Numbered from the stretch's first letter, positions 1-64,000 are shown. The stretch is DNA of 64,000 nt from Nodosilinea sp. P-1105 (GCF_012911975.1 NZ_SMDQ01000025.1:1-64000); one strand, 5' to 3'. The notes: generated by a model not told the origin, from the sequence alone. Program-made: numbers and translations.

Positions 1-158
1 CACCCCTTCCTAGCGTTTCTTTCTCTCTCCACTTCTCGCCCTCAGAGCCTCTTTCCCATGTCTAGGTCGGAAGAGCCGCTTTTTTCACGGCGACTTGGTT
101 TCACAGTTTCCCATTTTGCGGAGGGTTTCGCACCCTGCGTAGAGATTCTTGTGGCAAA

Positions 159-191
159 AGATCCCAGGGTTTTTCAAAAAACCTGGGATCT
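159..191. repeat. Hairpin-forming inverted repeat
   Basis: AGATCCCAGG and CCTGGGATCT form a perfect 10-bp stem around a T5/A5-rich centre, so almost the whole 33 nt is self-complementary. It lies about 34 bp before the 82-aa gene. It could be a terminator of whatever lies to the left or a dispersed palindromic repeat. There is no clear T-run outside the stem, so the role is uncertain. Confidence 0.5.
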
Positions 192-224
192 GGATCCTCC
201 CAGCCCCTTATTCATCACATCACC

Positions 225-473
225 ATGTCAAACGTCATCCCCCATAGCGAATTCTACGAGCAGCTCCCCTCTGGCGACCTGCCTGGCCCAGCGCCCGCCG
301 ACCCCCGTGAGCCCGTGCGGGTCATACTACTCGGCACCGCCAGCGGCATGGAACTCATTATCGCCCACCTGCACCACATCGGCTTTGCCGAACCCCGCGC
401 CTGGAGCAAACTACAGCTCGCCCCCACCACCAGGCAGCCCATGCGCATTCTCACCAAGTGGATTCGTCGCTGA
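225..473 (+). CDS. Small conserved hypothetical protein (82 aa)
   Basis: I do not recognise a named family. The core 'REPVRVILLG...LHHIGFAE' is clearly homologous to the protein at 18117-18419 in this window ('REPVKILVIG...LHQLGFAE'), with matching W, AP and QP residues towards the C-terminus. That similarity in an independent gene is the main evidence that this frame is translated. The pattern beta strand, glycine, helix, 'GFAE' suggests a small alpha/beta fold. No membrane segment or catalytic motif is visible. It is preceded by the hairpin at 159-191 and followed by gene debris, so it seems to be transcribed alone. Confidence 0.6.
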   Translation: MSNVIPHSEFYEQLPSGDLPGPAPADPREPVRVILLGTASGMELIIAHLHHIGFAEPRAWSKLQLAPTTRQPMRILTKWIRR

Positions 474-499
474 GCCTACACACGCCCTCTACAGGTTGA

Positions 500-801
500 T
501 CAGTCCCACCCCTCCCTCAGTCCCCACTCAGAACCAGTGGCCGACGGCACAATCGACGCCACCTCCACATCGGGCACCGTGGCCACCAGGTTTGCAGCGG
601 CTGGAATAGGAAGATTTCGCGGGCATGGTCTCTGGCGGCGCTCCAGGTATTCGCCAGTGCCCGAATCCCCTCGGCGCGGGTGCGACCGTCTTCGATGATG
701 CTGGCGTCGTCGCCCTGGCCCAGGCGGGCGGACGGGATACCAGCCAGCTACCGGCAGCTCTGGAAAGTGCCAAGCAACAATTACTGGAGGCTCTGAGTTA
801 A
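500..801. pseudogene. Gene remnants of uncertain strand
   Basis: The minus strand reads 'LAGIPSARLGQGDDASIIEDG' onward as plausible protein, then needs a frame change to continue as 'NLVATVPDVEVASIVPSATG' to a stop at 500-502. That looks like the frameshifted C-terminal part of a gene. On the plus strand a 58-codon frame (625-801) ends in a helical 'LPAALESAKQQLLEALS'. Neither has a convincing start or full length. I take this as decayed sequence and cannot name the parent gene. Confidence 0.3.
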
Positions 802-900
802 ACAGGGAGTAATCGGTCCTTCATTCGTCGTCAAAAGCCCAAGAACCCTGGAATCTGTACTGGTGTTCCAGGCTCTAGGCACCATCCGCCCAAAATAAAA

Positions 901-936
901 ATGTCTGACCCCAAAAAGCCCCCTGGAGTCAGACAT
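901..936. terminator. Inverted repeat, possible terminator
   Basis: ATGTCTGAC at 901-909 pairs with GTCAGACAT at 928-936 and is flanked by A-rich sequence on the left and TATTT on the right. A second weaker hairpin, CCTGGAA/TTCCAGG, lies about 40 bp to the left. Either could stop transcription from the decayed region. The stretch between 940 and 1175 shows nothing else. Confidence 0.35.
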
Positions 937-1175
937 ATTTACCTGTGAGGATACGTTCTTGACAGCGATGAACTATGGCCCAAATGCCCCCAAGTGAACC
1001 ATAGAACCCGTGCTGCCTCTCTCCTCCAGAATTAATCCTATTGTCGCCGGGGATAGGGGCAGCGACGTCGAGGTATCTACTGAATTCAGCCAAACAGCGG
1101 ACAGATTAATCAGGTGGTAATTCCGTAAAATTACCGGTGTGACATGACTAATTCTCGGTGAACTGAACCGATGCT

Positions 1176-1433
1176 CTAAAAGATGGTGAGATCCCACTCG
1201 GCGTCGGTGAACCCCTCGGGACCGACCAGGTCAGCCCGGATGGTTAGGTAGCGATTGCAATAGATCGAAGACTGCTTAAAGCGGGGGTTAGGCTTCCCCA
1301 TCTGAGCATCTTGTTCGGCGTAGGCTTCCAGGTATTCTGGGGCGATCGCCAGAGGCTGTAGCTGGGGCGACTGGGATGGATAAAGGGACATAGGCGTTTG
1401 AGTAGAGCAGGATAATTTTCTCTCCCCAACCAT
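1176..1433 (-). CDS. Hypothetical protein (85 aa)
   Basis: This is an unrecognised small frame. The C-terminal half ('YLEAYAEQDAQMGKPNPRFKQ...FTDAEWDLTIF') has normal protein composition, while the first 25 residues are low quality, so translation may start later. There is no membrane segment or signal peptide. It sits in a poorly coding region between gene remnants and the large membrane protein. It may itself be a fragment. Confidence 0.4.
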   Translation of the reverse strand: MVGERKLSCSTQTPMSLYPSQSPQLQPLAIAPEYLEAYAEQDAQMGKPNPRFKQSSIYCNRYLTIRADLVGPEGFTDAEWDLTIF

Positions 1434-1598
1434 AATCGGCTTTTACCCAAGGCTGGCTCAGCTTTTGAAAGGTTTAATCTCTACGACCGTCTGCCCGCTA
1501 CACACCGGCAAAATCTTACGCCCTTCTGCCTTTAGGTGACTTTATGAAACTTTCTACCAAGTGGTGGGCAATTCCCACCCTACGAGAGCTGCTGCCTT

Positions 1599-1700
1599 CA
1601 TCCTTCTGCCTGCTTCGCACGGACTGCGCCCTACATCCTTCTGCCTGCTTCGCACGGACTGCGCCCTACATCCTTCTGCCTTCATCCTTCTGCCTTCAGC
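1599..1700. repeat. Tandem 35-bp repeat with CCTTCTGCCTT heptad tract
   Basis: A 35-bp unit beginning CATCCTTCTGCCTGCTTCGC occurs twice in tandem (1599-1633 and 1634-1668), followed by a partial third copy and more CCTTCTGCCTT repeats. Short repeats of this kind are common between cyanobacterial genes. The tract lies just beyond the 3' end of the large minus-strand gene. The plus-strand ORF through it in the track is an artefact of the repeat. Confidence 0.8.
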
Positions 1701-1707
1701 TCTGCCC

Positions 1708-4700
1708 TTACTGCCACTGGTCTAAGTCTTGGCTCCAGGTTTGGGTCAGCTGTAACCACTGGTCGCGGCGACGCTCAAAGTCGGCGGCGATCCAAATCAG
1801 GGCGATGCCAACTAGAATACCGACTATCCACTTAATCAACGGATAGGTGGCATTCAACAGAATCAATTGATGCAGGGCGTTGAGGGTAAACACCAGGGTG
1901 CCAGTGTAGAGAAAGGCTCGGATGCGCAGCCACAGTCCTGCCCCGATAGCCCCTAACCCCATCACCCCCACAGACAGTCCTCCCCAACCGGAGGAAAACA
2001 GAGCAGTCAGTAAAATCAGGGCAGTGGCCAGCACCCTCAGCCAGTGGCGGCTGGAACGCCCCTGTGCCGTTTGCAAGGTCGGTTCTACCTGGGCAACATA
2101 GAGCAGGGCCAACCCCAGGGGCAACACTTGGGCAAGGCTGTCGTCGATCCCCCGGCTGTCAAGCCAGAGCCAAATGGCCCCCACAGCGCAAACGACCGAT
2201 AGATAAGACACCCGCAGGCGATGACTATGCCAGGCCACCCAGCCATAGAACCCCACCAACACCCAGAGGGTGGGGATGTGGCCTAAGCCCCCCGTAAGCC
2301 CAGCGATCGCCAAGGGAGTACCGACCGCCATCACGCGCCAGGGTTTTTGAGGCCAACCCTGGTTGGCCCAGGGCAGCCAATAGAGGGGTACGGCTACCCC
2401 GCAAGCCACCACTCCCCACCAGGGGTCTAGCACCGCCAGGGACGGAAACATCAGACGCACTAGGGTAAACCAGCCCACCAGCTCAGCCAGTCCGGCATAC
2501 ACCCAGGCCTGCTGCAACCCCGCAGCAGGAGTTAGGCGTCCTTGGGCCAGGGCGTAGAGCATCAGCAGGGTGGCGATCGCCACCGCCAGCCATCCCAGGC
2601 TAACGCCGCCAAACCCAGTCAGCACCCCAGCGGCCAACAGCAGCAAGCTGCCCACCAGCCAGTGCATATGGGCCGCCCAAATCAGCTCTAGGGGGGGCAA
2701 TCCCAGGAGAGCCAGCCTGCGGGCTGACACCCGATACACCGCCATAATCAATGCGGCGACCCCTGCCAGCACAATCAGTCCATCCGCTGCGGCTCCTCCA
2801 GGGGCGCGCAGCATGGGGTACAGTACCAGCTCAAACCAACCTACCGATAGCCCCCCCAGGGCTAGCCAGCGCCACAGCGGTTGGGGTCGCCGCCGGCCCA
2901 GGTCTAGCAACAGCAGGGAGGCCACCACCACCAGCCAGCCAGTCCAGGGGGTACTGGTATAGAGCCGTAGGAGTAGGGCCAGCCCCCCGTAACCCAGGGT
3001 CAACCGCTCACAGGCCAAGCCCAGGTCAGGCCGCCGCCGCTGGAGTTGGATACTCAAGAGTAAGGCGCTTGCTCCTAGCCCCAGGGTGGGTACCGCCAGC
3101 GCCACCGCTGTGGTGTGGTGCCAGGCTAACCCTTCCGCCAGCAGTAATTGGATACCCCAGCCAGCCAGGTAAACTGCCACGGGGCGAATCTGCCCCCCAT
3201 AGCGCCCCCCCAGCACCAGCAACCAGGCCCCCAGAGATAGCACCACCATCGGCAGCGGCGATCGCCAGCCCCCGTAGGTGCCGCCAACCACAATTGTCAT
3301 GGCCCATAGCCAGCCCAGAGTCAACCCATGGCCCCAGTGGTCACTGGCCCGGCGGTAGTCATCCGCCAAAGAGCCCGCTGGCCCAACCCTAGAGAGCATC
3401 CGCCAGGCTAACCACAGGGCCGCTATCAACCCGACCATCACCAGGCTCCAGTCGGCTCCATGGCGCGGAAAGCCCGGTAGCCAGTCGGCCACAAAGCTAA
3501 TGACGGCTCCCAGAGCCATCCCCAGGGTGAGGGCTGGAATCCGTCGTTGACGGTAGTAAACACTGTTGACCCCAGTCAAGCCAGTGGCGGCGACCAGCCC
3601 CCCAAGGCGAGTCCAGGGTAGACCCAGGGTAAGGGGTAGGGCCAGGCCAGTGGCCAACAGGCTCAGGGGATAGTGGCCCAGCAGGGTGAAGACCACTGGA
3701 ATCACCAATCCCAGCCAGCTGAGGTCTGACTGCCAGCCCCGCTCGATCAAGTGCGCCCCGAGCAGGGTATAGGCCAGAGCCGATAGCCCTAGACCGTACC
3801 ACCAGGCCCCTTTCCCCCATAACCTGGGTAAGGCCCGGCTCAGCCCCAGGGCCAGCACCGCCAGGGCCACCATCACCATCATCCAGCGCTCTAGGGGAAG
3901 CCGGGGCCAGCGCTGGTCCAGGGCCACGATCACCGTCAGCAACCCCAGGCCATAGGTGGTGAGAATCCGCCCCAGGGCCAGGGGGGAACGGCGTAGGGTG
4001 GCCACCAGAGCGGTGATGGTAGACGCGATCAGGTTGATCACCAGCACGGGGCCATTGGCCAGGCTAATCAGCGTCAGTAGGGCGTTAGTTCCGAGAGCCA
4101 TACCGTCACTGAAGCGTCCTAAGGTTGGCTGCCCCCGCCGCAGATATCGATCGGCCACCGCTACCGCAAGGATCACATAGGGAAATAGGGATAAGCCCAG
4201 TAGTACCTCGTGGCTACCGGTGATGTTGAAGAGGGTCGCCAGCGATCGCAGCCAACCCTGGCGTATGGCGTAGGGCACCAGTTGCCAGCCCACAAAGGCC
4301 AACTGCACGGCAATGCTGTAGGCCACCAGCAGGTCTCGTCGTTTGCCCCATTGCCCCAGGGCTTGCAGCCGTAGGCCTAAGCCCAGTAGGCTGATCGCAA
4401 AGGCTTGGGGATAATTGGTCGCCCCAATCGCCAAGAGCCACCCCCCCAGCAGCAGCCCCCGACCAATGGCGATCGCCCAGCGATCGCTAGTCCGGGCCAT
4501 GGTTTGGAGGTTAGCCTCTGTGGCTAGATCGGTGGAAGTGCTGGAGGAATCCAGGGCCAGTTGTCGCTGACCCAGGTAAACCCAGGTGGCACCATAGAGC
4601 CCAAAGGCCAGGCTAAACTGTCCCAGTTGGTTGGCGTTGGTGATCGCCAAGGCCCTGACCAGCAACAACCCCAGGGCAAAAATCACCGTCAGCTGAGACC

Positions 4701-5580
4701 AACGCCCCGACTGAGAACGCTGCCTCTGACCATAGATCGTAATCGCCGCGCTACCCAGGGCACCGCCATAGACCGCCGCTATGGACATCCAGCTTAAGCC
4801 CCAGCCGCTCTGTAAGTAGGCCAGCCCCAGCAGGTTGATCTGGTCATGGCCAGGGCTTTGCCGCTGGCGGAACACTTGCAACGCCACCCAGGTGAGCAAT
4901 CCAGCCGCCATAGTGCCGATCAACCAGCCACCGCCAGCAGACCATACCCCCAACCCATCCATGGCCCAAAAGTTTAAGGGCAAGAGCAGCAGGGTAATCA
5001 TCTGCAAGGTTTTGGCCGTCAGTTGTAGTTGAGAGTTGCGACCGCACCAGAGCCCGGCCCCCCAAAACAAGAGGGTATAGGCCAACAGCACCAGGTACTG
5101 GCCAATGGCATTAAACCGAACCCACTGGGTCGCGGCTAGCACCGCTGAAGACAGCACCACCAAAAATACCCCCAACCCCAGTAACCACACCACACTCAGT
5201 TCGCTCATCAGGCGGCGGGTCCAGCGGTTAACTGGAGACGGGGGAGCCGGGGTTGATTCGGCGGCAGCTGGGGCCGGGGTGGGTGCAGTGAATGGGGCCG
5301 ATGATGGGGCCGATGATCGAGGGGGCAGGCGAAGCTGGGGCCGGGGCGATCGCGGTCGGGACGTATCGGGAGGGAGAAAGTCGGTAATCGGCGGGGTCGA
5401 CGATGCCGCCGCCGCTGGCAGTACCACGGCACAGGTGAGGTGGTCTTGGCTCAGCCTGCGCACTTGAGCATCACTGATTAACCCCAAGGCCAGCCAAGCA
5501 TCGAGCCCTGCTAACAATTCGGGCTGATCAGAGGACAGATCGAGCTGTAATCGAATTAGGGACTCTCGATCGTCAGCCAT
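1708..5580 (-). CDS. Giant polytopic membrane protein, function unknown
   Basis: This 1290-aa protein has a soluble N-terminus of about 130 residues that begins with a helical segment ('LLAGLDAWLALGLISDAQVRRL') and then a Pro/Ser/Ala-rich linker. The rest is an almost unbroken series of hydrophobic helices, roughly thirty or more transmembrane segments, separated by short Arg/Gln-rich loops. No catalytic or transport motif is apparent. Large membrane proteins of this kind occur in cyanobacteria as conserved hypotheticals. The N-terminal segment loosely recalls DUF2157-type proteins, but I cannot confirm that. It stands alone on the minus strand with a 258-bp divergent region to phnD. Coding is strong, and several HIP1 sites lie within it, as expected for resident chromosome. 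Confidence 0.85.
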   Translation of the reverse strand: MADDRESLIRLQLDLSSDQPELLAGLDAWLALGLISDAQVRRLSQDHLTCAVVLPAAAASSTPPITDFLPPDTSRPRSPRPQLRLPPRSSAPSSAPFTAPTPAPAAAESTPAPPSPVNRWTRRLMSELSVVWLLGLGVFLVVLSSAVLAATQWVRFNAIGQYLVLLAYTLLFWGAGLWCGRNSQLQLTAKTLQMITLLLLPLNFWAMDGLGVWSAGGGWLIGTMAAGLLTWVALQVFRQRQSPGHDQINLLGLAYLQSGWGLSWMSIAAVYGGALGSAAITIYGQRQRSQSGRWSQLTVIFALGLLLVRALAITNANQLGQFSLAFGLYGATWVYLGQRQLALDSSSTSTDLATEANLQTMARTSDRWAIAIGRGLLLGGWLLAIGATNYPQAFAISLLGLGLRLQALGQWGKRRDLLVAYSIAVQLAFVGWQLVPYAIRQGWLRSLATLFNITGSHEVLLGLSLFPYVILAVAVADRYLRRGQPTLGRFSDGMALGTNALLTLISLANGPVLVINLIASTITALVATLRRSPLALGRILTTYGLGLLTVIVALDQRWPRLPLERWMMVMVALAVLALGLSRALPRLWGKGAWWYGLGLSALAYTLLGAHLIERGWQSDLSWLGLVIPVVFTLLGHYPLSLLATGLALPLTLGLPWTRLGGLVAATGLTGVNSVYYRQRRIPALTLGMALGAVISFVADWLPGFPRHGADWSLVMVGLIAALWLAWRMLSRVGPAGSLADDYRRASDHWGHGLTLGWLWAMTIVVGGTYGGWRSPLPMVVLSLGAWLLVLGGRYGGQIRPVAVYLAGWGIQLLLAEGLAWHHTTAVALAVPTLGLGASALLLSIQLQRRRPDLGLACERLTLGYGGLALLLRLYTSTPWTGWLVVVASLLLLDLGRRRPQPLWRWLALGGLSVGWFELVLYPMLRAPGGAAADGLIVLAGVAALIMAVYRVSARRLALLGLPPLELIWAAHMHWLVGSLLLLAAGVLTGFGGVSLGWLAVAIATLLMLYALAQGRLTPAAGLQQAWVYAGLAELVGWFTLVRLMFPSLAVLDPWWGVVACGVAVPLYWLPWANQGWPQKPWRVMAVGTPLAIAGLTGGLGHIPTLWVLVGFYGWVAWHSHRLRVSYLSVVCAVGAIWLWLDSRGIDDSLAQVLPLGLALLYVAQVEPTLQTAQGRSSRHWLRVLATALILLTALFSSGWGGLSVGVMGLGAIGAGLWLRIRAFLYTGTLVFTLNALHQLILLNATYPLIKWIVGILVGIALIWIAADFERRRDQWLQLTQTWSQDLDQWQ

Positions 5581-5678
5581 AGTCTGCCTGTTAGGGAATC
5601 TTTCAAATTATGAGACCTGAAGCCGATCCTGGACCCGCCGGGCTGAAATTCTTAACTTGACTCGACGGGATAGATATA

Positions 5679-5700
5679 CCAAGTCCAGATCTGGACTTGG
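5679..5700. promoter_or_regulatory. Perfect 22-bp palindrome between divergent genes
   Basis: CCAAGTCCAGATCTGGACTTGG is a perfect inverted repeat with no spacer, in the intergenic region between the large membrane protein (minus) and phnD (plus). It lies about 140 bp before the phnD start and 100 bp before the other gene. There is no T-run after it, which favours an operator for a dimeric regulator over a terminator. A CTTAACTT element at 5651-5658 resembles one half of a cyanobacterial Pho box, but I see no correctly spaced partner. Confidence 0.5.
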
Positions 5701-5838
5701 ATTTGGTTTAGATCGACGCATTTGGGTCCAAGACTATATTTGCCTTAAAGCAGAATTAAGGTGAAATTGACCTCAGCTTAAATCGAGGCCGGTAGGGTTG
5801 TGAAGAAATCGTAATGACTCTCTACCCAAGCTGGAACG

Positions 5839-6894
5839 ATGTTTAAGTTCAGTTGGCGCAAGCTATCTCTCTATGTTTCTTTGCTGGCGATTACGACCTT
5901 TGCCGTAGCCTGTGCCTCAGACGGGCCAGACATGGCGGCAGGTGATGCCACGGCCAATGGCGATGCCCCCGCCGCCGAGGTGGAATGCAGCCGTCCCGAC
6001 ACCATGGACGAGCGCTTCTGTGATGAAGATGGCGACCTGATTGCCGACCCGCCTACGGATCCCTCAGAGTTCGTGAACCCTGACACCCTGGTGTTCGCCT
6101 ACACCCCGGTGGAAGACCCGGCGGTTTACGAAGATGTGTGGGCCGAGTTCATCGAGCACATGGAAGACGTCACCGGCAAAAACGTAGAGTTCTTTGCCGT
6201 GGATTCCAACGCGGCTCAGTATGAAGCTTTGCGGGCAGGGCGACTCCATGTGGCTGGGGTGAACACGGGCGGTGTGCCCTACGCCGTCAACCTGGCAGGC
6301 TTCCGTCCCTTCGCCATCATGGCGGCAGAAGACGGCAGCTTTGGCTATGAGATGGAAATCATCACCCAGGTCGATAGCGATATCGACAGCCTAGAAGACC
6401 TCGAAGGGCGCCAACTGGCCTTCACGTCTCCCACCTCCAACTCTGGCTTCCAGGCTCCTTCAGCCCTGCTGGAAGGCGAGACCGGACTGATTGCCGATCA
6501 AGACTTTGAAACCGCCTTCTCCGGTGCCCACGACAACTCCATCCTGGGGGTGCAGAACGGGGACTATGAAGCGGCTGCGATCGCAAACTCAGTCAAAAAC
6601 CGGATGTGTGCCCGGGGTGCTGCCGACTGCGATGCCCTTAAAGTGGTCTACACCTCTGAGACCTTCCCTACCACCGGCTACGGCTACGTCTACAACCTTG
6701 ACCCGGAGCTAGCTGAACTGGTTAAAGAAGCCTTCTTTACCTTTGACTGGAGCGGCACCGGCCTAGAGGAAGAGTTCGGCGGTGATGAAGAGGAGCCTGG
6801 GGAAGCCCAGTTCATGGAAATCACCTACGAAGAATACTGGCAGGTGATTCGCGAAATCAACGACATCCAGGGCGTTGAATACACCCTGAACTAG
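5839..6894 (+). CDS. phnD: Phosphonate/phosphite/phosphate ABC transporter substrate-binding protein
   Basis: This 351-aa lipoprotein of the PhnD/PtxB family captures phosphonates or reduced phosphorus compounds in the periplasm and hands them to the PhnE permeases. The N-terminus is a signal peptide ending in 'TFAVAC' with Cys25 as the lipid anchor. It is followed by an acidic Ala/Asp-rich spacer. The fold signature includes '[11 protein letters not shown]', '[15 protein letters not shown]' and '[25 protein letters not shown]', the last typical of PhnD. An 'EGGDEEE'-type acidic insert lies near the C-terminus. It heads the phnDCEE cluster, but a hairpin terminator follows it, so it is probably made in excess over the membrane components. 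Substrate preference cannot be read from sequence. Confidence 0.92.
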
Positions 6895-6910
6895 CCTCCT
6901 CCAGGAGTAT

Positions 6911-6945
6911 GGGCAGCCCTAACTTAGGGCTGCCCATTGTTTTTG
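6911..6945 (+). terminator. Intrinsic terminator or attenuator between phnD and phnC
   Basis: GGGCAGCCCT pairs with AGGGCTGCCC around an AACTT loop (10-bp GC-rich stem), followed by ATTGTTTTTGT. This is a textbook factor-independent terminator shape, 16 bp after the phnD stop. It also shows that the long ORF starting at 6909 uses a spurious start inside the stem. It probably reduces rather than abolishes read-through into phnC. Confidence 0.75.
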
Positions 6946-7031
6946 TATCGGTTCTATTAGCGGGTTTTGTGCCTAACGAGTTTCGGCCCACTGCCTTTGG
7001 TTACGCCCTTGCTGTCACCCCACTGTGTCCC

Positions 7032-7844
7032 ATGCTCCGTATTCAGTCCCTCACCAAACGTTATCCCACTGGGGATATTGCCCTGCAATCGGTCAACCTA
7101 GACGTGCCTGACGGTCAGGTTATGGCCCTGATTGGCCCGTCTGGCGCGGGTAAAAGTACCCTAATTCGCTGCATCAACCGTTTGGTTGAGCCCACCAGCG
7201 GCCAAATTTACCTGAACGAATTAGAGCTAACTCGTCTGGGGTCGGCCCAACTGCGGCGAGCCCGGCGACGAATGGCCATGATCTTTCAGGAATATGCCCT
7301 GGTTGAGCGGCTGACCGTAATGGAAAATGTGCTGTCGGGGCAGCTCGGCTACGTCAATTTTTGGCAAAGCTGGTTCCGTAAGTTTCCCCAGGGCACCGTG
7401 GACGAAGCCTTTCGGCTGCTAGAGCGGGTGGGTCTAGGTCAGTTCCCCGACAAGCGAGCCGACGCCCTCTCCGGCGGTCAGCGGCAGCGGGTGGGCATTG
7501 CCCGGGCCCTATTGCAAAATCCCAATATTCTGCTGGTGGACGAGCCCACGGCCAGCCTCGATCCCAAAACCGCTCGCCAAATCATGCGGCTAATCTGCGA
7601 GTTAGCCCAAGAGCGGGGTCTCTCCGTCATCGTCAACATTCACGATGTGCCCTTGGCCCAGCAGTTTTCCCAGCGGATTGTCGGCCTGCAGGCAGGGGAA
7701 ATTGTCTATGACGGCCCCCCCAGTGGCCTGACCGAGCGGGCCCTGACCCAAATCTATGGGGAAGAAGACTGGAATCCTGAGCGCGAGTCAGAAGCGGATG
7801 AGTCCCCGGCGTTGGCGGGCACTGCCGGGGAGCGCCAGTCATGA
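7032..7844 (+). CDS. phnC: Phosphonate ABC transporter ATP-binding protein
   Basis: I start this at ATG 7032 ('[14 protein letters not shown]'), giving 270 aa, because the track start at 6909 lies in the terminator stem and the extra 41 residues do not match an ABC protein. Walker A is 'GPSGAGKST', the signature is '[15 protein letters not shown]', Walker B is '[12 protein letters not shown]', and the switch His is in 'VNIHDVPLA'. This ATPase powers phosphonate/phosphite import through the two PhnE permeases. Its stop overlaps the phnE1 start (ATGA), so the two are translationally coupled. The C-terminal tail is acidic and Glu/Ser-rich. Confidence 0.93.
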
Positions 7845-8647
7845 CTCAAACTACCCTGCCTGGGCGGCAGTGGTCGCCCCCGAACTTGATTGAAAACCCC
7901 TGGATCCGCTGGGGTTTGCTGATTGGCGGCATCATCTACCTGGTGCTGGCGTTACTCTCTGTGGACGTGAACCCGGGACGGATTGCCCGGGGCATGGAGC
8001 GGGGAGGGCAGATTTTGGTGGGTTTCGTGCAGCCTGATTTTTTCAGCCGCCGCGACAACATCATCAGTGGTCTGATCGAAAGTTTAGTGATGACGGTGGT
8101 GGCAACAGCCATTGGTGTGGTGATTTCGGTGCCCATTGGCATTGGCGGTGCCCGCAACTTGGTGCCCCTACCGGTTTATTTGGTCTGCCGCCTGGTGATC
8201 GCTCTGTCTCGCACCTTTCAGGAGGTGATCATCGCCATTTTGTTTGTGGTGATGCTGGGGTTTGGGCCGCTGGCCGGGGTGATGACCCTGGTGTTTGGCA
8301 GCGTCGGGTTTGTCTCGAAGCTACTGGCAGAAAATATCGAGGAAATCGACGCGGCCCAGGTGGAGGCGATTCGCGCCACCGGGGCGTCCTGGATGCAGAT
8401 GTTGACCTATGGTGTGCTGCCCCAGGTGCTGCCTCGGCTGGTGGGGCTATCGCTTTACCGGTTTGACATCAACCTGCGGGAGTCGGCGGTGATTGGCATT
8501 GTCGGGGCTGGGGGGATTGGGGCCACCCTGAATACGTCGATCCAGCGATACGAGTACAACACGGCGTCAGCAATTTTGCTGCTGATTATTGCCCTGGTGA
8601 TGGCGACGGAATTGGTGTCTAGTGCGGTTCGGCAGAGGTTGCAGTAA
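7841..8647 (+). CDS. phnE: Phosphonate ABC transporter permease 1
   Basis: This 268-aa inner-membrane permease has about six hydrophobic segments. The cytoplasmic coupling loop '[20 protein letters not shown]' followed by 'GVLPQVLP' is the EAA motif that docks on PhnC. The conserved end '[18 protein letters not shown]' is typical of PhnE. It overlaps phnC by four bases and shares one base with phnE2, so the three form one translational unit. Together with PhnE2 it should form a heterodimeric channel. Confidence 0.93.
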
Positions 8648-9459
8648 TGCCTGTTTTAGAGAAAGGCAGTGAGAAAGTCTGGCAAAAGCGCGATCGCACC
8701 CAGGCACTCTTGAGCTGGCTGGGTTGGCTGGTGGGGGCGGCGGTGGTGCTGTTCTGCTGGCAGATCATTGCCGACAATACCAACTGGAGCTTTGTAGCCG
8801 ATGCCCCGGAGCAGGCCAGCCATATGATCGCCCGGGGGATTCCGCCCAACTGGGGCTATCTCAACACCCTGTGGCAGCCCCTGTGGGATACCCTCAATAT
8901 CGCGACATTGGGAACCTTGCTGGGGGTTGCTGTGGCCATCCCTACGGCTTTTTTGGCAGCCCGAAATACAACGCCCCACCCCATCGTCCGCTACATTGCC
9001 CTGTTGGTGATTGTCGGCTCTCGTTCCGTCAACTCCCTGATCTGGGCGCTGCTGCTGGTAGTGGTGCTGGGGCCAGGGGTGCTAGCCGGAATTCTAGCCA
9101 TTGGCCTGCGCTCCATTGGCTTTACCGGCAAGCTGTTCTACGAAGCGATTGAAGAAATCGACCCTAACCCGGTGGAGGCAGTGGCCGCCACCGGAGCTAG
9201 CGCCGCCCAGGTGCTGAGCTACGGCTTTTGGCCCCAGGTGATGCCCAGCATTTTTGGCGTCAGCGTCTATCGTTGGGACATCAACATCCGCGAGTCCACC
9301 GTGGTGGGTCTGGTGGGGGCCGGGGGCATCGGCATCCAGCTCCAGGCGTCGATTAACATCCTGCGCTGGAGCCAGGTCAGCATGATTTTGCTGGTGGTGT
9401 TTTTGACGGTGTTCGTTAGCGAGTGGATTTCGGCTAGCGTTCGGCGTTTGCTGATTTGA
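8647..9459 (+). CDS. phnE: Phosphonate ABC transporter permease 2
   Basis: This second PhnE paralogue (270 aa) follows the first with a TAATG overlap. The EAA loop is 'EEIDPNPVEAVAATGASAAQ' followed by 'GFWPQVMP', and the C-terminal signature is 'RESTVVGLVGAGGIGIQL'. Two permease genes per system are usual for this transporter class in several bacteria. It ends 8 bp before the convergent SGNH hydrolase gene. Confidence 0.93.
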   Translation: MPVLEKGSEKVWQKRDRTQALLSWLGWLVGAAVVLFCWQIIADNTNWSFVADAPEQASHMIARGIPPNWGYLNTLWQPLWDTLNIATLGTLLGVAVAIPTAFLAARNTTPHPIVRYIALLVIVGSRSVNSLIWALLLVVVLGPGVLAGILAIGLRSIGFTGKLFYEAIEEIDPNPVEAVAATGASAAQVLSYGFWPQVMPSIFGVSVYRWDINIRESTVVGLVGAGGIGIQLQASINILRWSQVSMILLVVFLTVFVSEWISASVRRLLI

Positions 9460-9467
9460 CTTGGGTT

Positions 9468-10334
9468 CTACGGCTGAAAATCAGTTTCATTGATCAACGC
9501 TAGGGCCGTGCGCCAGACGCGATATCCTTCCTGATTCAGGTGCAGGCCATCGGTGGATAGATCCGGGCGCAGGTAGCCGTCCCCATCGGCAAACAGGGGA
9601 TAGAGGTCCAAAAATTCCACCCCCATTTCCACCGCCAACAATCTCAATTGTTGATTAATCGCCTGGATCTGCCCAGGGGGAATATCCGCTAGGCGATCGC
9701 GCCCTTCCCAGCTAGCGCGCGCTCCGCCGTGGGGCAAGACAGATTGCACTACGATCCGCAGCTCAGGATGGGCCTGCTGCAAGTCGCCAACGATACGACG
9801 AATGTTGTAAACCAGATCAGCGTCAGATCCACCCCAGATCAAGTCATTAATGCCCACCATAATAAAGGCGGCCTCTAGGGTATTGTTGTCGAGTAGGTGA
9901 ATGCGGTTGCGCAGACCGCTGGAATTTTCCCCCGAAATTGCCTGGTTGAGCCAGGTTTTGCGCCCCGGCAGCATCTCTGGGGGGAACCACAGGGTTAATG
10001 AATCCCCCAGCAGCACCGTTTGGCGCGGAGCATTGATCGCCTCAGCCGCCTCGGCTTCCGCTTGCAGTAGGGCCACCCATTGCTGGTAGTCCAGGGTATG
10101 GCGCTGGCCCAGTTCAGGTGCAACGGTGGTGGTGCTCCCATCTAGATCTGAAGCAAAGGCATTGGACTGAGACAACACCGTCTGGGAGCTGAGGCTAAGC
10201 TGCCGCAGGGTGACCAACACCGTAACGAACAACAGGCCATTTAAAACCAGCGACAGCAGTGCCCAGGGGGGGACTCCCTGGAAATAGCGGATCGCTTTGC
10301 GGAGCTGTGGATGGTGCTGAAGCGGTGGTGCCAC
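9468..10334 (-). CDS. SGNH/GDSL hydrolase family protein, membrane-anchored
   Basis: This 288-aa protein has one N-terminal transmembrane segment (around residues 25-45, 'ALLSLVLNGLLFVTVLVTL') and an outward SGNH hydrolase domain. Block I is 'LLGDSLTLW' with the nucleophile Ser. Block II Gly is in 'ISGENSSGLRNR', block III is 'GINDL', and block V is 'STDGLHLNQEGY' with the catalytic Asp and His. The family cleaves esters on lipids, polysaccharides or peptidoglycan acyl groups. The substrate here is unknown. It is transcribed convergently to the phn operon and is 146 bp from ychF on the same strand. Confidence 0.88.
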   Translation of the reverse strand: MAPPLQHHPQLRKAIRYFQGVPPWALLSLVLNGLLFVTVLVTLRQLSLSSQTVLSQSNAFASDLDGSTTTVAPELGQRHTLDYQQWVALLQAEAEAAEAINAPRQTVLLGDSLTLWFPPEMLPGRKTWLNQAISGENSSGLRNRIHLLDNNTLEAAFIMVGINDLIWGGSDADLVYNIRRIVGDLQQAHPELRIVVQSVLPHGGARASWEGRDRLADIPPGQIQAINQQLRLLAVEMGVEFLDLYPLFADGDGYLRPDLSTDGLHLNQEGYRVWRTALALINETDFQP

Positions 10335-10480
10335 AGTGTTAAGTGCCTAGTGAAATACCTACAAACCTAAAACTAAGCGAGCCGACCCTGATTGGCTGTT
10401 TGCCCCATAAGCCCCATTGGAACAAATTGTAGATAGTTTTTTGGGGGGAGACCACCCGTCTGCAATATTACTTCTGAGCA

Positions 10481-11572
10481 TTAGACGTTGAAGCGAAACA
10501 GCATCACGTCTCCTTCTTGCACCACATAGTCCTTGCCCTCACTGCGCACCTGGCCTTTTTCCTTAGCGGTGGTCATGGATCCTGCAGTCACTAATGCATC
10601 ATAGGCCACGGTCTCTGCCCGAATAAAGCCCCGCTCAAAGTCCGTGTGAATCACCCCTGCCGCCTGGGGTGCCACCATCCCCGCTTTGATTGTCCAGGCG
10701 CGGGTTTCCTTAGGGCCGGTGGTAAAGTAGGTGCGCAGTCCCAGTAAGTCGTAGGTGGCCCGGATCAGGGTCTTGAGCCCTCCCTGATCTACACCGAGGG
10801 ATTCTAGAAAATCCTGGCGTTCAGCGTCGCTAAGCTCTACCAGCTCGGCCTCCACCTGGGCCGAAATCACCACCACTTCAGCATTTTCTGCTGCGGCCAG
10901 GGCTTTGACTTGCTCAACCCAGGCGTTGCCGGTAGCGAGGTCGTCTTCTGACACATTGGTAGCGTAGATCACCGGTTTGCGGGTCAGCAATCCGAGGGAT
11001 TTGATCATGGCTTCCTCTTCTGGGTCAAGCTCTACCTGACGGGCGGTTTTACCGTCATTCAGCACCGGCAGAAACTTTTCTAAAACGGCCAGTTCTGCCT
11101 GGGCCTCTTTGTCAGCCCGGGCCAATTTGCGCACCCGCTCAATACGCCGTTCCAACTGGGCTAGATCTGCCAGGGCCAACTCCAGGTTGATTACCTCAAT
11201 GTCACGCGCCGGGTCGATAGAGCCAGAGACATGGATGATGTCGTCATCCTCAAAGCAGCGCACCACGTGGACGATCGCATCGACTTCACGAATATTGGCC
11301 AAAAACTGATTGCCCAGCCCTTCCCCCTGGCTGGCCCCCTGCACTAGGCCAGCAATGTCGACAAATTCCACCCGGGCTGGAGTGATGTCGGCCGAACTAG
11401 AGAGCTCCGCCAGCACCTGTAAGCGACCATCGGGTACCGCCACCACGCCGACATTGGGCTCAATGGTGCAAAACGGAAAATTGGCGGCTTGGGCCTTGGC
11501 GTTGGCCACCACGGCATTAAACAGGGTTGATTTTCCAACGTTGGGGAGGCCAACAATGCCAGCTCGTAACAT
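10481..11572 (-). CDS. ychF: YchF family redox-regulated ATPase
   Basis: This 363-aa protein is full length for the Obg-related YchF/OLA1 family, which prefers ATP over GTP and associates with ribosomes. G1 is 'GLPNVGKST', the switch region includes '[13 protein letters not shown]', and G3 is '[17 protein letters not shown]'. A coiled-coil insert follows ('[19 protein letters not shown]'), and the C-terminal TGS-like domain has '[14 protein letters not shown]' and '[13 protein letters not shown]'. It is a housekeeping gene, well conserved, which supports the backbone nature of this region. Confidence 0.95.
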
Positions 11573-11704
11573 GGGGGTACTTTATTCACCAAAAACACTT
11601 TTCATAGCATATGGGAGGACGGCCTGAATTGGCAGGACTGTTGCTACCCTTAGGACAATTCTTCCTACCAGGCTGCAACGCAGCCAACCACAAGGGGTGT
11701 CAGC

Positions 11705-12373
11705 ATGACTGGGCTAGAGGGCAAAAAGCCAGCAGACAATCTAAGGTTATATGCAGCTACCAGGTATTGGCCAGGCATGGCTCGGTTTGGGATTCCCCTA
11801 TGGGTGGTGGCGATCGGCCTGACGGGATGTAATACCCTAGGGCTGCCGAACCCGTTTGGTGGCAGCGCAGTGTCGATGGAGAATCAATATGTATCGCGAT
11901 CGCTGCGTCATCGCGATCTGGTTAGCAAAATGCTGCCAGTACAGCTGCGCCTCAGGGATGGCTGGCAACCAGCGCCAACCGGTTCATTGCACCGACAGGC
12001 TGACTTAGAAGCTTATCACCCCGACCAGGGGATGTATTTAATCGTCTTGGGGGAAAGCCGCGAGGCTCTGGACAATGCGGCTGCTGATCTAGAAGAACAG
12101 GCCACCCTTTACCTGCAACTGCTAAAGGGAGAATTTGACAATACCCTCTCTGGTGAAACCCAAACCAACGTCAATCAGGTTAATTCCCTACCAGCGGTTC
12201 AGTATGAGCTGCGGGGGGAGGTACTAGGGCAAGCGGTGGCTTATTTGCACACGACCCTGGAGCTAGACGACCACTACTACCAGGTTGTAGTGTGGACCGC
12301 TGACAATCGCTGGGAAACCAATGAAAGCGCAATGGGTGACATTGTTCAGGGCTTCCGAGTGGATCAAAATTAA
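11705..12373 (+). CDS. Predicted lipoprotein of unknown function
   Basis: This 222-aa frame starts behind an AAGGGG Shine-Dalgarno. An alternative start at ATG 11777 gives a shorter, more typical signal peptide. The hydrophobic stretch 'GIPLWVVAIGLTGC' ends in a lipobox whose Cys would be lipid-modified. The mature part is soluble and alpha/beta-like ('QLRLRDGWQP', 'MYLIVLGESREALDN', 'HYYQVVVWTADNRW') and resembles small periplasmic proteins that package a stress-related fold, but I cannot assign a family. It is divergent from ychF and 118 bp upstream of the thylakoid protein gene. Confidence 0.8.
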   Translation: MTGLEGKKPADNLRLYAATRYWPGMARFGIPLWVVAIGLTGCNTLGLPNPFGGSAVSMENQYVSRSLRHRDLVSKMLPVQLRLRDGWQPAPTGSLHRQADLEAYHPDQGMYLIVLGESREALDNAAADLEEQATLYLQLLKGEFDNTLSGETQTNVNQVNSLPAVQYELRGEVLGQAVAYLHTTLELDDHYYQVVVWTADNRWETNESAMGDIVQGFRVDQN

Positions 12374-12491
12374 TCGGGTGCTACCAGACCAATTCCTGTA
12401 TCTGCCCCTAAGGGTGGGGCCATTCTGTGGCCTAATAGACTAGGGTCTGATTTTAGCGGCCCTATGGAGTAACAATCGAGAGCGTAACGTC

Positions 12492-13109
12492 ATGCAGCGG
12501 TGGCTTAGGACATTAGTAAAAACCTGGACAATCCCAATCGCCCCATTCGCGGCCCGGTGCCGTCTGGGCTTGGGGTTAGGGATGGTAACGCTGCTGCTGT
12601 GGCTAGGGTTGGGGGGGCAACCGGCCGCCCTGGCGGGGCTGAACGACGATAATTACGATGGCAATATCTTCGCCCTGTATGCGGGCAATGGCTCTTTGGT
12701 GCCGCCTCGGGTCAACTTAGAACAGTCGCTTAAGTACGGCAAGCCTGCCCTGATGGTGATTTATGTGGACGATAGCCGCGACTGTAAGATATTCTCGTCG
12801 GTGATTTCGCAACTGCAAGCCCCCTATGGACGGGTGGCCAACTTCATTCCGGTGATGGCCGATTCAATTCCGGTCAAAGATACCTACGAGCCGACTGAAC
12901 CGGGTTACTACTTTCACAATGCGGTACCCCAGACGTTGATCTTTAACGCCGATGGGGAACTGGTGTTTAACGAAGTCGGGATTGTCTCCTATGAGGCCAT
13001 TGACGATGTGATGCGAGAGGTATTTGATCTGCTACCCCGCTCAGAATCGGTAGATCTGCGCCGCCGCCCCGTAAACGAAGTCAATACCGAACTGGTGCCA
13101 GAATCCTAA
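12492..13109 (+). CDS. Thylakoid photosystem I accumulation factor-like, thioredoxin-like protein
   Basis: This 205-aa protein has an N-terminal hydrophobic helix (about residues 25-50) and a soluble thioredoxin-like domain. It contains 'LNDDNYDGNIFALYAGNG', 'KPALMVIYVDDSRDCK', 'EPTEPGYYFHNAVPQTLIFN' and 'EVFDLLPR', which match a cyanobacterial family annotated as needed for photosystem I accumulation at the thylakoid membrane. The usual CxxC pair is absent; one Cys lies in 'SRDCKIFSS', so classical disulphide exchange is unlikely. The name comes from recall of the family and would need a homology search. Confidence 0.68.
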   Translation: MQRWLRTLVKTWTIPIAPFAARCRLGLGLGMVTLLLWLGLGGQPAALAGLNDDNYDGNIFALYAGNGSLVPPRVNLEQSLKYGKPALMVIYVDDSRDCKIFSSVISQLQAPYGRVANFIPVMADSIPVKDTYEPTEPGYYFHNAVPQTLIFNADGELVFNEVGIVSYEAIDDVMREVFDLLPRSESVDLRRRPVNEVNTELVPES

Positions 13110-13113
13110 TAGA

Positions 13114-13212
13114 GGTTATGCTCAATCGGGTATCCGCGATGGCTTTCAAACGGGTACGATTATTCAAGGCGCAGGTATTCAAGTGGGCGATCGCGCCGTG
13201 ATTGTTCCTTAG
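13114..13212 (+). pseudogene. Short C-terminal gene fragment
   Basis: Just after the previous stop, a frame without a start reads 'GIRDGFQTGTIIQGAGIQVGD' and on to 'RAVIVP' then a stop. It looks like the tail of a beta-rich protein whose upstream part is gone. I cannot identify the parent. A HIP1 site lies within it. Confidence 0.25.
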
Positions 13213-13229
13213 GCCCACCAGTAGGGGCG

Positions 13230-14042
13230 CTAGGGTTTAGCTACTCCCTGCACTAGAGGCCGAAACGTCTCGACCCAGTGGCCCTGGGCGGTGACCAGGG
13301 TGGGGTAGGGGCGATCACCATAGTTTTGCCCCACCACCAGAGGGAAAATAACCTGATCGTCGAGGGCCACCCAGGTGGCCCCAGCAGCCTGAACAATCGC
13401 CCAAACAGCGGCAATGTCCCAAATTTTGGGGGTGGCTTCCACGGCCCCGATCGCCCAGCCAGCCCCCACAATCAGCAAATTGTAGGCCGCCGACCCCAAC
13501 ATCCGAATCTTGCAGGGAAAGGGGTTGGCAAGCAGGTGGGTACTGCGGGCACAGAGGCTAAAGAACTGGTTTTGGCCGGGGGCGGCATCGCTAGGGTGCA
13601 TCGGTCGTCCATTGCAGTAGGCCCCGGTGGGCATTTCTAGTCCGCTCTCCCCTGGCCAATAGCCATAAAAGTCCTGCCCCAGAGGGGGCATGGCCACATA
13701 GCCAAATACTGGCACCCCCCGGTACAGCAGCCCCAGGGAAATGCCCCAGACGGGAATGCCCCGGGTAAAGTTGGTGGTACCGTCGATGGGGTCAATAATC
13801 CAGCACCAGTCGGTGGCGGGGAAAATATGTTCGACTTCTTCGCTGAGCACCCCATGGTCCGGAAACTGCTGCTGGATAGCCAACCGTAGGGTTTCGTCAG
13901 CCCAGCGATCGCAGCGGGTGACCAGGCTACCGTCCGCTTTCACATCCCCCTGCACCTGGCCAAAGTCAACCAGCAGCTTGTCGCCTACATCCCCAGTGAT
14001 ATCTTTAGCAAAGGCCAGTACCGTATCCCAAACGTTATCCAT
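13230..14042 (-). CDS. Inositol monophosphatase family protein
   Basis: This 270-aa enzyme belongs to the Mg-dependent, Li-sensitive phosphatase superfamily. The metal-binding motif is 'WIIDPIDGTTNFTRGIPVW', with an upstream 'VLSEEVE' that supplies the Glu ligand. 'CNGRPMHPS' and a C-terminal 'KIWDIAAVWAIVQAAGATW' match the second signature. Members hydrolyse inositol monophosphate, histidinol phosphate or PAP; the substrate is not decidable here. It starts at ATG 14042, about 115 bp before the tRNA gene on the other strand, and is the last chromosomal gene before the integrated element. Confidence 0.92.
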   Translation of the reverse strand: MDNVWDTVLAFAKDITGDVGDKLLVDFGQVQGDVKADGSLVTRCDRWADETLRLAIQQQFPDHGVLSEEVEHIFPATDWCWIIDPIDGTTNFTRGIPVWGISLGLLYRGVPVFGYVAMPPLGQDFYGYWPGESGLEMPTGAYCNGRPMHPSDAAPGQNQFFSLCARSTHLLANPFPCKIRMLGSAAYNLLIVGAGWAIGAVEATPKIWDIAAVWAIVQAAGATWVALDDQVIFPLVVGQNYGDRPYPTLVTAQGHWVETFRPLVQGVAKP

Positions 14043-14155
14043 GGTTCATCCCTAGGGCTATTTAGACGGGGATTGCCCCATCGCGCCTATGACTATAGCC
14101 CATCGCCGCTGCTCTACCAGTGGCTTGCCTGGCAGTGTAAAATAGCCACTAGTTT

Positions 14156-14229
14156 GGGGTTGTAGCTCAGCAGGATAGAGCAACCGCCTCCTAAGCGGTA
14201 GGTCGTGGGTTCGAATCCCGCCAACCCTG
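14156..14229 (+). tRNA. tRNA-Arg (anticodon CCU)
   Basis: The sequence folds as a standard cloverleaf: acceptor GGGGTTG/CAACCCT, D arm GCTC...GAGC, anticodon arm ACCGC-CTCCTAA-GCGGT with anticodon CCT, T arm GTGGG-TTCGAAT-CCCGC, discriminator G. CCA is not encoded, as usual in cyanobacteria. A tyrosine integrase gene lies 124 bp downstream, so the 3' part of this tRNA is very likely the attachment site of the element. Confidence 0.93.
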
Positions 14230-14269
14230 TTCCTCAAAATCCGTTATTTCAAAGCTTTTCGGGAATCGC

Positions 14270-14346
14270 TTGACAGAAGCGGTGAATCCCTTTTTATCCG
14301 GATTTCCCTAATTTTGGCCAGAAAAGTAGGGAACATTTAGGGAACA
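14270..14346 (+). promoter_or_regulatory. Integrase promoter and candidate arm-type binding repeats
   Basis: TTGACA at 14270-14275 with TTTATC 17 bp later forms a plausible sigma-70 promoter for the integrase. TAGGGAACA occurs at 14327-14335 and 14338-14346, exactly 11 bp apart, about one helical turn. The inverted form TTCCCTAA lies at 14304-14311. Such repeats between a tRNA attachment site and the integrase start are what integrase arm sites or an autoregulatory operator look like. The interpretation is inference. Confidence 0.5.
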
Positions 14347-14352
14347 AAACCG

Positions 14353-15441
14353 ATGGCCAAAGATTTTGACACGGCCCTGAAGGCAGCCAATACCCGGCTC
14401 AAGACAGCCAAGGTCAGAGTGACCTTGAGAACCAGGCGAGACTCTATCTTTATGCGAGCGACCCTGCCACCAAAGCCAGGAAGCAACCATGTGGATCCTC
14501 AGCAGTATGATCTCCGTACTGGCTTACCCGCTAGCCTGGATGGACTCAAGCGAGCCGAAAACGAAGCAAAGCTATTAGGCTCCCAGTTGGCGCTGAAAAC
14601 CTTTCGATGGGAAGACTGGATAGACATTACGCCGCCCAATGAGCGAAAAGGGGCAGAAGCCATTGAGGCATTCAAAAAGCACTGGTTTTCGACCCACCAA
14701 ATTACCGAAGCCACCTGGGAGCGCCACTGGCTACAGGTGTTCAAGCAACTGCCTCAGGATAAGGCCCTCACCCCAGAAATGCTGCTGACCGTTGCCTTGG
14801 ACTCCCAACCGGACTCCCGTAAGCGGAAACGGTCTAGTCGAATGCTGCAGCGGTTGGCGGAGTTCTTAAATCTGGAGATTAATTTGAAGGCCTACCAGGG
14901 GCACTACAACCAACCCGATAAGGCCCGTGACTTACCCAGCGACGAGTTGATTAGCACCTGGAGAGATAAGATTCCGAATCAAAATTGGCAATGGATCTTT
15001 GGGATGCTGGCGACCTTCGGCTTGAGGCCCCATGAAGCCTGGTTCTGTGAGTTCGAAGATCCGTTGACCCTGAAGGTGCTGGACGGAAAAACCGATGAGC
15101 GCATTGCTTCAGCCCTTTATCCAGACTGGGTAAAAAAGTGGAATCTTGAGGAGATGAAACCTCCGAAGCTTTCCTGTCAGACGTTTCAGCAGTACGGTGA
15201 TCGGTGTTGTAAACAATTCAGACGATACAATGTGCCCTTCGTTCCCTATGACCTGCGCCATGCCTGGGCATTGCGAGCAGCGGTCAAATTTCGGTTACCG
15301 GAAACGGTGGCAGCAAAACTAATGGGGCATTCTGTGGCGGTTCACCATAAGACTTACCACCGCTGGCTATCGGCTATTGAGCAGCGACAGGCGTATATGG
15401 ATGCGATCGCAAAAGGACCTTCTTCCCCAGAGGCTAAATGA
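14353..15441 (+). CDS. Tyrosine recombinase (element integrase)
   Basis: This 362-aa site-specific integrase has box I in 'LATFGLRPHEAW' (Arg near 220), then 'YDLRHAWALRAA' (His-x-x-Arg, around 298) and 'LMGHSVAVHHKTYHRW', which supplies the second His and the nucleophilic Tyr near 336. The N-terminal 130 residues are a basic arm-binding and core-binding region. It should catalyse integration and excision at the adjacent tRNA-Arg. Its last 8 bp overlap the convergent gene at 15434. Cyanobacterial tRNA-targeting integrases of this type are common on genomic islands. Confidence 0.9.
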   Translation: MAKDFDTALKAANTRLKTAKVRVTLRTRRDSIFMRATLPPKPGSNHVDPQQYDLRTGLPASLDGLKRAENEAKLLGSQLALKTFRWEDWIDITPPNERKGAEAIEAFKKHWFSTHQITEATWERHWLQVFKQLPQDKALTPEMLLTVALDSQPDSRKRKRSSRMLQRLAEFLNLEINLKAYQGHYNQPDKARDLPSDELISTWRDKIPNQNWQWIFGMLATFGLRPHEAWFCEFEDPLTLKVLDGKTDERIASALYPDWVKKWNLEEMKPPKLSCQTFQQYGDRCCKQFRRYNVPFVPYDLRHAWALRAAVKFRLPETVAAKLMGHSVAVHHKTYHRWLSAIEQRQAYMDAIAKGPSSPEAK

Positions 15442-15763
15442 GTCGTCGTCGGCTGGGGTCTTCGGCTAGCCGCTTTTTGGCCAGGGGAATGTTGATGTAG
15501 TAGCGAGCCTTTTGCCGACCAGGCCGACGACGATCTTCTACTTCTTTGCTCTTGCCGACTCTCAACAGCCCCGAGTCCATATCTTTGTAGATTTGGCTGG
15601 GGCTGTCGTAGCCCAGAGCCTTAACGGCTTTGGCAATGGGCAGATACTCTGGCTCTTGCTTGGCCTCATTCAAACCAAGCATTTCGGAGAGGACCTGCCT
15701 GACTTTGATTTCAACTAGACGCTCTAGCTCATGGTGGGGAATCAGAGGCTCTTGCATGGTCAA
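15434..15763 (-). CDS. Small DNA-binding protein, candidate excisionase
   Basis: This 109-aa protein has an N-terminal amphipathic helix ('HHELERLVEIKVRQVLSEML') and a central winged-helix/MerR-like segment ('YLPIAKAVKALGYDSPSQIYKDMDSGLL'), then a basic C-terminal part rich in Arg/Lys ('RRRPGRQKARYYINI', 'DPSRRRLI'). The layout resembles excisionase/helix-turn-helix proteins that read 'choose the element row, bend DNA'. It converges on the integrase with overlapping ends, so transcription of one would oppose the other. The role as recombination directionality factor is inference from position and fold guess. Confidence 0.65.
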   Translation of the reverse strand: MTMQEPLIPHHELERLVEIKVRQVLSEMLGLNEAKQEPEYLPIAKAVKALGYDSPSQIYKDMDSGLLRVGKSKEVEDRRRPGRQKARYYINIPLAKKRLAEDPSRRRLI

Positions 15764-16527
15764 CCCTCCGCTTGGGTTTATTTGACATCAAACAGAGCAC
15801 TACTAATTGGCCGAGGTGAGACCAAGTCTACCAAGAGCAGTCAGAAGTCATACTTTATGGGTAAAAGTAATACTCTGCTTTACTTGAAAGATAGACCGTC
15901 AAGTTAGACAACGACAGAGGGACGAAATGTTCATTTATCAAAATAAATGTAGTTGTTGCACAATCCTTTCAAATTCATTGAACTGACTCTGAAAAAGTCA
16001 AAGAAAGCCCCAAAATATCCAACAATACATAACTTAATGACAATGAAAACCTATATGAGCCAAGGCATAGGAGACTCAAAGAGAGGTATTTTTCAAGCGG
16101 TATGGGTAAAGATTTGACTCGAAATGTTTCGTTGTCTTGCGATGAGGTTGCGAGCTCTCTTCTTCAACCCAGTGAACATTCTCTTGAATGGTCTGAAGAT
16201 AGAGGACTAGATGTATAGTCCAGATGAATAGAGAGTTCGGAAGCTTTGCAGACCTCTGTAAACCACGGATTTGCAGTACTTTTAGCCGAGTGCCTCTATA
16301 CCTTACCCCAAATTTACCCCAATAGCAGGCGCGTCCACAGAACCTGGTGTTTTCTGCGATCGCATCAATTCAGCGTTACTCTGCTGCTTGATAACACTAC
16401 TCGATAAAACTCAGCACTTTTTCAGCGCAAATCAACCGACTTGAGCTAGGATAACGGCATATCATTGGTGCTTTCCCTGATAAGTCCTGCGTTTTCCATC
16501 TTTCTCGACCGGTCTTTTAGGATAGCT
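15764..16527. other. Long non-coding stretch, AT-rich
   Basis: This 760-bp stretch holds no well-supported gene. A small frame at 16102-16218 (+, 38 codons, 'MGKDLTRNVSLSCDEVASSL...') has reasonable composition but no recognisable family and may be a remnant. The base composition is clearly more AT-rich than the backbone. A HIP1 octamer occurs near 16357. No strong hairpin or repeat array was seen. Confidence 0.5.
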
Positions 16528-16995
16528 ATGGCTAGATCACGCCAACCCCAAAGTTCATCTCCAGGTAAGCAGACTTCAAAAAGTAAGCCCCGAGTGCGAT
16601 TCATCTTTGAGCCCGATCGCACTTCCCCCAACGGCATCACCTATTCCTGGCTGATCCACGATACCTACAACGGCAAAGAGAAGGCGGCCACTGCCACTCG
16701 GGCTTTTTGGTTACCCTTCGCCTATGAAGCGGCAGGGGAGTACTCGGAAGATGAACTCAAGGAGTTGGCGCAGCAGTCGATCTGGCAAATGGAGGCTCAA
16801 ATTCAACATTTGAGGGAGAAGTTTGGTCTAGGGGTAGGCCCGACCAGTTCGGCGAATGAGGCGCTGGTGTCCTCTGCCTCTGTCGCTGCAGCGGAGGAAT
16901 CCTCCAGTGTTACTCCTTCATTTGCTCCCCCTCAGGCCGGGACTGTCGCTCCTGTGGATATTGACCTACTGGATGAGTTTACTGATGTCCTATGA
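16528..16995 (+). CDS. Hypothetical element protein (155 aa)
   Basis: I start at ATG 16528 ('MARSRQPQSSSPGK'), because the upstream 21 residues of the track ORF look non-coding. The N-terminus is basic and Ser/Lys-rich, followed by a compact domain 'RVRFIFEPDRTSPNGITYSWLIHDTYNGKEKAATATRAFWLPFAYEA' and a helix 'EDELKELAQQSIWQMEAQIQHLREKF'. The tail is Ser/Ala/Pro-rich. It overlaps the next gene by four bases (ATGA), so the two products are likely to act together. I do not recognise the family. A basic start with a helical middle would suit a DNA-binding accessory or mobilisation protein, but that is a guess. Confidence 0.7.
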   Translation: MARSRQPQSSSPGKQTSKSKPRVRFIFEPDRTSPNGITYSWLIHDTYNGKEKAATATRAFWLPFAYEAAGEYSEDELKELAQQSIWQMEAQIQHLREKFGLGVGPTSSANEALVSSASVAAAEESSSVTPSFAPPQAGTVAPVDIDLLDEFTDVL

Positions 16996-17663
16996 GTGAC
17001 GCCCATTTGCCAAAAACTCCCGGTTCTGAGAAGGGAAAGCAGGTTCGCGAGCAGTATTTTACTCTGGCCAAAAGTTCGGCCAGAGGGGTTAAGTCCTACG
17101 AAGACCTGTATCAGCGGTATGTGAGGAGTCCTAATGCAGCTCAGGCGTTGGATCAAGAGGTGGCCAGAACGGCGCTCCAGCATGGTAGTTCGCCTCGGCA
17201 GGTAATTCAATTGCTGGCACAGGGACCGTTTACGCAACAGCAAACGGTTGGCTTAGAGGCTGAGGAGAAGAAAGCCGCGATTCCTGGACTGCTGCAGTAC
17301 GCCCAAACAGTGGTCAACTCGGTTCAGCAGCAGCGCTATCTGGAATATGCCTGTGCCGTCACCGGGACTATTCAAAGCTACCCGGATCTGTATCGAGACT
17401 ATGTTGGTAGTGATCTCTCTGCCATTCAATTGGATCAGAAGGTGACCGCAGCGGCTTTGGGTGCCGGAGAGAATGTGAATGCAGTGTCTCAGCTCCTGCA
17501 GCAGGGGCCATATGCTCGATTTCAACTGGATGTAAAGCATGTGCCGCTTCAAACCATTGAGCAGTATGCCAGTGGTACAGTGGCGCAGGTGCAGGCGATT
17601 CAGTCGCTTCAGCTGGGGCAATCTCAGCGATCGCCTAATCTTGCCAAGGGGTTAGAGCGCTAA
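16992..17663 (+). CDS. Hypothetical protein with two internal repeats
   Basis: This 223-aa protein contains two copies of a domain of about 60 residues: 'SYEDLYQRYV...ALDQEVARTALQHGSS...LLAQGPF' and 'SYPDLYRDYV...QLDQKVTAAALGAGEN...LLQQGPY'. Both have the pattern YxxLYxxYV, LDxxV, ALxxG, LLxQGP. The arrangement recalls helical modules found in C-terminal parts of some relaxases and plasmid mobilisation proteins, but I cannot verify that from sequence alone. It is translationally coupled to the preceding gene. No signal or membrane segment is present. Confidence 0.72.
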   Translation: MSDAHLPKTPGSEKGKQVREQYFTLAKSSARGVKSYEDLYQRYVRSPNAAQALDQEVARTALQHGSSPRQVIQLLAQGPFTQQQTVGLEAEEKKAAIPGLLQYAQTVVNSVQQQRYLEYACAVTGTIQSYPDLYRDYVGSDLSAIQLDQKVTAAALGAGENVNAVSQLLQQGPYARFQLDVKHVPLQTIEQYASGTVAQVQAIQSLQLGQSQRSPNLAKGLER

Positions 17664-17749
17664 ATCCCAGCCTTCATCAAAGATTGGGACGTTCTAAATG
17701 TCACTTTTGGCACTGATCCGATTAAGCAATGTAGCCAAGCTGGCACAAT

Positions 17750-17986
17750 TTAGATGTCCTTCACTTCATTGCCTAAATACCGCTCTACAAAGGCTTTCGC
17801 AGCTTCTGGGTTTAGCTCTTTCAGGGCTCTGACAATGTCCAACACTGTCTCAGCCGACGGGTCACGTTTCTCATTCGCCCATCGGTAAACGCTGTTGCGC
17901 TCAATATTGAGAGCCATAGCAAGGCTGTATTGACTCACCTCATACTCCTCAAGCACCTGCCTGAGTACCTGTCCTGCTTTTCCCAT
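17750..17986 (-). CDS. XRE-family helix-turn-helix regulator
   Basis: This 78-aa protein is a single helix-turn-helix domain: 'LRQVLEEYEVSQYSLAMALNIERNSVYRWANEKRDPSAETVLDIVRAL' is a canonical lambda-repressor-like fold. It is divergent from the 100-aa gene at 18117, and the shared 130-bp intergenic region holds a strong promoter, so it probably regulates that gene and itself. It lies 0.7 kb before brxA, making it the closest candidate regulator of the defence locus; no WYL-type BrxR is visible. Confidence 0.88.
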   Translation of the reverse strand: MGKAGQVLRQVLEEYEVSQYSLAMALNIERNSVYRWANEKRDPSAETVLDIVRALKELNPEAAKAFVERYLGNEVKDI

Positions 17987-18050
17987 GACCTCATGGTGTC
18001 AGAGGACAATAACCGAGTAAATGACCATTCGGTAGACGAGAGCCTAACTG

Positions 18051-18079
18051 TTGACGGCACCCGATTGGCCGACTATTAT
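18051..18079 (+). promoter_or_regulatory. Sigma-70-type promoter
   Basis: TTGACG at 18051-18056 and TATTAT at 18074-18079 are separated by exactly 17 bp. Transcription would begin near 18086, about 30 bp before ATG 18117. The TGTCGACA palindrome at 18094-18101 lies just downstream and could be an operator for the divergent XRE protein. The track ORF beginning at 18051 starts inside the -35 box and is not the real start. Confidence 0.6.
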
Positions 18080-18116
18080 AACGACATCCAGACTGTCGAC
18101 ATTTACAAATTGTCCT

Positions 18117-18419
18117 ATGCAGACCCAAGCCTATCTTTCGAGCGATCCTGATTTAGCTGATGTAGAGACTGGGCAAGTCCGCCTGGAGCTAACGCTCAAG
18201 CTCCATAGCTACCCCAAGCCTGACCGAGAACCCGTCAAAATCCTGGTCATCGGCTCCAAGCAAGCTGTCAGCGCTATCGTTGCGGCCCTGCACCAACTCG
18301 GCTTTGCCGAAATTTTCGAATGGACTGATTTTCTTACCGCCCCTTGTGCTGAACGTTCTCTCCAGTTTCAACCTGGTGAAGTGATGAAAGCGCTCGTAAA
18401 GTACCTTCCCAAGGAATAG
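18117..18419 (+). CDS. Small conserved hypothetical protein (100 aa), homologue of 225-473
   Basis: I start at ATG 18117 ('MQTQAYLSSDPDLADV'), downstream of a well-formed promoter. The core 'DREPVKILVIGSKQAV...LHQLGFAE' matches the protein at 225-473, including downstream Trp, AP and QP positions. The fold is probably a small alpha/beta domain. No function is known to me. It carries an N-terminal extension with a beta-like 'GQVRLELTLKLHSY' absent from the other copy. The 157-aa frame on the opposite strand is a shadow. Confidence 0.7.
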   Translation: MQTQAYLSSDPDLADVETGQVRLELTLKLHSYPKPDREPVKILVIGSKQAVSAIVAALHQLGFAEIFEWTDFLTAPCAERSLQFQPGEVMKALVKYLPKE

Positions 18420-18721
18420 CGGCAGGGAATCTCGATTTGGTATCACTCTGCGACTTCTATGAGCTTTTTTGACTAGTCCTATCTCTGCGGCATCTGGGTG
18501 GACGATTTCAGTACACTCAGTCATCGCGATAACGGTGTCTCTAATGAGGGCACTGTTGCCGTTGATAGGGCTGCTTCGAAGTAAGGGCAAACAGAGGCAC
18601 TCACCGTCATGTGATGGCTTCCCAAAGGCCAGACCACGCGATAGATTGAATAGTCCTTTCATATTCGAAGCATCGCCTCCCAGCCCAATCTGATAATAGC
18701 TCTACTCCCAACCCGCTCACT
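18420..18721. other. Intergenic region upstream of brxA
   Basis: This is a 300-bp region with no supported gene. The minus strand reads as plausible protein for about 60 codons ('LIRDTVIAMTECTEIVHPDA') without a proper gene context, so decayed sequence may be present. I saw no convincing promoter hexamers or operator for the BREX operon. Confidence 0.4.
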
Positions 18722-19546
18722 ATGGTTTCCCTTGTGACAGTCCCTCAAAAAGATGCCTCATCCACCAAGTCTGAAGAGCCACGAGATCGCATCGGGTTTC
18801 GTGACGGCTTCCGGGGCACCCACAGCAGCCGTACCATGATGTTTGCGGAGCTTCAGGCCCTCCTCAACAGCACTCCGGCTGATGCGGCTAAACAGGCCTA
18901 CCAGGACGCCATCATTGAAGACAATCTTCTGGGCAAGCCCACCCTATCGTCTCGCAAGCTAACGGCTCAGAAGCTAACAGAGCTGTATGGCCTGGAGCCC
19001 AAGATTCCTCTTTTTCGTTTGATGCGCCACTACTGGGCCTTAGCAGACCAGGCCCAGCCCCAAATTGCTCTATTGGCAGCCCTGGCCAGAGACCCACTGC
19101 TGCGCACCAGTATGGACGTAGTACTAGAGACCGTCCCTGGGGAAGCCTTGAGTGCCCAGGCGGTAGAGCAGGCGATCGCAGATCAAAATCCCCACCGCTT
19201 CAGCGAGAAAACCCTCAGTTCCATCGCCCGCAACATTCGGTCTACCTGGACCCAATCTGGGCACCTGTCGGGCTATCGCCAGCCCCAGAAGATTCGCACT
19301 GCCATCCAAGCGACTCCGGCGAGTGTCGCCTATGCTGTTGCCATCGGCTACCTGGAGGGCCATCGCGGGCAACTTTTGTTGGAAACGAAATGGATTAAGG
19401 TGCTCGACTTAAACCCATCGGTTGCCAAGCAGCTGGTGCAGGAAGCTTCACGCCGGGGCTGGCTGGTGTATCGCGGCATTGGCGACATGATAGATATTAG
19501 TCTGCCTAACCTATTCACAGTCGAAGAGGAAAAGTGGCTTCAGTAA
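18722..19546 (+). CDS. brxA: BREX type 1 protein BrxA (DUF1819)
   Basis: This 274-aa protein opens the BREX locus. BrxA is a small helical DNA-binding protein of the DUF1819 family, related in fold to NusB, needed for phage exclusion in type 1 BREX. Visible features are 'EDNLLGKPTLSSRKLTAQKLTELYGLE', 'FRLMRHYWALADQAQPQIALLAALARDPLLR' and a C-terminal 'LEGHRGQLLLETKWIKVLDL' segment, consistent with this family. The start is the first of several Met codons and the first 35 residues are disordered, so a later start is possible. A 277-bp AT-rich gap separates it from brxB. Confidence 0.85.
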   Translation: MVSLVTVPQKDASSTKSEEPRDRIGFRDGFRGTHSSRTMMFAELQALLNSTPADAAKQAYQDAIIEDNLLGKPTLSSRKLTAQKLTELYGLEPKIPLFRLMRHYWALADQAQPQIALLAALARDPLLRTSMDVVLETVPGEALSAQAVEQAIADQNPHRFSEKTLSSIARNIRSTWTQSGHLSGYRQPQKIRTAIQATPASVAYAVAIGYLEGHRGQLLLETKWIKVLDLNPSVAKQLVQEASRRGWLVYRGIGDMIDISLPNLFTVEEEKWLQ

Positions 19547-19823
19547 GTAAATCTACTTAACGTCTTTTGTCGTTAGACGAAGTAATTTTGCAGGTTCTCT
19601 GCTTAGTATCAAGCAATGGCTAAGATCCACCCAGGTTCCTGATGTATTGTTTCATTGATTTTAGGATGCATCGTAACTTCCATAACTGGGCAAACTATTG
19701 TTTGGCACGGCTACTCTAATGATGTGATGTCCATCCTAAAGCCAGCTCGATAGCTGTAGTTTTCCTTCACAGAAGACTTCAACTCTGGGCTTGGATACGG
19801 TTTACCTTCAATATAAAGTCTTT

Positions 19824-20363
19824 ATGAGTCGAGTTGATAAACTCATCCAGTCCTATAAGAGCTATATCTCACTGAAGTGGGAAGAGAACCTGTCGGGAAC
19901 CCAACGGGTGATCTTTGTGGTGTACGACAAGGCCGATGAGCGCACCCTGCGTAACAAAATTCCTGAATTTGAGCTGTGTACCAAACAGGCGGAGCATGGA
20001 TGGGCTCACCGGGACCTGACCAACGCCTTTCCGGAATGGATGGCCCAGGAAGACTATAAAGAGAGCTACTTCCAGACACCAGAAGACCTAGAGATGCTCA
20101 TGCCTGAGTTTCAGGAGCATCTGATTCAGCAGCTTGTCCAGATGTTGACGGCAGATACCGTAGATAGTAGTACGGTGGTTGCTCTATCGGGCCTGGGCGG
20201 GTTGTTTGGCTTTTTGCAAATCTCTGAGCTAGTTAGCAAACTGCAGTCCAACGTGCGGGGAAGGTTGCTGCTGTTTTTCCCTGGAGATTACGAGGACAAA
20301 AATTATCGCTTCTTAGATGCCCGTGACGGCTGGAACTACCTGGCCGTGCCAATTACGTCTTGA
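19824..20363 (+). CDS. brxB: BREX type 1 protein BrxB (DUF1788)
   Basis: I start at ATG 19824 ('MSRVDKLIQSYKSYI'), giving 179 aa, the usual BrxB beginning. Matches to the DUF1788 family include 'ERTLRNKIPEFELCTKQAEHGW', 'LTNAFPEWMA', and the C-terminal 'VRGRLLLFFPGDYEDKNYRFLDARDGWNY'. BrxB has no known catalytic residue and is thought to be a structural partner of BrxC and PglZ. The gene is separated from brxC by 17 bp. Confidence 0.9.
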   Translation: MSRVDKLIQSYKSYISLKWEENLSGTQRVIFVVYDKADERTLRNKIPEFELCTKQAEHGWAHRDLTNAFPEWMAQEDYKESYFQTPEDLEMLMPEFQEHLIQQLVQMLTADTVDSSTVVALSGLGGLFGFLQISELVSKLQSNVRGRLLLFFPGDYEDKNYRFLDARDGWNYLAVPITS

Positions 20364-20380
20364 AATAGAGAAAAGTCGCA

Positions 20381-23300
20381 ATGGTCGCTACGCTAAACAA
20401 AGAAGTCTACGTCACAGACCCTTATAACCAGGAGCTGCTCAATAACGGGGTGGCCGAAGTCCAGGACTCTGTTACTGAGGAAGAACGCCGGACCCTGCGC
20501 TATGAGCTGAATACCTTTGTCTGTGACGGGCAGTACGCCACAGGTCTGCGGCGCATTCTAGAAAGCTATCTGGATAATTTGGGCAAGCCAGAGCAACCGG
20601 CGGTTTGGGTCAGCGGCTTCTTTGGCAGTGGTAAGTCTCACCTGGTCAAAATGTTGCGGGCACTGTGGGTGAACTTCACCTTTCCGGAAGATCAGGCGAC
20701 GGCCCGCGACCTGGCCGATCTGGATACGGAAGTCTCCGACCTGTTAACGGCTCTCTCCACTGCGGGGCGGCGGGGCGGCGGGCTCCATGCGGCCGCAGGG
20801 ACGCTAGGGTCCAGCGCTAAGGGTAGCGTTCGGCTGGCGTTGTTGAGCATTGTCTTTAAGTCCGTGGGGCTACCAGAACAATATCCCCGCGCCAGGTTTG
20901 TTATGTGGCTGCGGGATAACGACTGTCTGGAAGCGGTCAAAGCCTACATCGAACAGGCCGGTAAGGTCTGGGAGAAAGAGCTGGCCAATATGTATGTCTC
21001 TCCCCTGGTAGGACAGGCACTGGTGAACTGTTTCCCTGGCTTTACTACCCCGGCTGAACAGGTTTCGTCATTACTGAAAGAGCAGTTTCCCAACGTCAGC
21101 GATATTTCCGACGATGAGATGAACACCGCCATTCAAAGTGCCCTCTCTCGCGATGGTCAGTTTCCCTGTACGCTCATTGCCCTGGACGAAGTTCAGCAGT
21201 ACATCGGCGACGATACCGATATCTCCTACGCCATTCAGGAGATTACAGAGGAATGCAGTAAGCACTTCAAAGGCCAACTGCTGTTCGTGGCCACCGGTCA
21301 AACGGCGCTGTCGGGTACCCCTGCCCTCCAGCGTCTCCAGGCCCGCTTTAAGATCAGCATCGAACTCTCCGACCAGGATGTGGATACGGTAATTCGGCAA
21401 ATCATCCTCCGCAAAAAGCCAGACCACATTCCCCAACTGGAGACCTACCTGACCACCCACCTGGGAGAAATCTCCCGCCACCTGTCTGACACGCGCATCG
21501 CCAGCGGTTCCCACGACGAGAAAGATCTGGTTCCCGACTATCCTCTGCTGCCCTCCCGCCGCCGCTTTTGGGAGCGTATTTTGCGGGCCGTAGACTCTGC
21601 CGGTACCCAGGGGCAGCTGCGTAACCAGCTTAAGATTGTTTATGAAGCCACCCGCAGTACGGCAGATAAACCCCTGGGGTGGGTGGTCGGTGGCGACTTT
21701 ATCTACTTCCAACTGGCAACGGATTTGCTGAAGACGGCGGTGCTACCCCGCGAGATTCACGACATGATTGCGGAACTCCACCAGGGCAGTCCCCGCGACC
21801 AGTTGAAAGCCCGCCTCTGTGCCCTGGCCTTCTTAATCGGGAAGTTACCCCAGGAGAGTAGCACCAGTTCGGGAGTGAAGGCAACCGCCGAAATTTTGGC
21901 GGATTTGCTGGTGCAAGACTTAAACGAAGGCAGTTCTGGCCTGCGCAACCAGGTGCCCACCCTGCTGCAAGAGTTAGTGGATGGCGGTCAGCTTTTGCAG
22001 CACGAAGCAGAGTTCCGGGTCCAGACCCGCGAGAGCAGCGCCTGGGATACCAAATATCGCGAGTTTGAGGGAGCAGCCAACAACAATCCCCAACTTATTG
22101 CCGATAACCGTACAGAGCGCATCGAAGCGGCGTGCAAAGCCCGCCTCAACAAAATTAAACTGACCCAGGGGTTATGTAAGGAACCCCGTAAGCTGCTGCT
22201 GCACTTTGGTCAGGAGGCTCCCCCTTCTAGCGATCAGGAGATTCCGGTATGGATACGGGATGGCTGGCAAGAAAACAGCCAGGCCTTCGAGACATCTGCC
22301 CGCACTGCCGGGTCTGAGTCTCCCACCATTTTTGTGTTTATCCCCAATCGCCGGGGAGATGAGCTACAGCGGCAGATTATCACTGCCAAGGCTGCTCGGG
22401 AAACCATTAACGCCAAAGGCACCCCCAACACCAATGAAGGCGAAGAAGCCAGGGTAGGCATGGAAACTCGCCTGAAGAACGCTGAAGAGGCGATCGCAAC
22501 CATCCTCGACGACCTCTTCACCAACGCCGTTAAGGTCTACCAGGCGGGTGGTCAGGAAGTTCTTGGCCTGACGCTAGAAACCACCCTGGAACAGGCTGCC
22601 CAAACCTCGATGGTGCGGCTGTTTAGGGAGTTTGATAAGGCCGATAGCCCCAAGTGGGATACCGTTCTCCGCAGAGCCCGAGATGGCAATGGCGATGCCC
22701 TGCGAGAAGTGAGCTACGCCGGAGAAAGTGACCAGCACCCCGTCTGTAAGGAAATTATTGACTTTGTGATGGCGGGTAAGCGGGGCAACGACATCCTGCG
22801 GCACTTTGGCATTAGCCCCTACGGCTGGCCCAAAGATGCCATAGATGCCTGTTTGTATGTGCTGCTGGTGAGTGAGCATATGCGGGCTACCCAGAACGGC
22901 CAGGCGGTGACCTACAAACAGCTCGACCGTCGCCAGGTAGGCCAGACCGAATTTCGGGTTGAGGCAATTACCATCAGCGTTCCTCAAAAAATTGCCCTGC
23001 GAAAGCTGTTTCAGAGTATCGGCGTTGCCTGCCAGCCCAACGAAGAGTCTGAAAAAGCAAGAATTTTCCTGCAGCAGGTGGCAAACCTGGCCCACAATGC
23101 CGGGGGCGACCCACCCTGCCCCATGCGTCCTAACCCGGCCTACGTGCAAGACTTACTGCAGCGGTCGGGCAACGAACAGCTCCAGGCGGTCTACAATGCC
23201 CGCGACCAACTGGCCGCCGATATCGCCGCCTGGCAGGAAAAAGCCCAGCAAATTCAAGACCGCCTACCCCAGTGGCAGGTCTTAGAAGACCTGGCGGCCC

Positions 23301-23833
23301 TGGCCCAATCGGTGCCCGAAGCGCAGCCCATGGTGGCCGAGGCCGAGGCCATTCGAGATGGACGGCTACTGCTGCAAACCCCCGACCCGGTAAAGCCCCT
23401 CTGCGACCAACTCACCCAAATTCTGCGGCAGAAGCTGCTGGCGGCCCAGACCACTTTTCGGGAGCAGTACGAAAGCCTCCAGGCGGAACTGGAAGCCCAG
23501 GCCAGCTGGCAGCAACTGTCGGTGGATGACCGAGATCGCATCCTTCAGGCAGCTGGGCTCTCGGGTACGCCAGAGGTGCAGGTGGGTACCGTGCAGCAGG
23601 TACAGACCAGCCTGCAGCGCACGCCCCTCACCAGTTGGGCTAACCTCACCGCCGCCCTGTCGGAAAAGTTTGCCCAGGCCCGACTCAAGGCCGAGCAACA
23701 ACTCAGGCCCAAGGCCCAGCCGCTTAAACTGCCCAGTCAAACCCTGAGCACCCCCGAAGAAGCCGAACAATGGCTCAACCAGGCTCGCCAGCTAATTCTG
23801 GAGAAACTCCAGAACGGCCCGGTTATTCTATGA
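20381..23833 (+). CDS. brxC: BREX system P-loop protein BrxC
   Basis: This 1150-aa AAA+ ATPase is the large BREX motor-like component. Walker A 'GFFGSGKSH' lies near residue 79 and Walker B 'LIALDEVQQYIGDD' near 266, with 'LLFVATGQTAL' as sensor region. The C-terminal half is rich in long helices and predicted coiled coil ('REQYESLQAELEAQASW', 'KFAQARLKAEQQLRPKAQ'). Family length is about 1150-1250, so it is intact. Coding is GC-rich and continuous with the flanking brxB. BrxC is required for phage exclusion with PglX and PglZ. Confidence 0.95.
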   Translation: MVATLNKEVYVTDPYNQELLNNGVAEVQDSVTEEERRTLRYELNTFVCDGQYATGLRRILESYLDNLGKPEQPAVWVSGFFGSGKSHLVKMLRALWVNFTFPEDQATARDLADLDTEVSDLLTALSTAGRRGGGLHAAAGTLGSSAKGSVRLALLSIVFKSVGLPEQYPRARFVMWLRDNDCLEAVKAYIEQAGKVWEKELANMYVSPLVGQALVNCFPGFTTPAEQVSSLLKEQFPNVSDISDDEMNTAIQSALSRDGQFPCTLIALDEVQQYIGDDTDISYAIQEITEECSKHFKGQLLFVATGQTALSGTPALQRLQARFKISIELSDQDVDTVIRQIILRKKPDHIPQLETYLTTHLGEISRHLSDTRIASGSHDEKDLVPDYPLLPSRRRFWERILRAVDSAGTQGQLRNQLKIVYEATRSTADKPLGWVVGGDFIYFQLATDLLKTAVLPREIHDMIAELHQGSPRDQLKARLCALAFLIGKLPQESSTSSGVKATAEILADLLVQDLNEGSSGLRNQVPTLLQELVDGGQLLQHEAEFRVQTRESSAWDTKYREFEGAANNNPQLIADNRTERIEAACKARLNKIKLTQGLCKEPRKLLLHFGQEAPPSSDQEIPVWIRDGWQENSQAFETSARTAGSESPTIFVFIPNRRGDELQRQIITAKAARETINAKGTPNTNEGEEARVGMETRLKNAEEAIATILDDLFTNAVKVYQAGGQEVLGLTLETTLEQAAQTSMVRLFREFDKADSPKWDTVLRRARDGNGDALREVSYAGESDQHPVCKEIIDFVMAGKRGNDILRHFGISPYGWPKDAIDACLYVLLVSEHMRATQNGQAVTYKQLDRRQVGQTEFRVEAITISVPQKIALRKLFQSIGVACQPNEESEKARIFLQQVANLAHNAGGDPPCPMRPNPAYVQDLLQRSGNEQLQAVYNARDQLAADIAAWQEKAQQIQDRLPQWQVLEDLAALAQSVPEAQPMVAEAEAIRDGRLLLQTPDPVKPLCDQLTQILRQKLLAAQTTFREQYESLQAELEAQASWQQLSVDDRDRILQAAGLSGTPEVQVGTVQQVQTSLQRTPLTSWANLTAALSEKFAQARLKAEQQLRPKAQPLKLPSQTLSTPEEAEQWLNQARQLILEKLQNGPVIL

Positions 23834-23877
23834 AAACCCCTATCCTGATCCCTATGGTTCAACTACCCTATGCCTAG

Positions 23878-24024
23878 CTCTGCCCTCACCCCCTCAATCC
23901 CCCTCTCCCAGGGGGCGAGGAGGAAGTAGAAAACCCCTTCCACCTCCCCTCTACCTCCAAGAGAGAATCCGGGGGTAACAGCCCCCCCCTTCTCCCTTGT
24001 GCCTTCTACCTTCTGCCTTGCCCC
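23878..24024. repeat. Dispersed intergenic repeat tract between brxC and pglX
   Basis: The 190-bp gap contains CCCTCACCCCCTCAATCCCCCTCTCCCAGGGGG, whose CCCCCT/AGGGGG arms form a hairpin, followed by CTTGTGCCTTCTACCTTCTGCCTTG heptads. Both motifs are of the kind repeated in cyanobacterial genomes. The hairpin may weaken read-through into pglX. Confidence 0.55.
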
Positions 24025-27000
24025 ATGCCCACTCTCCACCCTGACCTGCGCGGAACCCTTGAAAACACCGTCTGCGATGCCCGCGACATTGCCGAAACCG
24101 GAGCCAGAGCCGCCCTGGAAGCTCTGGCTGTAGGGGAAGCTGAGCCCTATAAGCACCTGACGGCAGACCAGCGCGACTTTCGCAATCGCCTGCGGGCACG
24201 GGGGCGGCAACTGGGGGATGTGCGGGATGAGCGCAAGGGCACCCAGGAGATTACCCGCCTGGTGCGGCAGTGTGCCTATGAGTACTGGCACCGCATGTTG
24301 TTTGCCAAGTTTTTGGCGGAGAACCACCTGCTGATGCACCCGGAAGGGGTGGCCGTATCTCTACAGGAATGTGAGGAACTGGCGGCAGAGGAAGGCATCG
24401 ATGCCTGGACCCTGGCTTCTCGCTATGCGGCCAGCATGTTGCCCCAAATTTTTCGCCCCGATGACCCCCTGCTACAGCTCACCTTTGCCCTGGAGCATAA
24501 ACAGGCCCTGGAAAAGCTGCTGGCAGAGTTATCCTCGGAAGTGTTTACCGCCAGCGATAGCTTGGGCTGGGTTTACCAGTTCTGGCAGGCGAAACGCAAG
24601 GAGGAAGTCAACAAGTCTGGCAATAAAATCGGCGCAGACGAACTCCCCGCCGTCACCCAGCTCTTCACCGAAGACTACATGGTGGATTTTCTCCTGCAAA
24701 ACACCCTCGGAGCCTGGTGGGTCGGCCACCACCCCACCGAACCCCTCCCCTTAGAAATGCCCTACCTCCGCTTCGTCGAAACCACACCCACCCCATCTAA
24801 CACCTCACCCACCTCACCTACCCATCCACCCATCCACCCATCCACCCATCCACCCTCCCACCCCACCCCCGCCTCCGGCACCTTCCCCGGCTGGCCCAAA
24901 ACCGCAAAGGAACTCCGCATCCTCGACCCCTGCTGCGGTTCAGGGCATTTTCTGGTGGCAGAGTTCAATCTGCTGGTGCCTATGCGGATGCAGGAAGAGG
25001 GGCTTTCGGCCCAGGCCGCCTGTGATGCGGTGCTGCGGGAAAATCTTTATGGGTTGGAGATTGATGAGCGCTGTACCCAAATTGCGGCCTTTGCCCTGGC
25101 GATGGCAGCGTGGACGTATCCAGAGGCGGGGGGCTATCGGCAGTTGCCGAAGTTGAATATTGCCTGTTCTGGAATTGCTATTAGCGCCAAGCGGGAGGAT
25201 TGGCTGGCTCTGGCTGGGGATGATTCGAGGTTACGTCGAGGAATGAGCCGCCTATACTTCCTTTTTGAGGGCGCTTCTACTTATGGGAGTTTAATCAATC
25301 CAGCCGATCAGTCTGATCAACCCTTACTTGAAGCCACTTATACTGAACTCCTACCAATATTAGAACAAGCACTAGTAGCTGAGAGAAATAAAAAGAATTA
25401 TTGGAATGAAGAGCTGGGAGTCGCAGCGCAAGGCATAGCTACAGCCGCTAAATTCCTATCCACCAAATATCATTTAGTCGCGACAAATGTTCCTTTCTTG
25501 TATCGGGGAAAACAATCTGAGAAGCTGAAAAATTTTTGTGACGCCAAGCATTCTGAAGCAAAGTCTGACTTATCGACTGTATTCGTTGATAGATGTTTAG
25601 ACTTCCTTTATCCGGATGGCAGCATAGCTCTTGTAACACCTCAGGATTGGGTTTTTAAGCCAACTTACAAAGATTTTAGAAAGTTTTTGTTAAAGGAAAA
25701 GGAATGGAAGCTTGTATCCTTTTTAGGCCCGGCAGCTTTTCAAGACATGAACTGGTGGGCTGCCAAAACTCAACTTTTCGTGATTACGAATAGACAAGTC
25801 TCTAAGGAAGCAGTCATACATGGTATTGATATCACAGAGAATCGAGTGACGGCTGAGAAGCCTTGTTTGTTGAAAAGAGAATCCTTAGCAAAAGTCTCCC
25901 AGCATGGCCAGCTTAAAAATCCTGACTTCCGAATCATCCTTGAGGCCCATGAAAGAGGAATTCCGTTAAAAAGATATGCGAAGACCTACCAAGGCATCAA
26001 AACTGGCGATGACCCAAGATTTCGGAGATTTTTTTGGGAACTTCCCTTTCTTGACGAACGTTGGCGATATTTGCAAAGTACAGTAGAGGAATCCGTTTTT
26101 TACGGAGGCTTAGAAAGCATTGTTGATTGGGTTGATGATGGAGAAAGTATAGCAAGACTTCAAGGATTATCAGCCTGGGAAAAGCCCGGAGTTGCAATAA
26201 GTCAGATGAGACACTTGCCTTGTGCCATCTACTTTGGAGAAATATTTGACAGTAATACTTCGCCAATTATTCCGGATAATCCGGACCACTTACCTGCTCT
26301 TTGGGCTTTTTGTCGTTCTGAGGACTTTTATGATTTGATTCGCCAAATTGATCCTGCTCTAAAGGTTGCCAATTCTTCCTTCACTAAGATTTCCTTTGAT
26401 CTTGAGCATTGGCAAAAAGTTGCACAGGAAGAATTTCCTAATGGATTACCTGAGCCATATTCAAAGGACCCAACTCAATGGATATTTAAAGGATCTGTTT
26501 CCTCGTCTACAGATCCTTTACAAGTCGCTATTGCACGGCTTCTAAATTTTTCTTGGCACAAACAGGCAGATGACGATTTAGACCAACTGATTGATGACGA
26601 TGGTATCGTCTGTATCCCCTCCATCCGAGGCGAGCAACCCGCATCAGAACGACTCCGTAACCTGCTGGTCAAAGCCTACGGCAAAGGCTGGACATCTACC
26701 AAACTCCGCGAACTGCTAGACCCCGACGGCTACGGCGACAAAGGCTTAGACGACTGGCTAAGGAACTACTTCTTCGAGAAGCACTGCAAAGTCTTCCAGA
26801 GCCGTCCCTTCATCTGGCACATCTGGGATGGCCTCAAAGACGGCTTTGCCGCCCTGGTCAACTACCACAAGCTCGACTACAAATGCCTCGAAACCCTCGC
26901 CTACACCTACCTCGGCGACTGGATTCGGGAGCAGCAGGCCGCCGTCAAAGCAGGCACCAGCGGGGCCGATAACAAACTTCTCAAAGCCAAACAGCTGCAA

Positions 27001-27288
27001 GACAAACTTGCCCTCATCCTCGCAAGCGAAAAGCCCTACGATATCTTCGTCCGCTGGAAACCCCTCGAACAACAACCCATCGGCTGGCACCCCGACCTCA
27101 ACGACGGCGTCCGCCTCAACATCCGCCCCTTCATGAAAGCTGGGGTACTCCGCAAAAACCCCAACATCAAATGGAACAAAGACCGGGGCAAAAATCCCCC
27201 CGACTCCCCCTGGGGCGAAGAGCGCCTTAACGACATTCACCTTACCCTAGAAGAAAAGCGCCAAGCCCAGGAGGCCACCCAGCCATGA
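24025..27288 (+). CDS. pglX: BREX type 1 adenine-specific DNA methyltransferase PglX
   Basis: This 1087-aa enzyme methylates the BREX recognition site to mark self DNA. The SAM-binding motif is 'ILDPCCGSGHFL' (about residue 301), followed by 'LYGLEIDERCTQIAAFALAMA'. The catalytic motif is 'ATNVPFL' (about 486) instead of NPPY; that variant is, as I recall, found in a subgroup of this family. The region 255-290 is a Pro/Ser/Thr/His linker encoded by an 8-bp tandem repeat. DNA from roughly 25.23 to 26.63 kb is AT-rich, while both flanks are GC-rich, so the central and target-recognition part looks exchanged. The C-terminal 'KPYDIFVRWKPLEQQPIGWHPDLNDGVRLNIRPFM' is typical PglX. The stop overlaps ptuA (ATGA). 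Confidence 0.95.
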   Translation: MPTLHPDLRGTLENTVCDARDIAETGARAALEALAVGEAEPYKHLTADQRDFRNRLRARGRQLGDVRDERKGTQEITRLVRQCAYEYWHRMLFAKFLAENHLLMHPEGVAVSLQECEELAAEEGIDAWTLASRYAASMLPQIFRPDDPLLQLTFALEHKQALEKLLAELSSEVFTASDSLGWVYQFWQAKRKEEVNKSGNKIGADELPAVTQLFTEDYMVDFLLQNTLGAWWVGHHPTEPLPLEMPYLRFVETTPTPSNTSPTSPTHPPIHPSTHPPSHPTPASGTFPGWPKTAKELRILDPCCGSGHFLVAEFNLLVPMRMQEEGLSAQAACDAVLRENLYGLEIDERCTQIAAFALAMAAWTYPEAGGYRQLPKLNIACSGIAISAKREDWLALAGDDSRLRRGMSRLYFLFEGASTYGSLINPADQSDQPLLEATYTELLPILEQALVAERNKKNYWNEELGVAAQGIATAAKFLSTKYHLVATNVPFLYRGKQSEKLKNFCDAKHSEAKSDLSTVFVDRCLDFLYPDGSIALVTPQDWVFKPTYKDFRKFLLKEKEWKLVSFLGPAAFQDMNWWAAKTQLFVITNRQVSKEAVIHGIDITENRVTAEKPCLLKRESLAKVSQHGQLKNPDFRIILEAHERGIPLKRYAKTYQGIKTGDDPRFRRFFWELPFLDERWRYLQSTVEESVFYGGLESIVDWVDDGESIARLQGLSAWEKPGVAISQMRHLPCAIYFGEIFDSNTSPIIPDNPDHLPALWAFCRSEDFYDLIRQIDPALKVANSSFTKISFDLEHWQKVAQEEFPNGLPEPYSKDPTQWIFKGSVSSSTDPLQVAIARLLNFSWHKQADDDLDQLIDDDGIVCIPSIRGEQPASERLRNLLVKAYGKGWTSTKLRELLDPDGYGDKGLDDWLRNYFFEKHCKVFQSRPFIWHIWDGLKDGFAALVNYHKLDYKCLETLAYTYLGDWIREQQAAVKAGTSGADNKLLKAKQLQDKLALILASEKPYDIFVRWKPLEQQPIGWHPDLNDGVRLNIRPFMKAGVLRKNPNIKWNKDRGKNPPDSPWGEERLNDIHLTLEEKRQAQEATQP
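24821..24860 (+). repeat. 8-bp tandem repeat inside pglX
   Basis: CCCATCCA is repeated perfectly four times (24821-24852), followed by a degenerate fifth copy CCCTCCCA. The unit is not a multiple of three, so gain or loss of one copy shifts the frame ahead of the methyltransferase core at residue 301. It encodes a disordered His/Pro/Ser/Thr linker. Confidence 0.85.
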
Positions 27289-28610
27289 GAATTCAGAGCC
27301 TTCGCCTGCAGAATTTCCGGGGTTTTAAGGATTTGGAAATTGAGTTTCCAAAAGACAGCAATGTAGCTGTCTTCATCGGTATCAACGGCGCAGGGAAGTC
27401 TTCAGTGCTAGATGCGATTGGCCTACTGCTAGCGCAGTTTGTCATCAATCTATTGGGTGACACTGCTCGCAAAACCGAAAGACTCAGAAGAGCAGGCTTT
27501 TTGCTGACCGATAACGACATAAACGTCAAAGCTGACAAGTTGAGAATTCTCCAGGAATGGTCTTTTTTGCACAAAATCTGGGAATGGGAAGTCAGCAAAG
27601 AGCACAATAAAGGTGCTAAAGAGAAAAAAAGTTTTTCAATCTATTCCCAAGAAGTCATCAGTGCTCTGAATCAAGATGATAACTTCAACCTGCCAATCTT
27701 AGTTTACTATCATACCCATCGGCTATCGCCCACCATGGGGGCAACCACCAGTAAGGCAAAAAGCTATCGCTTTAGCCAGTTGTCTGCCTTTCAAAATTCT
27801 TTTGAGCGAAGCTTGGCCGGATTTGACGATTTTCTAAATTGGTTTCGAGCAGAAGAAGACTTAGAAAACCAAATCATCGTTAGAGAAGATAAAAGCTACC
27901 AAGATCCTAAATTAGAAGTCATTCGACATGCCATTAAGCATTTTTTCAACAGGCTTAACGCATCAAACTTGTTTGACGATCTGCGTATTGTCAGAGCTAG
28001 TAAAGGGGATGACTTTATATTTAAACCATCGGTTGTCAGTACGCTAGAAATTAAAAAAGGTCATGAAAGGCTCAGTATTGAGCAACTTTCTGATGGGGAA
28101 AGAAGTCTACTCTTGATTGTGGCTGACATCGCTAGAAGGCTGGCTATAGCCAACCCATCACTCCAAAACCACGACCAGATTCTTCGAGAGGGCAAGGGCA
28201 TTGTCTTAATCGATGAAGTCGATGCTCATTTGCATCCTCAATGGCAAAGGAATGTTATCCCTGCTTTGCGCGAGACTTTCAAAAGCTGTCAGTTTATTGT
28301 CACTACCCACTCCCCTCAAGTGCTGAGTAATATTGAAAGAGAGAGCATCTTCATCTTGGAAGATGGGAAGATTGTTGAAAACAATCCTCATTCCTATGGT
28401 CGGGATACAAATTCTATTCTCTATGAATTCATGGGAGTTGAAGAACGTCCCCAATGGATGAGAGCAAGGTTAGATCACTGTTTCCATTTAATTGACCAGG
28501 GGGAACTAGATAATGCTAAGGCAGCGATAGAAGATCTCAAGAAAACCATTGGAGAAAATGACACCGAAATTGTAAGAGCTAATACAATGCTTGCTTTTCT
28601 GTACGACTGA
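27285..28610 (+). CDS. ptuA: Septu-like AAA family ATPase (PtuA-type)
   Basis: This 441-aa SMC/RecF-like ATPase has 'LQNFRGFKDLEIEF' at the start and Walker A 'GINGAGKSS' near residue 35. The ABC-type signature is 'LSDGERSLL', Walker B is 'IVLIDEVDAHLHPQWQ' and the H-loop 'VTTHSPQVLSN' follows. The end, 'YGRDTNSILYEFMGVEERP', is characteristic of the ATPases paired with HNH proteins in Septu and in Septu-type retron effectors. PtuA proteins hold PtuB as a complex until infection. The gene overlaps pglX by ATGA and ptuB by TGATG, so it is built into the BREX transcript. It is more AT-rich than brxC. Confidence 0.85.
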   Translation: MRIQSLRLQNFRGFKDLEIEFPKDSNVAVFIGINGAGKSSVLDAIGLLLAQFVINLLGDTARKTERLRRAGFLLTDNDINVKADKLRILQEWSFLHKIWEWEVSKEHNKGAKEKKSFSIYSQEVISALNQDDNFNLPILVYYHTHRLSPTMGATTSKAKSYRFSQLSAFQNSFERSLAGFDDFLNWFRAEEDLENQIIVREDKSYQDPKLEVIRHAIKHFFNRLNASNLFDDLRIVRASKGDDFIFKPSVVSTLEIKKGHERLSIEQLSDGERSLLLIVADIARRLAIANPSLQNHDQILREGKGIVLIDEVDAHLHPQWQRNVIPALRETFKSCQFIVTTHSPQVLSNIERESIFILEDGKIVENNPHSYGRDTNSILYEFMGVEERPQWMRARLDHCFHLIDQGELDNAKAAIEDLKKTIGENDTEIVRANTMLAFLYD

Positions 28611-29311
28611 TGAAATATATTCAAAAAGGTAACGAGCCATCATCACTCGAAAAATATCGTAAGAGTCTTTCTCCCGGTACTCAAAAAGCTTATGATAATT
28701 TTCCTAATAAAGATGTCCTACGAGAAATTCTCTTAGAAGAACAGGGATACATTTGCTGCTACTGCATGAAAAGAATTTCCAACGAACTCGTCGAAGTAAA
28801 AGGGAAGTATCAATATAAAACTCGAATAGAGCATTGGGCACCACGCGAAATTTACAACGGGCAAAACGGAAAGCCAGATTTGAGACTGAATTATAGGAAT
28901 TTAATGGCAGCTTGCGATGGTAACCAGGGCCAACCAAAGCATTTATACTGCTGCGACAAAAGCAAGGGTAGCCAGGAAATTAAAATCAACCCAACTCAAT
29001 CTATCTGTGAAGACCAGTTTTACTTTAGCCCAACGGGGGAAATTACTTCCGAGGAAAAAAATATCAAACAAGAGCTTAATGATATTCTGAGACTCAACAT
29101 TCAGATTCATAGAAATAATCGAAAGGCAGCACTAAATAAAGCGCTTCAGCAACTACAGCCGTTCTCACCAAGTAGCCAACTTGCTCCAAGAATTCAGAAA
29201 GTAATTGACCAACTCAGCCGTCGTGACGAAATGGGTCAGCATGAGCCTTACTTTGCCTACGCCATCTATTTCCTACGCAAACGACTGGAAACGTTGAGAG
29301 AAAATTCATAA
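28610..29311 (+). CDS. ptuB: Septu-like HNH endonuclease (PtuB-type, TIGR02646-like)
   Basis: This 233-aa protein has an HNH nuclease core: 'GYICCYCMKRI' (zinc-binding Cys pair near residue 49), 'IEHWAPRE' (catalytic His), 'LNYRNLMAACDGN' (Asn) and a further 'LYCCDKSKG'. This pattern matches the HNH proteins that pair with AAA ATPases in Septu and Septu-retron systems. Its C-terminus is Gln-rich and helical ('AALNKALQQLQPFSPSSQL'). It shares one base with ptuA. No reverse transcriptase or msr/msd region was found near it, so this is the plain two-gene form. The predicted action is DNA or tRNA cleavage upon phage sensing. Confidence 0.85.
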   Translation: MKYIQKGNEPSSLEKYRKSLSPGTQKAYDNFPNKDVLREILLEEQGYICCYCMKRISNELVEVKGKYQYKTRIEHWAPREIYNGQNGKPDLRLNYRNLMAACDGNQGQPKHLYCCDKSKGSQEIKINPTQSICEDQFYFSPTGEITSEEKNIKQELNDILRLNIQIHRNNRKAALNKALQQLQPFSPSSQLAPRIQKVIDQLSRRDEMGQHEPYFAYAIYFLRKRLETLRENS

Positions 29312-29421
29312 TCGAACAGCACGATGCCCAACGAGCAGAGGCACTTCTTCAGTTAGCTCAACTACGCCAGGTTCCCCTGGAGCAAGTTCTAGCTGAGTTT
29401 TTGCCTGCCCATGCCGCCTAG
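29311..29421 (+). pseudogene. Remnant of an antitoxin-like gene
   Basis: Immediately after the ptuB stop, a start-less frame reads 'IEQHDAQRAEALLQLAQLRQ' and on to 'VLAEFLPAHAA' then TAG. The phrase 'LLQLAQLRxVxLEQVLxEF' recalls small cyanobacterial antitoxin-like proteins. Only the last 36 codons are left. It suggests that a deletion or insertion joined foreign DNA at the end of ptuB. Confidence 0.35.
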
Positions 29422-29515
29422 CTCAGGATCGGTAGTCCCCAGCAAGCCCTTCGTGCCCGAATAATCAAAAGCTATCCCCTTAAAATAGAAACATCTTTCT
29501 ACCGAAGTCTTTACT

Positions 29516-30142
29516 ATGGCCTACAGCAACTTTAGCCTCAGCAAAGTCAAAGCAGACTTCAACCTCACCATCAACGAAAGAACTGACTTGTTCTCTCAAG
29601 TCCCACCCATCGCCCCTAGTGACTACCTCAAGCTCACCCTCAAAGAGCATCTGCCCCTGGTCAATGCCATCAATACCGAAAAAGCCAGGTCAGAGCTGGT
29701 GATCATGCCCGTGCTGATAGAAGTCCGGCGACACCTCAACTACCAGGTCAGTCTATTCTCAGGATCCGAGTTCAACGTAGACGCTGCCAAGGGGCTAGAA
29801 GGTCGGTGCGACTTTATTCTCACCCGCTCCCCCGAGCAGTACTACATCAGTCGCCCGGTCATGACCATCGTGGAAGCCAAAAACGAAAACATTAAAGCTG
29901 GTCTGGGCCAGTGCATCGCTACCATGCTGGCAGCCTACCTGTTCAATCAGCAAGAAGGCACCTCCGAAGACATCATTTATGGGGCGGTTACCACCGGTAC
30001 CGACTGGAAATTTCTAAAGCTGGTCGAACAAATGGTCTACATCGACCGTGATGACTACTACATTAAAGAAATCGACCAGATTCTCGGCATTCTAGCCTCT
30101 ACCCTGCAGCCCGAACCTGCCCTGGCTGGGGGTAACCTTTAG
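29516..30142 (+). CDS. Putative PD-(D/E)XK-like protein of unknown function
   Basis: This 208-aa protein is of a type common in cyanobacteria. The core 'GRCDFILTRSP...RPVMTIVEAKNENIKAGLGQC' gives an Asp followed after some 25 residues by a Glu-Ala-Lys, as in PD-(D/E)XK nucleases. This is a pattern-based guess. The protein has no signal or membrane segment. It is AAxAGT-spaced and GC-rich, unlike ptuAB, and lies between the gene remnant and the DUF4058 gene. Such proteins are usually solitary elsewhere. Its place inside the BREX operon could mean a nuclease function in defence, or passive hitchhiking. Confidence 0.6.
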   Translation: MAYSNFSLSKVKADFNLTINERTDLFSQVPPIAPSDYLKLTLKEHLPLVNAINTEKARSELVIMPVLIEVRRHLNYQVSLFSGSEFNVDAAKGLEGRCDFILTRSPEQYYISRPVMTIVEAKNENIKAGLGQCIATMLAAYLFNQQEGTSEDIIYGAVTTGTDWKFLKLVEQMVYIDRDDYYIKEIDQILGILASTLQPEPALAGGNL

Positions 30143-30172
30143 CCTTGGTCTAATCTATCCCTTGTGATAACC

Positions 30173-30919
30173 ATGACTCCCGTCTTCCCCGGCATGAACC
30201 CCTATCTAGAAAACCCCGACATCTGGACGGAAGTTCACGCCTGGTTAATCGTGCAGCTTGCCCGCAACCTCAATCCCTTACTAAAGCCCAAGTACCGGGC
30301 CGCCGTTGAACAGCGAGTCTACACCGACTCTCTACTGGTCGGCATCCCCGATGTGTCCGTCTTCCAAAGCCAGCAAAGTAAGGGCCAGGCCGTTGCCACC
30401 AGCACCCTGAGCAAGCCGATCAAAGTCAACGTCCCCATGCCCGAGGAAGTCAAAGAAAGCTACCTGGAGATCCGGCAGATCGGCACTGGCAAAGTCGTTA
30501 CCATGATCGAAGTCCTCTCGCCCAAAAACAAACGCCCCGGCGAAGGCCGAAACCAATACACCGCCAAGCGCTACAAAGTTTTAGAAAGTCTCAGCCATCT
30601 GGTAGAAATTGATCTCCTTCGTTCCGGCGAACCCCTGCCTATGTCCGGCGGTGTCCCATCTGACTACCGCATCCTTATCAGCCGGGCCAATAGCCGCCCC
30701 GAAGCCGAACTCTACCCCTTTAGCCTGCGAGAACCCATTCCCGTTTTTCCCCTCCCCCTCCAGTCTGGCGATGAAGAACCCACAATTGATCTAAATCAGG
30801 TGTTGCAGGATATCTATGAACAAGCATCATTAGATCTGGTGATCGACTACGGCCAACAGCCCATCCCCCCGCTCACCGACCCTGATTTTCAGTGGATTCA
30901 GTCTCTTCCGACCGCATGA
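30173..30919 (+). CDS. DUF4058 family protein
   Basis: I start at ATG 30173 ('MTPVFPGMNPYLENPDIWTEVHAW'), a hallmark of DUF4058, instead of the GTG three codons earlier. It has 248 aa, soluble, with 'VTMIEVLSPKNKRPGEGR' in the middle. 'IEVLSPKNK' has an E-x-L/K arrangement that recalls a PD-(D/E)XK core, but no activity is known. The family is common in cyanobacteria and chiefly of unknown function. Its stop overlaps the pglZ start (ATGA), implying coupled translation with a core BREX gene. Confidence 0.82.
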   Translation: MTPVFPGMNPYLENPDIWTEVHAWLIVQLARNLNPLLKPKYRAAVEQRVYTDSLLVGIPDVSVFQSQQSKGQAVATSTLSKPIKVNVPMPEEVKESYLEIRQIGTGKVVTMIEVLSPKNKRPGEGRNQYTAKRYKVLESLSHLVEIDLLRSGEPLPMSGGVPSDYRILISRANSRPEAELYPFSLREPIPVFPLPLQSGDEEPTIDLNQVLQDIYEQASLDLVIDYGQQPIPPLTDPDFQWIQSLPTA

Positions 30920-33264
30920 GTACAGCCAGTTCCCCTGCCAAACCGTTTTCCCCCACCATGACTGTCCTTGAGGCGCTCATCCAGGCCCTCAATGGTATGT
31001 CTACTCATAATCCCAACGCCGAAGCCTCCCCGGCAGTTGTTTTATGGACCGACGAAAAAAAACAGTGGGAAAAACTCATGCCGCGACTGCGATCGCAACT
31101 TCCCCACCTGCTGACGTTTGGGCCGTACAACTCTGAAACCAAAACCGGGCCTGCCATTTGGCTTAAGTGCATGATTGCTGGCACCCTGCCAGAAGCGGAT
31201 TGGGCTGCCGCCGTACCCATTCTTTACCTGCCAGGGATCAGCCGTCAGCAGCTACGGGCGGTAGAAAACTGCCCCTGGGAACTTCAACCCCTGGCTGAGC
31301 TTCAATACCGGGGTGTGTTCTGGAGCCAACCCAACAGCCGCGACTGGACGATTCTCGCTTTCCTCAAGTCTAAAGAAGGTTTGGGGCTTGATGTTGCCCA
31401 AGACCAGGCCACCCTTAAAGCCATGCAGGGAGCCCTCAACCTCCTAGCCGAAGCTCCCATTAGCGCACTCCAGCGCAAAAAGTTAGAAGCTGAAGACTTT
31501 AATCAGCTACTCACTCCTGACCCGGTGCGAGATGTATTGCTCTGGCTGAATGACCCTGACAGTATCAAATCCAGTTGGGCCGGAGAGCGTTGGAACGCTT
31601 TCTGTTCCGTCTGCCAGGCCAAATACACATTCAACCCCGACCAGGAAGGAGCCATCACCGGAGCCGAAAAACTGGGCAACAGAGAAGAGAACTGGAATGC
31701 CGTCTGGGATCGCTTTGCCGAAGCTCCCGGTGCTTATCGCAGCATTCCTAACCTGCTCAAGCAGGCGGCACCCGCAACCCCCAACATGTTTACTGACCGC
31801 TCGACCTGGCCCAATGTGAATGAAGGAGCAGAAGCAGACCTCCGTCAAAGACTCCTCAATCTGAAGCAGTCAACCGCTCCCGAAGCCATTGAGCAACTGC
31901 GCCATTTAGAAGCGGAGCATGGTCCACGACGAGCATGGGTCTGGGCTGAACTGGGGGAAGCTCCCCTCGCCAAGGCTCTGGAGCATCTGATCACCCTGGC
32001 GAACGGGGTTGAAACCTCTTTGGGTGGCCATACACCCCAGGCCATGGTGGAGCAATACATCGGCAGCGGCTGGCAGGCTGATGCTGCCGTCCTAAAAGCG
32101 ATTGCCTGTGTAGAGCGGGATAGCGATTGTCGAGCTGTCTTCAGCGCTATCCGAACCATCTATCAGCCCTGGCTAGAGCAAACCGCCGAACACCTGCAAA
32201 ACCTGATTCGGGAGCAGAGCTATCCCCTGGGCTCTGCTGCCGCCCTCCAGGCTCCTAATCCCAGCAAGGGCGAATGCCTGCTCTTTGCTGATGGGCTCCG
32301 CTTCGACATTGCTCAAATGCTGAAGCAGGAACTTGAAGAGCAAGGGCTGACAGTTGCAGAAGATTGGCAGTGGGTACCCCTACCGACAGTAACGGCAACC
32401 TCTAAACCGGCAGTCTCTCCCGTTGCCCATCTTATCCACGGGTCTGCTGATGGGTCTAACTTCCGGCCCACCCTTAAAGAAGACAGTAAGGACCTCACCA
32501 CCGACCGCTTCGCCAAATTGCTAGAAAGCCAGGAAATCCAGCAGCTTAAGAGCAACGATACCGGCGATCCTAAGGGCATCGCCTGGACCGAATCTGGAGA
32601 ACTCGACAAGTATGGCCATAGTAATGGCTTCAAGCTAGCCTACGAAGTTCAACGACAAATCCGCAGCCTCTCAATACAGATACAGGATTTGCTCGATGCC
32701 GGATGGCAAAAAGTTCAGGTCATCACCGATCACGGCTGGCTGCTTATGCCAGAAGGGCTGCCCAAGCAAGACTTTCCCGGCCATCTGGCAGAAACCCGTT
32801 GGGGACGCTGTGCCGCCCTTAAAGAGACCTCTGCCACCGATATTGACACTCAGCCCTGGTTCTGGTCAGGGGATGTTCGCATTGCCCTGCCCACAGGCAT
32901 TCGGTGTTTCAGAGCCGGTCTTGAGTACGCCCATGGCGGCATTAGCCTGCAGGAATGTGTGACGCCTGTCTTGACGGTCACGGGGCAGACAGTAGTACAA
33001 ATGTCTAATATTAGTGAATTTAAGTGGCTGGGGCTGCGCTGCCGTGTCACTGTAGAAAATGGTTCACCCGATATGACCGTAGACATGCGCACAAAGCCTG
33101 CCGATGCTTCGACTTCCCTGGCCGCAGGTGGGAAACCTATTTCTGGAGGAAAAGCATCCCTTGCGATCGCAGATGACAGTACTGAGGGGGACCCGGCTGT
33201 TATCGTCTTACTGGATGCTCAGGGTAACGTGGTAGCCAAACAAGTCACCATGATTGGGGGTTAA
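30916..33264 (+). CDS. pglZ: BREX type 1 phosphatase-like protein PglZ
   Basis: I start at ATG 30916, which overlaps the DUF4058 stop; this gives 782 aa. An alternative start is ATG 30958 ('MTVLEALIQAL'). PglZ is a member of the alkaline phosphatase superfamily and the signature protein of BREX. The metal-binding stretch is 'CLLFADGLRFDIAQML' (about residue 455) with 'LPTVTATSKPAVSPVAHLI' downstream, and 'VITDHGWLLMPEGLPK' (about 602) supplies the second Asp-His site. The C-terminal 'YAHGGISLQECVTPVLTV' is also typical. Zinc-dependent nuclease activity has been reported for relatives. It is followed 9 bp later by brxL. Confidence 0.95.
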   Translation: MSTASSPAKPFSPTMTVLEALIQALNGMSTHNPNAEASPAVVLWTDEKKQWEKLMPRLRSQLPHLLTFGPYNSETKTGPAIWLKCMIAGTLPEADWAAAVPILYLPGISRQQLRAVENCPWELQPLAELQYRGVFWSQPNSRDWTILAFLKSKEGLGLDVAQDQATLKAMQGALNLLAEAPISALQRKKLEAEDFNQLLTPDPVRDVLLWLNDPDSIKSSWAGERWNAFCSVCQAKYTFNPDQEGAITGAEKLGNREENWNAVWDRFAEAPGAYRSIPNLLKQAAPATPNMFTDRSTWPNVNEGAEADLRQRLLNLKQSTAPEAIEQLRHLEAEHGPRRAWVWAELGEAPLAKALEHLITLANGVETSLGGHTPQAMVEQYIGSGWQADAAVLKAIACVERDSDCRAVFSAIRTIYQPWLEQTAEHLQNLIREQSYPLGSAAALQAPNPSKGECLLFADGLRFDIAQMLKQELEEQGLTVAEDWQWVPLPTVTATSKPAVSPVAHLIHGSADGSNFRPTLKEDSKDLTTDRFAKLLESQEIQQLKSNDTGDPKGIAWTESGELDKYGHSNGFKLAYEVQRQIRSLSIQIQDLLDAGWQKVQVITDHGWLLMPEGLPKQDFPGHLAETRWGRCAALKETSATDIDTQPWFWSGDVRIALPTGIRCFRAGLEYAHGGISLQECVTPVLTVTGQTVVQMSNISEFKWLGLRCRVTVENGSPDMTVDMRTKPADASTSLAAGGKPISGGKASLAIADDSTEGDPAVIVLLDAQGNVVAKQVTMIGG

Positions 33265-33273
33265 ACATAAGGC

Positions 33274-35325
33274 ATGGGGATTACACTAGACACCCTCGAT
33301 GAACTAGCGGCGAAAACCTTTGAAGGCTACATCGTCCGCAAAGACCTGGTGCGTACCTTTAGCCGACAGTACCCCGTACCGACCTACGTGGTGGAGTTTT
33401 TGCTGGGCCGCTACTGTGCCAGCACAGACCCAGAAGAAATTGAAGAGGGACTCCAAATCGTTAGCCGCCAACTGGCTAACCGTACTGTCAAAGCTGGAGA
33501 AGAAGAGTTGTTCAAATCCCGTGCTCGCGAACAGGGTTCCGTCAAAATCATCGATGTCATCTCCGCTCGTCTGGATGCCAAGACCGATTCCTACCTGGTG
33601 GAACTTCCCAGCTTGCGCCTGAGAGATGTGCGCATCGATAGCGAACTGGTTCACCAACACGAGCGCATGCTCACCGGGGGCTTCTACGCCGAAGTCGAAT
33701 TAGGTTACGACGCCGTTATCGCCCAGGAGAACAACGGTCGCCCCTTTGGGATCGAGAGCTTGAGGGAAATTCAGCTTTCCAATCGGGATGTTTTAGGTGC
33801 CCTGGCCCGAGGTCGTGAACTCTTTACCACCGAAGAATGGAAAGATTTTCTGATCCGCAGTGTGGGGCTGGAACCGACCCACCTGGCAGAGCGGGCCAAG
33901 GATGTCATCCTCATGCGCATGGTGCCCTTTGTCGAACGGAACTTCAATGCGGTAGAAATTGGCCCTAGAGGAACAGGTAAGAGCCATCTTTTTCAGCAGG
34001 TGTCGCCCTACTCCCATCTGGTATCTGGTGGTAAAGCCACCGTTGCCCGCATGTTCGTCAACAACGCCACCGGTCAGCGAGGGCTGGTCTGTCAGTACGA
34101 CGTCGTCTGTTTTGATGAGGTCTCTGGTATCTCCTTTGACCAGAAAGACGGGGTCAACATCATGAAGGGCTACATGGAATCAGGAGAGTTCAGTCGGGGG
34201 AAAGAAAGCATTCGAGCTGACGGCAGCATCGTCATGGTAGGTAACTTTGATGTCGATGTAGAGCACCAGCAGCGGGTGGGGCACATGTTCTCCCCCATGC
34301 CCCCCGAAATGCGAGACGATACCGCCTTCATGGATCGCATCCACGCCTACTTTCCAGGATGGGATGTTCCTAAAATGTCGAAGGAGTTGCTGACCGAGCA
34401 CTTCGGGCTAGTGAGTGATTTCCTCTCCGAGTGCTTTAGCCAACTGCGCCAGCAGAGCCGCCTGGCCCTACTTCAGGGGCGTGTCTTTTTCGGCGGTGCC
34501 CTCAGCGGCAGGGACACCAATGCCGTCAACAAGTTAATCAGCGGCCTCTTAAAGCTGCTTTACCCCTCCTCAGAGGCAACGATTCCTGACGAAGATGTGG
34601 AGTGGGCGACCCGGTTGGCGCTGGAATCTCGCCGTCGAGTCAAAGAACAGCAAAAGCGGGTGGGGGCTGCCGAGTTTCGCAATACCCACTTCAGCTACCA
34701 GATGGGGGAAGAAGGGGTAGAGAAGTTTGTCGTTACTCCTGAACTCCAGAGCGAGAACAGCATTGGCAGTGACCCCCTAGATCCCGGCCAGGTATGGAGC
34801 ATCAGCCCAGGCAGCATGGACGAGAATCCGGGGCTTTATCGCATTGAAGTAACCGAAGGTCCTGGATCTGGCGTCAAAATTCTGAACCGCCCCACGCCTC
34901 AAGCCTTCTCAGAGAGCGTCCGCTACGCCGAGCAAAACTTATACACCAGAGCCAAAGAACTGGTGGGGGATCGCGAACCCCGCTCCCACGAATTTTCTGT
35001 CCAATTGCGTGCCTTTGATACCTCCCGCAGCGGTAGCCAGCTTGGCCTGGCAGTACTCATTGCCCTATGTAGCGGTCTGCTCAAGAGGAATATCCGAGGT
35101 GGCCTCATTATTGTCGGTGGCTTAAACCTGGGGGGCTCTATTGAGCCGGTCTACAATGCCGTCAGCATCGCCGAGCTTGCTGTGGAAAAAGGCGCAACAG
35201 CCCTGCTCATGCCGGTTTCAGCTCGCAAGCAGCTCTATGACCTTTCAGATGATATGGCCACGAAGGTCGATATCCAATTTTATTCCGACGGAAAAGATGC
35301 TTTCTTTAAAGCTATTGCTGAATAA
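33274..35325 (+). CDS. brxL: BREX type 1 protein BrxL (Lon-like AAA+)
   Basis: This 683-aa protein has a Lon-like architecture: an N-terminal domain, an AAA+ core with Walker A 'GPRGTGKSH' (about residue 230) and Walker B 'VVCFDEVSGISFDQKDG', then a C-terminal Lon-type fold ('SRSGSQLGLAVLIALCSGLLKRN', 'IIVGGLNLGGSIEPVYNAVSIAELAVEKGATALLMP'). The Lys expected in a functional Lon Ser-Lys dyad is not evident ('GSIEPVYN'), in line with BrxL acting as a DNA-binding ring and not a protease. It completes the type 1 order. Ends 90 bp before the fusion gene. Confidence 0.95.
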   Translation: MGITLDTLDELAAKTFEGYIVRKDLVRTFSRQYPVPTYVVEFLLGRYCASTDPEEIEEGLQIVSRQLANRTVKAGEEELFKSRAREQGSVKIIDVISARLDAKTDSYLVELPSLRLRDVRIDSELVHQHERMLTGGFYAEVELGYDAVIAQENNGRPFGIESLREIQLSNRDVLGALARGRELFTTEEWKDFLIRSVGLEPTHLAERAKDVILMRMVPFVERNFNAVEIGPRGTGKSHLFQQVSPYSHLVSGGKATVARMFVNNATGQRGLVCQYDVVCFDEVSGISFDQKDGVNIMKGYMESGEFSRGKESIRADGSIVMVGNFDVDVEHQQRVGHMFSPMPPEMRDDTAFMDRIHAYFPGWDVPKMSKELLTEHFGLVSDFLSECFSQLRQQSRLALLQGRVFFGGALSGRDTNAVNKLISGLLKLLYPSSEATIPDEDVEWATRLALESRRRVKEQQKRVGAAEFRNTHFSYQMGEEGVEKFVVTPELQSENSIGSDPLDPGQVWSISPGSMDENPGLYRIEVTEGPGSGVKILNRPTPQAFSESVRYAEQNLYTRAKELVGDREPRSHEFSVQLRAFDTSRSGSQLGLAVLIALCSGLLKRNIRGGLIIVGGLNLGGSIEPVYNAVSIAELAVEKGATALLMPVSARKQLYDLSDDMATKVDIQFYSDGKDAFFKAIAE

Positions 35326-35414
35326 TTGGGAAAACTTTGTAAAGGGGAGTAGCACATTTACCGAGATCCGATGATCTTGGGCAACCTGAAAGAAGCCCCG
35401 GCAAGAGGTCAACG

Positions 35415-38400
35415 ATGGAATATCAGATAGGGCTGCTACGACTTGGGCCAGATACCGAGGAAGGCAAATCCTACATCATCCCTACCCAACTCCGCAGAAC
35501 GAGAGTAGGGCAGACTGCAAATTTTGAGTTAGCCCATCTGTCTGAGAGCAGTCTCTCAACAACTGGCAATCGCAGTAGCCACCTGTACTGGAATTTTAAA
35601 GCGGACTTGCTGTCTAAACAGAAGGAGCTTAAGAATGATCCTTCATCGTGGTCAATGCTGGCCGTAAAGGAAGGCGCTGAGCCCACTGTTACTCAAGATA
35701 CCTGGATTTCTCCTTTTGAGGCTGGTGAGCACTACATTGCCGATCTTTGTGCCAATGTAGAACAAAAGCTGATGGAGGTATTAGGACCTGATGTCAAGCT
35801 CAGCTTTTATTTCACGGCTCCCGGTTACGAGCAAACAGAATCACAGACATATAAAAATAATATAAAAAGCATTCTGAGAAAAACTCTCAAGCACGAAATC
35901 CTCAAGCGATCAAACTTCCCTCAGCTAACGCAGGGAGATAGTTTCCTCTATGAACAGTATGGAGTCTACTATTACTTCACTCAGTGTGAAAGAAAAATAG
36001 ATCTCGGTGTCCCGAAGGCCAACTATCTAATCATAGATATTGGCGGTAGTACTACAGATATTGCGGTTGTTCACCTGACTAAAACGGGTGAAGTCGCTCG
36101 TGTTTTTCCTATTTATGAAAGCTTTCAATATGGAGGCACGGATTATGATCGGTCGATCATTAGTGAGGTTATGCCTAATGACGCTCCCTACTTCTCTTAC
36201 GATGAAGAAAGAAAGAGTAAGATTTTAAGGCTTGTCGAAAAAGCAAAAGTTTCAATTTTAAGCAGTGATGATACTCAGATATCTAAATCCTTGAAAACTA
36301 GCGGAGAGACTTATCGCTTCTCCAGAGATGTTTTAGACAAGGCTTTTGATAAGGACTGGAACTGGAAAATCAAGAAAAATATACTCAAGGTTCTTGCGAT
36401 CGCAGAAAACGATCAAAGAATCAACTATACTGGTGAGAAATTTGCAATAGACGGAATTCTTCTAGCAGGTGGTACCAGCAAGCTCCAACGCTTCAGAGAC
36501 AATCTGAGCAACGATCCCGAGTTACAAAGATATTTTTCAAAAAACCATACCGTCAGCTATGCGACTAAGGCAGATCCCAGTAGTCTAGCTTCCTTAGGAT
36601 TAGGTATATCAATATTAGAAAGGACGTTGCGGGATAAGGAAGAAACCAAGAATGACCTTCCAATGGCTGAAACAGTTTGCCTAAATATCAGAGATGACAA
36701 GAATAACGTTCTTAACATTCGAAGACTTACAAGCCGGAATGGAACTCCTAAAAATCTACTTTTTACAGTTGAGCAGGTTCTGAAGAGCGCACCAGAAAAT
36801 AATAATGGTCGTGTTCATTTTCCTCGAGATTTGTTCAGCTCAGCAGAAATAGATCAATTACCTGAACAGTTAAGACTAGAGTTTACGACAGACTGTAATC
36901 CTCGTCCTCAAACATTAAGTTTAAATCTTTCAGAACCCACTGGCTTAGGCCGAAATATCCCTGAGGGATTATATTTTAGTACAGCAGTTGACAAACCAAA
37001 CGTTAGGTCGTCAGATTTAAGTCCTTCCAAGTTGAGAGTGGATCCCTATTTCTATAGGTTTCTACCTTTATCGAAAGATTATCGTCGATGCGATAATAAA
37101 GGACGTCCATCAAAAATTGATATTTCCCTTGCACCGGTCAACATTAATCTTGAAAAAGATCGGGCCTATGTGTGTATAGACTTTGGAATGAACAATACCT
37201 CGGTAGCTGTGTTTGCTCCCAGCTATTCTCTAAGTGAGGAACATTTCCAAGTGCTGAAAGTCGTACCAAGTACAGGATTAGCTGAAGAACCTCATGAGCT
37301 AAATATCGTTATCGAGAATCGAACTTATCAGGTGATTAAAGAAGTAGCGTATAATCCATCAACTAAACTCCCGATTCATTTAGTTGAACGCGAAAAGGAA
37401 TATTTCCTCGCTACGGAAAATGACAATGAAAAGTCTCGCTACAAAATAATTCCCATTAGCGATCCTCTAAGTCCAGACAAGATAAACCCACAACAAGCCA
37501 TAGCCCTGGTCACTCTACCCCGCTTCCTAGGAGTCCATCCCCATACAGGAGCTGCAGTAGGTATTAACTACAATGTCGATGGACCTGTCCTAATTCATGG
37601 GGACCTCGATACAATCCTGCTACCAGATTTAGAAACAGACTTTGGTTCACAGGTTGAAGATGTAATCCCGTGGATTCACCTCGATACAATCCTGCTACCA
37701 AGTTTAGAAACCGCCTTAGAAATGACCCTTGAAGATGCCCTCGAGCAGCTACCGCCCTACCCCTCGGCATCTATTCTACCCCGGTTCCTCGGTGTTCATC
37801 CCCAAACGGGGGCACCTGTAGAGATCATTGAGCGCCCTAACGGTCCCACCTTAGCTCATGGTAGTTTTGATCGTGACTATGTAAGACTACCGGACTGGAA
37901 TCAAGTTTGTGAAATAACACTCGAAGAGGCTTTAGAGTTGTTGCCCTTGTACGAACCCATAGATTCACCAGAAGATCTAGACGTCTCGGTTTCTCCTAAA
38001 ACCGAGACAACACTTCATCTGTCTGAAGATCTGAAGGAAAGCCTGGAATCACTCACAAACGCACTTAAATCACAGGCTAACCAGAACTCTGAAATTCTCG
38101 AAGCACTACTCCAGGTTGCTAAACAAGCTCCTAAAAAAAATCTTCAGAAAGCCGAAGCTGAGGAATCACAGCAAATTCAGCCTGCCCAACAACAGGAAAT
38201 TCATGTAGAGCTAAGGCCCTACGAAACTGGTACTGAAATCAGCTTTAGAGGCTTTGAAGAATTTGTCTCTGATCAGGGCTTTAGCTATGAACCCTCTGTA
38301 CTTAGACAGGTTTGGACCCACACTCAAAACAAACATTCTCGCCTTGCTATCCTGGCAGGTCCACCTGGGTCTGGAAAGACCCAACTAGTCTCGCTTCTCG

Positions 38401-39248
38401 CAGAATATTTCAACCGAGATTTGACCTATAAGAGCTATCGCGAAGAGTTTCACTTGCTGGAACCAGTTTTACCTTCTTGGTTCTCCTCTGAGAACCTGTT
38501 GGGTTTCTACAGCCAGATCACTGAGCAATTTCACCCAACTAATTTCTTCAAGTTTCTAAAAAGAGCTGAGCATCACCACATTGCAGACATAAATCGATTG
38601 TTCTTCGTCTGTCTAGATGAATTCAATCTGGCGCAGCCTGAGCAGTATCTCGCTAAGGTGCTCTCTGTTATGGAATCCGAAAGCGCTGAGATGACAGTTT
38701 GCCAGGAAACAGGCCAGAGCGTCTTAATCCCATCTAACCTTAAGCTCTTCGCAACTATCAATACTGACTCAGCTTCTAAAGCATTGAGCCCCAAGGTCCT
38801 TGACCGTTCAGTTTTGATTAGGATAACTCCTTCTAAGGAAAGAGTTGTAGACTTTTCTAAAAATAAAAGCTCTCCCGTGCCGTTTGCCAACCAGGTGCTG
38901 GCCCAATTTCATGCCTATTTGGATGTTCTTTATGACCTTGGCTCAGCATCAGGAGCAGCATTTGGATTTAGAACAATTGATACAGCAATTGCTCACCTCG
39001 AAGCCCATCCCTATGTAGAGCTAGAAGGTTCTAATACAACAGAATCAGTCATAGAAGAAGTGATTGATGAGATCATATCTTCTATCTTCCTGTCAAAACT
39101 ACCAGGCTACAACCGTTTTGAAGGTGAGGAGAGCTACAGAAAAACCCTTGTCAAAACCATGGAAAAGTTTCAGCAAGGTCACTTGAAGCAATCGACAAAA
39201 ATAATTGAGAAAATCAAAGCTGGTTATCCTGGCCAATCCGCCTTTTAA
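35415..39248 (+). CDS. Fusion protein: actin/Hsp70-like ATPase, topoisomerase-type repeats and McrB-like AAA+ domain
   Basis: This 1277-aa multidomain protein has no name I know. Residues 200-360 carry an actin/Hsp70 phosphate-2 motif 'IIDIGGSTTDIAVV' and adenosine motif 'GILLAGGTSKLQRF'. A phosphate-1 motif 'YVCIDFGMNNTSVAVF' comes later, near 585, so the ATPase motif order looks permuted. Two repeats near 697 and 785 ('LPRFLGVHPxTGA') with 'ITLEEALELL' match the C-terminal repeats of topoisomerase I. A helical Gln-rich linker follows. The C-terminal AAA+ has Walker A 'AGPPGSGKTQL' (about 981), Walker B 'VCLDEFNLA' and 'INTDSASKALSPKVLDRS', as in McrB. DNA is AT-rich. The 611-aa gene follows after 14 bp. 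It probably senses modified DNA or a phage complex. Confidence 0.85.
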   Translation: MEYQIGLLRLGPDTEEGKSYIIPTQLRRTRVGQTANFELAHLSESSLSTTGNRSSHLYWNFKADLLSKQKELKNDPSSWSMLAVKEGAEPTVTQDTWISPFEAGEHYIADLCANVEQKLMEVLGPDVKLSFYFTAPGYEQTESQTYKNNIKSILRKTLKHEILKRSNFPQLTQGDSFLYEQYGVYYYFTQCERKIDLGVPKANYLIIDIGGSTTDIAVVHLTKTGEVARVFPIYESFQYGGTDYDRSIISEVMPNDAPYFSYDEERKSKILRLVEKAKVSILSSDDTQISKSLKTSGETYRFSRDVLDKAFDKDWNWKIKKNILKVLAIAENDQRINYTGEKFAIDGILLAGGTSKLQRFRDNLSNDPELQRYFSKNHTVSYATKADPSSLASLGLGISILERTLRDKEETKNDLPMAETVCLNIRDDKNNVLNIRRLTSRNGTPKNLLFTVEQVLKSAPENNNGRVHFPRDLFSSAEIDQLPEQLRLEFTTDCNPRPQTLSLNLSEPTGLGRNIPEGLYFSTAVDKPNVRSSDLSPSKLRVDPYFYRFLPLSKDYRRCDNKGRPSKIDISLAPVNINLEKDRAYVCIDFGMNNTSVAVFAPSYSLSEEHFQVLKVVPSTGLAEEPHELNIVIENRTYQVIKEVAYNPSTKLPIHLVEREKEYFLATENDNEKSRYKIIPISDPLSPDKINPQQAIALVTLPRFLGVHPHTGAAVGINYNVDGPVLIHGDLDTILLPDLETDFGSQVEDVIPWIHLDTILLPSLETALEMTLEDALEQLPPYPSASILPRFLGVHPQTGAPVEIIERPNGPTLAHGSFDRDYVRLPDWNQVCEITLEEALELLPLYEPIDSPEDLDVSVSPKTETTLHLSEDLKESLESLTNALKSQANQNSEILEALLQVAKQAPKKNLQKAEAEESQQIQPAQQQEIHVELRPYETGTEISFRGFEEFVSDQGFSYEPSVLRQVWTHTQNKHSRLAILAGPPGSGKTQLVSLLAEYFNRDLTYKSYREEFHLLEPVLPSWFSSENLLGFYSQITEQFHPTNFFKFLKRAEHHHIADINRLFFVCLDEFNLAQPEQYLAKVLSVMESESAEMTVCQETGQSVLIPSNLKLFATINTDSASKALSPKVLDRSVLIRITPSKERVVDFSKNKSSPVPFANQVLAQFHAYLDVLYDLGSASGAAFGFRTIDTAIAHLEAHPYVELEGSNTTESVIEEVIDEIISSIFLSKLPGYNRFEGEESYRKTLVKTMEKFQQGHLKQSTKIIEKIKAGYPGQSAF
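37603..37725 (+). repeat. 75-bp in-frame direct duplication inside the fusion gene
   Basis: The string CCTCGATACAATCCTGCTACCA occurs at about 37604 and again 75 bp later, at about 37679. Surrounding sequence stays similar ('LDTILLPDLET' and 'LDTILLPSLET'). The period equals 25 codons, so the frame is kept. The first topoisomerase-type repeat is lengthened by one such unit. The identity of the core suggests a recent event. Confidence 0.8.
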
Positions 39249-39262
39249 TTTTCTTCATTCCT

Positions 39263-41098
39263 ATGTCTGTCTTGACTTTGAAGTACGGAAAAATTGAAAT
39301 ATATCTTAGAGATGGCAATGGGCGATTTGTGCCTATTGACCTGCAAGTTTCAAACGAAATAAAAACCAAAAATATCTTTGCTGGAAATAAGAAGAGCATG
39401 GATTTCTCGGTTAGGTTACCTGGCTACTCAGGTGATTTACCACAATATCTTTACCTATACTTAGGAACTGATCCTATCCGGCGATGGCGGAACGACTATT
39501 CTATCTCATTAAAACTGGGATATGATTTCTCCAATCATCCTTATTGGGCCGCAGAGACAGAGGATATTACTAGAATCAGTCGAGAGTTTTGGTGTGCTGC
39601 AAAAGCTGAAATTACTCTCTGCGACGATGATCAAACTCCTCTGCTAACCGAAACTGAGGAATTAGCTTCAACCGTTATCGAACTTGGCTATGATGCTTGG
39701 TACGAGAACGTCTATGAGGGAGTGAAGCAAGGTTTAGAGTCGATTAATCAAGAAGCTGATATTACTTCTCCCTTTGAGCAGGAAGTTGAAGTAGGCGCTT
39801 CTAGCGATGAAGAGTCACCCAGTTCTGAAATCCTTGCTGTATATTGGCGAATAAAGCCTTACTTGGACGATCTAGGCAGGGCAATAGCCAAAATCGTTGC
39901 TAATCCAGCTCAACGAAACTATGCACGACATAGTTTTTACAGTTTGCAAGGAGCACAGTCTAATTCGCTATCGAGTGGGCACATAAGTTGTGGTTTTGTT
40001 ACAGTACAAAGTTATCAAACTATAGGTGGGCGAGCGGTTCCAGATAACTACATCTCAACGCAAATAGATGCAACTCACAATATTGAAGAAAATTATATTT
40101 CCCTTCAATGCATAAAAAGAGTTTTGGGTTATTTAGAAGATATCTCAGATGAGATTAAACAATATATTGAAGATTTAAAAAAAATTAAATCTGGTATATA
40201 TAGTGGAGCCCACAAAAATAAGCTAGAGGCTGATATCAGGCAGCATCACAACGAGTTGAAAGACATAAAAGAGCAAGTTGATAAGTTTGGCTACTATATC
40301 AAGTGTTTTTCTTTCCTAGACCGAGATTATCGCCCTCCCAGTCTAAATTTCAGTTCAGAATTACTATACTATGACGATCGCTACTCCACAGTCTGGAAGA
40401 TATTAGCAAGGATAGATGGGATATTAAACTATATAAACATTTCAGACGAAGTGATTAAGTTTCAGGTTGCGCCTTTTCAAGAGGTATATGAAAGGTGGTG
40501 CCTACTAAAAATTGTTTCTGCCCTAGAAGAAATGGGCTTTAGGAAGACATCATCTGCTTCTAAATCTCCGCTGTATGGGAATCCAAGGTTTAACTCCCAA
40601 TATTGTGAACTAGAACACCCCCAAGATCCGGGTTTGAATTTAAAGGTTTACTTTGAGAAGAAGCATCAATTCATTGACGGTGCTTGGCCTGAAAATTCTT
40701 ATGGGTTCTGGCAACCTGCCTATGAAGGAGAACCAAAGAGTGAGTGGAAGCATACCCCAGATATTTCACTGGAATTTTTTAGAGATCTGGGCCACCCAAA
40801 CATAGTTACTTTTGACCCCACCTTGGGAGGTAAATCAATTTGGCCAGATAAGTATAAATATAAGAAGACAATTCGTGCAAACACGTCTCAGGGATATGAT
40901 TATATTGTCAAAGCTGCTTGGGCCATTGCTCCTGGCCAGGCAAAGCATAGCATTTCCCCATTCTACAGTGATGAAGATGCTGGCTTTTCTGAAGGAACCA
41001 TTTTCTTAAATCACACTCGAGAAAGTCAGGAAGCGCTTTACGTTACGCTCAGCAAGATCCTGATGAGTAATGGTTTATTGTCTGCTTCTGTTGAATAA
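39263..41098 (+). CDS. McrC/DUF2357-like partner protein
   Basis: This 611-aa protein is the second gene of the pair. Its N-terminal half is beta-rich, and the middle is a coiled coil ('IEDLKKIKSG...ADIRQHHNELKDIKEQVDKF'). The phrase 'EVYERWCLLKIVSALEEMGF' followed by 'KHTPDISLEFF' and 'VTFDPTL' matches the order of DUF2357/McrC-type proteins, where 'YExWxxLKL', 'PDIxLE' and 'DAKY' mark a PD-(D/E)XK nuclease. Here the 'DAKY' position reads 'DPTL', and the nearest Lys-rich string is 'DKYKYKKTI'. The nuclease may therefore be altered or inactive. It would be the effector to the McrB-like AAA+ domain. Confidence 0.65.
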   Translation: MSVLTLKYGKIEIYLRDGNGRFVPIDLQVSNEIKTKNIFAGNKKSMDFSVRLPGYSGDLPQYLYLYLGTDPIRRWRNDYSISLKLGYDFSNHPYWAAETEDITRISREFWCAAKAEITLCDDDQTPLLTETEELASTVIELGYDAWYENVYEGVKQGLESINQEADITSPFEQEVEVGASSDEESPSSEILAVYWRIKPYLDDLGRAIAKIVANPAQRNYARHSFYSLQGAQSNSLSSGHISCGFVTVQSYQTIGGRAVPDNYISTQIDATHNIEENYISLQCIKRVLGYLEDISDEIKQYIEDLKKIKSGIYSGAHKNKLEADIRQHHNELKDIKEQVDKFGYYIKCFSFLDRDYRPPSLNFSSELLYYDDRYSTVWKILARIDGILNYINISDEVIKFQVAPFQEVYERWCLLKIVSALEEMGFRKTSSASKSPLYGNPRFNSQYCELEHPQDPGLNLKVYFEKKHQFIDGAWPENSYGFWQPAYEGEPKSEWKHTPDISLEFFRDLGHPNIVTFDPTLGGKSIWPDKYKYKKTIRANTSQGYDYIVKAAWAIAPGQAKHSISPFYSDEDAGFSEGTIFLNHTRESQEALYVTLSKILMSNGLLSASVE

Positions 41099-41113
41099 CT
41101 GAACTAGAACTTT

Positions 41114-41154
41114 GGCTTTAGATGCCCAAATCATCTTTCAAGACGATTAAAGCC
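41114..41154 (+). terminator. Imperfect hairpin after the McrC-like gene
   Basis: GGCTTTA and TAAAGCC, with an inner AATCATCTT/AAGACGATT arm (one mismatch), form a long hairpin 15 bp after the stop. There is no strong T-run. It may end or stabilise the transcript. The rest of the 285-bp gap is AT-rich and shows nothing else. Confidence 0.4.
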
Positions 41155-41383
41155 ACTTCACCTTCCGTTGTAGTTTGTGTGTACTATTAGTCGACTTGTT
41201 TCAGCCATTCCAGGCTATCTTAATCCAAGCTCTTGAAGAAACATCGTTTCAAAAGGTTGCATCTTCGTCAGCGAGGGCTATCAAGAATTATAACTTTGGT
41301 ATACTTAGGCTGAAATTTAGCTTGTTATCCACTGGTCAATCTTAAATTTATCAGTAGCGCGATAGCTAACAGGGAGTCTCTAC

Positions 41384-42016
41384 ATGACAGAAGCTGTGAA
41401 TGGCCTATTCAATTGGCTAGGCCAACTCGTCAACCCGATTGCCAGTCTGCCTAAAGGACAAAGATTTCTGGCTATATTGGCACTTCTTCAGGTTGCCGTC
41501 GTCCCTTTTGTTATAGAGCATCTACCAGAAGATAAGCGAATCTTCACCATTTATAGTGTTACGGGTTTGTTTGTTCTGCTTCTAGCTATCATATTCTTTA
41601 CAGATACGAGAACCAGAAAACTTATAAGTAAAAGTCGAAGGCTGATTAAAGAAAACCGAGTTCTTAAATTAGAAAAAACGAATATTGAGGCAAGAGTAGA
41701 AGAAATTCACGTCGCTAGAGAAAGAGAAAAGACTCAGTTTGAGAAGGTTATATCTGCTAAGGAAACGACTGTCGAAGACCATTTATTTAATCGAATTATC
41801 CTACTGCTAGATATTAAAATAAAGTTATCGAAGGTAAGTCAATTTGCAGAGCAAAAACTGAAAGCGGAAGCTATATCAATTTCTGACATGGAGGAAATTC
41901 AGCAATCAATAGGGAATTTGGCTGAGGAAGTAGAAACCCAGCTAAAAGACTTTAGCGAAAGGCAGAGAAGAATTGCCGAAGCCCGAAAGTTAGAGCAAGA
42001 AATTGGAATGTCTTAA
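41384..42016 (+). CDS. Two-helix membrane protein with coiled coil
   Basis: This 210-aa protein has two transmembrane segments ('QRFLAILALLQVAVVPFVI' and 'IYSVTGLFVLLLAIIFF') followed by a long cytoplasmic coiled coil ('SRRLIKENRVLKLEKTNIEARVEEIHVAREREKTQFEK') and a second helical stretch. It is a good match in layout to small membrane effectors of defence systems, though I do not recognise a family. It has AT-rich codons like the preceding pair. It converges with the minus-strand gene at 42027, 10 bp away, and closes the defence island. Confidence 0.72.
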   Translation: MTEAVNGLFNWLGQLVNPIASLPKGQRFLAILALLQVAVVPFVIEHLPEDKRIFTIYSVTGLFVLLLAIIFFTDTRTRKLISKSRRLIKENRVLKLEKTNIEARVEEIHVAREREKTQFEKVISAKETTVEDHLFNRIILLLDIKIKLSKVSQFAEQKLKAEAISISDMEEIQQSIGNLAEEVETQLKDFSERQRRIAEARKLEQEIGMS

Positions 42017-42026
42017 GTTACGGTAC

Positions 42027-42680
42027 TCAAAAGTTTTCTGCTAGGTATTGATAAAACTGTCCCGTAAAGGAGTTATCGTACAGGGACGCCATTCGGCTGA
42101 ACTCCGTCAGATAGTCTTCTCTGTTATTGGCTAAAACACGATAGCTCGTTGAACGTACATCATCAATAGCCCGTTGTTGTAAAAATTGAAGTGCCACTTC
42201 GTCACCGCCTTGTCCCATTGCCGATATACGTAAAGCCTTAGCCACGAGAAACTTAAAACTGTCGAGGTCTTTGCTAAATTCTTTAGGCTTTGATGGGAAA
42301 AGAGGAAATTTTGTGAGATATAAATTGAGAACCTCAAGATAGTCTTTTGAACCTAGTTTGCTGACCTCCGCTGAAGCTGCCTCAATGTCATCGGCAATTT
42401 CCTCCAAATCACTGAGAAGCTTCTCTTTATCGCCTCCTCTTTGCTGGAGCCTATCAGAAATAGACGTCATAGAGCTTTCAACCTCTTCTTTCCACGCGAA
42501 AAATTTTTCCACTGGGAATTCTCCTTGCATAAAGGGCCTACCCTTTATTTTTCGCAAGGCACCTCTAGCAACCCGGAAACTTTTACCAGGCAGTAACCTA
42601 GCAGGAAGGTAAATTACGATAACACCCAACTCAACCAAGTATAGTACATAAAAACTATATAGTGTATATGTACTATACAC
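42027..42680 (-). CDS. Hypothetical membrane-associated protein
   Basis: The track start at 42680 is a GTG inside an inverted repeat, and the N-terminal 'YTLYSFYVLYLVELGVIVIYL' would be one membrane helix. A later start is possible. The rest is soluble and helical ('EVESSMTSISDRLQQRGGDKEKLLSDLEEIADDIEAASAEVSKL', then 'TGQFYQYLAENF'). No family is recognised. It converges with the coiled-coil membrane gene. Confidence 0.62.
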   Translation of the reverse strand: MYSTYTLYSFYVLYLVELGVIVIYLPARLLPGKSFRVARGALRKIKGRPFMQGEFPVEKFFAWKEEVESSMTSISDRLQQRGGDKEKLLSDLEEIADDIEAASAEVSKLGSKDYLEVLNLYLTKFPLFPSKPKEFSKDLDSFKFLVAKALRISAMGQGGDEVALQFLQQRAIDDVRSTSYRVLANNREDYLTEFSRMASLYDNSFTGQFYQYLAENF

Positions 42681-42685
42681 TATAT
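42657..42685. promoter_or_regulatory. 12-bp inverted repeat at the 5' end of the minus-strand gene
   Basis: ATATAGTGTATA and TATACACTATAT are perfect 12-bp arms around a 5-bp TGTAC spacer. They lie at the start region of the gene ending at 42027. The high AT content and symmetry fit an operator overlapping its promoter. It could also be a recombination or hairpin element. Confidence 0.55.
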
Positions 42686-43006
42686 CAGGAATTGGTTTAC
42701 CCTACTGTCTTCGTGGCGTCCGATCGCTTCTGAGGTAGCGGGGACTTCTAATTGCAGAAGCGTATGGAGGCTGCAACGCAAGAACGGCGGCTTATTTCTT
42801 AGGGAAATCCTTCATCAGGATCACCATCAACTCCAGCTTTTCATCGTAATGGTCGCTCAGGTATGGGGACTGGCATAAGGCAGGTCCGTTGGACTATTTC
42901 AGCAAAGCTACAGAAATTAGCTCTAAGGCGGCTGAGAGGTTTAGGATGCTCTATATGAAAGAGGGGATAGCATCTCTTGTACCTGTGTGAACAACCTACA
43001 CCTGTC
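42686..43006. other. Intergenic stretch with no visible gene
   Basis: About 320 bp between the defence island and the conjugation module. I see no supported gene, no repeat array and no clear terminator. It is a plausible junction between two modules. Confidence 0.5.
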
Positions 43007-43492
43007 CTAGTCCAGGAAAGCGGTTAACTCCTGGCTGATCTCGCACAAGTAGCTATCCTGCAGAAATTGGAAGTAGCAGTACAACACGTCCCAATCTCCA
43101 CCCCGAAACCGAACCGTCAACTTCTCCAAAGACTCACTTTGTAGAGGACTCATGATTAGCCGCTCAATCGTGAGCCGTTCTCGCTTCACGATTGCCTCAA
43201 CATTTGCTAAAACACTCCAACCGCATTGAGGTGGTGGAGAGGCACTTTCCCATACTTCTGAAATCAGTTCCACCGCATCAGGCGACAAACCCTCCGGACA
43301 CAGGGAATCTGGCAGGGATACTGCATTGGTCAGACATTTATCCGACCACCAGGCCCACCACTCCGTGCGATGTACTAGGTACACATCTGGAGTATGCCGG
43401 ATCTGGTGGATCGGTGTACCATCCAACCGTGCTAGCCGTTGAGCTTCATATGAGGTCACCGCCACATAGCGGCGCGTCAAAAATCGAGCCAT
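43007..43492 (-). CDS. Hypothetical protein (161 aa)
   Basis: This frame has protein-like composition: 'PDVYLVHRTEWWAWWSDKC', 'LCPEGLSPDAVELISEVWESASPPP', 'VKRERLTIERLIMSPL' and 'YCYFQFLQDSYLCEISQELTAFLD'. Trp-rich clusters are unusual. No family is recognised. The overlapping plus-strand 169-aa frame (43192-43701) is poorer in composition and is treated as a shadow. It may be an accessory gene of the conjugative element. Confidence 0.6.
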   Translation of the reverse strand: MARFLTRRYVAVTSYEAQRLARLDGTPIHQIRHTPDVYLVHRTEWWAWWSDKCLTNAVSLPDSLCPEGLSPDAVELISEVWESASPPPQCGWSVLANVEAIVKRERLTIERLIMSPLQSESLEKLTVRFRGGDWDVLYCYFQFLQDSYLCEISQELTAFLD

Positions 43493-43780
43493 GGTGCCCC
43501 TACCTCACTGCTGACCCTAAACCAGCACTGACGAGAACAGCCGCGACGGGAGCCAGCATGCACGCTATTGCTCTGCCCCCAAAACATTGCTGCCAACGAT
43601 TCGCCATCTCAGTTCCACAACCCTGTACATGCCATAGGGCTGATACGAGCAACCATGACCCCGGGGCAAACAGGTCATCACTCCACTACGCAACTAAATG
43701 AGTAGCAAATATCACCAATGAATTACTTGTACTGAGTTGCCAGACCAAATCCGGACAAAATACTAAAAAAGTGGCCAATG

Positions 43781-44209
43781 CTACGACACCACTTCCGACC
43801 CGCCGTCAATCTCCGCTTCCATCCGCGAGATTGCCTTTTCATAAACCCGTAAACCCAGCAGCACCAAACGCACCAGCATCTGGTCTGGATTACGCTGACT
43901 GGCCTCAGCCAACTCCACAATGCGCTCCGTCGGGATGTGCTGATTGAATAAGAGTAGATTCGCCTCCAGCTCATGGACCAGAGGCCGATGGTGCTTTTGG
44001 GCACCCTCTCGTAGTTGCTGCCCCACCTCACTGGTAAGCAGCAGTTCCATGATTTCGGCCAGGAAGGGGGATCGCTTGCGATTCCCTTCCGCCGCGCACT
44101 GGGCCTCAATCGCCTCCAGCAGTTCAGCGGTCATATAAAACGTGGGACGACAACCTACATCGGAGGATTCTGAGGATGATTTATCAGGGGGCACAGAGGA
44201 TTTGACCAT
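43781..44209 (-). CDS. Ribbon-helix-helix-type DNA-binding regulator
   Basis: The N-terminal 'CRPTFYMTAELLEAIEAQCAAEGNRKRSPFLAEIMELLLTSEV' is a CopG/Arc-like fold: a strand, then two helices with a Gly/Asn turn. The C-terminal half is helical ('ERIVELAEASQRNPDQMLVRLVLLGLRVYEKAIS'). It is 142 aa. It is divergent from the type IV secretion operon over a 525-bp region with several symmetric repeats, so it is a good candidate for a transfer-operon repressor or a relaxosome accessory protein. Confidence 0.75.
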   Translation of the reverse strand: MVKSSVPPDKSSSESSDVGCRPTFYMTAELLEAIEAQCAAEGNRKRSPFLAEIMELLLTSEVGQQLREGAQKHHRPLVHELEANLLLFNQHIPTERIVELAEASQRNPDQMLVRLVLLGLRVYEKAISRMEAEIDGGSEVVS

Positions 44210-44734
44210 AGGAGTGACAGGAACGAGACCAACTGAGGTTATCCTAGCCTCCTACCTGGGTGAACCATGCACAGAGGGACTGTAGCTTTACAGAAACCTG
44301 AGGTGACTTGATAGAACACTTCCTCCGCTTCATGCCACCTTAATCCGACAAACCTCATACCCTGATGGACTAACGTCCTCAACCATAGGATAGACCTGTT
44401 GCCCCAGCATTAAGAAAGGTAAAGGATTTGCCCCCAGGAGGTCTAGGGCACTTTGGCCATTTTTGGCTTCCTTTGGCCATGGGGATTTTCATTTGTAAAC
44501 AAAATCTAAAACCTGCTTTACTTTTCCAGTCAGTTCATCCAGTATTACCAGGTAATACTTTTAGTGTGAAAGTACGATAAAGATTGAGTCACCAATCTTG
44601 AGTTCCTGATAAAGTTCCGTGCTTGACCCGAGGGTGGCGAGACCAACAACCGGTCACCCGTGGCTACAAATCGTCCTACTCAATCTGTTCAGGGAGCTAT
44701 CTACCTACGTCCTCACTTGCTTGGAGTAGGAGAT
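44210..44734. promoter_or_regulatory. Regulatory leader between the RHH regulator and the transfer operon
   Basis: This 525-bp non-coding region contains: CTTTGGCCAT at 44451-44460 and 44471-44480, 20 bp apart; a 19-bp palindrome AGTATTACCAGGTAATACT at 44541-44559; and an AAGATTG...CAATCTT inverted repeat (44580-44599). TTTGTAAACAAA near 44492 is a further near-palindrome. The 44735 start has a strong AGGAG Shine-Dalgarno. The set looks like a promoter with two or more operators for regulated transfer gene expression. Confidence 0.55.
44541..44559. promoter_or_regulatory. 19-bp palindrome, candidate operator
   Basis: AGTATTACC-A-GGTAATACT is a perfect 9-bp inverted repeat around one base. 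It lies some 190 bp before the VirB2-like start and 330 bp before the RHH gene start. Symmetry and spacing fit a dimeric regulator. Confidence 0.5.
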
Positions 44735-45169
44735 ATGAATTTTGGATCTAACCGCCTGAGGCGCCTGGTGTCTCGGGGTGTTAAACGTCGTCTGTCTGGG
44801 GTTGGAAATCGTCTGGCCCATGTCAAATTCCGTGGTCTCAGCGGCTGGAGGTGGCTGGGTCTGATCACCGGCATCCTGCTATTCATCAGCATCACCAGCC
44901 ACGCCAATCCCGCCATGGCCCAGTTGTTCGATACTGTCGAAGGCCAGGCCCAGGCCATTTTCGGCCAATACCTGGATGGCAGCATCATCGGCTTTATGTT
45001 CGGGCTGCTGCGCCTGGTGGTGTGGGTGTCAGCGGTGGGCTTTGTGTTCTTCGCGGTCTATCAGGCCCAACGGGGTGAACAGTGGCAACCCTTGTTGCAA
45101 AACGCCTTCATCATCGTGGCGGCGGTGGTGATTGTGGAAGGTTTGAGCCGCTTATTCTTTGGTGCCTGA
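44735..45169 (+). CDS. VirB2/TrbC-like pilin candidate
   Basis: I start at ATG 44735 because AGGAG stands 6 bp before it; this gives 144 aa. The protein has a basic N-terminus, a signal-like hydrophobic stretch ('WLGLITGILLFISITSHANPAMAQ'), a short outside loop and two more hydrophobic helices ('GFMFGLLRLVVWVSAVGFVFF' and 'NAFIIVAAVVIVEGLSRLF'). This is the layout of T4SS pilin subunits. It heads the transfer operon. It is the first of ten or more genes with tight or overlapping junctions. Confidence 0.65.
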   Translation: MNFGSNRLRRLVSRGVKRRLSGVGNRLAHVKFRGLSGWRWLGLITGILLFISITSHANPAMAQLFDTVEGQAQAIFGQYLDGSIIGFMFGLLRLVVWVSAVGFVFFAVYQAQRGEQWQPLLQNAFIIVAAVVIVEGLSRLFFGA

Positions 45170-45170
45170 G

Positions 45171-45479
45171 ATGAGCGACGACTCGCGCCTGTACTGCCCG
45201 GTCAACCCCAGTCTGGGCCGTCAGCCCTCCCTTGGCCCGATTCCGGCTAACCTGCTGGCCCCCTCGGGCGGCATCTTCGTCGGCTTCTACCTCTTGATTG
45301 AAGTCGTACTTGGTTTGGGATTCGTCCTATTTCTACTGCTCAGCACCTGGGGTATTTCCACCTGGTGGGTGGTGGTTGGCGAGAAGACCTGGCTGTTTAC
45401 CCACAAGTTTGTGCCCGTACCCGATTGGAAACGGGGCCATGTGCCCTATCAGCGTCATTTACCCAACCACCATGAGTAA
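45171..45479 (+). CDS. VirB3-like small membrane protein
   Basis: I start at ATG 45171, 1 bp after the previous stop; 102 aa. After a soluble 'YCPVNPSLGRQPSLGPIPANLLAPS' there are two hydrophobic helices ('GFYLLIEVVLGLGFVLFLLLSTW' and a Trp-rich 'ISTWWVVVGEKTW') and a Pro/Lys/His-rich tail. Size, topology and its place just ahead of VirB4 fit VirB3/TraL. Its end overlaps the virB4 start by 8 bp. Confidence 0.6.
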   Translation: MSDDSRLYCPVNPSLGRQPSLGPIPANLLAPSGGIFVGFYLLIEVVLGLGFVLFLLLSTWGISTWWVVVGEKTWLFTHKFVPVPDWKRGHVPYQRHLPNHHE

Positions 45480-48279
45480 ACCAAGGCTTGGTACCCAACG
45501 CTATCGCTTTCGCCCCTTTGAAGATGAATCGCACCTGGAATGTCTCTGTCGCCTGAACCTACGGGGGCGCAATGTGGGCGCTTACCTGCTGAAGCACCAG
45601 CGGCAGTACAGTCTGGTGTTTGGCTTTCGCAGCCGGGGGATTCACACCCAGTTGCAACCGGGGCAGGCGGAACCCACGTTGAAACGACTGGAAGATGGGC
45701 TCAAGGGGTTTCGACCGGGAGACCGATTGCGGATTCACTGGCGCTCCTTTGCCGATGATACGGAGCGCCAACAATCCCTGGAAACCTTGATTCAAACCAC
45801 CACTACCCTGGAAAGCCAGTTCCTGTTGCTGGCCCAGCAACGGGCCACCCGGGATCTCACGACCGAAAAACAACGACAACCCAAACAGCTGTATCTGTTT
45901 GCCACCTACCCCCTCGGGTCAGGGCCAGAGCAGAGCGCGGACCAGGTTGAAAAGCTGCTGGCCTGGGTGGTGACTCAGTACGACACCTTCAAGGGGTTGA
46001 AGGAGCAGAACCAGCAACAGTCCTACGTGCAGCTCCTGACCCAGGGCTTCACCGATGGTTACCTGCACTGGGAGCAGCAGCTCAATACTCGCATGGGGCT
46101 TCAGGTTACCCCAATGGGAACCGAAGACTTATGGCAGTACCTCTGGACTCAATTCAACTCAACGACAGTCCCCCCTGTTCCACAATGCCTGGAGCTGAGT
46201 GATGCTGACGGCGACACCAAACTCAGCGAACTAATCCACGATCCGCTGCACGCTACCTCTCGCCTGATTCGCGGGGAGAAGGGGCAACCCAGCCATCCCA
46301 AAGCAGATCGCCAGTGGGTCCAGGTGAAAGGCAAATTCGTGGGGGCGATGGTACTGGAATCCAAACCCGCCGGGTTCACCACCCCCGAGCATCAGCTCTA
46401 CTACCTGTGGCAAGCCCTGGCCCAATTTCCTGACTGCGAATGCGTCTGTGAGTTGGCGGCAGCAGACCGGATGATGACCCGCGTCACCCTGCAACGGCTG
46501 ACCAAGCAAAGTGTCACCGCCACCTTTCGGGCTAACCTGCTGCGGGATGTGGATGTGGCCTCTCAGATGCGGATGAAGCAGGGGGTGGAGGCCCAGGAGC
46601 GGATTTATGAGGGTGCCCTGCCGATCTGGATCAGCAGCCTGGTGCTGTTGCATCGGGAGAGTCCCGAGTCTCTGGCCGAGGCCTGCCAGAAGCTCACCAA
46701 TGCCTTCCACCAGGGTGACTTTATTCGCGAGACTGAGATTGCCTGGCAGCTCTGGCTCAGGTCCCTGCCGATTGTCGGTGACAGGCTGATTGACGATGGC
46801 CGCAGGCAGATGTACCTGACCAATGAAGCGCCAGGGCTGATGCCCGTGGCCTGTCCCCGCACCATCGATAACCAGGGCATTGAGCTGATCACCCGTGACG
46901 GTCAGATGCCGGTCTATTTAGACTTCGTGAATCAACACCGGGGGATGTTGATCTTTGGCGAGACCCGCAGTGGCAAGTCGGTGCTGGCCTCAGAGATCTT
47001 TGTGTGGGCCATGGCCAACGGCATGAATGTGATCTCCCTCGACTATCCCAAACCCGATGGCACCACCACCTACACCGACCTGGTCAAGTTCTTCGGCGAC
47101 CAGGGCGCTTACTTTGACATCGGCTCTGAAAGCAACAACCTGTTTCAAATTCCTGACCTGCGCGACTTGCCCGATAACCAACGGCAGGAGCGCCTGGACG
47201 ACTACAAAGAGTTTCTGGTCAAAGCCCTCGACACCATGGTGATGGGCACCGAGACCGATAACCAATTGGGCAAGCGGGTCCACACTGTGCTCTGGCAAGC
47301 GCTGGCCACCTTCTTCGAGACTCCCCAAATTCTGACCCGCTATGAGGCCGCCTTTGCCTCGGGATTTGGCAGTGCCGAGTGGCAGCAAATGCCGACTCTG
47401 GCGGACTTTGTAGAAACCGTGACCAATCTGGATCTGGAAGTAGAATCCGCTCTACTTAACGAAGCCGTGGCCACCATTCTGCTGGAGCTGCGAGGCTGGC
47501 TCTCCAGCCGGGTGGGCAAGGCCATTTCCCAACCCTCGACCATCCGCACCGATGCCCGGCTCACCGTCTTTGCCCTGCGCAACGTCGGCGACAACATCGA
47601 AGCGGCGGTGCTGGCCCTCTCGGCTCAATCGATGGCCTTCCGTCGCGCCCTGGAAGTCTCCGATTCCCTACTGGCCATCGATGAGAGCCCCATCCTGTTC
47701 AAATACAACGGCATTGCTCAAATCATTGGCCAGGTCTGCGCCAACGGAGCCAAATCCGGCATCCGCCCCCTGATCATCGGCCAGGATCCCGACACCATCG
47801 CCCAATCAGTAGCCGGGTCGCAGATCCTGCAAAACCTCAACACTCGGTTGGTAGGAGCGATCCAGCCCAATGCCCTGCCCTCCTACCAACACCTGTTCGG
47901 CTACGACCCCAGCCTACTGCGGCCCAACACCGAAGAATCCTTCCGCATTAGCCCTGGACGGCTCTGCTCCCACTGGCTGCTGGATGCCGATGCCCGCCTC
48001 ACCCCCTGTGCCCACTACCCCTCTGCTGAACTGCTGGGGGCAGTGGCCAACAACCCCAAGGAGCAACGGGCTCGTCAGCGGGTGTTGGCCCAACATGCCA
48101 ACAAATTTGCCGGGTATGCCGCCTTTGCCAATGCCTATGTGCAGGCGCTGCGCTGTGGTCAATCCCTCGACACCATTGCGCCCACCCAGCCTGAATTTGA
48201 ACTCATTCGCCCTGTCTCTGAACTTACCGTGACCAACGGTCATCAACCCCAATCTGCAACCCCTCGGAGGACATCATGA
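45472..48279 (+). CDS. virB4: Type IV secretion ATPase VirB4
   Basis: I start at ATG 45472 ('MSKPRLGTQRYRFRPF'), giving 935 aa; the first 58 residues of the track ORF are in the wrong frame for the upstream gene. Walker A is 'IFGETRSGKSVLASEIF' (about residue 496), Walker B is 'SLLAIDESPILFKY' (about 733) and 'GIRPLIIGQDPDTIAQS' follows. The N-terminal half is the VirB4 mating-channel domain. It provides energy for pilus assembly and substrate transfer. It overlaps the next gene by four bases. Confidence 0.92.
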   Translation: MSKPRLGTQRYRFRPFEDESHLECLCRLNLRGRNVGAYLLKHQRQYSLVFGFRSRGIHTQLQPGQAEPTLKRLEDGLKGFRPGDRLRIHWRSFADDTERQQSLETLIQTTTTLESQFLLLAQQRATRDLTTEKQRQPKQLYLFATYPLGSGPEQSADQVEKLLAWVVTQYDTFKGLKEQNQQQSYVQLLTQGFTDGYLHWEQQLNTRMGLQVTPMGTEDLWQYLWTQFNSTTVPPVPQCLELSDADGDTKLSELIHDPLHATSRLIRGEKGQPSHPKADRQWVQVKGKFVGAMVLESKPAGFTTPEHQLYYLWQALAQFPDCECVCELAAADRMMTRVTLQRLTKQSVTATFRANLLRDVDVASQMRMKQGVEAQERIYEGALPIWISSLVLLHRESPESLAEACQKLTNAFHQGDFIRETEIAWQLWLRSLPIVGDRLIDDGRRQMYLTNEAPGLMPVACPRTIDNQGIELITRDGQMPVYLDFVNQHRGMLIFGETRSGKSVLASEIFVWAMANGMNVISLDYPKPDGTTTYTDLVKFFGDQGAYFDIGSESNNLFQIPDLRDLPDNQRQERLDDYKEFLVKALDTMVMGTETDNQLGKRVHTVLWQALATFFETPQILTRYEAAFASGFGSAEWQQMPTLADFVETVTNLDLEVESALLNEAVATILLELRGWLSSRVGKAISQPSTIRTDARLTVFALRNVGDNIEAAVLALSAQSMAFRRALEVSDSLLAIDESPILFKYNGIAQIIGQVCANGAKSGIRPLIIGQDPDTIAQSVAGSQILQNLNTRLVGAIQPNALPSYQHLFGYDPSLLRPNTEESFRISPGRLCSHWLLDADARLTPCAHYPSAELLGAVANNPKEQRARQRVLAQHANKFAGYAAFANAYVQALRCGQSLDTIAPTQPEFELIRPVSELTVTNGHQPQSATPRRTS

Positions 48280-49085
48280 CGACTCAAGCAAAACGCCACC
48301 GCACTCGCTATCGCCTGATCCTTGGCACCAGCCTCAGTCTGGGCCTGCTTAGTCTGGGCGCTGCCCGTGCTTCCCTCCAGCCCGGTGGATGGGGCCAACA
48401 GTGGCAAGACTGGGCCATGAACCACCTACCCAACCCGATTACCACCATCCTGGAGCAGATTCAAACCACGACGGCCCTGGCCGAAGAAACCCTACAGGCG
48501 GTGCTGGGTGATCAATGGGAAGCCCTCAAAGCCGCCCTTGGCGGTAACTTGCCTGATCTGCACCGGGTGCGGATGGATGAGCTGGTACCAATTCAAAGCA
48601 TCCTCGGTACGGATCGGGCCACCCAGCAGCGGGATCTGGCCAACCGCTATGACCAGGAAGTGGCCCGCTCCATGGCCTCGCCCTGGCTGGGGGATCAGGG
48701 GCAAACTCGCCTGTCCACTCAGGCTGAGCAGACTTCCAACCTGCTGCAAGAGAGTCAGGCCCGCACCCAGCAGGTGCAATCCATGGCAGAAGCCGCCCAG
48801 GGGATGAACGTCACCCAGGATGTGATGAAGCAAAACGCCCAGATCCAGGCCTCGGTGGCGGCCCTACTGCATGAGCAAACCCAGCTGACGGCTGAAAACA
48901 ACACCACCCTGACCCAGCTCCACCAACTTCAGGGGATGCTGACCCAACTGGCCGCTAATACCAGCGAAGGGATTGATGAAGCCAACCGCCGCGAGCGGGT
49001 GGAGCGACAGATTTCGATTTCCGGTTCCGCCCAGGCGCCGATCTACATCCCCGGAGCCCTGGGTACCAGCCCCTCTGGCAACTAA
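48276..49085 (+). CDS. VirB5/TrbJ-like exported protein
   Basis: This 269-aa protein has a signal peptide ('RLILGTSLSLGLLSLGAARA') and a long helical body, rich in Gln and Ala, with coiled-coil repeats ('EQTSNLLQESQARTQQVQSMAEAAQ...QNAQIQASVAALLHEQ'). Such features fit the minor pilus or channel protein VirB5/TrbJ. It sits between VirB4 and VirB6, the expected order. The start overlaps virB4 by ATGA. Confidence 0.7.
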   Translation: MTTQAKRHRTRYRLILGTSLSLGLLSLGAARASLQPGGWGQQWQDWAMNHLPNPITTILEQIQTTTALAEETLQAVLGDQWEALKAALGGNLPDLHRVRMDELVPIQSILGTDRATQQRDLANRYDQEVARSMASPWLGDQGQTRLSTQAEQTSNLLQESQARTQQVQSMAEAAQGMNVTQDVMKQNAQIQASVAALLHEQTQLTAENNTTLTQLHQLQGMLTQLAANTSEGIDEANRRERVERQISISGSAQAPIYIPGALGTSPSGN

Positions 49086-49087
49086 CC

Positions 49088-50206
49088 ATGTTCAGCGTTC
49101 TCTTACCATTTAGCCCCCGCCCCCTGGCCCAGGTTACAGGCGGCCTCAGCATCATCGACGACAGTGTGCAGCAACTGGAAGCAGTGCAGCAGGCTTGGGA
49201 TGCCCGCTGGCAAGACATCTTTGCCAGCAGCAGCGGCCTGTATCTGGGCATCAACCAGTTTGCTTCCATCATTCTGGTGGGGGCCTTCATCTTTTTTGCC
49301 GTGGGCTGGGTAAAAGAAGCGATTGAGCGGGGTATCTTCCCCGCCCTGCCCAATGTGCTCTGGGTGCTGACCATTGCCGTGCTGCTCTTCAATAACGGAG
49401 CCCTGCTAGGCTCCGCTACCCTCGGTATCCGCAACCTGATCAACGCCCAGACCCAAACGGTGCTTCAGGTGCAGGTGGGTGAAGTGTCGATGCTGGAAGC
49501 CCTCAACGATGTGATTCTGTCCCAGCAAGCCAAGGCCGTGATCCAGCAGGAGTATGCCGCCTGCGATGCTCAGACCGGCCAGGCCCAGGTGGACTGCTTC
49601 ATTCGGGCCGGGGAACGCGCCCAACAACGGCTGGAGCAGGAGTACCGCGCCCGAGGCTTCTGGAGTGCGGGCCTGCAACGGCTCTGGGGACGGGTGCAGC
49701 AGATCAGCCAACGGGTGGAGCAGGTCTACCAGTCCGGCGAGGCTCCTATTGGGGGCAATCCCCTGGCCGATATTCTGGTCGATACCGTGCTGCAAACCAG
49801 CAGCCAGGCCCTGGCGGAGCAGTTTCTCAAGGGCTGGCAGTGGGCCTTTGCCAACCTGTTGGAAATGGCGATGCTATTGACCGGGCTGATTGGCCCCATC
49901 GCCGTGGCCGGTTCCGTTGTTCCCCTCCAGGGTCGGCCCCTGTGGTCCTGGCTGGTGGGCTTTTTCAGCCTGGGCATGGCCAAGTTTTCCTACAACGTCA
50001 TCGTTGGTCTGGCGGCCACCGTTGTCGTGGCTGCCAATGCCCAGACTTCCAGCGACTTTGGCTTTTTGCTGCTGATTAGCATCCTGGCCCCCGTCCTGGC
50101 TCTGGCCATTGCTGGGGGGGCTGGGATGGCGGTCTTTCGCGGTGTCTCTGGTGGGGTAACCCGACTGATTGCAGTCGGCACCTCTGCTGTTCCGATTCCG
50201 AGGTAA
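49088..50206 (+). CDS. VirB6/TrbL-like polytopic membrane protein
   Basis: This 372-aa protein has several hydrophobic segments: 'FASIILVGAFIFFAVGWV', 'LPNVLWVLTIAVLLF', 'LLEMAMLLTGLIGPIAVAGSVV', 'LWSWLVGFFSLGMAKF', 'VIVGLAATVVVAANA' and 'FLLLISILAPVLALAIAGGAGMAVF'. A large loop of about 130 residues is rich in Gln, Glu and Ala. This is the VirB6/TrbL arrangement of the inner-membrane channel. Two bases separate it from the previous gene. Confidence 0.78.
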   Translation: MFSVLLPFSPRPLAQVTGGLSIIDDSVQQLEAVQQAWDARWQDIFASSSGLYLGINQFASIILVGAFIFFAVGWVKEAIERGIFPALPNVLWVLTIAVLLFNNGALLGSATLGIRNLINAQTQTVLQVQVGEVSMLEALNDVILSQQAKAVIQQEYAACDAQTGQAQVDCFIRAGERAQQRLEQEYRARGFWSAGLQRLWGRVQQISQRVEQVYQSGEAPIGGNPLADILVDTVLQTSSQALAEQFLKGWQWAFANLLEMAMLLTGLIGPIAVAGSVVPLQGRPLWSWLVGFFSLGMAKFSYNVIVGLAATVVVAANAQTSSDFGFLLLISILAPVLALAIAGGAGMAVFRGVSGGVTRLIAVGTSAVPIPR

Positions 50207-50209
50207 GTG

Positions 50210-50956
50210 ATGGAACTACTTGAACTCAGCCGTAAGGTGAAACGACCCCGAATCCATTCCAGCGACATTCTGCCCCTGGCCTTTGCCGGGCTGTCGGTGG
50301 GAGTGGTTATCTTTGCCCTATCTCTACTCTGGCTGGCGGTCTCAGTATCACGGCTGGCCAATCAGAAGCCGCCCACCCTGGTACAGCAGGTGGATGGTCG
50401 AGCCTTCTCGGTGCGTCCTGCCGACTACCGCCACCGGGAACCGGAAGTGATCCGCCAGGTGGTCTCGACCTGGGCGGTGATGACCTTCACCTGGGGCCAA
50501 CTGCCGGGGGAAGGCGAGGGCGCTGTTGATGACGGGGTTCAGGTTGCTGGGCGCGACCGGGTGTCGACCGCAGCCTGGGAAGCCTCATTCCTGCTGGCCC
50601 CTGACTTCCGTGATGCCTTTCTGCACACCCTGGCCACCGAGGTGATTCCCGAGGGCGTCTTTGACGGGCAGGTGTCAGCGGTCTTGATTCCCCAACACAT
50701 TTCCCCGCCCCGGGCCATTGGCGAGGGCCGCTGGCAGGTGGATCTGGTGGCCACCCGTGTGGTGTTTGAAGCCAGCAACCCAGCCGGGACCACCCTGACC
50801 TTTAACCGTCGCCTGACGGTCAGAGCCGTCGAGCCCGCAGGCCAGCCCCTAATTCCCGATGCCTCGGAGTACCAGGCTATCGCCTACCGCCTGCTGGAAA
50901 GCGGGGTGCAGATTGAAGCGATTCGACCCATTCAACCGGAGGATGTCAGCCGATGA
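50210..50956 (+). CDS. VirB8-like inner-membrane protein
   Basis: I use ATG 50210 rather than the GTG at 50207. The 248-aa protein has one N-terminal membrane helix ('ILPLAFAGLSVGVVIFALSLLWLAVSV') and a periplasmic domain with 'VIRQVVSTWAVMTFTW' and beta strands near 'GRWQVDLVATRVVFEASNPAG'. The layout fits VirB8/TraE, which nucleates the channel. It overlaps the VirB10-like gene by four bases. Confidence 0.65.
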   Translation: MELLELSRKVKRPRIHSSDILPLAFAGLSVGVVIFALSLLWLAVSVSRLANQKPPTLVQQVDGRAFSVRPADYRHREPEVIRQVVSTWAVMTFTWGQLPGEGEGAVDDGVQVAGRDRVSTAAWEASFLLAPDFRDAFLHTLATEVIPEGVFDGQVSAVLIPQHISPPRAIGEGRWQVDLVATRVVFEASNPAGTTLTFNRRLTVRAVEPAGQPLIPDASEYQAIAYRLLESGVQIEAIRPIQPEDVSR

Positions 50957-52539
50957 GTTCCCTCCCAGATCCCAACCTGGAGATGCTGCGGGAGATGACC
51001 GGTGCGCCGGACCTCTCAGAACCGCTGGTCACCGCAGCGGCCTTTAATCCTGAGCCAGTCAAGTCTGAGCGTCCCTTCTGGAAACTGCCGGTACCAAAGC
51101 TGGTGTTGATTGGTGCGGCCCTGGTGCCGGTCTTTGCCCTGGCGGGGGTATTCATTATCGGTAGTCGTCAGAGGGATATACCCGAGACAACGACACCACC
51201 CCCCGAGGCCGACCCAACGGCAGCTCAGCCGCAGACCGTAGACGCAGAGCTGGAGGAAGCCAGAGCTGAGATTGCTGCCCTCAAAGCTCAGATGGCCCTG
51301 GATGATCAAGGCCTGGTGCCAACCACCACCGCTGGGACACCGCCTCGGCCAACCATGACGCCAACCACTTCACCTGCGGCAGCCGTGACCCCGTCACCCC
51401 GGCCTACCCCATCAGCGCCGCCGCCCACCGTCTCGGCCAGACCGGCCTCCCCAACAGTCAGCTACCCAGCCCCAACCCCGCGCCTACAGCCAACGGTAAC
51501 ACCGCCCCCTGTGGCGTCTCGCCCGTCAGCGGTTTCTGCGGCCCCCACATCAGCGGCAACTCCTGCGGCTGATCCGGTAGAACGCTGGCAACAGCTGGCC
51601 CAGGTGGGGAGTTATGGCCGTATGCCGCTGCCCGAAGCGGCGACTGAATCGGTCACATCCCCTGAACCTGTTGCCCAAGCCCAATTCGCTAGGGTCTCCA
51701 GTCATCCTGCGCCTGCACCTGTTAGCTCGCCAGAATCAATGGCAACCAATGGCGCACCAGACATTTCAGAGGCGGAACCTCCTGATCTACCGGAAATAGA
51801 CGCCGTGGATCAGGGGCCAGTGGCAGCCGCTGACAGTGAAACAGTCACTTACCCGGACATCCTCACGGCTGATGAAGCCCGCATCCTTCAACCCTCAACC
51901 CCTCCCGCCTCCCTGGTGGCGGGCACCCAATCCAGTGGCTCACTGACTACACCCGTGATCCTCGATAACACGGCTGAGGGCAACAAGCTGCTGGTCGTGC
52001 TTTCAGAACCGCTGGTGGATAGCCAGGGTCAGGTGGCGATTCCAGCGGGGGGAGAACTGGTTGTGCGGGTAGAAACGGTTTCAGATAACGGGCTGGTGCA
52101 ACTCTCGGCGACCCAGGCGATCTGGACCGACCAGGGCCAGGCCCGAGAACTAATGCTGCCCCAGGGGGTGATCCAGATTCGCGGCCAAGGGGGTATGCCG
52201 CTGCAGGCGGAAGCTTACGACGACATTGGCCCTGAGATTGCGGCGATGGATGCGGGCCAATTTGCCCTGGGGTCTATTCGTCGGGCCAGTGAACTCTACA
52301 CCCGGCCCAATACCCGGGTTGAAACGGGTAGCAGCACTACCGTCGTCACCACTGAGAACCCGGCTCCCAATGTATGGGCCGGGATCTTGGAGGGGGGCAC
52401 TGACGCCATTCTGGACACCATTGCCGAGCGCAATCAGCGGGCGATTGAAGCACTGGAGCAGCGTCCCCGCCTGGCCTACATCGAGGCCGGTCGGCCTGTG
52501 CAGGTGTTCGTGAATCAGTCGATGCAAATGCCGATTTAA
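50953..52539 (+). CDS. virB10: VirB10/TrbI-like channel protein
   Basis: This 528-aa protein has one membrane helix ('LVLIGAALVPVFALAGVFIIG'), a Pro/Thr/Ser-rich periplasmic linker of about 150 residues, and a C-terminal barrel-type domain ('NKLLVVLSEPLVDSQGQVAIPAGGELVVRVETVSDNGLVQLSATQAIW...GRPVQVFVNQSM'). This is the VirB10 architecture that spans the envelope. The low-complexity middle is typical of the family and explains many shadow ORFs. It overlaps the VirB8-like gene. Confidence 0.82.
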   Translation: MSSLPDPNLEMLREMTGAPDLSEPLVTAAAFNPEPVKSERPFWKLPVPKLVLIGAALVPVFALAGVFIIGSRQRDIPETTTPPPEADPTAAQPQTVDAELEEARAEIAALKAQMALDDQGLVPTTTAGTPPRPTMTPTTSPAAAVTPSPRPTPSAPPPTVSARPASPTVSYPAPTPRLQPTVTPPPVASRPSAVSAAPTSAATPAADPVERWQQLAQVGSYGRMPLPEAATESVTSPEPVAQAQFARVSSHPAPAPVSSPESMATNGAPDISEAEPPDLPEIDAVDQGPVAAADSETVTYPDILTADEARILQPSTPPASLVAGTQSSGSLTTPVILDNTAEGNKLLVVLSEPLVDSQGQVAIPAGGELVVRVETVSDNGLVQLSATQAIWTDQGQARELMLPQGVIQIRGQGGMPLQAEAYDDIGPEIAAMDAGQFALGSIRRASELYTRPNTRVETGSSTTVVTTENPAPNVWAGILEGGTDAILDTIAERNQRAIEALEQRPRLAYIEAGRPVQVFVNQSMQMPI

Positions 52540-52550
52540 GGGGCAGATCA

Positions 52551-53267
52551 ATGATTCGATACTGGAAAACGTTAGCCCTGTCGCTGGTTTTAGCAGGCCT
52601 CTCTACTCCAGCCTGGGCCCAGGCCACCCGCACCCTGTCTAATCGGGCGGCGCGGGGCGACCATGCCCCGGTCACGGTTGAGCTGCATCCGGGCCATGGG
52701 GTGACGCTCAACTTTCGGCCCGTGGGGGCCATTATCCATCGGGTCTGGCTGGATGATCCGTCCCAGGTGACGCTGGATTTTGACGACACCCGCTGCGCCA
52801 CTGGGAGCGAACCGGGTGACTGCGCAGCCACGGTGATTCACCTCAGGCGAATTCAGCCCTTGTCGTTCCCAGGACTACCTGCTACCGCAACGACGACACT
52901 GACGATTGTCACAGACCGTGAGCTTTACACCTTTCGCCTGGCCTTTCCGACATCAGGCACACCCGCCTACAGCATTTTGGCGATTCAACTGGATATGCCA
53001 TCCCCCCAGACCAGCGCTATTTTGGCGACCCAGATCGCTAGCCCGGCTGGGGTGAGGTGGGTGGAGCAGGGGTTACTCGCCGCCCAGCAACGCAACCTGG
53101 TGGCCACTGGCGATCCCCTCTGGGAGCGACTTCAAGCGCTACTCGAACAGTTGAAACAAGGCCGCCCCCTGGCTGACGCGGCCCAGACTGCAGGTGTATC
53201 CCAGGCCCTGGTGGTGCGCCTGGCGCAGATGGGCCGCCCTGATTCTGGACTCACCCAAGGGAGATGA
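52551..53267 (+). CDS. VirB9/TraK-like secreted outer-channel protein
   Basis: This 238-aa protein has a signal peptide ('LALSLVLAGLSTPAWAQ') and a beta-rich N-terminal domain 'TVELHPGHGVTLNFRPVGAIIHRVWLDDPSQVTLDFD', which recalls TraK/VirB9 N-terminal folds. The C-terminal half is helical and Gln-rich ('AAQQRNLVATGDPLWERLQALLEQLKQG'). The position after VirB10 fits. The family assignment is moderate. Confidence 0.6.
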   Translation: MIRYWKTLALSLVLAGLSTPAWAQATRTLSNRAARGDHAPVTVELHPGHGVTLNFRPVGAIIHRVWLDDPSQVTLDFDDTRCATGSEPGDCAATVIHLRRIQPLSFPGLPATATTTLTIVTDRELYTFRLAFPTSGTPAYSILAIQLDMPSPQTSAILATQIASPAGVRWVEQGLLAAQQRNLVATGDPLWERLQALLEQLKQGRPLADAAQTAGVSQALVVRLAQMGRPDSGLTQGR

Positions 53268-53271
53268 ACCC

Positions 53272-55122
53272 ATGACGTATCGATTTCGACGACGCCTTCA
53301 ACGCCTGGGCCTGGTGGCTATAGGCCTGCTAACAGCAGGTCTGGTCTGGTTGAAGCCAGCCCCCCAAGCCGCCACACAACCCTGGATTCCCACCCTACCC
53401 GTGCAGTGGGAGCAGCAGTACGCCCGGGTGCCCGATTGGTCACAGCTGACCCTGGCCAACTTGCCGCCGTTACTCGCTGGTGGAGCCATTGAGATTCCTG
53501 GCGATCTGGTGGCCAGCCTGGGCTACGATCCCTCTCGCCTTTGGCAAGCCGGGCAGTCGGTAGTCGAGGTGCTGAAGCTGGGGGATTTTCAGACCAGTCT
53601 TTATCCTCAGTTGTTTAATCTCCAGACCCTGGCTCAGTTTGCTCAGCTTGACCTGAGCCAGGTGGCCCTGAGCGCTCTGGAACTGGTGGGCTGGCAGCGG
53701 GTGGAGGATCTGGTCACGGCTATTCCAGGGTTAGGCACCCTGCGCCTAGAACAGGTGCCGCCGCTGGAAGCGCTGATGTCCCAAGCGCTGCCGGTGTCGA
53801 GGCTGCGGGGATTTAGCGGGAATGACCTGACCCTCTCCAACCTGCTGGCGGAGTTTCCCGATCTAGGTCAACTGAGTCTGGGACAACTGGGTAGTCAGCT
53901 CAATTCGTTTGCCCTGAGCGATATTCCGGGACTAACCGGCATTTCCTTACAGAACTTTCGCGACTGGGGCAACAGCACTATCGGCGGGGTGCCGGGACTG
54001 GCGTCGGTGCCTCTGGATCAGATGCCCAATCCGCTCTCCGGGGCCGGGGCCATTGGCCAGATCGATATGGTCTACGGTCAGGCCGAAACCCAGCGGCAGG
54101 CAACGATCTCAGGCAGTAAGCAGGCCGGATTTCAGGTGCCCTGTGAGGAGTCCTGCGCCCATGTGGAGTTTGCCGGAACGCCAGGCCTGCACGGCAAGCA
54201 GTGGATTTCAGGGCAGGTGCAGCAAGTGCCAGGGGGCGAAGGGTTTCTGTCATTTGTCAATGGCGGCCAGGAGCCGACTGGACGGCATCCCTTTGGCGAG
54301 GCCTTCAAAGTGGCCCTGTGGGATGTGGATGAATCCTCAGGTACGGTCAGCACGGCCCTGTTTTTTCGCATGTGTCAGCGGGGGGGCTTTTTCACCCCAG
54401 ATCTGGGTTGTACGCCTTACTTCATTGGCCCGGTGCCGTTTATGACCTACCAGGAAACAGATTTTATGCTGGTGGGGGCTGTGGATGGCGGGAGTGGAGG
54501 CCAGGCAGCATCGAGCCTACCGGTGGTATCGGCATCTGCTGGAGCATTACCCCAGTCAACCTCACAGAAACATCAGCGGCTGCCAGGGGATCTGAGCAAT
54601 CTCAAACCCTGCGGGCCTGGTCATGGCGAGCTTGATCTGGGGGCACTTTCAACCGCCATTGCTACCCTCAGTCGCTATCCCACCGCCATTGGTCCCTATG
54701 GCTGTGATCCCCAGGGCCACTGCGGTCGCCGCTTGGGCCAATACCCTCTGATGAGCTATCAGCCGGAGGTGCAGGCGATGATTGTGGCTCAGCCTGGGGG
54801 GCAGGAGTTTCTCAAGCGAGTTGAGGCTGGGGCTGCGATTAACGCCGATGAAGTCGAACGGTTCTTGCCCAAAGCTACCCAAACCCATCTGGTGAAGGCA
54901 TCCCTGCAAGCCATTGCTAAACAGGTCCAGGGCGAAGGGTTATCGGAGGCTGCTCTGATTGAGCGCATTGGCCAGCACTACTTTGGTGGTCCAGGGGTGC
55001 CGGTGGACGGCACGGTGGCTGACATTCAGGGCCAGATCTTTCTCAATCCACAAACCGCTTGGTTGAGCCAGGCCTATGCCCAGGCCAAAGGCTGTCTAGC
55101 TCAAGGAGGTGGCCGAGGATGA
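53272..55122 (+). CDS. Large exported transfer protein
   Basis: I start at ATG 53272 behind a GGGAGAT Shine-Dalgarno, giving 616 aa; the track start is in the previous gene. The N-terminus is a signal-type helix ('RLQRLGLVAIGLLTAGLVWL'). Residues 60-240 contain repeated Leu-rich turns ('LPPLLAGGAIEIPGD', 'LRLEQVPPLEAL', 'LSLGQLGSQLNSFALSDIPGLTGISL'). Later come Cys-containing loops ('QVPCEESCAHVEF', 'RMCQRGGFFTPDLGCTPYF', 'GCDPQGHCGRRLGQYPLMSYQPEVQ'). The last could be a peptidoglycan-processing domain, as I recall similar strings in plasmid proteins, but I cannot confirm it. It overlaps the next gene by four bases. Confidence 0.7.
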   Translation: MTYRFRRRLQRLGLVAIGLLTAGLVWLKPAPQAATQPWIPTLPVQWEQQYARVPDWSQLTLANLPPLLAGGAIEIPGDLVASLGYDPSRLWQAGQSVVEVLKLGDFQTSLYPQLFNLQTLAQFAQLDLSQVALSALELVGWQRVEDLVTAIPGLGTLRLEQVPPLEALMSQALPVSRLRGFSGNDLTLSNLLAEFPDLGQLSLGQLGSQLNSFALSDIPGLTGISLQNFRDWGNSTIGGVPGLASVPLDQMPNPLSGAGAIGQIDMVYGQAETQRQATISGSKQAGFQVPCEESCAHVEFAGTPGLHGKQWISGQVQQVPGGEGFLSFVNGGQEPTGRHPFGEAFKVALWDVDESSGTVSTALFFRMCQRGGFFTPDLGCTPYFIGPVPFMTYQETDFMLVGAVDGGSGGQAASSLPVVSASAGALPQSTSQKHQRLPGDLSNLKPCGPGHGELDLGALSTAIATLSRYPTAIGPYGCDPQGHCGRRLGQYPLMSYQPEVQAMIVAQPGGQEFLKRVEAGAAINADEVERFLPKATQTHLVKASLQAIAKQVQGEGLSEAALIERIGQHYFGGPGVPVDGTVADIQGQIFLNPQTAWLSQAYAQAKGCLAQGGGRG

Positions 55123-55649
55123 GGTGGATCTTGCGGGTTAACCCCCTTCTGGTCTGTCTGGGGATGCTGTTGGCGCTTGCGGCCTGGTTCTGGCCTCGGC
55201 CATCGCCATCCGGCTGGCGCTTAGCCCAGGCGGTGGCTCCCCTGCCTTTGTTGAGTCAAATCATGCAGGACAACCTCAGCCCCAACTTCCCCGTTGATCC
55301 GGGGCAGATGCAGGTATGGCGGGTGCAGATCGCAGGTCAACGCCAGCCCCTGTATCTGGTGGATACCCGGGTAGAGGAAATCAAGACGCAGCCACTCTGT
55401 GGGGCAATGGGCTGTGCGTTCTTTGGCTATATCCCTCAAGACACCGGCTTTCAACGAGTGCTGGCCACCTACCTCATGCCCCACCTGCCACCAGGCCGGA
55501 CTCTGATTGAGCCAACGACAACTCTGGATCAGGGGTTACCTCGATTGGTGGTGACTCAGCAGGGGACTGACGGCGTGCAGCAATACACCCTGGGATTCAA
55601 CGGTGAAGTCTACGAAATTCAGCACATTGAGACTTGGGCACGACAATGA
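55119..55649 (+). CDS. Exported hypothetical transfer protein
   Basis: I start at ATG 55119 (overlap with the previous stop), 176 aa. It has one N-terminal helix ('LLVCLGMLLALAAWFWP') and a small outside domain with 'PLYLVDTRVEEIKTQPLCGAMGCAFFGYIPQ', in which two Cys may pair. No family is recognised. Position implies a part in mating channel or pilus assembly. Confidence 0.65.
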   Translation: MRWILRVNPLLVCLGMLLALAAWFWPRPSPSGWRLAQAVAPLPLLSQIMQDNLSPNFPVDPGQMQVWRVQIAGQRQPLYLVDTRVEEIKTQPLCGAMGCAFFGYIPQDTGFQRVLATYLMPHLPPGRTLIEPTTTLDQGLPRLVVTQQGTDGVQQYTLGFNGEVYEIQHIETWARQ

Positions 55650-57379
55650 CAACCTCCTCTCAACCCCAACGTCCCCTGGATCTCAGCATCTTACGGGATA
55701 CGGCCCAACCGTTTATAGACTCCGGCATGGGGACCCTACTGCTCGGCCTGGTGGTGCTGTGGGTGGGGATGGGCCTGTTTGGCAACAGCACCAAGAACAA
55801 GCTGGCGACGGGCCGCTTTGCGGGAAAGGCAGAACGGCGGCGGGCCAGGGCGCTGGGGCGGAAGCAGCAGCAGCAGCGGCATCCAGCCAGGGTACCCCTC
55901 AAAGCCGGAAACCTGGATATTCCCCAGGCTCAGCAGAGCATTGTGGTGGCAGGCGCTCCGGATTCAGGGAAAACCTACAGCATCATTGACCCGGCGATTC
56001 GTTCGGCCATAGCCCAGGGGTTTCCTATCGTGGTCTACGACTTCAAGGGCAGTCAGTTAGCGGCCCATGCCGCCTGGGCCGCCAGCCAGGGCTATCAGGT
56101 GGATGTGTTTGCACCGGGGCAACCCTACACTGGCGTTTGCAACCCGCTGGACTTTCTGGAAGACGAAACCGATGCTCTGATGGCGTCTCAGCTTGCCGCT
56201 GTGCTGCAAAAGAACACCCAACGGGACGGCGGCTACCGGGATAATGACTTCTTCAACAGTGCCGGTACCAATCTGGTGGAAGCGGTGATGCTGCTGGCCA
56301 AGCGTACCCCCTATCCCGACCTGCTGATGGCCAGCAAAATCTTGAACCTCTCCCACCTGCCGGGGCGCATCCGGCAGGCGGGAGAATCGGGGTGGATTCC
56401 GCCCTGGACGATGGAAAGCTTCAGTCAGCTGATTGCCTCCGAGGATGCCGATAAGCAGATCGCCGGGATTGTGGCCACCGCCCAGCGCACCTTCAAAACC
56501 TTTACCGGCAAGCAGTTGGTCTCCAGCTTCTGCAGCCAGACCACGATTCCCTTGGATATGACGGGCAAGCGGATTCTGTTTTTGCAGGTGGATATCCAGA
56601 AGCGCGATGCTGTCAGCCCCCTCTTGGCCGCCATCCTGCACCTGATTGTCACCCGCAACTTTGCTCGCCCCCGCTCTGAACCCCTGGTGATCGCCCTGGA
56701 TGAGTTGCCAACCCTTTACCTGCCGGACCTACCCAAGTGGATCAACGAGTTTCGCTCCTACGGGTTTGTGGCCCTACTGGGTTACCAGAACTTTGCCCAG
56801 CTCCAGCACATCTATGGGCGAGATCTGTCCAGAGCCCTGTTTGCCGCCTGTGGCACCAAGGTGTTTTTCAATCCCAAAGACCGGGAAACAGCCCAGGAGT
56901 TCTCGGGCTACCTGGGGGAAAAAGATGTGCGGATCTACACCCGCTCCCGCAGCCAGGGCCGCTATGGCAGCAATAGCCGTTCCGAGCAGTGCCAGCGGGT
57001 GCCGCTGATGACAGCGGATCAGATTCTGAAGCTGGACCAGGGGGAGTGCGTATTCATTAACCCAGCCTACCGGGGCGGGGGGGAGGCCTCGGTGCCGTTG
57101 CGGGTGCGGGTGAAGGTGTCTAAGCAGGAGCAAAAGACCCAGGCCCGCAGTGAAGCCCTCTGGCACAGCACGGTGCAGAAAAAGCTGATTGCCCGTTGTC
57201 AACAGCAGCGACAGCAGCGGCAGCAGCGGCTGACGGACTTGGACGCTGAGAACCAATTGCGCAAGGAAATGGCAGAGCGGTTATTTCCAGCGCCTGTGGG
57301 TGAGCAGAACGGATTATCAGGGGCATTTACTGCCGATTCCGACATTACTGAAGACGAATTTGATGAGGCCTTCCGATGA
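55646..57379 (+). CDS. virD4: VirD4/TraG-type coupling protein
   Basis: I start at ATG 55646 ('MTTSSQPQRPLDLSIL'), giving 577 aa, with the start overlapping the previous stop. One or two N-terminal helices ('LLLGLVVLWVGMGLF') anchor the protein. Walker A is 'VAGAPDSGKTYS' (about residue 101), 'PIVVYDFKGSQ' follows, Walker B is 'LVIALDELPTLYLPDLPKW' (about 348), and 'LLGYQNFAQLQHIYG' matches the coupling family. It brings the relaxosome to the channel. The C-terminus is Gln/Arg-rich. Confidence 0.92.
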   Translation: MTTSSQPQRPLDLSILRDTAQPFIDSGMGTLLLGLVVLWVGMGLFGNSTKNKLATGRFAGKAERRRARALGRKQQQQRHPARVPLKAGNLDIPQAQQSIVVAGAPDSGKTYSIIDPAIRSAIAQGFPIVVYDFKGSQLAAHAAWAASQGYQVDVFAPGQPYTGVCNPLDFLEDETDALMASQLAAVLQKNTQRDGGYRDNDFFNSAGTNLVEAVMLLAKRTPYPDLLMASKILNLSHLPGRIRQAGESGWIPPWTMESFSQLIASEDADKQIAGIVATAQRTFKTFTGKQLVSSFCSQTTIPLDMTGKRILFLQVDIQKRDAVSPLLAAILHLIVTRNFARPRSEPLVIALDELPTLYLPDLPKWINEFRSYGFVALLGYQNFAQLQHIYGRDLSRALFAACGTKVFFNPKDRETAQEFSGYLGEKDVRIYTRSRSQGRYGSNSRSEQCQRVPLMTADQILKLDQGECVFINPAYRGGGEASVPLRVRVKVSKQEQKTQARSEALWHSTVQKKLIARCQQQRQQRQQRLTDLDAENQLRKEMAERLFPAPVGEQNGLSGAFTADSDITEDEFDEAFR

Positions 57380-57711
57380 ACTATGACATCACAGCATGGG
57401 GACTCTCCCCAGGGGCTACCGCGTATTTAAACCAGCACCCGGAACGGATTCCGGCTTTGGCGGTAGCTAAAGCCTTACCGCCGCTACCGCCAGGCTATGG
57501 GCCTGAGGTGGTAGAGGTGCTATTTGACGATGTGCCTTACCTCCGGTCAGTGGGCGGAGTGTTGGTCTTTTCCCGAGACTGCTTACCAGACTACCAACCG
57601 GGCTGTGTGGAATATCGCCTGGATGATCAGCTGGCCTTTTTCCAGGTCGGTCGTGAGGTGGTGATTGACCGCATGGGTGGTCTAGGACTGGTGCAGGGGA
57701 GGGTAGCATGA
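57376..57711 (+). CDS. Small hypothetical protein (111 aa)
   Basis: This 111-aa protein overlaps the coupling protein by ATGA and the next gene by ATGA. It is soluble and acidic in the middle ('PEVVEVLFDDVPYLRSVGGVLVFSRDC'), with no known domain. Coupled translation on both sides suggests it belongs to the transfer complex or its cargo. Confidence 0.7.
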   Translation: MNYDITAWGLSPGATAYLNQHPERIPALAVAKALPPLPPGYGPEVVEVLFDDVPYLRSVGGVLVFSRDCLPDYQPGCVEYRLDDQLAFFQVGREVVIDRMGGLGLVQGRVA

Positions 57712-59363
57712 ATCCTTTTGTGATTAGTCCCCAAGAGGCCCAGGCGATTCAAGAAGATGAGGTGCAGCTGGTGATGGCCCTGACCCAGGTGAGTCAGCGA
57801 CTGTCACTGAGCTTTAAGCCATCACGACCACAGCCCCCACTGGGTCAAGATGACCTGCGGATTCAGCTGGGGCAGCGGGTGGTTTACGGGCAATTGGCCG
57901 ATGGCAGCATACGGCGGGAGCTGAATCCTAACAGCCTGAAGATCATTCTGGATGCCATGCAGCAGCCGGTCACCCCTGGGGTTGACCCAGAGGCATACCG
58001 GGGTAAAGTCCCGGCAATTGAGATCCGTGACGGGGGCACAGTGCTGTTTCGGGAAGAGCGGGATGGGGCGATTACCGTCAACCAGATTCAGCTCCAGATT
58101 GAGCAGCCGGTTCAGCCCCAGGGGGCGCAGCCCTCGCCAGCGCTGCAGGCGCTGGACGCCATTACTGCCATGGAGCCTGCCCCACTCAACCCGGGTCGGT
58201 CAACGGTGATCCCTGCCGGTCTCCCCACTCCAGATGCCGATCAGGTTGCTCAGATCGCCGCGCAATTGCTCAATCCCTTAAATGACGCGACACCAATCTA
58301 CGAGTCGGTAGCGGTCGGCTCTTACCACATCAAACAAAATGGTCATCATCTGGCAGTCCGGCGGGACAATCACCTGATTCTGTTAGTGCGGGATGGGGCG
58401 GTGGTCTCCCATCAGTTGCAGGAGGCTGACCGAGCCGCCTTTCTGGAATGGGAAACCCGGCTCTCTCCAGCTGTAGCCGCAGCGGCAGCGGAGACGATGC
58501 AGCCCGAACTCTCCCGCAATGGGTCAACGCCCCAGCCATCACTCAATGGGTCAACCCCGCCAGCCATGACTGCAGCGACGGCGCAGCCAAAGCCATCCCG
58601 CAATGGTTCAACCCCGCCAGCGCTGACGGTGTTGAACCGGGAGGTGGAGCGGTTAGGGGAACGCCCCACGAAAGCGCTGTTGCAAGCTACCGTCCAGGCC
58701 TGGCAACAACAGGCGCTAACGGGGCGTATGACCCAGTGGCTCAGTCAACAGCTGGACAATCGGCGCCATCAGCAGGTGGCCCGGGCGGTGGTGGCGCTGT
58801 TCCAACGGGGGCATGAGCGGACCGGAGAGAATCTCTACCAAATCGGGGACTACAGCCTCAGCCGTCAGGGATTGGGGCATTACACCCTGCGGGATCAACA
58901 GGGAGAGTTAATGCAGCTACGGGTGACTCGGCCTGCCGGGCTGGGCCGAAGTATCGAGGTGGTATCGGTGGCTGAACGGCTGAGTGATTTTCAGCGACAG
59001 ACGTTGAACCGTCTACGCCATAACCGGGCAGCGATGCCCCAGGGCAAGCTGGACGTGGCAGCGGTTTATGCAGCTCGCACCCGCAGGGTTGAACACACGG
59101 TGCGGGACTTTCTCCAGAATCATGTCTACGCCAACACCTGGAACAGGGAGGGGGGCCAGTTCAAGCTGGAAGTGGGCACTGACGACCTGTTGCGAATTAC
59201 TGACAAGTGGGGGCGCGGGGTGGTGTTTGAACGGCAGCACAACACCGTCGTCTCGCGGCTGAATCAGCAGGACTTGCTCCACTTTGAGCGGCTGGAGCAG
59301 CGGATGCATCTGGTTAGACAGCGCTCCCACCGTCAACCGAAGGCTCAGATGGAGTTGGGTTGA
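57708..59363 (+). CDS. Hypothetical transfer-module protein (551 aa)
   Basis: This protein has an N-terminal helical domain, a middle linker with repeated 'RNGSTP'-like units ('SRNGSTPQPSLNGSTPPAM...SRNGSTPPAL'), and a C-terminal domain rich in Arg, Gln and Leu ('VARAVVALFQRGHERTGENLYQIGDYSLSRQGLGHYTLRDQQGEL'). No family is recognised. It lies between the VirD4-like gene and the methylase-helicase, so it may handle DNA. The C-terminal 'RRVEHTVRDFLQNHVYANTWNREGGQFKLEV' is basic and compact. Confidence 0.75.
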   Translation: MNPFVISPQEAQAIQEDEVQLVMALTQVSQRLSLSFKPSRPQPPLGQDDLRIQLGQRVVYGQLADGSIRRELNPNSLKIILDAMQQPVTPGVDPEAYRGKVPAIEIRDGGTVLFREERDGAITVNQIQLQIEQPVQPQGAQPSPALQALDAITAMEPAPLNPGRSTVIPAGLPTPDADQVAQIAAQLLNPLNDATPIYESVAVGSYHIKQNGHHLAVRRDNHLILLVRDGAVVSHQLQEADRAAFLEWETRLSPAVAAAAAETMQPELSRNGSTPQPSLNGSTPPAMTAATAQPKPSRNGSTPPALTVLNREVERLGERPTKALLQATVQAWQQQALTGRMTQWLSQQLDNRRHQQVARAVVALFQRGHERTGENLYQIGDYSLSRQGLGHYTLRDQQGELMQLRVTRPAGLGRSIEVVSVAERLSDFQRQTLNRLRHNRAAMPQGKLDVAAVYAARTRRVEHTVRDFLQNHVYANTWNREGGQFKLEVGTDDLLRITDKWGRGVVFERQHNTVVSRLNQQDLLHFERLEQRMHLVRQRSHRQPKAQMELG

Positions 59364-59464
59364 TTCCAGTCTTTGCTTCGCCATCAGGGCGATTGCACCG
59401 GGCGGGCACATAGGCACCGCCCCCACCGCATCTACCTTGACTGTCTCTTGCGGAGATCTTTGCC

Positions 59465-62400
59465 ATGGGCCATCCTCAATTGGCTGAGGCCTATGCTTCC
59501 TATTTCTCATCTGGAGAAGGCTTTGGCTCCATTGTCGAAGCACGGCGGTTTGCGACATCTGTACTTGGGGAGCCGGTACAGCCAGGCACGCCCCTGGCCA
59601 AGGTGGTGGATGAGTCCATTGAAGCGGCGGTGGTGCGGGCCGGACAACAGGTGGTGGCAGGTTCCCAGACTACCCATGAGGCCTATGACCGGCTGGTGAC
59701 TTTGCTCCAGCGACAGCCCAATCTGAGCGTGCGGTCATCCACCTCGGTGCTGCAACAGGCGTACAGTACGCCGATTCCCATTGCTTATCTGGCCTCGGTT
59801 TTGGGTGGAATTGACGCTGATAAGACGGTCTATGAACCCACAGCAGGAAATGGAGCACTGCTGATTGGGGCCAATCCAGAGAAAGTGATCGCCAATGAGC
59901 TGAATCCAGATCGCTTCGCTGAACTCCAGACCCGAGGCTTCGGCCAACTGACCCAGGCCGATGCCCTGACCTATAAGCCTGAGACCCCGGTGGATGTGGT
60001 CATTTGTAATCCGCCCTTTGGGGTAGTCAAAGACGAACAACGCCATACCCGCCGCTTTCCCATCGCTGACACCTGGACGACACAGGTTGATCAGGTGATC
60101 GCCCTGAGGGCATTGACAGTGATGAAGGAGGAGGGGCGTGGGGTGCTAATTCTGGGCGGTAAGCAGGGGCGGGAGGAGGAACTGCGTTCGGAGCGCTACA
60201 ACAGCCGGGAGAGTCGGGCCTTTTATTACCTGCTGTATGGCCATTATCGGGTTACCCAGCATATTTCCATCTGGGGAGACCTGTACCGCAAACAGGGCGC
60301 CGGGTTTCCCATCGACGTGATTGTGATTGAGGGGCGAGGTGAATCAGATCGCCCCCTGCCTGCCGCTGAGGTACCGATCATCTACCCATCGTTTGCTGAA
60401 CTAAAGGAGTTGATTCCCCATGAACCTATCTACCATGCCCGTATCCCCCTGGACGTATCCGTTCATGACCAGCCAGTACCCCAGCTTTCCCAACCTTTGG
60501 ACGCTGGAGAGCCTGGGGCTACTGTTTATCGTCAAGGTGCCGCCAGCGCTAGCGCAGCTGAACGAAGCGACTTACCTACAGCTGATGCAGACCCGGCTGG
60601 ACAGCGTGATTCAGTCCTCCGTCTCGGCAACCTCCCAGATCGAGACGCAACAACAGCTGGCCAGCACTCTCAGTCAACTGGACTCGGCCCAGGAGATTCC
60701 ACTGTTGGACCCCGACGAGGAGCCGGACTTCGCCCTGGGGCAGTGGCGGCAGCAGTGGGCGGAGACCCTGGTTCTGAGCAACTGGCGGTTTCAGGAACGG
60801 CTGCGCCACTACGGGGCGAGCTTTCCGGTAACCCCCGTCACCCCCAACTATCCGGACTATCTGGATTGGATCAGCCTGCACGACGAAACGACGCTAGAGG
60901 CCTGGCTGGCCGAACTGACGCTATAGCCCTTCACCCGGAACTAACCATGACTACTCCTGTTTCAACTGGCGAGGCTTACGATGTGCAGCCTCGTCAGGTC
61001 GATTACGTGCCCAAAAGCAAGGGCTTTTCGACTCAGACCCTGATTCCCTTCAACATGGCCAGTGCCGCCCAGCAGGCGCTGGAGCGCTTTGAGCAGCAGC
61101 ACGGCGACATCGATGAGTACCTGGCCACCCGCCTGGGCTATGGCTCGGTGTCCGAACTCCACGGTTACTTCAGTGCGGAGCAGGTCGATGCTTCCGCTTT
61201 AGCAATCAGCAATATCGAGCGGGGGGCTGGGTTCATTACCGGCGACCAGACCGGCATCGGCAAGGGCCGGATCTGCGCCAGCATCATGCGCTATGCCCAG
61301 CAACAGGGCAAGATTGCCCTATTCATCACCAAGGACAAACCCCTCTACGCCGACATGATGCGGGATGTGGGGGATATCGGCATGCGGCGGTTTACGCCGT
61401 TTATTACTGACAGCGGCACCGAGATTCCCCTGGCCAATGGGGCGGCGTTGAAGACGGCTGGGGCCGCCAAGCAGCAGGCAGAAATGCAGGCGATGATTCA
61501 GCGGGGTAACCTGGGCCGCTACAGCGCGGTGTTCACCACTTACAGCCAGCTGCAGACGGTGGGCAAGAAGGAACCGCTGCGGCGAAACTTTCTGCGCAAA
61601 ATGGCTCCCAATGCCATTTTGATCCTGGATGAGGCCCACCAGGCGGGGGGCAGCAAGGGCGGCTGGAAGGAAGCCGGGCCACCGGATCGGGCTGACTTTG
61701 TGCGGGAATTGATCGACCTGTCATCGGGGGTGTTCTATTCCTCGGCCACCTACGCCAAGCGAGCCGATGTGATGGATCTCTATGCTCGTCGCACCGATTT
61801 GCGGCTGGGCGTTAGCAGTATGACGGCGCTGGAGAATATCTTGACGCGGGGCGGGGTGCCGCTTCAGCAGATTGTGGCCAGCAAGTTTGTGGCCTCGGGG
61901 CAAATGCTCCGGCGGGAGCGGTCTTACGAGGGAATTTCCTTTCAGGCCAAGACGGTGCCGGTGGATCGGGAGGTGGCCGATGATTTTTCGGCAGCGATGC
62001 GGGCGATTAAGGACTTTGACCGGGCTAAGCAGAAGGCGGTGAAGGCAATCAGCAAAGCGGTGAAGGCGGAGGCCAAAGCCCTGGGGGAGGATGGAGCAAT
62101 TGGCGATGTGGGGGCCAAGAGTACCAATTTCACGTCGTTGATGCACAACTGCATTGAGCAGGGGTTGCTGGCCCAGAAAGCAGATGCCACGGTGCAGGAG
62201 GCGATCTTAGCGCTCCAGCGGGGTGAAAAGCCGGTGATTACCGTGGCTAACACCATGGGCAGCTTCATCCAGGCCTATGCCGAGTCCCAGGATTTATCGC
62301 CGGGGGATGCGATGGATTTGTCCTTTGGGGATCTGCTGGAGCGGTATCTGGAGCGTTCCAGAGACGTGGTCGTCAAAGACTATCGGGGCCAGGCCACCCG

Positions 62401-64000
62401 CTTTCGCCTCAGTGATGAGCAACTGGGGGCAGAAGCGGTGCTGGCTTACGAGGAAGCCCTGGACGGCATCCGCGAGAGTGACTTCATGGGCATCCCCATT
62501 AGCCCGATTGACTACATTGAGCAGCAGTTGGAGCGGGCAGGCTACCGGGTTACCGAAGTCACCGGGCGGAAATCGGGGATTGAGTATGGGGCCGATGGCG
62601 CTATGGCCTATAAGGTGCGGCTGGGGGAAGAGACCACGGCCAAGGGCAAGATCGATGCCGTGGCCCGGTTCAATGCCGGAGATGCCGATGTCATTCTGCT
62701 CAACTGTTCGGGCTCCACCGGGATTTCCTTACACGCTTCCGAGAAATTTGCCGACCAGCGGCCCCGGCACATGATTGTGGCCCAGGCAGAACGAGACATC
62801 AATGTGTTCATGCAGATGTTGGGTCGGGTGCATCGTACCGGGCAGGTGGCCTTGCCCAACTACACCCTGCTGATGGGGGATCTGCCAGCGGAAAAACGAC
62901 CGGGGGCGATCCTCTGTCGCAAGATGGCCAGCCTGAATGCCAACACCACGGCGGCGCGGGAGACCGATATCTCGCTCAACACCGTGGTGGATTTTATGAA
63001 TCCCTACGGCGAGCAGGTGGTAACGGAGTTGCTGACAGACGATCCAGAGCTAAATGCCAAGCTGGACTTTCCGGCGGCGCAGGCCGAGAACGATGCCTCC
63101 GATATTGCCCTGATTAAAAAGGTGACGGGGCGAATTCCCTTGCTACCCATTGCCGAACAAGAAGCAGTCTACAGCTTGATTGAGTCGGAGTACCGCGATC
63201 TGGTGGATCAGGCACGGGCGATGGGGGAGAACATCCTGGAGGCGGATCAGCTGGATTTGGAGGCTCGGCCCCTGGCCAGGATGGAGGTGATGGCCGATGA
63301 CAGTGAGACGGCGAGCGAGTTTACGGGGCCGGTGTACCTGGAGCTGGTGGAGGCCAAGAGTGAGAGCAAACCGCTGACCCAGCTTCAGGCAATCAATGTG
63401 GTGCGGGAGTCGGTGGGGTTGGTGGAAGTATCAGCGGTGGAGGCCCACAACCCGGATGATTTGGCTGTACGGGCCAGGCAACAGGTGGCAGCGACCATTA
63501 CCGAGTTGGAAGCGGCGACGAATCATTACCGGCAGGTGGCAGTGGCCCAAAAGCAAGACAGCAAGGCGATTGAGAAGCTGAACGACCGCATTGAGCAGCA
63601 GCTCACACATGTCTCCAGCACGCTCGAAACCTTTGTACCGGGGACACCGCTGCGGTTGGTGACGCCTGCCAGCAAGACCATTCTCTACGGTGTGGTGGCC
63701 GGGGCAGACGCCAAGAAACGATCCGGGAGTCCGGCAGCACCGAACCGCTGGAAACTCAGAATTCTGGTGGCAGACTCGGCACGGCAAATCACGGTGCCGT
63801 TATCGAAGTTCAATACGGGGCGGTCTGGGGCGATCGATGCCACGGTGCAAACGGAGGACTGGTTTGGCAATAGTGTCTATTCCCTGTTTGACATGCAGCA
63901 GGAGGCGGGGCGAGTCAACCGGCAGATCTTTACCGGCAACCTGATCAAGGCGTTTGAGAAGTACTCCAATGGCAAGTTGGTGAACTACACCGACTATCGG
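59465..64000 (+). CDS. N6-adenine methylase and strawberry-notch-type helicase in one frame (partial, runs off the window)
   Basis: I start at ATG 59465 behind a GGAG. The ORF track omits this frame because it has no stop in the window; my translation through 60380-60960 finds none. The first 320 residues are an N6-adenine methylase: 'VYEPTAGNGALLIG' (about residue 122) and 'VVICNPPFGVVKDE' (about 180). From about 495 the second part is a superfamily-2 helicase of strawberry-notch type: 'FITGDQTGIGKGRICASIM', 'AILILDEAHQAGGSKGG', and 'FMQMLGRVHRTGQVALPNY'. Between them, some 175 codons are low complexity and overlap a coding-like ORF in another frame. It may instead be two genes, with the helicase starting at ATG 60947. 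Such fusions are known from plasmid and phage anti-restriction proteins. Confidence 0.72.
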   Translation, partial: MGHPQLAEAYASYFSSGEGFGSIVEARRFATSVLGEPVQPGTPLAKVVDESIEAAVVRAGQQVVAGSQTTHEAYDRLVTLLQRQPNLSVRSSTSVLQQAYSTPIPIAYLASVLGGIDADKTVYEPTAGNGALLIGANPEKVIANELNPDRFAELQTRGFGQLTQADALTYKPETPVDVVICNPPFGVVKDEQRHTRRFPIADTWTTQVDQVIALRALTVMKEEGRGVLILGGKQGREEELRSERYNSRESRAFYYLLYGHYRVTQHISIWGDLYRKQGAGFPIDVIVIEGRGESDRPLPAAEVPIIYPSFAELKELIPHEPIYHARIPLDVSVHDQPVPQLSQPLDAGEPGATVYRQGAASASAAERSDLPTADADPAGQRDSVLRLGNLPDRDATTAGQHSQSTGLGPGDSTVGPRRGAGLRPGAVAAAVGGDPGSEQLAVSGTAAPLRGELSGNPRHPQLSGLSGLDQPARRNDARGLAGRTDAIALHPELTMTTPVSTGEAYDVQPRQVDYVPKSKGFSTQTLIPFNMASAAQQALERFEQQHGDIDEYLATRLGYGSVSELHGYFSAEQVDASALAISNIERGAGFITGDQTGIGKGRICASIMRYAQQQGKIALFITKDKPLYADMMRDVGDIGMRRFTPFITDSGTEIPLANGAALKTAGAAKQQAEMQAMIQRGNLGRYSAVFTTYSQLQTVGKKEPLRRNFLRKMAPNAILILDEAHQAGGSKGGWKEAGPPDRADFVRELIDLSSGVFYSSATYAKRADVMDLYARRTDLRLGVSSMTALENILTRGGVPLQQIVASKFVASGQMLRRERSYEGISFQAKTVPVDREVADDFSAAMRAIKDFDRAKQKAVKAISKAVKAEAKALGEDGAIGDVGAKSTNFTSLMHNCIEQGLLAQKADATVQEAILALQRGEKPVITVANTMGSFIQAYAESQDLSPGDAMDLSFGDLLERYLERSRDVVVKDYRGQATRFRLSDEQLGAEAVLAYEEALDGIRESDFMGIPISPIDYIEQQLERAGYRVTEVTGRKSGIEYGADGAMAYKVRLGEETTAKGKIDAVARFNAGDADVILLNCSGSTGISLHASEKFADQRPRHMIVAQAERDINVFMQMLGRVHRTGQVALPNYTLLMGDLPAEKRPGAILCRKMASLNANTTAARETDISLNTVVDFMNPYGEQVVTELLTDDPELNAKLDFPAAQAENDASDIALIKKVTGRIPLLPIAEQEAVYSLIESEYRDLVDQARAMGENILEADQLDLEARPLARMEVMADDSETASEFTGPVYLELVEAKSESKPLTQLQAINVVRESVGLVEVSAVEAHNPDDLAVRARQQVAATITELEAATNHYRQVAVAQKQDSKAIEKLNDRIEQQLTHVSSTLETFVPGTPLRLVTPASKTILYGVVAGADAKKRSGSPAAPNRWKLRILVADSARQITVPLSKFNTGRSGAIDATVQTEDWFGNSVYSLFDMQQEAGRVNRQIFTGNLIKAFEKYSNGKLVNYTDYR
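60420..60926 (+). CDS. Candidate overprinted protein (168 aa) inside the methylase-helicase frame
   Basis: This frame starts at ATG 60420 with AAGGAG about 10 bp upstream. Its composition is protein-like ('YLQLMQTRLDSVIQSSVSATSQIETQQQLASTLSQLDS', 'FALGQWRQQWAETLVLSNWRFQERLRHYG', 'LDWISLHDETTLEAWLAELTL'). Third codon positions are GC-rich, as in neighbouring genes, while the open frame running through it (giving the methylase-helicase linker) is low complexity. So this frame seems to be the selected one here. No family is recognised. Either the long frame is open by chance, or the sequence is dual-coding. Confidence 0.55.
   Translation: MNLSTMPVSPWTYPFMTSQYPSFPNLWTLESLGLLFIVKVPPALAQLNEATYLQLMQTRLDSVIQSSVSATSQIETQQQLASTLSQLDSAQEIPLLDPDEEPDFALGQWRQQWAETLVLSNWRFQERLRHYGASFPVTPVTPNYPDYLDWISLHDETTLEAWLAELTL

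What the first reader, a model, noticed from the sequence alone, without database searches (positions are those of the whole stretch)
35415..41098. Candidate new system: actin/Hsp70-topoisomerase-repeat-McrB fusion with a McrC-like partner, next to BREX
A single 1277-aa protein joins actin-like ATPase motifs, topoisomerase-I C-terminal-type repeats and a McrB-like AAA+ domain, followed 14 bp later by a DUF2357/McrC-like gene. McrBC-type systems are known for cleaving modified DNA. I know of no described system with this domain set. The topoisomerase-type repeats could bind DNA, and the Hsp70-like part could be a nucleotide-gated sensor or chaperone for the AAA+ ring. Function is inferred from motifs and position only.
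Basis: partly seen in the sequence, partly recalled or inferred. Interest (0 to 1): 0.92.

Follow-up and report, generated by a model that had tools for sequence, protein, structure and literature searches.

The report
Chaperone-fused, nuclease-dead McrBC pair beside BREX
Next to a BREX phage-defence operon on what may be a mobile element in a cyanobacterium sits a two-gene relative of the McrBC restriction machine, with a motor fused to a chaperone-like ATPase and pieces resembling topoisomerase I and a partner whose DNA-cutting site looks broken; it is an unusual variant of a family already noticed but never tested.

Summary
The two ORFs and domains are real. A (35415-39248, 1277 aa) has an Hsp70-like ATPase, two topoisomerase-I C-terminal repeats, a helical linker and a McrB-type AAA+ domain. 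B (39263-41098, 611 aa) is a remote McrC homologue. New here: (i) the topoisomerase repeats, absent from the one full-length homologue; (ii) the Hsp70-like domain appears circularly permuted, its phosphate-1 hairpin (584-602) lying after the phosphate-2 and adenosine motifs; (iii) all three B homologues carry D-P-T where McrC nucleases have D-x-K, so B is probably nuclease-dead; (iv) the context recurs: directly after brxL in two genomes, inside an ARMADA-like cluster in the third. It is rare (3 of 390 cyanobacterial genomes in one sample). Most likely it is a GTP-driven recognition/remodelling add-on to methyltransferase-based defence, not a modified-DNA endonuclease. Function is untested, and both AlphaFold models failed (pLDDT under 38), so the permutation rests on sequence profiles.

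The parts
35415..39248 (+). Gene A, 1277 aa: permuted Hsp70-like NBD + topoisomerase-I C-terminal repeats + helical linker + NxD McrB-type AAA+ domain
35415..36644 (+). A residues 1-410: Hsp70-like NBD from the region after phosphate-1 through the adenosine motif
   Evidence: hhalign A 95-362 with DnaK 83-322, E 4.7e-10; relaxed alignment runs from A residue 2 at DnaK residue 13
36021..36080 (+). Phosphate-2 motif NYLIIDIGGSTTDIAVVHLT (aa 203-222), conserved in three homologues
37164..37220 (+). Phosphate-1 hairpin AYVCIDFGMNNTSVAVFAP (aa 584-602), displaced to the C-terminal side of the module
   Evidence: hhalign with DnaK residues 3-21, E 0.0016; phosphate-1 profile alone E 3e-5, decoy proteins E 0.2-0.8
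37512..37739 (+). Topoisomerase-I C-terminal-type repeat 1 (about aa 700-775)
   Evidence: BLAST to host TopA C-terminus
37782..37979 (+). Topoisomerase-I C-terminal-type repeat 2 (about aa 790-855), PF13368 E 4e-7; about 49% identical to host TopA over 57 aa
38016..38219 (+). Probable helical/coiled-coil linker before the AAA+ domain (aa 868-935); start of the PADLOC PDC-M26A match
   Evidence: and the sequence; no coiled-coil predictor was run
38235..39245 (+). McrB-like AAA+ domain: Walker A GPPGSGKT (982-989), Walker B CLDEFN (1066-1071), NxD motif N1116-T-D1118
39263..41098 (+). Gene B, 611 aa: McrC-like partner (DUF2357-type helical region with long helices, then PD-(D/E)xK-like domain)
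40814..40822 (+). D518-P-T520, replacing the catalytic D-x-K of PD-(D/E)xK; conserved in 3 of 3 homologues
33274..35325 (+). brxL (context): stops 89 bp before A, same strand, no terminator-like site in the gap
18722..33264 (+). BREX operon (context): brxA 18722, brxB 19791, brxC 20381, pglX 24025, ptuA/ptuB-like 27285/28610, PD-(D/E)xK 29516, DUF4058 30164, pglZ-B 30892

Best explanation
A and B are a two-gene, defence-associated derivative of McrBC from the NxD branch of McrB GTPases. A is the GTPase ring subunit; instead of a modified-DNA-reading domain it carries an Hsp70-like nucleotide-binding module that appears circularly permuted and, in this genome, two topoisomerase-I-type repeats that could bind DNA. 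B is the McrC-like stalk that would stimulate the ring, but its nuclease centre is probably inactive. Proposed action: the Hsp70-like module binds an infection-specific target in a nucleotide-gated way, the NxD ring powered by B remodels or translocates it, and damage comes from blocking or remodelling, or from a nuclease supplied in trans by the host defence locus. Shown by sequence: domain content, NxD motif, D-P-T, recurrent defence context. Inferred: ring assembly, target, antiphage role, mode of action.
For: Domains. NxD: A has N-T-D; wherever the motif could be located in the nearest AAA relatives from cyanobacteria and plasmids it was also NxD. A is about 42% and B 37% identical to the P. 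tenue pair; A and B are 42% and 44% identical to the readable parts in G609. B-McrC homology E 1.8e-7, with D-P-T aligned to D-P-K. Context: pglZ-brxL-A in the window and in G609; in P. tenue the pair lies between a type IIG/DrmMI-like methyltransferase and a DruE/MrfA-type helicase, with a PDC-S11/Shedu-like gene after it, matching the cyanobacterial ARMADA gene order described in PMC12458937. Base composition (A 42.8%, B 39.8%, BREX 52.7% GC) fits an added module. Hsp70-McrB fusions are a known NxD group.
Against: No experiment. Only three homologues, one split across two contigs and missing its middle. Both structure models failed. The Hsp70 substrate-binding part was not recognised. No HEPN or other dedicated nuclease is fixed next to the pair. 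PADLOC and NCBIfam do not assign the pair to a named system.
Confidence: 0.6

Rival explanations
1. A and B are a working type IV restriction system that cleaves modified DNA, complementing BREX as BrxU does; B uses an unusual but active PD-(D/E)xK centre.
For: McrBC-type pair with intact Walker motifs; BREX and type IV restriction are known to be paired (PMC8565348, title listed); conserved lysines lie nearby in B.
Against: Catalytic Lys is Thr in 3 of 3 homologues; no EVE/DUF3578-type modified-base reader; NxD instead of NxxD.
Confidence: 0.15
2. RNA-directed system like the CoCoNuTs: the Hsp70-like domain recruits RNA or ribosomes and an RNase in trans acts as effector.
For: Shared NxD McrB and Hsp70-like unit; Bell et al. 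argue these Hsp70 units bind RNA.
Against: No HEPN, CSD, SmpB-like, YTH or CnuH gene found in the loci examined; the topoisomerase repeats and the methyltransferase partners point more to DNA.
Confidence: 0.2
3. Accessory regulator or assembly factor of BREX/ARMADA (chaperone for BrxL/PglX complexes) rather than an independent defence module.
For: Directly downstream of brxL on the same strand with no terminator-like site between them.
Against: The other brxL loci read lack it among the first five downstream ORFs, and the P. tenue copy sits in a genome where no close brxL was found.
Confidence: 0.15
4. The hairpin at 584-602 is the remnant of a second actin-like domain, not the displaced phosphate-1 of the first (no circular permutation).
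For: AlphaFold gave no usable model; phosphate-1 and phosphate-2 hairpins resemble one another; in A the 80 residues after the hairpin are of unknown fold.
Against: The N-terminus aligns from just after phosphate-1; in the homologue the hairpin is followed only by low-complexity linker.
Confidence: 0.35

Closest known systems
Hsp70-McrB fusions, deepest branch of the NxD McrB GTPases (Bell et al. 2024, PMC11090510)
   Same: Hsp70-like NBD fused N-terminally to an NxD McrB GTPase, with a DUF2357 McrC-like partner
CoCoNuT systems types I-III
   Same: NxD GTPase, helical linker, McrC with an inactivated PD-(D/E)xK, association with BREX and other restriction systems
   Different: No HEPN, CnuH helicase, CSD or SmpB-like gene; Hsp70 is on the McrB side, not the McrC side as in type III-A
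Canonical McrBC (E. coli)
   Same: AAA+ ring protein plus DUF2357 partner; Walker A/B intact
   Different: NxD not NxxD, no modified-base-binding domain, nuclease lysine lost
PADLOC candidate PDC-M26 (A/B)
   Same: A matches PDC-M26A over the linker and start of the AAA+ domain (E 2e-26)
   Different: Match covers only 199 of 724 profile positions; B hits PDC-M26B only at E 0.005
ARMADA / DISARM-like loci (PMC12458937)
   Same: The P. tenue copy lies in a locus with ARMADA-like gene content and order (SNF2 helicase, methyltransferase, YprA-type helicase)
   Different: A and B are extra genes not described as ARMADA components in the passages read

Membership tests
NxD Hsp70-McrB group (Bell 2024) | McrB-type AAA+ with NxD instead of NxxD | tested here: met
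   N1116-T-D1118 in A, same in P. tenue homologue; relatives in which the motif could be located are also NxD
NxD Hsp70-McrB group (Bell 2024) | Hsp70-like NBD fused to the GTPase | tested here: met
   Pfam HSP70 E 7e-5; hhalign E 4.7e-10
NxD Hsp70-McrB group (Bell 2024) | Hsp70-like substrate-binding domain | tested here: inconclusive
   Residues 410-580 match nothing; model unusable
NxD Hsp70-McrB group (Bell 2024) | Placement on the deepest NxD branch of the GTPase tree | not testable with these tools
McrBC type IV restriction | NxxD GTPase motif | tested here: not met
   NxD
McrBC type IV restriction | McrC partner with DUF2357 | tested here: met
   hhalign E 1.8e-7; homologue Pfam DUF2357 E 6.5e-5, marginally below cut-off
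McrBC type IV restriction | Intact PD-(D/E)xK catalytic motif | tested here: not met
   D-P-T in B and both homologues
McrBC type IV restriction | GTP-dependent cleavage of modified DNA | not testable with these tools
   needs biochemistry
CoCoNuT (types I-III) | HEPN or other dedicated nuclease gene adjacent | tested here: inconclusive
   No HEPN found in the ORFs scanned; P. tenue has a PDC-S11/Shedu-like gene after B; the window has a PD-(D/E)xK gene and a PtuB-like gene inside BREX
CoCoNuT (types II-III) | CnuH UPF1-like helicase gene | tested here: not met
   none among the neighbouring genes scanned
PADLOC PDC-M26 | Both A and B profiles matched over most of their length | tested here: not met
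   A partial match, B marginal
BREX core | Gene present in BREX loci generally | tested here: not met
   No A or B match among the first five downstream ORFs of 15 other brxL loci read (some on short contigs)

The most novel reading that the evidence does not exclude
A circularly permuted Hsp70-type ATPase has been fused to a McrB ring and armed with topoisomerase-derived DNA-binding repeats, giving a nuclease-free defence motor that recognises phage replication intermediates and is passed between methyltransferase-based systems (BREX, ARMADA) as a plug-in.
Probability: 0.3. Interest if true: 0.8.

Novelty: new variant of a known kind. Interest (0 to 1): 0.52.

Why it matters
No NxD McrB GTPase had been characterised when Bell et al. 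wrote, and their Hsp70-fused branch is known only from sequence. This pair offers a small two-gene example with a recurrent link to BREX and an ARMADA-like locus and a probably dead nuclease. It makes a direct question testable: can a McrBC-type ring defend without cutting, and what does its chaperone-like domain recognise? If the permutation is confirmed it would be an unusual rearrangement of the Hsp70/actin fold; my one literature search on this found no relevant report.

Tried and rejected
AlphaFold2 of A 1-660 and of B with two-row alignments gave unusable models (pLDDT 37.6 and 36.1), so no fold search was run. Viral contigs hold no relative by the two scans. The one genome-contig scan chose N-terminal patterns and found only P. 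tenue. tblastn on plasmids found McrB AAA+ domains only for A and nothing for B. PDB profile searches for B and for the AAA+ domain gave no convincing hit (E. coli McrB only at E 0.46). Searching other phyla with the genome search was not possible. "PDC-M26" is not named in any held paper. The idea that the topoisomerase repeats are a core part of the system was dropped because the P. tenue homologue lacks them; in G609 that stretch is missing from the assembly. The idea that A/B belongs to the BREX core was dropped. A DnaK-only phosphate-1 HMM was weak for A alone (72 of 2000 shuffles reached its score) though strong for the homologue; the profile-profile result carries the claim.

Full report
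Observation. The two ORFs are present as described. A, 1277 aa, begins 89 bp after the brxL stop on the same strand, with no terminator-like site in the gap; B follows 14 bp later. Pfam gives HSP70 (203-362), Toprim_C_rpt (795-843) and AAA_5 (979-1131) in A, each above its gathering score. B has no convincing Pfam match.

Surroundings. Upstream is a BREX set: brxA, brxB, brxC, pglX, a PtuA/PtuB-like pair, a PD-(D/E)xK gene, a DUF4058 gene, pglZ type B and brxL. Downstream lie a 210-aa membrane/coiled-coil-like protein, an opposite-strand ORF, and from 45 kb on a cluster with TrbI-like and TraG/TraD-like conjugation proteins, so the whole may sit on a mobile element; that was not proven. A (42.8% GC) and B (39.8%) are poorer in G+C than the BREX genes (52.7%) and the window (54.6%); the topoisomerase-repeat stretch is 48.8%.

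Homologues. In 390 genomes of the same class (Cyanobacteria) three hold A, the window's genome included, and three hold B convincingly. (1) Phormidium tenue FACHB-1052 (L028/L006; G046 in the genome set): A homologue 1138 aa, about 42% identical; B homologue 37%. (2) G609, another family: the N-terminal 551 aa of A and the C-terminal 310 aa of B lie at the ends of two contigs. The A+B pair is rare.

Context of homologues. In G609 the order is pglZ, brxL, A, with A starting 54 bp after brxL. Window and G609 BrxL are 86% identical, PglZ 58%, A 42%, B 44%. Fifteen other cyanobacterial brxL loci showed no match to A or B among the first five downstream ORFs, some on short contigs, so the pair is optional cargo. 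In P. tenue the pair lies between a type IIG/DrmMI-like methyltransferase and a DruE/MrfA-type helicase, with a DrmD/BrxH-like SNF2 helicase upstream and a PDC-S11/Shedu-like gene directly after B. This matches the gene order reported for ARMADA type I in many cyanobacteria (PMC12458937). Thus three of three occurrences lie in methyltransferase-based defence loci (for G609 the methyltransferase gene itself is off the contig and is inferred from pglZ-brxL).

GTPase branch. McrB-like GTPases fall into NxxD, NxD and NxxxD groups (PMC11090510). A has FATINTDSASK: N-T-D, the NxD form, as in the P. tenue homologue. Where the motif could be located in A's nearest AAA+ relatives from cyanobacterial genomes and plasmids it was NxD, usually followed by E. 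The same paper states that the deepest NxD branch is typified by an Hsp70-like NBD/SBD fused to the McrB GTPase.

Hsp70-like part. A profile of three sequences aligned with cyanobacterial DnaK-type NBDs gives A 95-362 with DnaK 83-322 (E 4.7e-10), and as second, non-collinear alignment A 584-602 with DnaK 3-21 (E 0.0016). With a relaxed threshold the first alignment starts at A residue 2 with DnaK residue 13. The phosphate-1 stretch alone matches A 584-602 at E 3e-5; B, McrC and AAA profiles as decoys give 0.2-0.8. So the phosphate-1 hairpin, normally the first element, comes last: a circular permutation is the simplest reading. The weaker points are that a DnaK-only HMM scores A itself poorly, that phosphate-1 and phosphate-2 hairpins are similar in kind, and that AlphaFold2 with two rows failed. 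I put the permutation at about 0.6.

Topoisomerase repeats. Two repeats (about 700-775 and 790-855) resemble the host's own TopA C-terminus (about 49% over 57 aa; 44% over 77 aa). PF13368 repeats are DNA-binding in mycobacterial topoisomerase I (PMC9369019). The P. tenue homologue has a low-complexity linker instead and the stretch is missing in G609. They look like a recent or variable insertion that may add DNA binding; that is inference.

B. Profile comparison with five McrC-type partners aligns B 255-520 with the DUF2357 end and the PD-(D/E)xK region (E 1.8e-7). The alignment ends with B's FDPT on the McrC FDPK. All three B proteins carry TPD(I)xLEF followed by DPTLG. The catalytic lysine is thus replaced by threonine throughout, and B is probably not a nuclease unless another residue substitutes. 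This parallels the inactivated PD-(D/E)xK domains in many NxD systems. Those systems are said always to have another nuclease nearby; here candidates exist only loosely (PD-(D/E)xK and PtuB-like genes inside BREX in the window, the Shedu-like gene in P. tenue).

Mechanism. Shown: domains, intact Walker A/B, NxD motif, conserved phosphate motifs, conserved D-P-T, recurrent defence context. Inferred: A forms a McrB-type ring stimulated by B; the Hsp70-like domain is the recognition element in place of a modified-base reader; the repeats add DNA binding; the motor remodels or blocks its target, or hands it to a nuclease of the neighbouring system. Rivals are an active modified-DNA restriction enzyme, an RNA-targeting CoCoNuT-like system, or a BREX assembly factor.

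Verdict. Real, and a new variant of a known but uncharacterised kind. Interest 0.52.

Noticed in passing
window 45298-59363: Cluster of conjugation-type genes (TrbI-like 50953-52539, TraG/TraD coupling protein 55634-57379, a 993-aa ATPase 45298-48279) next to the BREX island, suggesting an integrative conjugative element or plasmid.
   Followed up: partly
window 27285-29311: PtuA/PtuB (Septu / retron-Ec78-effector-type) pair embedded between pglX and pglZ of the BREX operon.
   Followed up: partly
window 29516-30919: PD-(D/E)xK gene and a DUF4058 gene, also embedded within the BREX operon.
   Followed up: no
L028 15362-16519: 385-aa PDC-S11/Shedu-like protein with a possible EVK nuclease motif directly after the B homologue; it could supply a nuclease in trans.
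   Followed up: partly
L034 4813-9176: Nostoc sp. HK-01 plasmid: reverse transcriptase fused to an NxD McrB-type AAA+ domain, followed by a McrC-like gene with an intact D-A-K motif.
   Followed up: no
L032 343-11684: Deinococcus sp. QL22 plasmid: EVE-domain NxD McrB and McrC pair followed by hypothetical, tubulin-like and MotA/TolQ/ExbB-type genes.
   Followed up: no
L029 1-10443: Skermanella plasmid: NxD McrB and a nuclease-domain protein directly after an RNA-repair operon (Hen1, Pnkp, RtcB-like, prfH).
   Followed up: no
window 39225-39245: A and its P. tenue homologue end in the same tail, (Y/F)PGQSAF; the conserved extreme C-terminus may be a docking site.
   Followed up: no
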